Under the pieces are notes generated by a model. The model saw only the letters and a program-made list of their open reading frames with translations. It did not search any database and was not told the DNA's origin. Source: an uncultured Porphyromonadaceae bacterium (GTDB lineage Bacteria; Bacteroidota; Bacteroidia; Bacteroidales; Muribaculaceae). Taken from it: a stretch of 42,167 bases of DNA. The stretch is from contig CAMWTL010000002.1 in the NCBI GenBank assembly GCA_947177145.1, positions 1 to 42,167 of the forward strand, read 5' to 3'. Positions 1-42,167 of this stretch are shown here, piece after piece (position 1 is the first letter of the stretch; every line of letters starts with the position of its first letter). Both the position numbers and the translations under genes were made by a program.

Positions 1-1318
1 AGCCCATCATCTTGCACGCTATCGCCATCATGTTCTGGAAATGGATCTCCTTGTTCGGCTCGTGCTCCGACTCCGTGTCCGCAAACAGGCTACGAAGACG
101 CTCCATGAACGCCTCCGGCCTACCCTCGTTGACATCGCTCACAAACTTGGTGAGGCTGAACGTGTAGCTGCCTCCGTACCCACGGAAGAAATAATTGGCA
201 AGGCAGTCCCAGAACCCCCTGTATACCTCCCGGTTGGGGAAGCCAAGGGTATAGCATCGCGTCGCGGTGTCATAATCCTTGATGGTCAGGTAGCCCGACT
301 GGTACAGCAACGGAACGAAGTCACGACTTATATCCGAGATGTCGCTCAGCTGCTCAGGGGTACGCTGTTCCCCCTCGAGGTTCGAGAGGAGGAACATATG
401 ACGTTTGACGAGATTGATGAGGTAGGAGGAGGAGCCGCTCAAAAACCAATAGAAACCCGTCTCCTCGGAATCGAATGCATTCAGCACACTGAAGGGATTG
501 TAGATGTATTCTCCCCGGGAAGCAAAATGGTAGCCGTCATACAAGCTCTTGAACTCTCCCCACGTCTCATCCACGCCAAGACCGTTCTCCTCGGAGAACT
601 CCTCAACCGACTTGACGAAATCACGGCGGAACTCGCTCTCGCTGATACCGCACAACGCATTGTACTTGGGCAGAAGTGAAATATCCTTGAGGTTGTTCAT
701 ACCGCTGAATATCGAAACCTTCCCGAACTTCGTGACCCCCGTGATCATCACGAATTTGATGTACTCGTCACTCGCCTTCATCACCGAGTAGAAACCACGA
801 AGCTCCGCCTTGATATCCTCGTGCAACTCCTCATCATGCAGACAGTCGAGCAGCGGCTTGTCATACTCATCTATCAGGATCACAACCCTTTTGTTGTAAC
901 GCCTGTATATCTCCCTTATCAGTTCCATGAATCTGTCGGCGATGCTCTCTCCCGTAGAGCATATGGAGTAATCCTGCTCGATGTTCTTGAGACAGCGGTT
1001 GAGTCTTATCCGCACACGGTCAAGATGGTTGTAGTTCTCTCCGCTGAGGTCAAAACGGAATACGGGATAAGTATCCCAATCAGTTTCCAGTTCAGATATG
1101 GCAAGACCTTTGAAAAGCTCGCGCTTTCCCTTGAAGTAAGCCTCCAAAGTTGACATCAGCAGACTTTTACCGAAGCGACGCGGACGACTCAAAAAAACAT
1201 ATTTCTTATCCTTTACCAGCTCATAAATCAACGCAGTTTTATCGACATAAAGATAGTCCTCAGTGATTATCTCTGAGAAAGTCTGTATGCCTACCGGATA
1301 TTTGATTGTCTTTGCCAT
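1..1318 (-). CDS. AAA-ATPase / DUF1703-type protein (AAA-ATPase_like with PD-(D/E)XK-type C-terminus), 3'-truncated by window edge
   Basis: Reverse-strand reading frame from ATG at 1318 (MAKTIKYPVGIQTFSEIITEDYLYVDKTALIYELVKDKKYVFLSRPRRFGKSLLMSTLEAYFKGKRELFKGL...) is open to the window edge. It carries the family hallmark YVDKT...FLSRPRRFGKSLL(M)STL and VVILIDEYDKPLL. Not in the ORF track because there is no stop inside the window; the + ORFs listed here are its antisense shadow. Confidence 0.9.
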   Translation of the reverse strand, partial: MAKTIKYPVGIQTFSEIITEDYLYVDKTALIYELVKDKKYVFLSRPRRFGKSLLMSTLEAYFKGKRELFKGLAISELETDWDTYPVFRFDLSGENYNHLDRVRIRLNRCLKNIEQDYSICSTGESIADRFMELIREIYRRYNKRVVILIDEYDKPLLDCLHDEELHEDIKAELRGFYSVMKASDEYIKFVMITGVTKFGKVSIFSGMNNLKDISLLPKYNALCGISESEFRRDFVKSVEEFSEENGLGVDETWGEFKSLYDGYHFASRGEYIYNPFSVLNAFDSEETGFYWFLSGSSSYLINLVKRHMFLLSNLEGEQRTPEQLSDISDISRDFVPLLYQSGYLTIKDYDTATRCYTLGFPNREVYRGFWDCLANYFFRGYGGSYTFSLTKFVSDVNEGRPEAFMERLRSLFADTESEHEPNKEIHFQNMMAIACKMMG

Positions 1319-1347
1319 AGGCCTAACGTCGCTTTTGGTTTCACCTA

Positions 1348-1355
1348 CAAATGTA
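1348..1355 (-). promoter_or_regulatory. Candidate Bacteroidetes -7 box (TACATTTG = TAnnTTTG) upstream of the AAA-ATPase gene
   Basis: Plus-strand caaatgta, 30 nt upstream of the ATG at 1318; no clear -33 box seen. Confidence 0.3.
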
Positions 1356-1498
1356 ACTAAAAATTACGAGATTCCTGTAACGCTACATAAAGAATCCTCT
1401 TTTGGCTGCCCTTTTTACCAGATTTATTTCTGACGCAAAAACAATTGGCACATTAATTTTATTGATCAAGACCATAAAAAATCACCACGACCATTTAA

Positions 1499-1837
1499 TC
1501 AAGCTTTTAAATAAGCTTCAATTTCTTCTTTCAATAGTGGCATATGGTTTATGACAATCGCCCATAAAATATCAGGTTTCAATGAATCATATGCATGAAT
1601 TACATAATTCCGTGTATCCACAACCTTACGAGAAGCTGTTATTGGAAGATTTGGATTAATTTTAAGAGCCCGATTCATGGCCTCACCCATTATTTCGATA
1701 TTTCTTTCAACTCCTCTTCTAAATAGAGTATCGTTACAAAAAGTTTCATACTTTTTGGGTCTATTCTCCATAAAAGACTCGATTTCCAAAATAGAACAGA
1801 GGATATCAGAAAGATATTTTTTCAACTTTTTATCCAT
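1499..1837 (-). CDS. hepT: HepT-like HEPN (DUF86) toxin component
   Basis: 112 aa. Contains ERNIEIMGEAMNRAL and RNYVIHAY, matching the HEPN RX4HXY motif. Start overlaps the end of the MNT gene by 8 nt. Confidence 0.85.
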   Translation of the reverse strand: MDKKLKKYLSDILCSILEIESFMENRPKKYETFCNDTLFRRGVERNIEIMGEAMNRALKINPNLPITASRKVVDTRNYVIHAYDSLKPDILWAIVINHMPLLKEEIEAYLKA

Positions 1838-2132
1838 ATATTAAATACTTTGTTTCCTCTATCTCCTCTTTAAAATATGGATTCTTTATTGTAGTTTCAT
1901 CCACAAGGTCCACATCTCTTTTAAATAAATTCCTAAGAGCATGATAAAGATCAAAATAGTTATCAGCATAATTATGGTAATCAATCTCAGAATTGAAATC
2001 TACCAATATGTCCACATCGCTTTCATCGTTAAATCGCGGTGTAAGAATCGATCCGAAAGCATATAATCTTTTCACTTTATACTCCTTGCACAAAGCAATC
2101 AATTTTTGAAGATTATCATTTATCAGATTCAT
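1830..2132 (-). CDS. mntA: MntA-like minimal nucleotidyltransferase (antitoxin of HEPN/MNT pair)
   Basis: KRLYAFGSILTPRFNDESDVDILVDF contains the GSX10DXD nucleotidyltransferase motif. Start chosen at MNLINDN (2132) rather than the ORF-track start 2159, because 2159 falls inside a candidate -7 box at 2157-2164. Confidence 0.85.
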   Translation of the reverse strand: MNLINDNLQKLIALCKEYKVKRLYAFGSILTPRFNDESDVDILVDFNSEIDYHNYADNYFDLYHALRNLFKRDVDLVDETTIKNPYFKEEIEETKYLIYG

Positions 2133-2156
2133 AACCAAATATAAGATTAGTAAGCA

Positions 2157-2164
2157 CAAATTTA
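2157..2164 (-). promoter_or_regulatory. Candidate Bacteroidetes -7 box (TAAATTTG) for the mntA-hepT pair
   Basis: Plus-strand caaattta, about 25 nt upstream of the proposed mntA start. Confidence 0.3.
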
Positions 2165-2280
2165 GACAATTTTTTGCAATTTACATTTAAGCTGATTAAA
2201 GAATTTTATTTAGCATAGGATTTAATTATGAATTGATTGAATTCACCTAACGCTTCAATACGGTTGCGCCCATAATTATT

Positions 2281-2311
2281 AAAGGGAGGAGCCGGATTGG
2301 CTCCTCCCTTT
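2281..2311 (-). terminator. Intrinsic terminator hairpin downstream of the 731-aa CBM-like gene (possibly bidirectional)
   Basis: aaagggaggagcc-ggatt-ggctcctcccttt: 13-bp perfect stem with 5-nt loop and T-rich flanks on both strands. Confidence 0.85.
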
Positions 2312-2388
2312 TGGATGGTTAGAATCAATATGATTCTTGAAGTATTTACTTTTTGAAAGTTACTTCTTGATTAAAAGCTATAGGCTGA

Positions 2389-4584
2389 TTAGAGAGCGAC
2401 TTTCTTGCCGTTTACGATGTAGATACCCTTCTTGAGAGTATTGAGCTGAGAAGCGTCGTCAGTGTCAAGAACCTTTACACCGAGGAGGTTGTAAACCACG
2501 ATGCGGCTGCTTTCAACACCAGGAGCAACAGGAGCTACCTCGATTTCCTCAACAGCAGTTGTGCCGGCTTCGAGAAGAGCCTCAACCTTAACGTTGTTGA
2601 TGTAGAATGTACCGGCTTCCTCAGAAGTTGAGAGGTTGAATGCGATAGCCTTGCAACCGTCTGCACCAGCCTGATCAGCAGTGATTGTTACCTCTTTCTC
2701 AATTGACTGCCATTCGGGTTTAGCCTCAAGGTTGCCAAGCATATCCCAGTAATGATAGCTACCAGGTGCGCCGTGAGCCTGAGTCTGAACGGTACGATCA
2801 TTAGAGCTGTAGTAGTCAAAGCTTACCTTGATCTTAGTACCCTCTTCGAGAGCCTGATTGAACTCAATGAACATCTGAGAAGTCCAGTCTTCGATACCTT
2901 CGGTCTTAGCTACGATAGGAGCCTCGAATACCTTGCCTTCACCTGCAGGATTGTCAACAACAGCTGCTTCGCTATCGTTGCCGTCAACACGTGCGAGAAC
3001 GTTTACACTTGAGCCATCATTTGCATTACCGTTAGTAATGATTGACTGCCATTCAAGAACGGGCTCTTCACCTGATACGAGAACCTGCTCACCTCTTTCT
3101 ATTGTGATGTGGTTCATGTAGAAGATGCTCTCAGGCTTACCCTCATTGTCTTCCTTAGTGCAAAGGTTGAATGCGATACAACCCTGTGCGTCATGGCTTC
3201 CTACCATTTCTTCGTCGATTACCACTTCTGCCGTGAAAGTCTGCCATTCAGGTTTAGCTGTAAATGTACCGATGAAGTGCCAGAGGATATAGTCACCGGG
3301 AGAGTAATGAGACTGGGTATCAACGCGACGTTCTACTGTAGAATAATAGTCGAACTTAACCTTCATAATATCACCTACCTTGAACATATTGTCAGGATAC
3401 TGTACGAAGAACTGAACATGGTGGTCGGGGATAGGATCTTCCTCACCTTCAGCAACGAGTGGGTGTGCAGGCACATCAGCGTAGAATACCTTACCTTCAC
3501 CGTCAGGATTATCACAAACAGGAGCTATAGCATCTGTCCAAGCACCAACTTCGCCTGTACGACTCCAAACATAATCAGATTCGCCATTATCACCTGTCAA
3601 GTCGTCAATTGCCATTGACCATTCAGTCTTATAAACAGGTTCCGGTTCGGGTTCGGGCTCTACGAAATAAACCAGCTTCACCCATTCAACCTCGATAGTG
3701 CCAGCGAAATCATCCTCAGGGCTGAACATTACAAAGCAGTTCTCAGGAATTAAACCGGTTTCATCATCAACAGGAGCGTTGCCAAGTCGGATTACGACCT
3801 CATTCCAAACATCATAACCAAGGAATGAACCATCAACCATAGCACCCCAGTCGCCAAGAGAAACACCTACCTCAACATCGGCAGACGCTTTAACTTTTGC
3901 AATAACACCGTAGTCTAATTCCGGCTCGAGTTTGAGACCTTCCATAACGTTGAAAACGTCATCACCGGTAGCTACAAGAACACCATCAACGAGTTCTGCA
4001 CTGGCACCGTCATAATCATAGGAACCAAGAGTAGAGAAGTTGACTTCAGATACATCCTGAGCATTGTCAAGAGAAATCGGCATAAGAGGAGTAGACTCAG
4101 GCTCACAATGACCCTTGCTGATCACTACCCATGCGATATTGAGTTCTCCATCATAACCACCTGGCTGGAACATGAAATCCAAAGGATTGTTAGCTGTTCT
4201 GGTAGTCATTGTGCATGAGCTGGCAGCCCATTTTTCATCATAAGTGATTTTGTTAGACTGATCGTCATCTGCCAATCCAAAGAAATCATCACCACTCCAG
4301 TTACCTACAGCAAAGGCAGTAGCACCTTTTTTGCTTGCCTTAATAGCCATAGTAATTGTGTAGTCAGTCTCCGGCTCCAACTGAGCTTCAGCAGCTTTAA
4401 ACTGCCACCAACCACTACCTGAAGCATTCAGGCACTGATTTTCCATTGTCAGAGTAACACCATCAGGTACACCCCAAGGATACTCTCTCATTTTGGTAAA
4501 GTCGTATGTAGCGACTACCTCTTGAGCGCAAGCCACTCCTGCCATTGAAGCAAGAGCAAGCATCGAAAGAAAAAATTTCTTCAT
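2389..4584 (-). CDS. Secreted multi-module carbohydrate-binding-like protein with short C-terminal sorting-like motif
   Basis: 731 aa; signal peptide MKKFFLSMLALASMAGVACA. Two N-terminal modules resemble each other (LEPETDYTITMAIKAS / LEPELDYGVIAKVKAS). After an EPEPEPEP linker come two further homologous modules (KVKFDYYSTVERRVDTQSHYSPGDYILWHFIGTFTAKPEWQTF / KVSFDYYSSNDRTVQTQAHGAPGSYHYWDMLGNLEAKPEWQSI). C-terminus VVYNLLGVKVLDTDDASQLNTLKKGIYIVNGKKVAL. Confidence 0.8.
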   Translation of the reverse strand: MKKFFLSMLALASMAGVACAQEVVATYDFTKMREYPWGVPDGVTLTMENQCLNASGSGWWQFKAAEAQLEPETDYTITMAIKASKKGATAFAVGNWSGDDFFGLADDDQSNKITYDEKWAASSCTMTTRTANNPLDFMFQPGGYDGELNIAWVVISKGHCEPESTPLMPISLDNAQDVSEVNFSTLGSYDYDGASAELVDGVLVATGDDVFNVMEGLKLEPELDYGVIAKVKASADVEVGVSLGDWGAMVDGSFLGYDVWNEVVIRLGNAPVDDETGLIPENCFVMFSPEDDFAGTIEVEWVKLVYFVEPEPEPEPVYKTEWSMAIDDLTGDNGESDYVWSRTGEVGAWTDAIAPVCDNPDGEGKVFYADVPAHPLVAEGEEDPIPDHHVQFFVQYPDNMFKVGDIMKVKFDYYSTVERRVDTQSHYSPGDYILWHFIGTFTAKPEWQTFTAEVVIDEEMVGSHDAQGCIAFNLCTKEDNEGKPESIFYMNHITIERGEQVLVSGEEPVLEWQSIITNGNANDGSSVNVLARVDGNDSEAAVVDNPAGEGKVFEAPIVAKTEGIEDWTSQMFIEFNQALEEGTKIKVSFDYYSSNDRTVQTQAHGAPGSYHYWDMLGNLEAKPEWQSIEKEVTITADQAGADGCKAIAFNLSTSEEAGTFYINNVKVEALLEAGTTAVEEIEVAPVAPGVESSRIVVYNLLGVKVLDTDDASQLNTLKKGIYIVNGKKVAL

Positions 4585-4650
4585 GCGTTTAGAATTTGAT
4601 TAATAATTATGGTTAACTAAAAAATTGTCTTGACTTAGATATTTACTCCG

Positions 4651-4681
4651 CAAAATTAGTATTTAATATACTGCCCCCCAA
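4651..4681 (-). promoter_or_regulatory. Bacteroidetes-type promoter for the 731-aa CBM-like gene
   Basis: Reverse complement reads TTGG-N(about 20)-TAATTTTG, matching the -33 TTTG / -7 TAnnTTTG consensus; about 65 nt upstream of the ATG at 4584. Confidence 0.6.
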
Positions 4682-4822
4682 TTATATAAATGCTCAATAC
4701 ATACTTAATCGTAACAACCCACAAAAAAAGTGTAACAATGGCGTTCAGATTCGTAACATAAAAATGCAACATCGGAGTTAAGCATCTATCAATCAATCTA
4801 TTCATAAAATTTATATAAATTT

Positions 4823-4876
4823 ATAAAAGTTTAGGAGGACATACCCGTTGACGGGTATGTCCTCCTAAACTTTTAT
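4823..4876 (-). terminator. Very strong terminator / 26-bp perfect inverted repeat downstream of the GH10 operon
   Basis: ataaaagtttaggaggacatacccgt-tg-acgggtatgtcctcctaaacttttat; arms 4823-4848 and 4851-4876 are perfect reverse complements. Confidence 0.85.
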
Positions 4877-4899
4877 GATATGGAATTGCTTCGGAAGGC

Positions 4900-4926
4900 G
4901 ATTCGGAAATCGCCTATCCATACGCG
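4900..4926. repeat. Dispersed intergenic repeat, copy 1
   Basis: gattcggaaatcgcctatccatacgcg; 25/27 identical to 33639-33665. Copy 1 also forms a small hairpin ggcgatt-cgga-aatcgcc (4898-4915). Confidence 0.7.
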
Positions 4927-4937
4927 ATAGTCATATA

Positions 4938-6209
4938 TTATTTGCCGGCGAGTGCCTCACAGAAGCTGGCATATGCAGGTTTGCGCTCAAAGCCTGTACC
5001 GGCAGCTGCGTTATACTCTGTCCAAAGACCGATGGGGCAATTGGCACGCCAGCCACTCTTGGCATTGGCATCAGTCTGTGCCCACTGGCAGATACCATAC
5101 TGCTGGGCTACGGGGATAATCTCAAAATACTTCGAGATAATGAACTTGTAGTAGTCACCCATTGCCTTATGCTGCTCCAAGGTTACATCAGCTGTTGCAA
5201 TGGACTGTCCCTCGGCATCATCGATACCCATATCAAGCTCTGTGATTCTTATAAGCTTGCCGGAAGCTGCCAAGGTATTGAGCATCTTTACTACGGCATC
5301 CTCGCGACGTTTCTGCTCGGTAGGATTACAGCTATAGCTGACGTGCATCTGGCTACCGATACCGTCAATCTTGGTGACACCGTCGGACTCCCACTTCTTA
5401 ATCCACTCAACGAGCTTGTCAGTCTTGAGGGTATTGTTGTAGGCTGCCTCAAGGTTATAGTCGTTTATGAAGAGCTTCAGATCAGATGCAACGGCACCCT
5501 CCTGCTCCGCATAGTGCTGACGAGCATACTTCACGACGTTACGCACGAAGTTCTCTCCAAGATAATCAGCCCAGTAGAAAGCACCCTTATCAGGAATGCT
5601 CTCAGTGGTTCTGAGTACACCATCATCCAAGATACACTCGTTAACAGCATCCCAAGCCTTCACATAGCCTCTGGTGGCATCCATCATACCGCCAATCCAG
5701 CGATCGAGTTCAGCGTCAATAATGGCATACTGCTTCTCGGCAACTGTACCCTCCTCATCATCCTCAAGGTCTGCCAAGAGGCTGTTGAGATAGTTGGTGT
5801 TCTGCTGTGCATGCCAGCAAAGAGTGTGACCGTAAATCGACATCTCAGCAGCTTCGGCAGTTTCAACAAATTTCTCAACAGTTGAGAAATCCATAGTGCC
5901 GTCGTCCTGCACTACGGAGGCATACTTCATCTCGTTGCCGGCAGTCATCTGATCGAAATTACTGTTAGTAACGCGGTAGATGAGACCTTTGGCGTTATAG
6001 TCGCCGGCACCCACACCTGTTCCTAAGAGGAAACCGGGATGAGCTGCACGGTCAATATAGCTCTTCAGCGGGGCGTAATCGTTGAGATACTCGTAATCTA
6101 TGATGCTCTGAGGCTTCTCCACAGGATAGTAATCGACAGTAGTGTCGGCACATCCCGTCAGTATCAAGCCGATGGCTCCAAGAGCGGCTATTTTGATATA
6201 GTTTTTCAT
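4938..6209 (-). CDS. xyn10: GH10 endo-beta-1,4-xylanase, lipoprotein
   Basis: Lipobox LILTGC; GH10 signatures GHTLCWHAQ, KAWDAVNE (acid/base E), IRITELDMG (nucleophile E), WRANCPIGLW near the C-terminus. Confidence 0.95.
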   Translation of the reverse strand: MKNYIKIAALGAIGLILTGCADTTVDYYPVEKPQSIIDYEYLNDYAPLKSYIDRAAHPGFLLGTGVGAGDYNAKGLIYRVTNSNFDQMTAGNEMKYASVVQDDGTMDFSTVEKFVETAEAAEMSIYGHTLCWHAQQNTNYLNSLLADLEDDEEGTVAEKQYAIIDAELDRWIGGMMDATRGYVKAWDAVNECILDDGVLRTTESIPDKGAFYWADYLGENFVRNVVKYARQHYAEQEGAVASDLKLFINDYNLEAAYNNTLKTDKLVEWIKKWESDGVTKIDGIGSQMHVSYSCNPTEQKRREDAVVKMLNTLAASGKLIRITELDMGIDDAEGQSIATADVTLEQHKAMGDYYKFIISKYFEIIPVAQQYGICQWAQTDANAKSGWRANCPIGLWTEYNAAAGTGFERKPAYASFCEALAGK

Positions 6210-6284
6210 TGTCGTTTCAGTGATTTGTCGGTATCAGACGGATCGTATCCGAAGGGGAAAGACCCGTCTGATGCCGTAGTTTAG

Positions 6285-7358
6285 TTATTCAAGGACATAG
6301 TTAAACCACTCCTGTTTGTTCTGGCGGTCGCGGAGCACCATGCTTTCATCACACTTAAGCTCGTAGTAAGCCATAGTCTTCTTAGGCTCGTGAATCATAT
6401 ACTCGAAACGAAGAGTATAGTTCAGCTTCATAAGGTCGCGGTCTCTGTCGCCGAAAGCCTTAGGCTCACCATTTTCTTTCCATGTGCCTGAACCGGAAGC
6501 AGTAACACCGTCGGAAAGGGAAGTGATAGTGATGTTGCCGTCATCATGGATATCAAGAAGAAGGTCGCATACAATGTGTACCTCATCCTTCTTACCCTTC
6601 TTGTTGATGATAGGCATATCATACTCCTTAGTGTAGACAACCTGATTGAGGGCTTTTGTCTTCAGATAGCGCAGAGAAGCCTTCTCCCAGTACTGTACAT
6701 TGCGGTCATCAGTCTTGACTTCACCATTATCATCAATCACGTCGGTACCCTTGCTCAGCCAGCAACCGTCATATCTGTTCTTATACTTCACAGCATAAAG
6801 TGTGAAGTCTTTCGGCTGAACCGACCAGTCATCGGCATTGCGACGGTCAGGATTCTCGACACCATCTTTAGCCTTACCACTGAGAATTGAATCGGCGGAA
6901 TTAACCAAAAGAATAGGTAAAACATAGTTCACATCAATGCTCTTGGGATCGGCAAAGTAAGCATCGGTGAGCTGTACCTCAACTCCTCCTAACACATCCC
7001 CCTTCTTGATGACCATACGGTCAGTTGATAGGGAGTAATAAGACTCGGGAAGGGGCAATACAGGTTCGCCGTTCTCGAAATAGAGTCCGTCACAAAGCTC
7101 ATTGGCGACACGGAACGTTACCGAATGATCGGCACGGTTCTCGTTGACACCGCCAAGCACAGCCTTGATGTCGAACTTGTGGGCATTGTCCTTGGAATTG
7201 TCCACATCTGCCTCATAGCCGAGAGTGATTGTGCGGACAGGATTCGGGTAAGCAAACGAGATTGTCTGATACTCGAAATCGGGATAATCCACATCACTGT
7301 TGTGGCAACCAGCAAGGAGCACACCCAAGGCGAATATTGAGAAAATCGATTTTTTCAT
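6285..7358 (-). CDS. xusE: DUF1735-containing surface glycan-binding lipoprotein (XusE-like)
   Basis: Lipobox VLLAGC. YYSLSTDRMVIKKGDVLGGVEVQLTDAYFADPKSIDVNYVLPILL resembles the BT_3987-like/DUF1735 domain. Positioned between susD and GH10 as in xus loci. Confidence 0.75.
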   Translation of the reverse strand: MKKSIFSIFALGVLLAGCHNSDVDYPDFEYQTISFAYPNPVRTITLGYEADVDNSKDNAHKFDIKAVLGGVNENRADHSVTFRVANELCDGLYFENGEPVLPLPESYYSLSTDRMVIKKGDVLGGVEVQLTDAYFADPKSIDVNYVLPILLVNSADSILSGKAKDGVENPDRRNADDWSVQPKDFTLYAVKYKNRYDGCWLSKGTDVIDDNGEVKTDDRNVQYWEKASLRYLKTKALNQVVYTKEYDMPIINKKGKKDEVHIVCDLLLDIHDDGNITITSLSDGVTASGSGTWKENGEPKAFGDRDRDLMKLNYTLRFEYMIHEPKKTMAYYELKCDESMVLRDRQNKQEWFNYVLE

Positions 7359-7396
7359 TTTGTCTGTATGAATTTGTAGTTAAGAGAGAGCAAGAC

Positions 7397-9175
7397 TTAC
7401 CATCCGGCGTTCTGCTGAAGATTGCTGAACTTCAAAGTCTCTGAATAAGGGATAGGACCATAGTACATGTAATCCTTGTAATTGCGAGTGTCAACATCGA
7501 ATACAGAGTAAACGCCGTCTTCGATATGCATACCTTTGGCAGTCTCGTTGAGATCGGCTTTCCAACGACGGAGATCGTAGAAACGGAAGCCTTCGAAGCA
7601 AAGCTCAAGACGACGCTCGTTGCGGATAAGCTTACGCATCTCCTCCTTGCTGCTCTTGCAGCTCTCAAGATAGGCATCACCATTCTCAAGACCAATGAGA
7701 GCACGGCTGCGGAGAGCCTTGATCACATCGTAAGCGGAGTAGCCGTTGGAACCTGAACCTGTCGGTCCCCAAGCCTCATTTGCAGCCTCAGCATAGTTGA
7801 GGAAGAACTCGGTGTAGCGGAGACGTGCTGTGTAATGGTTCTTGTCAACGATGTTGCTTGAGTTAGCGTTCACATCCATACGGAGATGCTTCTTCATGTA
7901 GTAACCTGTACGGGTTGAGGTGGTAATCATATCAAGACCGTCGTTGGTGTTGGAATCGGCAGCCGTATTGATTACAGTGTTGGCTGTGCCGGCAGTAGCC
8001 CCGTTATAGATGATGTAGTCATAGAAACGCTGGTCGCGGTTCTTGTAAGGATTCTGGGGGTCGTAACCCGACAGAGGATCGGTGATAGGATAACCGTTAT
8101 CCATCGGGAAAGCATCCACAAGGTTCTGTGTTGGGTTGATGCGTCCCTGGCCATAGAGTGAGGGAGGGAAGTAAGTAGACTCACGGTCATGGTTCTCACC
8201 CTTCTCAGTACGCCAGATTACCTCGGGAGGACAGTCGCCGTCCTGAAGAGCATCCATATTGACGTCACAATACCATGTGCCACCATCCTCAGCCATACCT
8301 GAAATGCCGTTAATGTGCTTAAGAACACCGGCAGCGGCATTGGCAGCAGTCTCCCAAGTCACGCCCGACTTCTCGAAAGCAGGACTTGCTGCGAGAAGAG
8401 AAGCGCGAGAGATGAACGCCTGCACAATCTGACCGCTGATACGGCCCATGAATCCTGCACCGAATACACGGTTGGCGTTACCCTCTGTGATGCCGGGATA
8501 TTTCTGCTGAAGCTCCGCAAGCGATGCGGGATCTTCCTGAGCATCATACGACTTAAAGGTAGCCGGAAGATACTTGAGAGCCTCGTTGAAATCCTCCATC
8601 ATAGAGTTGTAGCACTCAATGAAAGTATTACGGGGCACATTGAAGTTGCTTGTGGCATCCTCAGGCTCAAGAACGATGGGTATACCAAGAAGCTCACCTG
8701 AGTTGTCGATACCGGCGTGTGCCTGAAGGAGGTTATACATAAGGATGCCGCGAAGGGCACGAGCCTCTGCATAGAAACGGTCGTGGAAGCAAGCACTGGC
8801 AGCCTCATCCTTTGCCCACTCCACATCATCGATACGGCTGAGGAGCAGGTTACAATACTGTATACAGGTACGGGTCATCTCCCAACGGTTCATCGGATTG
8901 TTCTGAGAGGTCCAAGAGCCTGAAGCTATAAGGCGCCAGCTATTATTGGCTTCGTTGGAGACAGCATCATCGGTTCCCGCCTCACTCAGATTGAAGACAT
9001 CGAATGAGGGCATGAAGGCATAGACGTTACCCAACACATTCTCGGCATATGATGAGTTCATCACCAGATAGTCGATGGGAAGGTTATTCTCCGGCAGCGG
9101 CTCAAACACATCGTCGCAAGAGACGAAGGCACCTGCCATCAGAGCGAATACACCTGCTTTTATTATCTTGTTCAT
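7397..9175 (-). CDS. xusD: SusD/RagB-family glycan-binding lipoprotein (second pair, XusD-like)
   Basis: 592 aa; lipobox GAFVSC; typical SusD features (EARALRGILMYNLLQAHAG..., RNERRLELCFEGFRFYDLRRWK, C-terminal LQQNAGW). Confidence 0.93.
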   Translation of the reverse strand: MNKIIKAGVFALMAGAFVSCDDVFEPLPENNLPIDYLVMNSSYAENVLGNVYAFMPSFDVFNLSEAGTDDAVSNEANNSWRLIASGSWTSQNNPMNRWEMTRTCIQYCNLLLSRIDDVEWAKDEAASACFHDRFYAEARALRGILMYNLLQAHAGIDNSGELLGIPIVLEPEDATSNFNVPRNTFIECYNSMMEDFNEALKYLPATFKSYDAQEDPASLAELQQKYPGITEGNANRVFGAGFMGRISGQIVQAFISRASLLAASPAFEKSGVTWETAANAAAGVLKHINGISGMAEDGGTWYCDVNMDALQDGDCPPEVIWRTEKGENHDRESTYFPPSLYGQGRINPTQNLVDAFPMDNGYPITDPLSGYDPQNPYKNRDQRFYDYIIYNGATAGTANTVINTAADSNTNDGLDMITTSTRTGYYMKKHLRMDVNANSSNIVDKNHYTARLRYTEFFLNYAEAANEAWGPTGSGSNGYSAYDVIKALRSRALIGLENGDAYLESCKSSKEEMRKLIRNERRLELCFEGFRFYDLRRWKADLNETAKGMHIEDGVYSVFDVDTRNYKDYMYYGPIPYSETLKFSNLQQNAGW

Positions 9176-9190
9176 GTTGTCGTTTTAGTT

Positions 9191-12034
9191 TTAGAAGTTT
9201 ACTTTAACACCGAAGTTGTAGCTGCGGGTCTGAGGACTGCCGCCAACTGTGGTCTCACGATATTTCTTCTCCTTGCATGCCCGCCAGAGGTCATTGCCAT
9301 TAACGTAGAGCTGAAGCCCTTTAACAAACTTGTGGTCAAACCACTTCGAGGGGAAGTCGTAGGTAAGCTGGATCTGATCCAAGCAGAAAGTGTCAGAATC
9401 ATACATCCAGTAGTCGGAGGTAACAAAGTTTAGGGCACCACTCTGAGTGGTGAGGCGGGGATAAGTGGCAGTGGCAGCAGTCTCGGGAGTCCAGCGTCCG
9501 CGAACTATCTCTGAATACTTGCGGTCGCCATAAACCCAGGCAGCCTCATTATCCTTAATTCCGTTACCACCTGCCCAACCTGTTGCGGCTACGAAGAGGG
9601 TAAAGCCCTTATAACCGAGAGTAAGGTTCATACCATAAGTCCAAGGATTATCCCAACGACCGATGATTACCATATCTTTGCTGTCGATGATACCGTCACC
9701 GTTGACATCCTCATATTTAAGGTCGCCGGGCTTGGTATTGTTGTTGATGAGAGCACTTCTGGAAATCTCCTCCTCGTTCTGGAAGTAGCCAAGACAACGG
9801 TAGCCACGCAATGCGCTTCTGTTCTGTCCCTCGCTCTTCTGCCATTCATACTCAACGTTCTCGCTGATCTTGGTGTTCTTTGTAGTTACATACATTACAT
9901 TTGCACCGAAGCCCACATTGAAGTCGCCGAATTGCTTGTTGAAATTAGCCATGAGTTCAAAACCCTCCACCTTATAAGCATCATAGTTGATGTAAGGGAT
10001 GAAAGAGCTGGCACCCTCGCTACCCCAACCTGCAAGCATATAGCTCGGATAGAGGTTGGTAGCCTGAATAGGAAGACCATCCACCTTAGTGTTGAAATAT
10101 GCACCGCTAAGGGTAATCATATTGTTCACGAAGCCCATATCAAGACCAACGTTAAACTCATTGCGCTTCACGAATGTGAGGTTGGGGTTTGTACCCTGAG
10201 TACTCATAAAGGTCTGGATACCTTTGTGACCGTCGTTCCAACCCCACCATGCGCCGTTAGCGGTGAACTTGCCGTCCCACATATAGAAGCTGTCATCGAG
10301 ATTACCATTCTTGAGCATATCGATATCCTGAAGGATACGGCCGTAAGTAGCATTGATGCGGAGTTCGCTGATAGCCTCGCTGTCTTTCAGGAATTCCTCC
10401 TGACCGATACGCCAGCCGATACTTCCCACAGGTGAGAAACCGTTGCGGTGACCCGGTTTGAAGCGTGCTGAATGGTTGATAGCACCGTTAAACTCTGCAT
10501 AGTAGCGATTGGCATAGTTATAAGCCGCACGGAAACCGAGAGTTGCATTGGTATTACGGTGATACTGGCCGGAGTAAGTACGCTTGTAGCCATGAGCCAC
10601 AACAGTAGCGTCTACATTGTGAACATCGTTGAAGGTGTTCTTATAGTCAAACTGACCGGAGAAAAGGAGAGTCTGACGCTCCGAACCGCCACCTACGTCC
10701 ATATTGCCGCTGGAGAAGTCATCATTATACTTCTTAAGACCGGCAATAACATCCTTGCCACCGTAGTTGCTCCAAGTTGCCTCGTAGACAGCATATCTGG
10801 GAGAAATAGAAGCAGAATAGATGGTGTTGTAGTCCACTGCACCGTGAGCGGTGAAAGAGAGACCCTTGACAACCTTGCCGAAGTCGATGCGGATACCGGC
10901 ATCAAACTGGAGCTGACGGGTGGTAGACTTGGTATATCCACCGGCATACATAGCGGCAAACGCATTGCTCTGATACTGCTGAGTACCACCGAGGAGATAC
11001 TTGCCACCGATAAGGTGATTACTGTTGTTCACCAAAGCCCAGCTCTCCTCATCGTCTGCCTCGATAGCGTCGATAGGAATGAAAGGAACGAAGGGTGAGG
11101 TACCCTGCACTGCCGGACGCATAGTAGCGGCATTGTTCCAATAGCCGGCATGGTCATAGCGATTGTCGTAGAAAGTCGCGCTGGTGTTTACCCAACCTGA
11201 CACCCAATCGTTGAGATTGAGGTCGATATTGCCACGCAAGCTCAGACGGGTCTGACCATTGTTCTTACCTTCACCGAATTTGATGATGTCGTCTACATGA
11301 TAAACGTCAACAAGGGCGTAGAATTGTGCAAACTTGGCACCGCCTGTAAATTCAGCCTGACCCTCATATTTCATATACTGCTTCTTCAGATATTCGTCGG
11401 AGAAGAAGTTGATATCAGGATAGCGTGAGAGGTTGCGGTGAGAGCCATAGTTGTAGATGTCCTCAGCTGTGAAAGCTGCGCTAAGACCATCATTGGCACG
11501 TGCCTCATTGTAGAGGGTCATGTATTCGGCTGCACCGAGATATTTCTGGTATCTCTTGGGTACGAACATCTGGGCATTGCCACGCACAGAGACATGGAGT
11601 CCGTCGGGACGGCCACGCTTGGTAGTGATAAGCACGGCACCCTTCGCAGCGGTAGAACCGTAAAGCACCACTGCCTGAGCACCTTTAAGGAATGTGATGC
11701 TCTCGATCTCCTGAGGAAGAATATTATTGTCATCACGAGGCACACCGTCAACCAACATCAGCATTCCGCCCATATCCCAGCTTGTATTGGTCAGGGCACT
11801 GACATTCTGAAAAGTGTATGTGTTGAAGCTCTTCTTCTCAAGCTCAACCATATTCACAGAAGAGACGCCGCCGAGAATATCGCTACCGTCACTTGTGCGG
11901 AAAGGGAGCTGGATTCCCTGTGGCAGCGAATCTGCCGGCACGAATGTCTCGTCGTCCTGGGCGAAAGCACCGGGAGTGAAGAGCAGAGCGGCTGCCGCTG
12001 CGAGGGGATATATGATGTTATTTGAATTTTTCAT
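9191..12034 (-). CDS. xusC: SusC/RagA-family TonB-dependent transporter, short form lacking the N-terminal carboxypeptidase-regulatory domain (second pair, XusC-like)
   Basis: 947 aa; truncated plug MLMLVDGVPRDDNNILPQEIESITFLKGAQAVVLYGSTAAKGAVLITTKRG; C-terminal SYNFGVKVNF beta-strand. Confidence 0.93.
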   Translation of the reverse strand: MKNSNNIIYPLAAAAALLFTPGAFAQDDETFVPADSLPQGIQLPFRTSDGSDILGGVSSVNMVELEKKSFNTYTFQNVSALTNTSWDMGGMLMLVDGVPRDDNNILPQEIESITFLKGAQAVVLYGSTAAKGAVLITTKRGRPDGLHVSVRGNAQMFVPKRYQKYLGAAEYMTLYNEARANDGLSAAFTAEDIYNYGSHRNLSRYPDINFFSDEYLKKQYMKYEGQAEFTGGAKFAQFYALVDVYHVDDIIKFGEGKNNGQTRLSLRGNIDLNLNDWVSGWVNTSATFYDNRYDHAGYWNNAATMRPAVQGTSPFVPFIPIDAIEADDEESWALVNNSNHLIGGKYLLGGTQQYQSNAFAAMYAGGYTKSTTRQLQFDAGIRIDFGKVVKGLSFTAHGAVDYNTIYSASISPRYAVYEATWSNYGGKDVIAGLKKYNDDFSSGNMDVGGGSERQTLLFSGQFDYKNTFNDVHNVDATVVAHGYKRTYSGQYHRNTNATLGFRAAYNYANRYYAEFNGAINHSARFKPGHRNGFSPVGSIGWRIGQEEFLKDSEAISELRINATYGRILQDIDMLKNGNLDDSFYMWDGKFTANGAWWGWNDGHKGIQTFMSTQGTNPNLTFVKRNEFNVGLDMGFVNNMITLSGAYFNTKVDGLPIQATNLYPSYMLAGWGSEGASSFIPYINYDAYKVEGFELMANFNKQFGDFNVGFGANVMYVTTKNTKISENVEYEWQKSEGQNRSALRGYRCLGYFQNEEEISRSALINNNTKPGDLKYEDVNGDGIIDSKDMVIIGRWDNPWTYGMNLTLGYKGFTLFVAATGWAGGNGIKDNEAAWVYGDRKYSEIVRGRWTPETAATATYPRLTTQSGALNFVTSDYWMYDSDTFCLDQIQLTYDFPSKWFDHKFVKGLQLYVNGNDLWRACKEKKYRETTVGGSPQTRSYNFGVKVNF

Positions 12035-12061
12035 TATTGAAAGGTAATTATGGGGTTATTA

Positions 12062-14008
12062 TCACCATCCCGGATTCTGATACAATTCAGGATACATTGA
12101 CACGTCTTTCACCTTCAAGGGGAGCCAATAGTGCTTCTCGGTAAGAGGACGCTCTACGACCACTTTTTCGCTAAAGCCTACAACCGTATTCTGAGTGGGG
12201 TCAGTCTTGTTGATACCCACTGAAGAATCCTTATCGACACCGGCAAGATTGCCTGAACGTGTAAATTCCTGAGAGGTCTTGATGTTGTAGGGATATTTGT
12301 CTATGAGCATCCAGCGACGCAGGTCGGTGAAACGGTGAGACTCGAAAGCAAGCTCGACAGCACGTTCGCGGCGAACCTCGCCCATGAAAGCATCAAGAGA
12401 GCCGGTGAACTTCGCGTTGACATTGGCAACCCCGGCACGCTTACGGATAGTATTGATTGCCTCAACGGCTGTCTTTGAGAATTTGCCGGATTTACCCTGT
12501 GCCGACCCATAGCCGTTGCAGGCACTCTCAGCATACATCAGATATATATCGGCAAGACGCATATAGGGGATGAGCATATGGTTGTTTGCACCCCAGTTGC
12601 CACCGCCTTGGTTGTCCCACTGGTTAAAGTCGTCGCGCACAAACTTATAGTTCAGATAACCTGAGCGGCTACCTTCCGTATCAGAGCGGAGCTTACCACC
12701 TGTGTATAGAGGAGCATAGCGAACATCATCAGCCTGCGGGTTGCCACCGAGTTCGAGCTTGCAGCCGTCGAAACGGATGTCATGGTAGAAGCGGGGGTCA
12801 CGACCCTTCCAAGGATGAGTCTTATCGAAACCTGAATCGGGATCGTCAAGAGGAAGACCGTTAGCCATACCGTAGTAGTTTACGTAGTTGGCAGTCGGGT
12901 GATAGCAGATACCGTTGTTGGTAAGGAACTTTGTGCCGTAGTCGTTGGTCTGTCCCCAGTTGGAGCGGTTCCAGTCGTCACACGGATTGCGGTAGATAGC
13001 CTCAGTAGAACCGGGCATCAAGCCACCTCTTGAGTGAGAAAGGAAGAGATCCTTATAGTTCTCAAACTTAACGAGTGAATACTGAGTCTGACCAGACTCG
13101 ACGAGGTTGAGAAGCTCACCAAACACGTCGGCAGCACGCTTACAGAAATCCTCATTATATCCAAGAGCGTTGCCGGGGAGCTTTGTGCCACCGTGGGCAG
13201 CTATGTTGGGGTCGTTATTCATAAGGGGTGAACCTGCCCAAAGGAGGTTTTTGCCAAGGTAGCCAAGAGCCATAATCTTGTTGATACGGAGCTTATTGTT
13301 ACCCTTTGTAGCGGCACCTGCCTGAGTGCTGTCCCAGTCGATAGGAAGGAGTGAAGCAGCTTTCTGAAGGTCTTCTGCTGCTTTCTCTGCACATTCAGCA
13401 TAGCTGAGACGGGGATTGTCAAGAGCAGCACTACCGAGAACCTCATCAATGTAAGGAAGACCACCGAAATACTGCATAAGCATGAAATGGTAGAAACCAC
13501 GGAAGAAGTAGAGCTGACCTTCGATCATATTGCGCTCCTCCTGAGTTGCCTGAGTGAGGCGATCCATATTAGCTAGACCGAGGTTAGCCTTACGGATAGC
13601 ATACCAAGCACCCTTCCAGAGTGTGGGATGCTGCCCCACGTCGGAATACTTACTTGTGTCAAAGCCGCCAATGTCCATAAAACCGCAGCCCCAGCCGTCG
13701 TGCTCAGCCTGCCAGCCCCAGAAGTCACCCTTATCAACCTTGTCACACATCATGTAGGTCTCGTTGATGCCGGTGAATTCATCTTCGCCCCAGTTCCAGG
13801 AATTGTTCCAATAGCAGGTTGTGAAGTTAGGAAGACAGAAATACATCTCTTCCACATAGCCCTGGAAGTTCTTGAAATTCTTGAAAGCCTCATCCTCCGA
13901 AATCTCGCTCTCAGGGGCTTTGTCGAGATAGTCGGTGCAGCTTGTGAGATTACCACAAGCCATGAAAGCTGCAAGAACTGCAAATATATAGATTTTAATT
14001 TTTTTCAT
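12062..14008 (-). CDS. xusB: SusD/RagB-family lipoprotein (first pair, XusB-like)
   Basis: 648 aa; lipobox GNLTSC; FFRGFYHFMLMQYFGGLPYI, RRERAVELAFESHRFTDLRRW, ends LYQNPGW. Confidence 0.94.
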   Translation of the reverse strand: MKKIKIYIFAVLAAFMACGNLTSCTDYLDKAPESEISEDEAFKNFKNFQGYVEEMYFCLPNFTTCYWNNSWNWGEDEFTGINETYMMCDKVDKGDFWGWQAEHDGWGCGFMDIGGFDTSKYSDVGQHPTLWKGAWYAIRKANLGLANMDRLTQATQEERNMIEGQLYFFRGFYHFMLMQYFGGLPYIDEVLGSAALDNPRLSYAECAEKAAEDLQKAASLLPIDWDSTQAGAATKGNNKLRINKIMALGYLGKNLLWAGSPLMNNDPNIAAHGGTKLPGNALGYNEDFCKRAADVFGELLNLVESGQTQYSLVKFENYKDLFLSHSRGGLMPGSTEAIYRNPCDDWNRSNWGQTNDYGTKFLTNNGICYHPTANYVNYYGMANGLPLDDPDSGFDKTHPWKGRDPRFYHDIRFDGCKLELGGNPQADDVRYAPLYTGGKLRSDTEGSRSGYLNYKFVRDDFNQWDNQGGGNWGANNHMLIPYMRLADIYLMYAESACNGYGSAQGKSGKFSKTAVEAINTIRKRAGVANVNAKFTGSLDAFMGEVRRERAVELAFESHRFTDLRRWMLIDKYPYNIKTSQEFTRSGNLAGVDKDSSVGINKTDPTQNTVVGFSEKVVVERPLTEKHYWLPLKVKDVSMYPELYQNPGW

Positions 14009-14020
14009 TTTGTTGAGAGG

Positions 14021-17000
14021 TTAGATGTCAAACTTGATACCAAGGTTGAAACGGCGAACGGTAGGATAAGCACCCTGTGATGCGTTACCGGTGCCGGCGA
14101 AGTTGTTCTCACGGTCGTCAGGAAGCTTAGACCACTGCCAGAGGTTGTTGCCGTTAACGTAGATCTTAAGATTGCTTAAGCCGATCTTCTTGATCCAGCC
14201 GCTTGTCCATGTGTAAGCGATCTCGGCATTCTTCAGACGGAAGTAAGAACCGTCATAGTGGTTGTAGCGGTTGTCCCAGCCGTTGTAGTAGCTCGGAGTG
14301 GTGTTCCAAACGGGAAGAGGACGGTCGGGATCAGTCATACCGGGAGCCCAGAAGTTCACGCCTGCGAAGAGGGTGTTGAGGTTGCCGCGATAAGACTCGA
14401 ACACTACGGTACGCTGAACATTGGTTACACCGTACATCTGAACATATACGCTCCAGCCTTTCCAATCGAAACCGATAGTGGCGTTGTAGTTGTTCTGCGG
14501 GATACCGCTGTAGCCGTAAGGTGTGGAGTCGGAAGAGTCAATTACACCGTCACCGTTGTAGTCAACCATGATGGGCTGACCGGGAAGCTTCTGGTTGTCG
14601 TTAGTGTTGTGGGGAGTCATCGCGATAACGTCGTCCCAAGTCTGGGCATATCCGGCGTCATAAACAATGCGGTCCTGACCGATCATATAGCCTTCGCTCT
14701 TGCGATAAGCCTCCATAAGGGCGGGATCATCCTTCTTTGTAACGATGTTCTCCGCATGGGTCATATTGAGGTTAGCCCAAAGGTGAAGATCGTTGGGGAA
14801 TGTGTAGTTGAAGCGGAGTTCCAACTCATAACCCTTGCTGTCTACAGTACCGAGGTTAGCCATAGGAGCGCTGCCGCCGAAGTAAGACGGGATTGCACGG
14901 TCGCCACCGCTAACGAGGATGTCCTTACGTTTCTCCTTGAAAAGCTCGATAGTACCGCTCACGAGGCTATGATAAAGTGTGAAGTCGATACCTAAGTTCT
15001 GCTTGATAGCTTTCTCCCAGTGGATATTGGGGTTGCCAAGAGAAGCCTCCTTATACCAAGTGTAGGGACTGCCGCCATTAGGATAGAAGGAGCCTGTTCC
15101 ACCGGCTGCCCACTGTGTCTGATAGAGGAAGCGGCCACCGGCTGAGTCGTCGCCGACCTCACCGAGAGAGTAACGCACCTTGAAGTTGTCAAGCCAACCA
15201 CGGCTCCAGTTCATGAATTTCTCCTCGCTGAGACGCCATCCAATAGCGCCGGAGGGGAAGAAGTCGAAACGATAGTCACGGCCGAATTTCTCAGAACCGT
15301 TGTAAGCGCCGTTAAACTCGAAGAAGTATTTCTCGGCAAAGTTATAAGTGGCACGGAAAGCCCAGTCCTCACGATAGCGGGTGAACTCGGTACCATAAGT
15401 TACCTCATTACGGTTGAATACGCCCATGGCGGTCACGTCATGCTGACCGAACTGGCGGCCGTAGAAGAGCTGTGCCTGATAGAAGAGGAAGCGGTTGGTT
15501 GCCCAGTTGTTGATTTCACCTGTACGGGTGCTCCACTTGAGGTCCTCATTGAAGTCAAGACCGTTAGGCTGAGTCTTCTTGTCCCATATTACCTCACCGG
15601 TGTCAGGGTCAATCCATTTGTACTGGGGTGAATACCAGTTTTCACAGATACCACGGTTGATCTCCTGCATATTGTTGTCCCAAGAGATTGTACCACTGAT
15701 GCGGAGACCCGGGGTGATGAATTTCAGATCCTGATCAAGAGTAAAGTCGGTATTGATACGGGTAGTGGTAGTGTAGCCTACACCGCCGGTAGCAACGCCC
15801 TGCATTGAGTTAGGTGCGCCCTGTGTATTGGCAGGATAGTAGCCCCAAGTGCCGTCGGAATACTGAGGACGGAAAGCGTCGGAAGGTGCGCTATAAGCAG
15901 CCTGCCAGAGCTGGGTTGTACCCCAGTCGTTGTCACCTGCGCCCCAAGGAGATTTCTTCTCACCGTGTGAACCGGAAAGGTTAACCTTGAACTGAGTGGT
16001 CGGTGTAAGGGTGAAGTCGAGGTTAGAACGAATGTTGACACGGTTGTAACCGAAACCACCGTTGTAGCCGCGTTTTACGTCATACTCCTTATAGAGGTCA
16101 CCCTCATGCAGGAAGTCGATAGCAGCATAATATTTAACGAACTTCGTACCACCACGCACGTTGATGTTAGGGTTGTATGCCATAGCGTGGCTCTTGAAAA
16201 GCTCTTTCTCCCAGTTTACATTAGGATAACGCTCATACTCCTCAAGGTTGGCAGGGTGAGCATACTTGTCGATAATGTCCAGAGGAGTCATATCAACCCA
16301 AGATGCGGGCTGGAGACCAAGCTCACGCTCGATGATGCGGTTTCTCATGTAAAGTGCCTCGGGAGAACCCTCGGTGCCGGGGAGGTGAGAAACCACCTTG
16401 GCAACTGCGTTGAGAGAAACACCGATTTGTGCTCTACCCTCCTGACCACGCTTTGTGGTGATGAGGATTACACCGTTTGCACCCTTCACACCATACACGG
16501 CGGTTGCGGATGCATCCTTCAGTACTGACACTGTTTCTACAGAGTTAATATCGACAGTGTTCATAGGACGTTCGATACCATCGACGAGGACGAGCGGGTT
16601 AGAACCGTTCCAAGATGTCTGACCACGGATCACGATCTGCGGGTCTTCGGCACCCGGCATACCGGTTGATGCCATTGTGGTCACACCGGGGAGATTACCG
16701 GTGAGGGCTGCACCAAGGCTGGATACACCACCGGTCTTAGCAAGCGTAGCACCTGATGTCTGGGCGATAGCACCTACGACTGATGCTTTCTTCTGCTGGC
16801 CGTAACCTACGACCACAAGCTCATCGAGGGATTCGCCGCTGTCTTTCATCACGACGTTAATGACGCTGCGTCCGCCCACTTTCTCTACCACCGGCTCCAT
16901 GCCGACGTAGGTGAAACGCAGCTCCGCTTTCTTAGGATTAGCCACCTCAATCTTGTAATTGCCGTCGAGGTCAGTGGCAGTACCACCGGGAACTCCGACA

Positions 17001-17146
17001 ACCATTACTGTCACACCGATCAGGGGTTCACCCGTCTGATCGGTAACGTTACCTTTGACTAAATCAGCCCGGGCGGAGAACGCTCCCGTCACGAGCATGG
17101 TCATCAGCAACGCAATGTAATGAAAAGTCTTCTTTACATTTTTCAT
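14021..17146 (-). CDS. xusA: SusC/RagA-family TonB-dependent transporter (first pair, XusA-like), full-length
   Basis: 1041 aa; carboxypeptidase-regulatory domain (VKGNVTDQTGEPLIGVTVMVVGVPGGTATDLDGNYKI), TonB-box-like LDELVVVGYG, plug NPLVLVDGIERPMNTVDINSVETVSVLKDASATAVYGVKGANGVILITTKRG. Confidence 0.96.
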   Translation of the reverse strand: MKNVKKTFHYIALLMTMLVTGAFSARADLVKGNVTDQTGEPLIGVTVMVVGVPGGTATDLDGNYKIEVANPKKAELRFTYVGMEPVVEKVGGRSVINVVMKDSGESLDELVVVGYGQQKKASVVGAIAQTSGATLAKTGGVSSLGAALTGNLPGVTTMASTGMPGAEDPQIVIRGQTSWNGSNPLVLVDGIERPMNTVDINSVETVSVLKDASATAVYGVKGANGVILITTKRGQEGRAQIGVSLNAVAKVVSHLPGTEGSPEALYMRNRIIERELGLQPASWVDMTPLDIIDKYAHPANLEEYERYPNVNWEKELFKSHAMAYNPNINVRGGTKFVKYYAAIDFLHEGDLYKEYDVKRGYNGGFGYNRVNIRSNLDFTLTPTTQFKVNLSGSHGEKKSPWGAGDNDWGTTQLWQAAYSAPSDAFRPQYSDGTWGYYPANTQGAPNSMQGVATGGVGYTTTTRINTDFTLDQDLKFITPGLRISGTISWDNNMQEINRGICENWYSPQYKWIDPDTGEVIWDKKTQPNGLDFNEDLKWSTRTGEINNWATNRFLFYQAQLFYGRQFGQHDVTAMGVFNRNEVTYGTEFTRYREDWAFRATYNFAEKYFFEFNGAYNGSEKFGRDYRFDFFPSGAIGWRLSEEKFMNWSRGWLDNFKVRYSLGEVGDDSAGGRFLYQTQWAAGGTGSFYPNGGSPYTWYKEASLGNPNIHWEKAIKQNLGIDFTLYHSLVSGTIELFKEKRKDILVSGGDRAIPSYFGGSAPMANLGTVDSKGYELELRFNYTFPNDLHLWANLNMTHAENIVTKKDDPALMEAYRKSEGYMIGQDRIVYDAGYAQTWDDVIAMTPHNTNDNQKLPGQPIMVDYNGDGVIDSSDSTPYGYSGIPQNNYNATIGFDWKGWSVYVQMYGVTNVQRTVVFESYRGNLNTLFAGVNFWAPGMTDPDRPLPVWNTTPSYYNGWDNRYNHYDGSYFRLKNAEIAYTWTSGWIKKIGLSNLKIYVNGNNLWQWSKLPDDRENNFAGTGNASQGAYPTVRRFNLGIKFDI

Positions 17147-17185
17147 CGCTATTAAATATTAAAGTATAATGGAAATAATTATCTC

Positions 17186-18913
17186 TTAGTCGATTGTCTC
17201 GGCATTGGAGGCATATAGTCCCACCATCGTACCCGTGAAGCCACCGGCTTCTGCTGTGGAGGTGAATCCGGCGTCGACACCCTCGGCAAGGCTCTGCCAG
17301 TTCTTTCCACCGTCGGTAGAATAATGGAAACCATATTTCAGACCGTTACCCGAGATTCTGAAATCCACCGCCGAGAGATCAGCTTCCACAGGCACCTCTG
17401 CGATGGTGTGACTGCCGTCTTCGGCAATCTTGCGCACCTCGAGTTTATGGACATCGCCGTTCTTGGTGCGGGCAAGGAGGTATTGGTGGGTCTCATCTTT
17501 CAGAAGGAGCATACCGGCAAGCTGGCTGTCGTTCTCCGGGAGGAAGGTCATATGAGTGTCGGCGGTGAAGTTGTGGTGATGCAGACGACGGCACACATAC
17601 GGGAGCGGCTGCTTCGAGGTAGACTTCACATCGGCACACTTGATGGTGAGATGGCCGGGATTGTCGGTGAGGGAATAGTAGTCGGTGGCAGGGCCGCGGA
17701 GAGTAAGCCAAGCCTGGTCGAGAGTAGAATCATTAAACTGATCGTCGCGCTCGAAGTTTCCGAAAGTAAGATTCTCATTTCTTGTCACACCGGGCTTCTC
17801 AACTACCAAGGGGACAGTCTCACCGTTCTCAACGAATACGGGCCATTTGTCATCAGTCCATTTCACGGGGAGCATAAATGTCTCGCGGCCGAGATTCTCC
17901 TTGTTGCCGGCTACAGGACGGCAAGCCAAGAATACGCCCCACCATTCGCCTTCGGGAGTCTGAACGAGATCGGCATGACCGGCACAGGTCACGGGATTCT
18001 CACGGCTCGGGTCGAGGGTGCGCTGAGTGAGGATAGGATTACCTGAATAAGGGGTATAGGGACCGAAAGGTGTCGGACCGCGATAAATAACCTCGCTATG
18101 CCAATCGCTCGTGCCGCCCTCGGCAGTCATCAGATAATATGTGCCGTCTACATTATAAATATGAGGGCCTTCACACCAGATGGGTTTCTCCTCGGGGCGG
18201 CAGCCTTTGTTGACTACGATCTTGCGCTCGCCTACACACTTGTCGGTAGCAGGGTCGAACTCAACCACACGTACGGTGCGGTGGCCGGGATACTCAGGCT
18301 TATAGTCGGGAGCGTCGTCGTTGTTGACGATATAGCCCTTACCATCCTTGTCGAAGAAGAAAGCGGGGTCGATGCCCTGCACTTCGGGAAGCATGATCGG
18401 GTCGCTCCAGTCGCCATAGGGGTCTTTGGTCTTCACGAAGAAGTTACCGTCACCCACATTGGTGGTGATCATGTAGTAGGTCTCGTTGGCTGGATTGTAG
18501 GCGATGTCGGGCGCAAAGATGCCGCCGCTCACATGCTGCTTCTCCATGTTGCGAAGCTGTGAAGGACGGTCAAGAATATGCCCCACCTGTTCCCAGTTGA
18601 CGAGATCGCGGCTATGGAACAAGGGAACCCCCGGATAGAATGTGAAAGACGACAGAGCTAAGAAGTAATCCCCCTTACCGTTGGTAGTGATCGACGGGTC
18701 GGAATACCAACCGGCGAGCACCGGATTGTAGAAGGAACTTTCTCCCGGAAGAGGATTGGCTTTGTAGTAGTCATCCTGACCGGTGTAGTGGAACGAATCG
18801 AAAATCGCCACCGAACTCTGAGGCTCCACACCCTTCGAGGATGCCTTGCAGCCTCCCAAGATCGACAAGGGAAGCAGAAGAGCCGTCATAGCTGTCAGGG
18901 TTAGATGTTTCAT
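17186..18913 (-). CDS. GH43-family glycosidase (beta-xylosidase / alpha-L-arabinofuranosidase) with C-terminal beta-sandwich domain, lipoprotein
   Basis: Lipobox SILGGC; FYNPVLAGWYSDPSITTNGKGDYFLALSSFTFYPGVPLFHSRDLVNWEQVGH, GGIFAPDIAYN, GIDPAFFFD, WCEGPHIYN. Ends 40 nt from xusA start. Confidence 0.9.
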   Translation of the reverse strand: MKHLTLTAMTALLLPLSILGGCKASSKGVEPQSSVAIFDSFHYTGQDDYYKANPLPGESSFYNPVLAGWYSDPSITTNGKGDYFLALSSFTFYPGVPLFHSRDLVNWEQVGHILDRPSQLRNMEKQHVSGGIFAPDIAYNPANETYYMITTNVGDGNFFVKTKDPYGDWSDPIMLPEVQGIDPAFFFDKDGKGYIVNNDDAPDYKPEYPGHRTVRVVEFDPATDKCVGERKIVVNKGCRPEEKPIWCEGPHIYNVDGTYYLMTAEGGTSDWHSEVIYRGPTPFGPYTPYSGNPILTQRTLDPSRENPVTCAGHADLVQTPEGEWWGVFLACRPVAGNKENLGRETFMLPVKWTDDKWPVFVENGETVPLVVEKPGVTRNENLTFGNFERDDQFNDSTLDQAWLTLRGPATDYYSLTDNPGHLTIKCADVKSTSKQPLPYVCRRLHHHNFTADTHMTFLPENDSQLAGMLLLKDETHQYLLARTKNGDVHKLEVRKIAEDGSHTIAEVPVEADLSAVDFRISGNGLKYGFHYSTDGGKNWQSLAEGVDAGFTSTAEAGGFTGTMVGLYASNAETID

Positions 18914-18959
18914 GTGTTGGTGAAGTTTTTATTGGTTATTGTTCATAATTTTCACAATG

Positions 18960-18990
18960 CAAAATTATACCTTTGCAAAGCAAGAGGCAA
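18960..18990 (-). promoter_or_regulatory. Bacteroidetes-type promoter for the GH43-xusABCDE-xyn10 operon
   Basis: Reverse complement: TTG (18988-18990) - N20 - TAATTTTG (18960-18967), about 47 nt upstream of the GH43 ATG. Confidence 0.6.
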
Positions 18991-19175
18991 CTAATTGAAT
19001 CTTTAATACATTCCTATTTGTAATAATACTCAAAAAGAGTGTCGCAAAGACATTCGCATTCGTAACATCAAACTGATACATTTTCCATAAGTCTTTACAT
19101 ACCACTGCCTTATTTCTTGGCTTAGAAATCTCCCCGGCAGTACTTCAAATGCTAATCGGTAAGGGGAGGTGAAAA

Positions 19176-19212
19176 TTGACACACCCCTTTCCAAGAAAAG
19201 AGGTGTGTCAAA
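19176..19212 (-). terminator. Terminator-like hairpin downstream of the second GH43
   Basis: ttgacacacc...aaaagaggtgtgtcaa: 10-bp perfect outer stem plus an imperfect inner stem, just past the stop at 19243. Confidence 0.6.
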
Positions 19213-19242
19213 GATTGCAAATTTTGTATTGTAAGGCTGTTA

Positions 19243-20856
19243 TCAGAGAGAAGATTCGGGGGTAGAGAGACGGAACCAGTCGACATCCACATAGCCGCCG
19301 GGTTGGTCGGTAGCATAGTTAAATATGGCGTAGCGAGTGCCCATAAAGAAGCGGCGATAATCAAATACCATCTTGAAAGGCTTCCCTATCTTATGCCATT
19401 CGTTGCCGTCGAAGCTATAGCTGAAGGTTGCCATATCCTGACCGGGATTGAAATCGGTGTCGATGGCAAACCATACGGAATCGCCATTGAAGGGTATTCT
19501 CTCCCATTCCTCATCCACAGTCTTGGCAACGGTGTGACCCTCACCCATGACCATCGACGAGCTTCCGCATACTATATATTTCCCGTCAGGATTCTGCTCC
19601 ACGGTAAGCAATCCGCTGTCGCCGTTGAAGGCTGCGAATCCTGCCCGGTCGCCCGGTTTCATACCGGAAGTCTCAAGCTTGACCGCACCCCTTTCCATAG
19701 GGCCTGTCATGCGCTGGCTGATGGTGTTGCGTGCCTCATATAGATTTGTGACCGGCTTAGTGGTGTGGAGGCGAAGATAGCCATCACGGTCGGTGAGTGA
19801 CCAAGCGTCGTCAACCGGGTTATGGTTCCACTGCCAGAGTATAGACTTCTTACCGTTGGAAAACTCGTCGGAACTGTTGACACAGGCATTAGGATTAGGC
19901 ACTATCGTCTTTTCAACCTTTGCGGGCACTTTGCCGTCGGCATCGCCCAACATCGGCACATCACCCTCCCAATGACAGGGATTAAGGGTAAGAACACGTC
20001 CTACACCTCCACGGTCTTGGAATATCATACCCCAGAAATTGCCTTCCGTATCATCCACAAGGCAGCCCTGACCCACATAGGGAAAGCCGCCGAACTGTGA
20101 TTCGAGCACCACGTGCTTCTCATACGGTCCGGTAACGTTGTCAGCCACATAGCATAACTGGCGGCGCGGTTTACCGGCAGGCCATGAGATAACGAAGGCA
20201 TAGTATTTACCATTATATTTCACCACGCGACTACCCTCATGAAGCCCCATCTCCTCAGCGTCGGGGAAAATCACCACCTGATCTATCCCCCCCTCCTTAA
20301 CACCTGAAAAATCGGAATTAAGCTCTCTAAGACGAATTTCACCGCCGTTGTAGAAGACATATACACGGTCATCATCGTCAATGAGGAGCGAAGCATCGTG
20401 GAAATGATTGGTGCGGGTCACTAATTCCCACGGTCCGGCGGGATCAGTGGCAGTGTATATATAGGAGCGGTAAGGCTGATCGTTGGGTGAGAAAAGCACA
20501 TAGAACCGTCCGTTATGATAGCGGATGGAGGTAGCCCATTGTCCCTTGCCGTATACTGTTCCTCCCTCCAAATCGTATCGGGGAAGGTCAGTAAGTTTAT
20601 CGAACACATAGCCGATTGTCTCCCAATTCACGAGGTCGCGTGAGCGCATAACGGGGCAACCCGGCATCAGATGCATAGTAGTACTCACCATATAGAAATC
20701 ATCTCCTACACGGATCACATCGGGGTCAGGCACATCCGCCCAAATCACAGGGTTATGAAAAAACCCCTTCTCCCCTGCATGAAGCGGAGAGAAGGGGATT
20801 GTAGCGAGCAATATCGCCGTTCCTGAAACAATCTTTAATTTCCTTGAGATATGCAT
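19243..20856 (-). CDS. GH43-family glycosidase (resembles subfamily 12; arabinofuranosidase/xylosidase), secreted
   Basis: FHNPVIWADVPDPDVIRVGDDFYMVSTTMHLMPGCPVMRSRDLVNWETIGYVFD, GQWATSIRYHNGRFYVLFSPND, HDASLLIDDDDRVYVFYNG; signal peptide at N-terminus. Confidence 0.92.
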   Translation of the reverse strand: MHISRKLKIVSGTAILLATIPFSPLHAGEKGFFHNPVIWADVPDPDVIRVGDDFYMVSTTMHLMPGCPVMRSRDLVNWETIGYVFDKLTDLPRYDLEGGTVYGKGQWATSIRYHNGRFYVLFSPNDQPYRSYIYTATDPAGPWELVTRTNHFHDASLLIDDDDRVYVFYNGGEIRLRELNSDFSGVKEGGIDQVVIFPDAEEMGLHEGSRVVKYNGKYYAFVISWPAGKPRRQLCYVADNVTGPYEKHVVLESQFGGFPYVGQGCLVDDTEGNFWGMIFQDRGGVGRVLTLNPCHWEGDVPMLGDADGKVPAKVEKTIVPNPNACVNSSDEFSNGKKSILWQWNHNPVDDAWSLTDRDGYLRLHTTKPVTNLYEARNTISQRMTGPMERGAVKLETSGMKPGDRAGFAAFNGDSGLLTVEQNPDGKYIVCGSSSMVMGEGHTVAKTVDEEWERIPFNGDSVWFAIDTDFNPGQDMATFSYSFDGNEWHKIGKPFKMVFDYRRFFMGTRYAIFNYATDQPGGYVDVDWFRLSTPESSL

Positions 20857-21027
20857 TTGATCAGATTTTGAGGTTAATAATCCGGTTGTGACAACCGGGA
20901 CTTTAATTGAATTTTAACCTGTTCTATTATTCTAACTAACCTATACTATTTTTTATGGGACTTCAAAATATCATGTTATATTAGAAGAATCTCCGGAAGG
21001 GGTTTACCCGTCTGAATTTCTCTGATG

Positions 21028-21035
21028 CAAAATTA
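21028..21035 (-). promoter_or_regulatory. Candidate -7 box (TAATTTTG) for the second GH43
   Basis: Plus-strand gatgcaaaattacaaat; about 170 nt upstream of the ATG; no clear -33. Confidence 0.35.
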
Positions 21036-21152
21036 CAAATAATTCACAAGGGGGGCGTTAAAGGAAGTTGCAGCGACATTCCTACATGTGAGGGTAAGAT
21101 ACGGAATCGTAACATTCTGATGCCGCATTGTATCATTTCCTTATTTACCCTA

Positions 21153-22772
21153 TTATTTATGAGGATTTTCTAAAATTTTAGCAGCCACACGTGTGCCCGG
21201 TGTTTTCTTGTCGCGGGGATGAATATCGTTCCATTCGCCCACATCGCCGTTAAGAATCCACCATGCATCAGTGGTCTCATCGGCTGCCTTACGCTGTGCC
21301 TCGCGCATCTCCTGCCACGATTTACGTCCATAGGTGTCGGAGGGATGCAGGAAATCGGCAAGTTCGACTATAAAGAAAGGCAATTGCTCATCGCCAAACT
21401 TATCACGCCAATCGTTAATAAGCGATTTCATCAGGGCAGTGTATTCATTACGGATGTCTACATCCGATTCTCCCTGATACCATACCACCCCACGGAAGGG
21501 GAAATTCAGCATCGGAGCGATAAGCCCGTTATACAATACAGTCGGAGTCTGGAAGAAATCCGTCACACCGGGCGTGGGAGGCATGGGAGTGCCTGTACGG
21601 TGCAACCAATCCCCTTCAAGGCTTATCTCCTCACCGTCGGTGAATATGAACTTATGGGGCTTTTCCTCTACGAAATGTGGCACACCACCATTGCTGACTA
21701 CCCTTACAGTCACAACATTATCGCCTTCACGGAGCACTCCGGCAGGCACCTTATATATGCGGGGAGGATATTGATAGGCAGTGAAGCCTACAAACTTGCC
21801 ATTTACCCATACGGAATCGGCATCAACGATACAGCCAAGACGCAATTCCGCCTCTTGTCCTGCCTTGTCGGCACCTACGTTGACATGTCGGCGCAGCCAG
21901 TGTGAGCCGTTGACAGGCTTGCCGTTACTGCTACCCCACTCTTTCCCGAGCAAAGGCGTAACGGTCCACGATGAATCGTCGAGAGTAGGGCTATTCCACT
22001 TCTCACCCTTATTTCCGGGGTCATTCTTGCTTGTGACATCATACCAAAGCTGCTGCGCACGTCGCTCTGCAGCTTCAAGACCGTTGCGATACCGATCATC
22101 CTCTGCTATTCGGAGTCTACCCTCCCTCACAGGATAATCCTTTACGGCATCTTCGCTTATCCACGCCTCGATACGCGAACCTCCCCAGCTTGAATTTATG
22201 ACTCCTACGGGGACGTGACCGTTTTTCTCATAAAGGTCTCGTGCCATAAACCAGACAAGCGCACCGAAACGGTCGTTGGTGCCGGGCACCGCCTGTTTCC
22301 ACTCCGCTTTCGACACATCGTCACGCCCGCCGTGAAAAGCATACTCCTTCGGCGTCTTAAATTCCCTAATCATAGGATTGGTATAGGTGTCTGACTCCTC
22401 ACTGAAGAAATCGCGTACACGACTTACGGGAAGCTCCATATTGCTCTGTCCGGAGCAAAGATATAGATCACCTATCAGTACATCATTGACATTCTTATCG
22501 TTTACCGTCAACACATAGGGACCTCCGGCTTTCATAGCGGGTAGTGCCACACTCCAAGTACTGTCAGCGGCCACCGTCGTAGCAGCTTTCTTTTTGTTGA
22601 GAGAGACGGCTACCGTCTCACCGGGAAGACCCTTTCCCCATATCTTGAGGGGCAAGCCGCGCTGGAATACCACACCGTCGGAAATCACCGAAGGTAGTGT
22701 CACCTCACCCCTTATCCCCATAAAACCGCCGGAGAGCAGGAGTGCAGACAAAGTAATAATTTTGAGATTCAT
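21153..22772 (-). CDS. SASA-type (sialate O-acetylesterase-like / CE20-like) carbohydrate acetylesterase with inserted jelly-roll domain
   Basis: DVLIGDLYLCSGQSNMELPVSRV, GVVWYQGESDVDI, NDIHPRDK; insertion SHWLRRHVNVGADKAGQEAELRLGCIVDADSVWVNGKFVGFTAYQYPPRIYKVP looks like a sugar-binding jelly roll. Start set at 22772 (MNLKIITLSALLLSGG); the ORF-track start at 22838 would overlap the HTCS gene. Confidence 0.85.
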   Translation of the reverse strand: MNLKIITLSALLLSGGFMGIRGEVTLPSVISDGVVFQRGLPLKIWGKGLPGETVAVSLNKKKAATTVAADSTWSVALPAMKAGGPYVLTVNDKNVNDVLIGDLYLCSGQSNMELPVSRVRDFFSEESDTYTNPMIREFKTPKEYAFHGGRDDVSKAEWKQAVPGTNDRFGALVWFMARDLYEKNGHVPVGVINSSWGGSRIEAWISEDAVKDYPVREGRLRIAEDDRYRNGLEAAERRAQQLWYDVTSKNDPGNKGEKWNSPTLDDSSWTVTPLLGKEWGSSNGKPVNGSHWLRRHVNVGADKAGQEAELRLGCIVDADSVWVNGKFVGFTAYQYPPRIYKVPAGVLREGDNVVTVRVVSNGGVPHFVEEKPHKFIFTDGEEISLEGDWLHRTGTPMPPTPGVTDFFQTPTVLYNGLIAPMLNFPFRGVVWYQGESDVDIRNEYTALMKSLINDWRDKFGDEQLPFFIVELADFLHPSDTYGRKSWQEMREAQRKAADETTDAWWILNGDVGEWNDIHPRDKKTPGTRVAAKILENPHK

Positions 22773-22782
22773 ATGCAATGAG

Positions 22783-25700
22783 TTATTTGATAGCCGGATC
22801 ACGCGGTTCGGCAGTGTCGGGAAGTTGTCCGGACTCATACCCGTCGCGATATTCGGATGGTGTAAATCCGGTAAAGCTCTTAAAGATGGTAGAGAAATGA
22901 GGCTGGGAAGTAAAACCTACCTTATAGGCAACCTGTGTCACAGCCACGTCGCCTTTACGAAGAAGTTCACACGCCCTGCGAATCCGGATTGTGCGCACAA
23001 AATCACTTGGGGTCATACCCACCATATCCTTCATCTTACGATGGAGATGGGCACGGCTCAGACCGACATCGGAAGCCAACTTCTCCACATTGAGCTTTGG
23101 ATCCTCTATATTCTGGTCGATAATCTTCAGCACACGCTCAAGAAGAGCCTCATCGTTGCCCTTCATCTCAGGAGCGGAAATCTTTCCTTCGGTGTCTTGT
23201 GTGCCTGAGAACTTACCTTTCATACGCAGACGGTTATCTATGAGATTATCTACCAACGCCTCAAGTTCCTCGATATGGAAAGGCTTACCTAAATAGCCGT
23301 CGGCACCACGGTCCCATCCTGCCATACGGTCGGTGATGTCCTGTTTCGAACTTAGCAGCACAACGGGAATATGATGGGTATCGGCGTTTTTCTTCAGCCT
23401 ATGAAGCAGGGTCAGACCGTCAACCCCGGGCATCATAACATCGCTGATAATCAAATCCGGGGCACTCTCAGCTATCATACGCAGAGCCTCACCGCCATCA
23501 GATGCACTTTTCACCTTGAAATGCCTGCGGAAATGCCCGGAGATATATTCCCGAAGCTCCGTGTCATCGTCAACCACCAAAATTGTCTTTTGACCGTTAG
23601 ACTTCGGCTGACGAACAGGTGTCTCGCCACCGGATACCGTAGTGGGCAATATCACGTCTCTCATGCCCTGAGCTTCACCGGCAGACGATTCCACCCGCTC
23701 ATCGGGAGAGTATGCCTCCGGATCAACGGGAAGCGACACTGAGAAGACGCTGCCTTTCACGCCGTCGGTACGGTTGCGTCCGGAGATTTTGCCGTGATGG
23801 AACTCCACTAAGCGTCGGCAAAGGTCAAGCCCTATGCCGAAACCGTTTTTGGTAGAACCGGCATCGTCACGCCCCTGATAGAAGCGTTCAAAAAGACGCT
23901 GCTCGGTCTTGGAATCGAGACCGATGCCACTGTCTATGACACTCACTTCCACCACCTCTCCGATTTCCGGATTGTCGCCTAAAGTGTTCTTCACGACTAT
24001 AGAGCCACCCTCGGGAGTATATTTGATTGCATTGGAAATGAGATTAACAAGAATCTTGTCGAAGTTGGGACGGTCTACCCATATGGACGGCAAGTCTTCC
24101 GCTGCCTCAAAGGTCAATGTCTGACCTTTCTCCTCAGCCTGAGGCTTAAACATATCCACAAGTTCGCTCACAAAGGCATTCATATCAGTGAGACGACAAG
24201 CCAACTGCATCTTGCCCTTCTCCAACTTCCTGATTTCAAGAAGCTGGTTGACAAGACTGAGTATACGCTGCGAATTTCGGTGCATGGTCTTTAGCTTCAT
24301 CTTCACATCATTGTTGAAAGGCTCTTTCATCAACGATTCAAGTGGACTCATAATGAGGGTAATCGGTGAGCGTATATCGTGTGAAATGTCCATAAAGAAC
24401 TTTATACGGTCGGCATCCTCCTGCGACTGACGCTTCTTCCTGAGCACCTGATACAGCAACAGGAGCACGAATATAAATAGCAGCCAATAGATAGCCTTAG
24501 CCCACCATGAAAGATACCAAGGTGTGGAGATATGTATATCCACAGCAAGGGGCTCAGACACAAGACCATTCTCAAGAGCCTGTATCGTGAGAACATATTT
24601 ACCGGGGTCAAGATGAGGAAGATATATCATGGCATCGCCCGGAGGTGTGAAGTTCCAATCGTTACTATATCCCTTAAGCTGCCAGCGATAGCCGACGTTC
24701 GACCCGTCACGGAAATCCATAGTCGTGAGGCGCAGGGTAAGGGAGTTGGATTTATAAGGAAGATAGAGTGCATCAGGACGCATCGGCTGACCCTCTACAA
24801 GAGGTCGATTTGTCAATTTATCGGATGGTGAAAGTCTATGGCCGTTCATATATACACCTGAAATCCTTATGTCGCTACCGAAACCGGGAGCCAACACAGT
24901 TTCCGGAGAGAAGTAAGTGACACCCAAATTACTTCCCATATAGATGCCTTTGCCATTGTCGGTGGCACTGATATGCCCGAAGGCATTCTCCACCAATCCG
25001 TAGCCACCATGGAAAGAGACTATCGTACTGTCGGAAGGATTCAAATAAGACAATCCATGCAGAGTAGCTATCCAAAGATTACCGTCTTTATCTTTAGCAA
25101 TATCTCGTATATCGTTAGATACTAAACCATCAGCAGTAGTATATTTCTTATCGACACGATTGTCGGAATTGAGCATCAGCAGCCCATGACTCGTGCCCAC
25201 AGCCACATTACCCCCCTCTGTCTCTTCGACGGCATAACACGCACCGGAAAGGAACGGGGTCTGGTCGACAGCCACAAGGGAATCTCCCTTAAGATCGAAG
25301 CAAGCAAGACCACCAAAAAGCCCCATCCATATCTTATCGTCGGAAGAGCGGCAGAGACTTGCCACATAGGAATTGGTGAGCTTGTTGCCGTCGCCGTCAA
25401 TAGGTAGGAATTTACGCTCACCCGTCTTCTGATTATAACGCATCACCCCTACTCCATGTATGGCGACAAACAATTCGTCACCGTAACCGGGAGCCACATA
25501 TATATTTGGGAATGTGGCATTAATGTCAAGCAGACGCTTCAGATTACCATCCGGAAGCGACACTTCATAAAGACCGTCGTTAGCCATACCCACAATCAGC
25601 TTATCACCTGTCACCGTCAACGAATTGAGAGAGCCGGAGCCGGGGACGGCAATGGTCTTCAATAGCCTTCCGTCAAGCGACAGCATAGCAATGCGTTCCT

Positions 25701-26820
25701 TATCAAGCCCGACAAACACATTATCCTTCCAAGTGGCTACCGCATTAATGCCACCCGCAAAGTCGGGAAAGATGTCTATAAGTTTACGGTAAGTGAAAGG
25801 AAGGGGACGGGCAGGAATCATCACAAGTCCGTAATAGTTGCACCCCAACCATATATTGCCATCCGGAGAGCAATACACAGCTCCGATATTGGCTTTAGTA
25901 AGCGAGAGGAAAGGTGAATAAATATCAGAAAGGGGCTCCACAAGATTGGAATCGGAGTTTACACGCCACAATCCCTCACCGTGGGTGCCCACATATACCA
26001 GACCGTCGCGTTCGGTGGAAAGACGGGATATGTGTATCGGACGCACCGACGTAAGCGGTGTCACGGAGTTGTCACCCTTGACTTTTACCCGGAAAATACC
26101 GTTGACATCAGCCACGAGCACATTGCCATTGGAAGCCAGAGCCAAATCAGTGATATAGTTGTCGGTTACTTTCAGCAAGTGTGCCCTACCGTTAGGTTCT
26201 ATCACACATAAATCACCGTAGCGTGTGCCGGTATATACCCTCCCGTCCTTAGCACAAAGCACGGTGTTGAAATTCTTCTCCTCCTGCATATTCGGGAGAT
26301 AACGCACGGCAACAGGCGACCCAGATTCTTCGCTGATAATGTAAAGACCTATTCCGGAGACAAGGAATATCACCGTGCCGTCTGACATTTCATCAAGCGA
26401 AATGATATATCCATAGAAATTGAGGTAAGGAAGTTCTATGACCTTGAAGGTATCGGTGGCAGCATCGTAAAGATTGAGTCCATTGGCAGTGGCTGCCCAG
26501 ACACGTCCTTTCGAATCGCAAAGGAGGTCAAGGACGCGGTTATCGCTTATCGACCCCTCTACGGACGGATTGGAGGAGTAAGTATCGTAGCTGTTACCTT
26601 CAAAACGCAACAGCCCCCGGTCAGTACCGACCCAAAGGAAACCGTCGTGGTCTTGGCAAAAGGATGTATAGTCGGAAGCTACCGCTTCAGGGGCTGTAAA
26701 GAGCCATCCCGTATGCCAAGAAGAGGAGTTAATATTCTGAGAAGTCACCTGTGCTGTCGAGCTGCCACTCTTACCAAAGAGGGCAACAAGCACCAGTAGG
26801 ACGATTAGGAATTGTCTCAT
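22783..26820 (-). CDS. Hybrid two-component system sensor/regulator (HTCS)
   Basis: Two-component propeller repeats (GFLWVGTDRGLLRFEGNSYDTY, GNIWLGCNYYGL, GNLWIATLHGLSYL), Y_Y_Y domain, HisKA FMDISHDIRSPITLIMSPLESL, HATPase (NLISNAIKYTPEGGSI), REC (ILVVDDDTELREYI...DLIISDVMMPGVDGLTLL), C-terminal AraC HTH. Start may be 26841 (MHTNLST) or 26820 (MRQFLIV); the latter is preferred. Confidence 0.95.
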   Translation of the reverse strand: MRQFLIVLLVLVALFGKSGSSTAQVTSQNINSSSWHTGWLFTAPEAVASDYTSFCQDHDGFLWVGTDRGLLRFEGNSYDTYSSNPSVEGSISDNRVLDLLCDSKGRVWAATANGLNLYDAATDTFKVIELPYLNFYGYIISLDEMSDGTVIFLVSGIGLYIISEESGSPVAVRYLPNMQEEKNFNTVLCAKDGRVYTGTRYGDLCVIEPNGRAHLLKVTDNYITDLALASNGNVLVADVNGIFRVKVKGDNSVTPLTSVRPIHISRLSTERDGLVYVGTHGEGLWRVNSDSNLVEPLSDIYSPFLSLTKANIGAVYCSPDGNIWLGCNYYGLVMIPARPLPFTYRKLIDIFPDFAGGINAVATWKDNVFVGLDKERIAMLSLDGRLLKTIAVPGSGSLNSLTVTGDKLIVGMANDGLYEVSLPDGNLKRLLDINATFPNIYVAPGYGDELFVAIHGVGVMRYNQKTGERKFLPIDGDGNKLTNSYVASLCRSSDDKIWMGLFGGLACFDLKGDSLVAVDQTPFLSGACYAVEETEGGNVAVGTSHGLLMLNSDNRVDKKYTTADGLVSNDIRDIAKDKDGNLWIATLHGLSYLNPSDSTIVSFHGGYGLVENAFGHISATDNGKGIYMGSNLGVTYFSPETVLAPGFGSDIRISGVYMNGHRLSPSDKLTNRPLVEGQPMRPDALYLPYKSNSLTLRLTTMDFRDGSNVGYRWQLKGYSNDWNFTPPGDAMIYLPHLDPGKYVLTIQALENGLVSEPLAVDIHISTPWYLSWWAKAIYWLLFIFVLLLLYQVLRKKRQSQEDADRIKFFMDISHDIRSPITLIMSPLESLMKEPFNNDVKMKLKTMHRNSQRILSLVNQLLEIRKLEKGKMQLACRLTDMNAFVSELVDMFKPQAEEKGQTLTFEAAEDLPSIWVDRPNFDKILVNLISNAIKYTPEGGSIVVKNTLGDNPEIGEVVEVSVIDSGIGLDSKTEQRLFERFYQGRDDAGSTKNGFGIGLDLCRRLVEFHHGKISGRNRTDGVKGSVFSVSLPVDPEAYSPDERVESSAGEAQGMRDVILPTTVSGGETPVRQPKSNGQKTILVVDDDTELREYISGHFRRHFKVKSASDGGEALRMIAESAPDLIISDVMMPGVDGLTLLHRLKKNADTHHIPVVLLSSKQDITDRMAGWDRGADGYLGKPFHIEELEALVDNLIDNRLRMKGKFSGTQDTEGKISAPEMKGNDEALLERVLKIIDQNIEDPKLNVEKLASDVGLSRAHLHRKMKDMVGMTPSDFVRTIRIRRACELLRKGDVAVTQVAYKVGFTSQPHFSTIFKSFTGFTPSEYRDGYESGQLPDTAEPRDPAIK

Positions 26821-26903
26821 GGTGGATAGATTTGTATGCAAATTTACAAACTTTTCTTTACATCGTTATATAGCCCCACCCACATTTAATATGTCTAAAA
26901 ATG

Positions 26904-26911
26904 CAAAGTTA
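26904..26911 (-). promoter_or_regulatory. Candidate -7 box (TAACTTTG) for the HTCS gene
   Basis: Plus-strand caaagtta, about 85 nt upstream of the HTCS start. Confidence 0.4.
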
Positions 26912-27015
26912 CAAATATGTACGAAATTGAGACATATACAAATGTTGTCATCTTAAAACCAAAATCTTATAATACAGCTCACCTACGTAACTTTACGGTA
27001 TTGCAACACTATAGC

Positions 27016-27046
27016 TTTGAAATTTACCTGAATATTGCTAACTTTG
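27016..27046 (+). promoter_or_regulatory. Bacteroidetes-type promoter for the GH67-GH115-DUF6057 operon
   Basis: TTTG (27016-27019) - N19 - TAACTTTG (27039-27046). The ORF-track start at 27035 lies inside this promoter, supporting translation start at 27077. Confidence 0.7.
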
Positions 27047-27076
27047 CATAATAAGTATCTTTTCCATATCTGCACC

Positions 27077-29050
27077 ATGAGACAACTGGTATCTATCATT
27101 TTATTTTTTCTGGCTGGAGCCACGTTTGCAACGGTCGCAGCCGCTAAATCGCATCCTGCCTCCGGCTTGTCGGACACCCGACAGATTGCAACCGAAGAGC
27201 TGAAACAACATTTTGGCAAGGGTAAAGTCACTGTAGTAATAAGTCAGGAAGCAGCAGTGGAACCGGAAGGATTTATCGTCAAGAAATCCGGTGACGGCTG
27301 GCTCTTGGTGGCGTCCACTCCCAACGGCGCACTGTATGGAGCCTATGATATGATACGGCGCGACAATATGTCGGATCTCCCGTCACTATATCACGACGCA
27401 CCCAATGCATCTCTGCGTCTGCTCAACCATTGGGATAACCTTGACGGCACCATAGAACGAGGCTACGCCGGAAAATCAATATGGAAATGGGATGGAAAGC
27501 TTACCGAGGCTGACAAGGAACTTTACAGAAAGTATGCCCGTATAAACGCATCAGTGGGAATTAACGGCACCGTGCTTAACAACGTCAACGCCTCCCCGCA
27601 GATACTCTCTGAAAGCAAGCTGAAACGTGTAGCTGAGATTGCCGACATACTGCGTCCCTATGGGCAGAAAGTATATTTGTCGGTAAATTTTGCCTCACCT
27701 ATGGCTCTCGACTCTTTGGCATCTGCCGATCCGCTGTTGCCGGAAGTGCAGCAATGGTGGCAGAAAAAAGCCGATGAGATATATGCCCTCATACCCGATT
27801 TCGGCGGTTTCCTTGTGAAAGCCAATTCAGAGGGGCAGCCAGGACCTATGGATTTCGGGCGGACACACGCCGACGGAGCCAATATGCTTGCCCGTGCTCT
27901 TGCCCCCTACAACGGCATTGTGATGTGGCGGGCATTCGTGTATTCCCCTACTGACGATGACCGTGCCAAACAGGCATATCTCGAATTTCAGCCACTCGAC
28001 GGAAAGTTTCTTGACAATGTGATTGTGCAGATCAAAAACGGACCCATAGATTTCCAGCCCCGTGAACCACACTCCCCCCTCTTCGGAGCAATGCCCTCCA
28101 CTTCACAGATGGCGGAGCTGCAAATCACACAGGAATACCTCGGACACTCCAACCACCTCGCTTTCCTTGCCCCCATGTGGAGTGAGTTTTTTGATTGTGT
28201 GCCACACGTGGGGCTTAAAGGGGTAGCAGGAGTGGCAAATGTGGGAGATTGCGAAAATCTCACAGGACATCCCTTAGCTATGGCAAACTGGTATGCTTTT
28301 GGAAGAATGGCGTGGGATCCCGACTTGACTCCGCAGCAAATTGCAGAGGAATGGCTTAAATCAGGGTTCCTTTCACCCGATACCTCTGACTCAGTGGTAG
28401 ATGCCCTCGTTGAGATGATGACGGAAAGCCGAGAGGCAGTCGTAGACTATATGATGCCTCTCGGACTGCATCACATATTTGCATTCGGACATCATTACGG
28501 TCCACAGCCATGGTGCGACGTGCCGGGAGCACGCGAAGACTGGCTTCCGCGATATTATCACCGGGCAGATGCGAAAGGTCTCGGCTTCGACCGTACCGCC
28601 ACAGGCAGCGATGCCGTAAGCCAATATTCGGAACCATTCAGGAGTATTTATGCCGACCTTGACCAATGTCCCGAGGAACTGCTTCTATGGTTTCACCATG
28701 TGCCGTGGGACTATAAGATGAAGAGCGGGCTTACCCTTTGGGAGGAGTTGTGTGCCCATTATCAGAAAGGCGTTGAGAAAGTGAAGCAATTCCAAACGGC
28801 CTGGGCTTCTGCAAAGCCATATGTTGACCCTGCGGTGTTTGATGATGTTGCCCTACGTCTTGACACACAGAAGAAAGACGCTGAATGGTGGCGCGATGCT
28901 TGCCTGAGCTATTTCGGTGAATTCTCCGGTATACCGTTACCTTCCGGCTATCCGGCTCCGAAATATCCTCTTAGCCGTTACAAATCCATCACTCTTCCCA
29001 TCACCAACTACGAATGTCCCTCTCCTGCCCTCCTCGACTCAGTAAGATAA
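27077..29050 (+). CDS. aguA: GH67 alpha-glucuronidase, secreted/periplasmic
   Basis: Signal peptide MRQLVSIILFFLAGATFATVAAA; LRLLNHWDNLDGTIERGYAGKSIWKW, YARINASVGINGTVLNNVNA, GFLVKANSEGQPGP, RTHADGANMLARAL, YFGEFSGIPLPSGYPAPKYPLSRY. Confidence 0.95.
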   Translation: MRQLVSIILFFLAGATFATVAAAKSHPASGLSDTRQIATEELKQHFGKGKVTVVISQEAAVEPEGFIVKKSGDGWLLVASTPNGALYGAYDMIRRDNMSDLPSLYHDAPNASLRLLNHWDNLDGTIERGYAGKSIWKWDGKLTEADKELYRKYARINASVGINGTVLNNVNASPQILSESKLKRVAEIADILRPYGQKVYLSVNFASPMALDSLASADPLLPEVQQWWQKKADEIYALIPDFGGFLVKANSEGQPGPMDFGRTHADGANMLARALAPYNGIVMWRAFVYSPTDDDRAKQAYLEFQPLDGKFLDNVIVQIKNGPIDFQPREPHSPLFGAMPSTSQMAELQITQEYLGHSNHLAFLAPMWSEFFDCVPHVGLKGVAGVANVGDCENLTGHPLAMANWYAFGRMAWDPDLTPQQIAEEWLKSGFLSPDTSDSVVDALVEMMTESREAVVDYMMPLGLHHIFAFGHHYGPQPWCDVPGAREDWLPRYYHRADAKGLGFDRTATGSDAVSQYSEPFRSIYADLDQCPEELLLWFHHVPWDYKMKSGLTLWEELCAHYQKGVEKVKQFQTAWASAKPYVDPAVFDDVALRLDTQKKDAEWWRDACLSYFGEFSGIPLPSGYPAPKYPLSRYKSITLPITNYECPSPALLDSVR

Positions 29051-29097
29051 TTCACCGCAGCTTTAGTAGCTCACCTCCGAAAGAATCATAATTCAAT

Positions 29098-31677
29098 ATG
29101 AAGAAATTATTAATCTTTATTGCCCTTCTCTTTCCTTTCGTAGCATTGGCGCTCGACAATCCCGGCATAACCGTGACAGAGCCGTCAGATTATCATTTTC
29201 CCCTCATCGACCGGGGACAGCCTATCCCCATACTTATCTCTCATACCGATCTTCCGGGCATTGCAATAGCAGCAAAGAATCTTTCGGAGGATTTCGGGAA
29301 AGTGTGCGGCACACCTGCTACTCTCATCACTGACAAGGCATCCGCTCCCTCAAAGGTAATCATAGCCGGATCTCAGGATAGCGAATTCATCGCCCCCCTT
29401 ATCAAGCGTGGTGATATACGCCAACACCAATTAAAAGGTGCTTATGAAAAGTACATACTCATCACCGTGGAAAATCCATATCCGGGAATTGAAGAAGCCC
29501 TTGTGATTGCCGGAAGCGATAGACGCGGCACCATATACGGCATCTATGAGTTGTCGGAGCAGATCGGTGTTTCCCCCTGGTATGACTGGGCAGATGTCCC
29601 TGTAGCTCATAATGACAACATTTGGATTGAGAAAGAAAGCTATACGGCAGGCGAACCGGCTGTGAAATACCGTGGCATATTCCTAAACGACGAGGGACCC
29701 TGCCTTATGACATGGGTTAAGAACACTTACGGCACCGACTACGGCGACCATCGGTTCTACGGACGTGTCTTTGAGCTATTGCTCCGTCTGCGTGGTAATT
29801 TCCTCTGGCCCGCAATGTGGGCATGGGCTTTCTATGAGGATGATCCGGAGAACAGCCGTCTCGCCGATGAGATGGGAATCATAATCGGCACCTCCCACCA
29901 CGAACCCATGGCACGTAACCATCAGGAATACGCCCGTCGCCGTAAGGATTACGGACCGTGGAACTACGCCACCAACAAGGATCGCCTTGACAAATTTTTC
30001 GCCGACGGAATCAAGCGCATGAAAGACACCGAGGATGTGGTGACTATCGGTATGCGGGGCGACGGTGACGAAGCAATGAGCGCGGAAGCAGATGTGAAGC
30101 TTCTCGAAAAGGTGATTGACAACCAACGTCGCATAATAGCCAAGGAGACCGGCCGCAAGGCATCAAAGACACCTCAGGTGTGGGCATTATATAAGGAGGT
30201 GCTCGACTATTATGATGCCGGACTCCGTGTGCCCGACGACGTGACATTGCTCCTTTGCGACGACAACTGGGGGAATGTGCGCCGCTTACCCAACGCCAAG
30301 GAGCGTCAGCACCCGGGAGGCTGGGGAATGTATTACCACGTGGACTATGTAGGCGCACCACGCAACAGCAAGCTTCTCAACTGCACTCCGATACAGAATA
30401 TGTGGGAACAACTTGAGCTTACATATGACTTCGGGGTAGACCGTCTTTGGATTCTCAATGTAGGCGACCTCAAGCCCATGGAGTATCCCATCACCCTTTT
30501 CCTCGATATGGCTTGGAACCCCAAGGCTTTCACCGGCGAGAATCTTCTCAGCCATACTCTCCGCTTCTTCGAGCAACAGGTGGGAGCGGATCAGGCACCG
30601 GAAGCGGCACGTATCTTCAACCTCCTATGCAAGTATAATGGGCGCATCACTCCGGAAATGCTCGACTCACACACCTACAACCTCACTACGGGTGAATGGA
30701 AAGCGGTTACTGACGATTATGCCCGACTTGAAGCCGAGGCCCTTCGCCAGCACATCTCCCTTGACCCCGCTTATCAAGATACCTACCGTGAGCTTATCCT
30801 CTTCCCTGTGCAACTTATGGCTAATCTCTATCAGATGTATTATGCACAGGCAATGAACCGTGAATTTTCGTCACGCAATCTCACGGAGGCTAATCATTGG
30901 GCAGATGTGGCTGAACGTTGCTTTGAACGTGACGGTATGCTTATGAAGCAATACAACGAGGAGATTGCCGGAGGAAAGTGGAACGGTATGATGATCCAGA
31001 AGCATATCGGTTACACCATATGGAACGACAGTTTCCCCGAAGACTACCTAATAGAGAAACCCAAGCGTGTAGAAGGCAGCCTTCTTTCAGGTGGACACTC
31101 TTTCGAATCGGGCAACGGGGTCGTGGTAATGGAAGCTCCTCATTTCAATAAAGCCATCAATCCCCCGGCTGACGCAAAATGGGAGGTATTGCCTTTCATA
31201 GGACGCACTGAGGGAGGCGTGGCAGTAATGCCTTATACAGTGTCGCCCGAAGGGGCTGCACTCGAATATGAGTTTCTTCTACCGGAAGAGGTAGACTCTG
31301 TGACAGTGCATGTGATCACTAAGTCAACCTTGGCTTTCCAGCGCCCCGAAGGACATCGCTATAACGTAAGCCTCGACGGCGGACAACCTGTGACTGTAAA
31401 CTTCAATGGCAACCTCAACGAGCATCCGGATAACATATACTCCGTATTCTATCCTACCGTGGCAGGACGTGTGGTGGAAAAGAAAACAGGCTTGCCTGTG
31501 AAGGACGGTTCCACAGTGACAGAGCTTACCGCCACCGGGAAACGAGAAAGAAGACATATCTTAACCCTCGCTCCCCTCGATCCCGGAATCGTGTTTGAGA
31601 AAATTGTAGTAGACTTCGGAGGATATGAGCCGGAATATCTGTTTGGGAACGAGACACCACTCAGACGAACCCTATGA
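29098..31677 (+). CDS. GH115 alpha-glucuronidase, secreted
   Basis: Signal peptide MKKLLIFIALLFPFVALA; VIAGSDRRGTIYGIYELSEQIGVSPWYDWADVPV, PAVKYRGIFLNDEGPCLMTWVKN, LRGNFLWPAMWAWAFYEDDP, MGIIIGTSHHEPMARNHQE, TIGMRGDGDEAM, WGMYYHVDYVGAPRNSKLLNC. Confidence 0.95.
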   Translation: MKKLLIFIALLFPFVALALDNPGITVTEPSDYHFPLIDRGQPIPILISHTDLPGIAIAAKNLSEDFGKVCGTPATLITDKASAPSKVIIAGSQDSEFIAPLIKRGDIRQHQLKGAYEKYILITVENPYPGIEEALVIAGSDRRGTIYGIYELSEQIGVSPWYDWADVPVAHNDNIWIEKESYTAGEPAVKYRGIFLNDEGPCLMTWVKNTYGTDYGDHRFYGRVFELLLRLRGNFLWPAMWAWAFYEDDPENSRLADEMGIIIGTSHHEPMARNHQEYARRRKDYGPWNYATNKDRLDKFFADGIKRMKDTEDVVTIGMRGDGDEAMSAEADVKLLEKVIDNQRRIIAKETGRKASKTPQVWALYKEVLDYYDAGLRVPDDVTLLLCDDNWGNVRRLPNAKERQHPGGWGMYYHVDYVGAPRNSKLLNCTPIQNMWEQLELTYDFGVDRLWILNVGDLKPMEYPITLFLDMAWNPKAFTGENLLSHTLRFFEQQVGADQAPEAARIFNLLCKYNGRITPEMLDSHTYNLTTGEWKAVTDDYARLEAEALRQHISLDPAYQDTYRELILFPVQLMANLYQMYYAQAMNREFSSRNLTEANHWADVAERCFERDGMLMKQYNEEIAGGKWNGMMIQKHIGYTIWNDSFPEDYLIEKPKRVEGSLLSGGHSFESGNGVVVMEAPHFNKAINPPADAKWEVLPFIGRTEGGVAVMPYTVSPEGAALEYEFLLPEEVDSVTVHVITKSTLAFQRPEGHRYNVSLDGGQPVTVNFNGNLNEHPDNIYSVFYPTVAGRVVEKKTGLPVKDGSTVTELTATGKRERRHILTLAPLDPGIVFEKIVVDFGGYEPEYLFGNETPLRRTL

Positions 31678-31698
31678 CATCTCCATACATAAACTATA

Positions 31699-33147
31699 AT
31701 GAAGAAAGCAAATTATTTTAAGAATATTGACAAATCATCCACGGTCAACATCGCGTTGACCGTGGTATTCATATTATTCTCATTCTGGATATTGGCTATA
31801 AAGAATGCCTCAATGCTGAGATGGTATGACGAGATGTCGCTCTTCGAGAGCAATTGGTTTTACTTTCGGCAATTCATCTACTATCCGGGAGGCTTGCTGA
31901 GATATGCGGGCACCTACCTCACCCAGTTGTTGTATTATCCTATGCTCGGCACTTCCGTGCTTATTCTGCTATGGCTACTCTGCATTGCCCTCACCCGGAC
32001 TACATTCGGTTTCAAAAATGCCTTATATCCATTTACATTTCTCGTGCCTCTCTGTCTGCTCGTATCGGTGGTGCAGCTTGACGAGGCGTGGCTCTCTTTG
32101 AAATCAACCGGCTATGTCTACTTCACCACCTTAGGCTACCTCTTTACCCTCACAGCCTTCCGACTCTATCGCAAGGCAGGGAACCGTATCGCTGTGACAG
32201 GCGCAATAGCCTTAGCAATACCTTTCTTTTATACGATAGCCGGATTCTACGCATTATTGGCAGGAGTACTATGTATCATAGACGGCATAGCAAAAGGCAG
32301 GAAAAGCCTTATATATTATGTAGTGGCAACCCTCACATTGATTTTCGTAATAGTCGTTCCCAAGATATACTATATCTATATGCCCGGCAACACCGTAGAC
32401 AATGACTATCTTTATCTGAAAGGGTTGCCGGAACTTCTTATGGAACCTTACGACACGTATCTTTGGCGACCGTTCATTGCCGCTTCCTCTCTCATACTGA
32501 TTTTCGGACTACTGCAATCATTCGGCATAACGAGGCTCAAGAAATCGGCTGCCGTGAGATGGATAGGAGTGGCAATGGTCGCAGGGGGTGGTATATGGGC
32601 ATCAGTAGCAGAACATAAGAGTGAACATCTGCGTGCCACGGTGCTGATGCTACGTTGCCTTGAGAATAACGATTGGAAAGGAATATTGCACGTACTGTCA
32701 CTCACACGGGAAGCGCCCAATTATTCAATGCTTGTATTGGCAAATCTCGCCCAAGAGAATTTGGGCGGGGAACACCAAGACCTCTCCCAATTCCAGCCTT
32801 ATAATATCGACGCACGCCATTCCGAAGCGTTCACTATGACGGCTTTCATTCAGGTGCCGGCAAATTACTATCTCGGGCACTTCAACCAATCTTACCGCTG
32901 GGCTATGGAGCATAATGTCCAATATGGCAAGCGTGTCTTTTTCCTTAAATATATGGTAAAGGATGCCCTGATGAGGGGTGAAATCAAGTTGGCAAAAAGA
33001 TATAATGATATTCTGAGGTCAACAATGTTTCATAAAAAATGGGCTGAGGAGATGAACCGTTATATAGAGAATCCGCAGCTTATTAACGAGAATCCGGAAT
33101 TTATCGGAGTGCGTCTGTTGAATAAGGAGGAAAAACAACGATATTGA
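31699..33147 (+). CDS. Polytopic membrane protein resembling DUF6057, unknown function
   Basis: 482 aa with many hydrophobic segments; RWYDEMSLFESNWFYFRQFIYYPGGLLRYAGTYLTQLLYYPMLG; hydrophilic C-terminal half. Gap of only about 21 nt after GH115. Confidence 0.75.
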   Translation: MKKANYFKNIDKSSTVNIALTVVFILFSFWILAIKNASMLRWYDEMSLFESNWFYFRQFIYYPGGLLRYAGTYLTQLLYYPMLGTSVLILLWLLCIALTRTTFGFKNALYPFTFLVPLCLLVSVVQLDEAWLSLKSTGYVYFTTLGYLFTLTAFRLYRKAGNRIAVTGAIALAIPFFYTIAGFYALLAGVLCIIDGIAKGRKSLIYYVVATLTLIFVIVVPKIYYIYMPGNTVDNDYLYLKGLPELLMEPYDTYLWRPFIAASSLILIFGLLQSFGITRLKKSAAVRWIGVAMVAGGGIWASVAEHKSEHLRATVLMLRCLENNDWKGILHVLSLTREAPNYSMLVLANLAQENLGGEHQDLSQFQPYNIDARHSEAFTMTAFIQVPANYYLGHFNQSYRWAMEHNVQYGKRVFFLKYMVKDALMRGEIKLAKRYNDILRSTMFHKKWAEEMNRYIENPQLINENPEFIGVRLLNKEEKQRY

Positions 33148-33160
33148 CACGACACAAGAT

Positions 33161-33195
33161 AAAAGAGCGACTTCATCACGGAGTCGCTCTTTTTG
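33161..33195 (+). terminator. Intrinsic terminator ending the GH67-GH115-DUF6057 operon
   Basis: aaaagagcgact-tcatcacgg-agtcgctctttttt: 12-bp stem followed by a T-run. Confidence 0.85.
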
Positions 33196-33330
33196 AAGGA
33201 GCCGGCCATAAGGAACACCGGCTGATTCCAATGTACCATTATTCAACCAAACATACACCGGCTGAAGCAAGTTAGCCTTGTAATCTTCAACCGATGGCAG
33301 AGCGGGCAGAATCACACGGCCATCTCTGCA
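33196..33330 (-). pseudogene. Possible decayed coding remnant, unidentified family
   Basis: Minus-strand frame reads CRDGRVILPALPSVEDYKANLLQPVYVWLNNGTLESAGVPYGRLLQKE without a stop. No plausible ATG/RBS and an in-frame stop just upstream (at 33331-33333); composition is protein-like. Confidence 0.3.
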
Positions 33331-33638
33331 CTATATTTGATAGTTTTGCCGATAACGTTTCTCACGAAAAATTATCGACTTACTTATATTTGATAATAAC
33401 CTAAGCTCAATTTTAAATCTGTCTTTACACCTAATTAGTTCAAGCAAAAGAAGGGATACACTCAAACCGTTAATGCGCTCCCAACACTTGAATATTTCTC
33501 ATTTGGGTTAAGGATTTACAAAGTTACACAAATTTTTTTAAAAACAAGAATATTGTAAAGAAATTTACTAAAAATATTAAAAAAAGTTTATCATACGAAT
33601 ATCTACTCACATCCGGGACATCCGGGACAACCGGAGGA

Positions 33639-33665
33639 GATTCGGACATCGCCTATCCATAAGCG
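33639..33665. repeat. Dispersed intergenic repeat, copy 2
   Basis: gattcggacatcgcctatccataagcg; 25/27 identical to 4900-4926. Preceded by short tandem catccggga catccggga. Confidence 0.7.
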
Positions 33666-33710
33666 GAACTAATTATTGGAAGTTTTTATGGCTATTCCAC
33701 GAATTTTGGT

Positions 33711-33718
33711 TAATTTTG
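33711..33718 (+). promoter_or_regulatory. Candidate -7 box (TAATTTTG) for the serine hydrolase gene
   Basis: ggttaattttgcag, about 70 nt upstream of the ATG at 33786. Confidence 0.4.
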
Positions 33719-33785
33719 CAGTAAAATGAGACAAATATCAAATTACTGATACTAACTGCTCACAAATGATACCTACATCAGACAA

Positions 33786-35093
33786 ATGACACGAGGTGAT
33801 ATAAAACGTGGTACTCTTTGCACCATACTCTTCTCTATCGTGGCGTATGCAGTCATATTTCTTATATACAACCACCAGACTTCTTGCACCCGTGAGGAGG
33901 AAACTGTTGTGGCACAAAAGGGTCCGGAAGTGATATGGACTGACACCCTCACCAACCATTCGTCGGAGTGGAAAGCACTTCAACCTATGGATGGTGAGAT
34001 TGAGCGTTTCATGGATAAATGGCATATTAAAGGTCTGTCATTTGCAGTGACACGCCACGACTCTCTTCTCTATGCGAAGGGCTACGGCTATGCCGACGCG
34101 GAAATAGGGAGAAAATTGGAATCTGCTGATATTATGCGCATTGCCTCCGCTTCCAAGCTGGTGACCGCAATAGCAGTGATGAAATTAGTGGAGCAAGGGA
34201 AACTGACACTCGACACAAAAATATTCGGTCCGGAAGGTATACTTAATGATACTGCCTATACGAATGCGATGTGTGACAGACGGATGCTCGACATAACCGT
34301 AGACCATCTGCTACGTCATATGGGAGGTTTCGGGCGTGGTGCCGGCGACCCGATGTTTACCACTAATGAGATTATAAAGGCGAAGAATCTGAAAAGTGCC
34401 CCGACTCCGGAGGAGCTGGTGAAGATTGTACTTGGCAGACGCATCGCTTTTGCGCCGGGCAACGGTAGAATCTACTCTAATTTCGGATATATGCTCCTTT
34501 CGATGGCTATGGAGAGGGTCACCGGAATGAGTTACTGGGACTATGTGACAAAAAATGTACTTGAACCTGCCGGCTGTCACACTTTCCGTCCTGCCACTAA
34601 CTATTATGAGGAGCGACACCCCAACGAGTCGAAATACTATGCCCCCGATGATGAACTTGTAGAGGAATATAATGGCAGCGGACGTATGGTGAGCCGTGTA
34701 TACGGTGGCAACGATGTGAATGCCCTGAAAGGAGCCGGAGGATGGTGTACATCAGCTGCCGATTTCGCACGACTCGTAGCAGCGGCAGACGGCGACCCCG
34801 CTTTGCAGGATGTAATCTCGCGCAATTCAGTAGCCACCCTTACCGCTTATTCTGAGGACGAGAAATTATCACGCGGATGGAGCGAATGTGACGCTACCGG
34901 GAAATGGACCCGTACAGGCACTCTATCCTCTACACATACTCTCGTAGAGCGTTTTCCTGACGGCGACTGCTGGGTAATTATAACTAACAGCGGCATATGG
35001 ACCGGCTTCCATTTCACCAAAGACCTTGTCCGGCTATTGGAGCGACTGCGCAGCCGCTATTCCGACTCTCTCCCTAAACGTGACCTCTTCTGA
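33786..35093 (+). CDS. Serine hydrolase (class C beta-lactamase / penicillin-binding-protein-like), membrane-anchored
   Basis: MRIASASKLVTAIAVMKLVEQGKLTLD (SxxK), GRIYSNFGYMLLSMAMERVTG (YxN), one N-terminal TM segment. Confidence 0.9.
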   Translation: MTRGDIKRGTLCTILFSIVAYAVIFLIYNHQTSCTREEETVVAQKGPEVIWTDTLTNHSSEWKALQPMDGEIERFMDKWHIKGLSFAVTRHDSLLYAKGYGYADAEIGRKLESADIMRIASASKLVTAIAVMKLVEQGKLTLDTKIFGPEGILNDTAYTNAMCDRRMLDITVDHLLRHMGGFGRGAGDPMFTTNEIIKAKNLKSAPTPEELVKIVLGRRIAFAPGNGRIYSNFGYMLLSMAMERVTGMSYWDYVTKNVLEPAGCHTFRPATNYYEERHPNESKYYAPDDELVEEYNGSGRMVSRVYGGNDVNALKGAGGWCTSAADFARLVAAADGDPALQDVISRNSVATLTAYSEDEKLSRGWSECDATGKWTRTGTLSSTHTLVERFPDGDCWVIITNSGIWTGFHFTKDLVRLLERLRSRYSDSLPKRDLF

Positions 35094-35125
35094 CATATAA
35101 CTTTTCTTCTGCATAAATAAATGGT

Positions 35126-36220
35126 ATGGAATATCTGAATTTTAAATATGAAAATGCTTTGATTACACTTTCCGATTTCAAAGGAGAGTGTCGTGAGGTC
35201 CATACCATAATCCGACCCGCTTCACCTTCAGAATCATTCTCAGCTCAACTTATTTGCTTGCAGAAAGGCGTAAAAGCAGTTGCGGAGAAAATCGGCAGAC
35301 GGCTTCGCCCTGTGTTTATGCGCTGGTTTCTAAGTGATGCAGCCAATCAGGCACACTGTATCCCGGATTCTTTCAAATGTGCTACTTCTATTATACAGCA
35401 ATCCCCCTTAGACGGTACAAAGGTAGCCCTTTGGGTAATATACAAAGAGGAGGCTGACTTCAAAGAGGTTTCACCGGGAATATGGAAAAATGGAAATGGC
35501 GAGCTTTGGATAGGAGATATGCCTGTTTCTGCCACCGATTCCTTCACTATGACTACCGAATATCTTGAGCAACTCGACAAGACCTTAAACAGGTTCGGTG
35601 CCTCCCTTGCCGACAATTGCTTACGCACGTGGTTTATGGTGAGGGATATAGATGTGAATTATAAAGGGGTGGTAAAGGGACGTAACGAAGTATTCAGCTC
35701 CAAAGGATTGACTTACGCCTCTCACTTCATAGCCTCCACAGGTATTAACGGGGTGAGTGCAGACCCTTTCCGCACCGTAGCTTTCAATGCCTATGCCGAC
35801 ACAAGTGTCAAGCCAAGTCAGATAAGATATCTTCACGGCTCTACCCATTTGAACCCTACCGCAGAATATGGCGTGGCATTTGAAAGAGCCACGGCGGTAG
35901 ACTACACCGATCGTCGGCATATATTTGTCTCAGGCACAGCCAGCATCAACAATCGCGGAGAGATTGTATATCCAGGCGATGTGGCAAAGCAGACACATAG
36001 GATGCTCGAAAATATAGAAGTGCTCCTGAAAGAAGGGGGAGCAGAATGGAAAGATGTTGCACATCTCATTGTGTATCTGCGTGACATTGCAGATTACCAT
36101 ACCGTAGAACGTATATTCCGCAAGCGCTTTCCGGAAGTGCCAACGGTGATTGTGCTCGCGCCTGTATGCCGTCCCGGGTGGCTTGTAGAAACTGAATGTA
36201 TGGCTATCACTACGAAATAA
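35126..36220 (+). CDS. Rid (YjgF/RidA)-family protein with chorismatase (FkbO/Hyg5/XanB2)-like two-domain layout
   Basis: 364 aa; central LRTWFMVRDIDVNYKGVVKGRNEVFSSKGL..HFIASTGING; C-terminal Rid domain HIFVSGTASINNRGEIVYPGDVAKQTHRMLENIEVLLKEGGAEWKDVAHLIVYLRDIADYHTVERIF...CRPGWLVETECMAI. Confidence 0.75.
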   Translation: MEYLNFKYENALITLSDFKGECREVHTIIRPASPSESFSAQLICLQKGVKAVAEKIGRRLRPVFMRWFLSDAANQAHCIPDSFKCATSIIQQSPLDGTKVALWVIYKEEADFKEVSPGIWKNGNGELWIGDMPVSATDSFTMTTEYLEQLDKTLNRFGASLADNCLRTWFMVRDIDVNYKGVVKGRNEVFSSKGLTYASHFIASTGINGVSADPFRTVAFNAYADTSVKPSQIRYLHGSTHLNPTAEYGVAFERATAVDYTDRRHIFVSGTASINNRGEIVYPGDVAKQTHRMLENIEVLLKEGGAEWKDVAHLIVYLRDIADYHTVERIFRKRFPEVPTVIVLAPVCRPGWLVETECMAITTK

Positions 36221-36226
36221 ACCGAT

Positions 36227-37729
36227 TCATTTGAAGCGAGTAGCAAGAGCCGGTTGCTCTACCTGCTCCAATATCTCAGGTCGGCTGAATGTGAAAGGTG
36301 CAGAGAAAAATTCCGGCACGTTGTATGACTTCATCAATTGGCTGTAATACTCCGGAGTTTCCTGAGGCACAATAAATGCCTTAGAATCCTCACCGGAAGG
36401 TGAGATATATGTTATATACGGGCGGGTATATGAACCGTCATCTCGGCGTGAGCTGAACACTACCCAACGGGAGTTGGACGACCATGAATGATAACTGTCG
36501 GTATCGTTGCTATTGGCATTGACGAGTGGACGCTCCTCTCCGGTAGCCAGATCGGTTATGAAGAGGTCACTCTCAGGGTGCCAGATGTGGAAAGTGCCGA
36601 AAGGAGCCTTGCAATAAAGCAGATATTTTCCATCGGGAGAGACACGTGGCAACAGGGCACTCATTCCCTCAGTGCTTGAAAGCACTACAGTGTCCGGCTC
36701 GGAGAAACGCCGGGTATCAGGATCGAAATCACGGCTTACAATATCGTAACGTATGGTATTGTAGTTTTCCCTAATATTTTCAGGGGTAATGCCCTCCGGG
36801 TATTTTGCCACTGAATAATACAATTTCTTTCCGTCCGGGCTCCAAACAGGAAATGTCTCCATCAAGGACTTATCGTTAGCGATATGCGACACCTCACGGG
36901 TATTCATATCATAGAGAATAAGGTCGGAGGCTGTATCATATACCTCTACCTTCCTATCGCCGAAAGAGAAAAACGTCTGATGTGTATCGTTGGTGGAATA
37001 AGCTATCAAGTCAAGAGTAGGATGCCATGCAGGGTAGACACCGGCTGACAGGGTGCTGTCGGTCTTGAGATTCACTTTCCTCACAGAGTCACCTGCCATA
37101 ATGACTGTGCCTCCCTTTGTCTTTCTCACATGAAACTGGGAACTGCCGTCGGCATATTGATTGCGAGGAACGTGACAATTGATGCAATATCCACGTCGTT
37201 CATCGCAAGGAGCCGCGTTATTAAACACTACCTTCTCATCGAATGTAGTGAGGTCACGCTGGTTAATGGTCATAGCGGCATATTGTTCATAAGATGGCTC
37301 GATCAGACGATAGCTGATATAAGGGTCGATTGCTTCCTCTGCAACACGGTTTGTAAATTTATATACACTCCATTTGTCATCATCACCTTTAACAAAGACT
37401 TCATATTGCAGAGGCTGCCCTTTTGATGAGTCCAAAAGTTCGTGCCAAGGTTTCAGCTCCCACTTTACAAATTTACCACCTGCTACGAGCGATTTGCCGT
37501 CGGGGGCAGTGACACGTGTAACATACTCCTTACCCGGCATATCAATCTCAAAGTTCATCGGAGCAATGTTGGGTGGAAGTATAATATCTGTATAATCAGG
37601 ATTCAGAGCGGGGATGCCGTCAGCTACTGTGACATTTTCCACAGGCACTTGAGGACGGCTACACCCTCCTGAAATCATCGTCATCAGGAGAGAAAAAAAG
37701 AGGATAATTGATGTTATGGTCAGTTTCAT
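36227..37729 (-). CDS. TolB-like (PD40) beta-propeller lipoprotein with CxxCH (heme c-type) motif
   Basis: Lipobox MISGGC; RRGYCINCHVPRNQYADG; propeller repeats VYPAWHPTLDLIAYSTN, TFPVWSPDGKKLYYS, LLPRVSPDGKYLLYCK, YHSWSSNSRWVVFSSRRDDG. Confidence 0.85.
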   Translation of the reverse strand: MKLTITSIILFFSLLMTMISGGCSRPQVPVENVTVADGIPALNPDYTDIILPPNIAPMNFEIDMPGKEYVTRVTAPDGKSLVAGGKFVKWELKPWHELLDSSKGQPLQYEVFVKGDDDKWSVYKFTNRVAEEAIDPYISYRLIEPSYEQYAAMTINQRDLTTFDEKVVFNNAAPCDERRGYCINCHVPRNQYADGSSQFHVRKTKGGTVIMAGDSVRKVNLKTDSTLSAGVYPAWHPTLDLIAYSTNDTHQTFFSFGDRKVEVYDTASDLILYDMNTREVSHIANDKSLMETFPVWSPDGKKLYYSVAKYPEGITPENIRENYNTIRYDIVSRDFDPDTRRFSEPDTVVLSSTEGMSALLPRVSPDGKYLLYCKAPFGTFHIWHPESDLFITDLATGEERPLVNANSNDTDSYHSWSSNSRWVVFSSRRDDGSYTRPYITYISPSGEDSKAFIVPQETPEYYSQLMKSYNVPEFFSAPFTFSRPEILEQVEQPALATRFK

Positions 37730-37785
37730 AAAATGATAACGCTAAAAACATTCGCTTTGTATGTGGCTCAACAACGATTTTTTGT

Positions 37786-37793
37786 TAACTTTG
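37786..37793 (+). promoter_or_regulatory. Candidate -7 box (TAACTTTG) for metX
   Basis: ttttttgttaactttgcgtag, 30 nt upstream of the ATG at 37823. Confidence 0.45.
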
Positions 37794-37822
37794 CGTAGAT
37801 TTAGACTATCAAGAAAATTGTT

Positions 37823-38842
37823 ATGCCCCAATACTGTCATATCGACGAACCTCTTGAACTCGAAAGCGGAGCTACCCTCCCCTCTCTTACCATCGCCTAT
37901 AACACTTACGGCACCCTCTCGCCGGAGAAAGATAATGTGATCTGGGTGATGCACGGACTTACAGCCAACTCAGACGTTGCTGACTGGTGGCCTCACACGG
38001 TTGAGAAAGGGAAATTCCTTGACCCGGAGAAGTATTTTGTGGTCTGCGCGAATGTGCTTGGCTCGTGCTACGGCACCACCGGACCATCATCCATAAATCC
38101 GGCTACCGGAAAACCGTGGTGTAGTGACTTCCCGAAAGTCACTATACGTGATATGGTAAAATGTCATCGTATTCTCGCTGAGAAATTGGGAATCAAGAAG
38201 ATTCACGAAATGATAGGCGTGTCGCTCGGAGGCTTCCAGGCTATTGAATGGATGGTGACTGATCCGGACATCGCCGACAATGTGATGTTCTGTGCTACCG
38301 ATTCCTCTTGCAGCCCTTGGCTGGCAGCTTTTAACAAGACAATGTATATGGCAATCGAGTCTGACCCCACCTACGGCCAACCCCGCCTTGACGCTGCCCG
38401 TAAAGGTCTTGCTACAGCACGTGCTCTCGCACTCATAAGTTACCGAGGTCCCTTCGCCTATAATATGAGCCAACGCGATTCGCTCGAAAATAGCGATCCC
38501 TTCTTTCATAGGGTACAGACTTATCAGGAATATCAGGGCATAAAGCTTTGTAACCGTTTCGACGTATATTCGTATGTGAGGATATGCGAGAGCGGCGACT
38601 CACATAACGTGGGACGTGGACGTGGTGGTATCCGTCAGGCTTTGCAGCGCATCAAGGCAAATACGCTTGTAATCGGTATAAGTTCCGACATTCTCTTTCC
38701 TCCGGCTTGCCTCAAGGAATTATCAGATTTTATACCCGGATCCATTCTCAGGGTCATGGAGTCAGATTTTGCTCATGACGGCTTCCTTATCGAACATGAG
38801 AAACTTAATACCATTATGCAGGAATGGCGCAAAATAAGATAA
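37823..38842 (+). CDS. metX: Homoserine O-acetyltransferase-like alpha/beta hydrolase
   Basis: VIWVMHGLTANSDVADWW, VVCANVLGSCYGTTGPSSINPATGKPW, FPKVTIRDMVKCHRILAEKLGIKKIHEMIGVSLGGFQAIEWM, SDILFPPACLKEL, DGFLIE. Confidence 0.92.
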   Translation: MPQYCHIDEPLELESGATLPSLTIAYNTYGTLSPEKDNVIWVMHGLTANSDVADWWPHTVEKGKFLDPEKYFVVCANVLGSCYGTTGPSSINPATGKPWCSDFPKVTIRDMVKCHRILAEKLGIKKIHEMIGVSLGGFQAIEWMVTDPDIADNVMFCATDSSCSPWLAAFNKTMYMAIESDPTYGQPRLDAARKGLATARALALISYRGPFAYNMSQRDSLENSDPFFHRVQTYQEYQGIKLCNRFDVYSYVRICESGDSHNVGRGRGGIRQALQRIKANTLVIGISSDILFPPACLKELSDFIPGSILRVMESDFAHDGFLIEHEKLNTIMQEWRKIR

Positions 38843-39360
38843 ATGCTATTTGTCGGTTGCGATACTGGTTTCCGGGAGTGCTTTGCCTGGTTATGGCTCT
38901 TTTATCCTCATGTGTGACAGAGGAACAGCCCGACAATATAGGGGTAGAGGTAGGGGATCCATTGCCCTCTTTTTCGCTTATCCTAAACGATGGCAGAAAA
39001 ATAACCACAAAGTCATTAAAGGGCAAGAAAGTGCTCATAGAGCTTTTCAATACCTCTTGTCCGGACTGCCAGGCAAGTCTACCTGTGATTAACACCCTAT
39101 ACAACAATCTTAATGAGCAGGAAGACGTGGAGATCTTTGCAATTGCACGTGACGAGGTAGAAGCGGCAATAGCCCTTTATTGGGAGGATAATAAGTTTAC
39201 GCTTCCCTACTCTCCACAACCGGATCGTAAAGTATACGAGCTGTTTGCCACTGTAGGCATACCCCGTATTTTTATCGCCGACCCAGCAGGCATAATCATA
39301 GCTACTTTCGGACCGGAAGACACTCCAACTCTTTCCCAACTCACCACCCTTCTCAAATAA
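38824..39360 (+). CDS. TlpA/ResA-like thioredoxin-fold lipoprotein
   Basis: Lipobox ALLSSC; VGDPLPSFSLILNDGRKITTKSLKGKKVLIELFNTSCPDCQASLPVI (CPDC active site), GIPRIFIADPAGIIIATF. Start overlaps metX by 19 nt. Confidence 0.85.
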   Translation: MAQNKINAICRLRYWFPGVLCLVMALLSSCVTEEQPDNIGVEVGDPLPSFSLILNDGRKITTKSLKGKKVLIELFNTSCPDCQASLPVINTLYNNLNEQEDVEIFAIARDEVEAAIALYWEDNKFTLPYSPQPDRKVYELFATVGIPRIFIADPAGIIIATFGPEDTPTLSQLTTLLK

Positions 39361-39371
39361 ATCAATTTATT

Positions 39372-39629
39372 ATGCCTGAAATTTGTAGGTTTTTCGGAAT
39401 CATCATCTTTCTATATTGTAAAGACCATAATCCTCCACATGTACATTTTACATATGGAAACTACGAATGTAGTATATCCGTGATTGATCGGATAGTTGAT
39501 GGTAAAGCCCCGGCAAAAGTAATTGATAAGGTCAATCGGTGGCTGAATTTACATGAAGATGAAATCCTCGCCCTATGGGAAAAAGCTCAAAAAGGTGAGA
39601 AATTAAACAGGATAGAACCTTTAAAATGA
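39372..39629 (+). CDS. DUF4160 small protein
   Basis: MPEICRFFGIIIFLYCKDHNPPHVHFTYG...; the I.IF.Y..DHNPPHVHF motif is the DUF4160 hallmark. Confidence 0.85.
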   Translation: MPEICRFFGIIIFLYCKDHNPPHVHFTYGNYECSISVIDRIVDGKAPAKVIDKVNRWLNLHEDEILALWEKAQKGEKLNRIEPLK

Positions 39630-39636
39630 TTAGGAT

Positions 39637-39870
39637 ATGCTTAAAGTGGTAGATGTAGATTATCTGGATGGATACAGATTAAAACTTACTTTTAATGATA
39701 AGGTAAGCAAAATAGCAGATTTGGAACCCTTCCTTTACGGTGAAGTGTTTGGCACACTGCGTGACAGAGATCTCTTCACTCAATATGCACTTACCCCTGT
39801 TACAATCGAATGGGTAAACGGAGTGGACCTTGCCCCGGAATTTCTTTATGAAATAGGCACTCCGATTTAA
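39637..39870 (+). CDS. DUF2442 small protein
   Basis: MLKVVDVDYLDGYRLKLTFNDKVSKIADLEPFLYGEVFGTLRDRDLFTQYALTPVTIEWVNGVDLAPEFLYE; typical DUF2442 pattern, 7 nt downstream of DUF4160. Confidence 0.85.
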   Translation: MLKVVDVDYLDGYRLKLTFNDKVSKIADLEPFLYGEVFGTLRDRDLFTQYALTPVTIEWVNGVDLAPEFLYEIGTPI

Positions 39871-39895
39871 TCAATACCTTTAATTATATCCTACC

Positions 39896-42148
39896 ATGAA
39901 AAGATTTAAGTCTATTACATATGCGGCTGTGGGAGCGATTATTCTTACAGCGTGCGGCACGGAACGACGAATGGCATCTAACGCTGATTTCGTCAATCCC
40001 TACATCGGCACTGCCAACAGTGAGACAAAAGCTGCCGGATTATTCGGTAAAGGAACCGAAGAGATGGGACAGACTCTTCCAGCCGTCTTGGTGCCCAACG
40101 GCATGAATTTCTGGACTCCGCAGACCCGCGACACAGAGCAGAAATGCGTAGCCCCCTACTATTATGCCGACTCCCTGCTTCAAGGCTTCCGTAATTCACA
40201 TTGGATTGTGGGGGGCTGTACGCAGGATTACGGGTCGATGACACTTATGCCACTGTACGGCAAACTCCGTACTACCCCGGAGGGACGTGCCACCGTGTTC
40301 GACCACGCCGAAGAGTATGTAAGTCCTTACGAATATATCGTAACCCTGCCTGATGAGGGTATTCAAGCTGCAATGACAGCCACTTCCCGGGCTGCCATAT
40401 TCCGATTCACCTATTCGAAGGCAGGTGAAGGCTATATCGTGGTCAATCCCAACAGCGACGAGGGACAAGGATATATGGAGATAGACCTTGCGGCACGTCA
40501 GATTAGAGGTTATAATCCGGTACACCGTATTTACCAAGGTTGGGGTGAGTCGGCAGGATTTGCAGGGTATTTCGTATTGGAATGGCCCGAATCGCTTACA
40601 GTCACCGCTTCAGGCACATTCAAAGGAGATGACATCTACGCCGGAGAAGATAAAATTTCCAATGCCCCGGGTATAGGTGCCTACATTTCATTCAACGTCG
40701 CGAAAGATGAGACCGTCACCGTAAAGGCAGCTTCTTCGTTTACCGGGATGGCAGGAGCTTTAGCAAATCTTAAAGCGGAGATACCCGACTTTGACTATGA
40801 AAAGATACGCTCTAATCTCGCCGACATCTGGCAACGCCACCTATCTTCTATTGAGATTGGAAATGCCCGGGAGGTAGATAAGATAAAATTTTATAGTGCG
40901 ATGTATCGCAGCTCTTTCCTGCCTCACGCAATTAATGATGCCGACGGTTCCTATCCTGCCTTCTCAAAAGGCACACCCATAATGAAAATGCCTGAGGGAC
41001 ACGATTATTATGAGGATTTCAGCATGTGGGACACTTATCGTGCCTTGCATCCGCTTCTCAATATCCTTTACCCTACACGAAGCGGGGATATGATGCAGTC
41101 TCTCGTGCTGAAATATGAGCAAGGGGGATGGCTACCGATATTCCCTTGCTGGAACAGCTATACCGCTGCAATGATTGGAGACCACAGTATAGCTGCGTTG
41201 GCAGATGCGTATATTAAGGGGGTAAAAGGATTTGATATCAATAAAGCTTATGAGGCAATGCGTCATAACGCTTTCGATACACCCGATAATATCGCAGATT
41301 ACCGTAACGGCATGGGTCGCCGTGCCCTGAAATCCTACTTGCAATACGGATACATCCCTGTGGAGGACAGCGTGCCAGACGCATTCCATAAGAGAGAGCA
41401 GGTATCGCGCACCCTCGAATACGCATTCGATGATTTTGCCCTGGCTCAGGTAGCGAAAAGTCTTGGCAAGACCTCCGACTACGACATACTGATGAGTCGG
41501 GCAGAAAATTGGCGAAATGTGATTGACCCAAAGACAGGATACGCTACCCCTCGCAAAGCCGACGGCAGCTTTATCCCCACTGACCCATTCACATTTTCAA
41601 AGCATATAACTGAGGGTGTACCTTGCCATTACACGTGGTATGTGCCACATGATCAGGAAGGACTTATAGCAGTGCTTGGCGGTGAAAAGAAATATGCCGA
41701 AAAACTTGACTCGATGTTTACCCAGCGACGTCATTGGCACGGCAATGAACCGTGTCATCAGATACCTTGGCTTTTCTCATACGTAGGTCGTCCTGAAAAG
41801 ACAGCGAAATACGTGCGCCACATTATGGAGACCGAGTATCTTGATTCTCCGGGTGGTCTGTCAGGCAATGACGATGCCGGACAGATGTCGGCATGGTATA
41901 TATTCGCTGCTCTCGGTTTCTATCCCGTCTGTCCCGCTTCCCCGTATTATGTACTCGGCACTCCACTTTTCGAGCACATCGAGATAAACCTTGAGAACGG
42001 CAATAAATTTGTGATAGAAGCTCCGGGCGCAACCCACGACAATTACGAAGTGGAGAGCATAACCCTCAATGGCAAACCTCTCGACGGTTTTCTTCTCTCC
42101 CATTCCGATCTTATGAACGGTGGCACTCTCCGTTTCAACCTGAAATAG
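39896..42148 (+). CDS. GH92 alpha-mannosidase, lipoprotein
   Basis: Lipobox IILTAC; DFVNPYIGTANS, FRNSHWIVGGCTQDYGSMTLMP, FSMWDTYRALHPLLNILYP, GLSGNDDAGQMSAWYIFAALGFYPVCPASPYYVLGTPLF. Confidence 0.95.
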   Translation: MKRFKSITYAAVGAIILTACGTERRMASNADFVNPYIGTANSETKAAGLFGKGTEEMGQTLPAVLVPNGMNFWTPQTRDTEQKCVAPYYYADSLLQGFRNSHWIVGGCTQDYGSMTLMPLYGKLRTTPEGRATVFDHAEEYVSPYEYIVTLPDEGIQAAMTATSRAAIFRFTYSKAGEGYIVVNPNSDEGQGYMEIDLAARQIRGYNPVHRIYQGWGESAGFAGYFVLEWPESLTVTASGTFKGDDIYAGEDKISNAPGIGAYISFNVAKDETVTVKAASSFTGMAGALANLKAEIPDFDYEKIRSNLADIWQRHLSSIEIGNAREVDKIKFYSAMYRSSFLPHAINDADGSYPAFSKGTPIMKMPEGHDYYEDFSMWDTYRALHPLLNILYPTRSGDMMQSLVLKYEQGGWLPIFPCWNSYTAAMIGDHSIAALADAYIKGVKGFDINKAYEAMRHNAFDTPDNIADYRNGMGRRALKSYLQYGYIPVEDSVPDAFHKREQVSRTLEYAFDDFALAQVAKSLGKTSDYDILMSRAENWRNVIDPKTGYATPRKADGSFIPTDPFTFSKHITEGVPCHYTWYVPHDQEGLIAVLGGEKKYAEKLDSMFTQRRHWHGNEPCHQIPWLFSYVGRPEKTAKYVRHIMETEYLDSPGGLSGNDDAGQMSAWYIFAALGFYPVCPASPYYVLGTPLFEHIEINLENGNKFVIEAPGATHDNYEVESITLNGKPLDGFLLSHSDLMNGGTLRFNLK

Positions 42149-42167
42149 TTCAGGATAGTTTAAACCA

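Follow-up and report, generated by a model that had tools for sequence, protein, structure and literature searches.

In the 42,167-nucleotide stretch of DNA analysed here (the window) lies a xylan locus whose binding and cutting functions were probably uncoupled in two evolutionary steps. In the first, which is supported for the binding modules designated type B, a copy of a CBM like those inserted in GH10 barrels would have passed into a distinct secreted protein whose gene lies directly downstream of the GH10 gene. In the second, also supported, the entire insert would have disappeared a single time, in one GH10 clade, and the secreted protein (hereafter the binder) would have grown from two modules to three and then to four.

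The window is a xus-type xylan utilization locus on the minus strand. Two SusC/SusD pairs resembling xusA-D (7397..17146) are followed by a XusE-like lipoprotein gene (BT_3987-like_N plus DUF5627; 6285..7358), a GH10 xylanase gene (4938..6209) and then the gene of the 731-aa binder (2389..4584), all on the minus strand, and this order matches the published order xusA-B-C-D-E-xyn10C (PMC7848910). Upstream of the SusC/SusD pairs lie two GH43 genes with a SASA-type esterase gene (17186..22838, minus strand), a hybrid two-component regulator gene (22783..26841, minus strand) and the genes of GH67 and GH115 alpha-glucuronidases (27035..31677, plus strand). An ORF at positions 2-1318, which we take to resemble a Bacteroidales AAA-ATPase-like/PD-(D/E)XK family, was also present downstream of the binder in locus L033. 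All genomes compared below are assemblies, many of them metagenomic.

The 423-aa product of the GH10 gene matched Pfam Glyco_hydro_10 at 2.1e-50 and contains both catalytic glutamates, Glu191 (WDAVNE) and Glu324 (ITELD), which identifies it as a GH10 xylanase. Its core phylogeny, the xus synteny and Gly91 at subsite -2 place it with the Xyn10C/Pm25 type, a glycine at this subsite being typical of the Xyn10C/Pm25 cluster (PMC7848910). Its signal ends in LTGC, and the enzyme is predicted to be a lipoprotein. The CBM insert that characterizes the Xyn10C/Pm25 type was sought between beta3 and alpha3 and was absent from the window GH10. Following HTLCWH, the insertion point holds only LEDDEEGTVAE (5736..5768, minus strand); in relatives the core is broken there, between window residues ~150 and ~157, by inserts of mostly 280-350 aa. 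A first-pass annotation of the window had read this enzyme as free of a CBM insert, and the comparison bears it out. The window GH10 is thus a derived relative of the Xyn10C/Pm25 type that has no insert.

Matching GH10s were found in 38 of 397 family genomes and in 28 of 393 order genomes. Across both sets, every other complete xus-type GH10 contained CBM sequence, nearly always as an insert, the exception being one genus with a permuted GH10 form. At the genus level, 23 of 111 genomes had a GH10 match and six of these 23 were insert-less; the six insert-less species all belong to one genus, a small group of gut bacteria of Muribaculaceae type. A tree of the GH10 core, computed without the insert region and including five insert-less sequences, grouped these five together (82/99), within a larger clade of 12 rows that also holds insert-bearing enzymes (97/90). 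Since the insert-less clade is nested among insert-bearing GH10s, we infer that absence is secondary and that the insert was lost once, in one clade whose bootstrap is moderate (82). Because the loss is a single event, its link with growth of the binder amounts to one correlation. In a sister GH10 (L076:7545-9446) the insert is shortened to 225 aa and its first module is a mere remnant; this enzyme may represent an intermediate stage of insert erosion. A second GH10, insert-bearing and 786-794 aa long, occurs in three of the insert-less species (G372, G332 and G248; loci L096, L097 and L098), adjacent to GH67 or near it and outside the xus operon.

The binder begins with a predicted signal peptide (MKKFFLSMLALASMAGVACA; 4525..4584) and continues with four CBM4/22-like modules: M1 and M2 of type A (4114..4518 and 3661..4065) and M3 and M4 of type B (3079..3630 and 2566..3063). 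A C-terminal tail (2389..2565) follows, all on the minus strand. M3 and M4 are 39% identical and the M1/M2 match is weak, and AlphaFold2 modelled four beta-sandwiches with pLDDT mostly 80-93, their relative placement being uncertain (pTM 0.42). This agrees with the earlier reading of the neighbouring gene product as two pairs of homologous beta-sandwich modules. Pfam CBM_4_9 matched M4 above its cut-off, and the combination of beta-sandwich fold and profile similarity marks the modules as CBM4/CBM22-like. The best single-domain Foldseek matches were to BiXyn10A CBM1 (4qpw and 4mgs; TM 0.74-0.75 on target); large multi-domain matches (Cry, reelin, EngBF) with TM ~0.15 were set aside as flexible-chain artefacts. 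A type A profile that included insert sequences reached 4mgs/4qpw at 2.4e-16, and the 731-aa protein alone, through M2, matched BiXyn10A CBM1 at only 0.12; the type B profile matched the Xyn10C CBM 4mgq weakly (0.07). The structural comparison with CBM families proposed in the first-pass annotation led to the GH10-inserted CBMs of BiXyn10A and Xyn10C as the closest solved structures.

Single-pass phmmer searches established homology between each of the four modules and the inserted CBMs of relatives' GH10s, with best E-values per module from 4e-10 to 9e-48 (8.5e-13 for M2, 8.9e-48 for M4). Each module matched 17-44 GH10 ORFs in a set of 660 ORFs, within which no match fell outside GH10s and binders, and an iterated module profile gave 0 matches to shuffled ORFs. 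Chance or low-complexity similarity was ruled out by these two controls.

The arrangement recurs in related genomes, as had been suggested for checking: all six insert-less GH10s have a binder of at least three modules directly downstream. Four of these proteins have four modules (731, 732, 736 and 728 aa) and two have three (549 and 571 aa). A two-module binder of ~340-390 aa (one ORF was called at 477 aa) is found directly downstream of 14 insert-bearing GH10s (L068-L072, L075-L079, L089 and L202-L204), so that the position is conserved in 20 loci. The literature covered, which included few subscription papers, describes no stand-alone binder next to a xus GH10 that lacks the insert. At L161:7798-8898, a binder relative containing a single B module occurs without an adjacent GH10. 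At L156:1-2019, 45 bp separate a divergent multi-CBM protein of 673 aa (cut) from the divergent GH10 that precedes it; the module profiles do not detect the ~151-aa insert of this GH10.

The order of events was read from module phylogenies. Module HMMs converged to one superfamily after five iterations, so subtype assignments rest on trees and not on HMM names; the tree of all 157 modules was poorly resolved and served only for choosing subsets. On the type B tree, the stand-alone modules, M3 and M4 included, fall into a single clade (91/81) that lies within the insert B modules, and a single change between insert and stand-alone was recovered in 95% of bootstraps. M3, a fast-evolving, long-branch copy of M4, is confined to four-module proteins. 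The AU test rejected a grouping of the window clade's B modules with the inserts of their own genus to the exclusion of other binders, with p 0.0006, an optimistic value because an earlier tree had preceded the choice of group. This clade, together with the two-module binders beside 14 insert-bearing GH10s, indicates that the binder predates insert loss. Judged from their tree, the type A modules have more than one source: module 1 of L066 and L067 groups with other binders, and M1, M2 and the second module of L066 and L067 group near GH10-insert modules (94/97); a shared origin for the clade's entire set of A modules was rejected (AU, p 0.003). Taken together, the module trees point to copying first, with insert loss and enlargement later and perhaps one more transfer from insert to binder.

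The first-pass annotation had proposed a gene split. That the GH10 is without inserted CBMs and that its neighbour consists of the same kind of CBM both hold. A literal split, in which the binder was made in a single event from the very insert lost by the window GH10, is nevertheless unlikely: for M3 and M4 the one-step version was rejected by the AU test above, these modules belonging with binders whose neighbouring GH10s still have the insert at the 14 loci. The type A modules are where such a split finds its arguments, since a second type A module occurs only in the binders of the insert-less clade, the set containing M1 and M2 lies with GH10-insert modules rather than with most other binders' A modules, and a single origin of all stand-alone A modules was borderline rejected (AU, p 0.049); yet uniting this set with the five sister insert modules alone was rejected as well (p 0.0235). 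Two-step uncoupling, as proposed at the outset, accommodates a more specific version, which we hold only tentatively and consider rather less probable than its negation: that the clade swapped the built-in CBMs of its xylanase for a trans-acting, T9SS-secreted multi-CBM protein, at least one module of which (the second type A) came from the lost insert.

Two further readings were considered. The binder might be an unrelated surface or adhesion protein standing by chance beside the GH10, with insert loss being decay and XusE and SusD binding sufficing. The lost binding residues of M2, the unlinked relative at L161 and a possible promoter of the binder's own fit this, but the conserved position directly downstream of GH10 in 20 loci, the proximity of the modules to GH10-inserted CBMs and the aromatic plus Q motif kept in M4 and M1 all make it improbable. 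An error of annotation or assembly is a barely credible explanation of the insert-less GH10: the assembly is fragmented and 72% complete, but open and conserved insert-less frames exist in six species, at 59-97% identity and each in its own assembly.

The inserted CBM4s of Pm25 bind xylan on their own, more tightly as tandem modules, and the tyrosine of their YxxQ motif is essential (PMC7848910). Among insert modules, an aromatic W or Y was present in 118/119 and Gln likewise in 118/119. In the binder, M4 has W567/Q570, and both W and Q are also present in M1; M3 retains Q but carries H at the position of the binding aromatic, and M2, the module with the weak single-sequence match to 4mgs/4qpw, has neither. 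By this W..Q pattern, M4 and M1 look competent and probably do most of the binding; M2 and M3 look altered, and M2, and perhaps M3, have probably diverged. The binder is predicted to bind xylan. Under two-step uncoupling, the GH10, as a predicted lipoprotein, would cut xylan at the cell surface, and the binder, with its predicted T9SS export, would retain xylan or oligosaccharides near the surface, replacing the lost inserted CBMs.

Enzyme and binder are probably exported by different routes. The GH10 has a lipoprotein signal, whereas the binder's tail resembles a T9SS type A sorting domain below threshold (20.4 bits against a curated cut-off of 23, for a family that also matches in a Bacteroides control). 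The T9SS translocon gene sprA was found in this genome, where it is split across two contigs; 18 of 20 relatives have sprA too. No lipobox was seen in the binder's signal peptide, which sets it apart from the SusE/SusF and SGBP surface lipoproteins.

The binder had also been credited with its own promoter and terminator. A TAATTTTG box (4651..4658, minus strand), which fits the -7 box TAnnTTTG of Bacteroidales, lies 74 bp upstream of the binder start and is also found in L033, a 97% relative. It is missing from the next two relatives, L065 and L200, and the gap between GH10 and binder is only 79 bp in L066 and 4 bp in L067, so that a separate promoter is plausible only in the window and in L033. 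A perfect 20-bp-stem, terminator-like hairpin lies between GH10 and binder (4828..4871), and a hairpin was found 3' of GH10 in most loci inspected.

Among known systems, the closest are GH10s of the Xyn10C/BiXyn10A/Pm25 type with tandem inserted CBM4/CBM22. They share with the window the xus synteny (two SusC/D pairs, XusE and GH10), the Gly at subsite -2 and the lipoprotein signal, and the C-terminal half of the window GH10 core is up to 71% identical to insert-bearing relatives. The window differs in that the beta3/alpha3 insert is missing and a second polypeptide carries the binding modules. Like SusE/SusF and SGBPs, the binder is a non-catalytic, secreted protein with tandem binding modules in a utilization locus, and it probably works like one; in contrast to them, it has no lipobox, a predicted T9SS tail and modules of the GH10-insert type, and its gene follows that of the enzyme, the usual SGBP position being held by XusE. 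The Pm25 deletion construct M6 is the same GH10 type without CBMs and was active in the laboratory, Pm25 without its two CBM4s keeping activity (PMC7848910). M6 was engineered, whereas the window would represent a natural loss accompanied by a separate binder.

These observations bear on why xus GH10s retain CBMs within the catalytic barrel, since Pm25 stays active without them (PMC7848910). Close relatives provide a natural series: insert only, insert with two-module binder, shortened insert with binder, no insert with three modules, and no insert with four. As natural loss and intermediate states occur in close relatives, the roles of CBMs in cis and in trans are directly testable with natural enzymes. 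If a swap to a trans-acting binder did take place, enzyme and binder would take different surface routes and their expression levels would be separable.

At least five genomes from a different Bacteroidales family contain circularly permuted GH10s of the same type (L144:6158-8038, L147:4434-6236, L206:2001-3857, L207:4668-6506 and L208:2453-4255, with a partial copy at L209:3393-4382). Natural circular permutation of GH10 was not described in the literature covered, again with few subscription papers. The order in these proteins is CBM remainder, barrel C-half, N-half and first CBM strands, with the breakpoint within the CBM: the CBM of unpermuted relatives aligns through its first strands with the last 48-49 residues and through its remainder with the N-terminus. 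Catalytic residues are kept, and a model with pTM 0.62 returned GH10 and BiXyn10A CBM1 in a fold search. In L144 and L207 the permuted gene lies directly downstream of an unpermuted, insert-bearing GH10, and this adjacency suggests that the permuted forms arose by tandem duplication and partial deletion.
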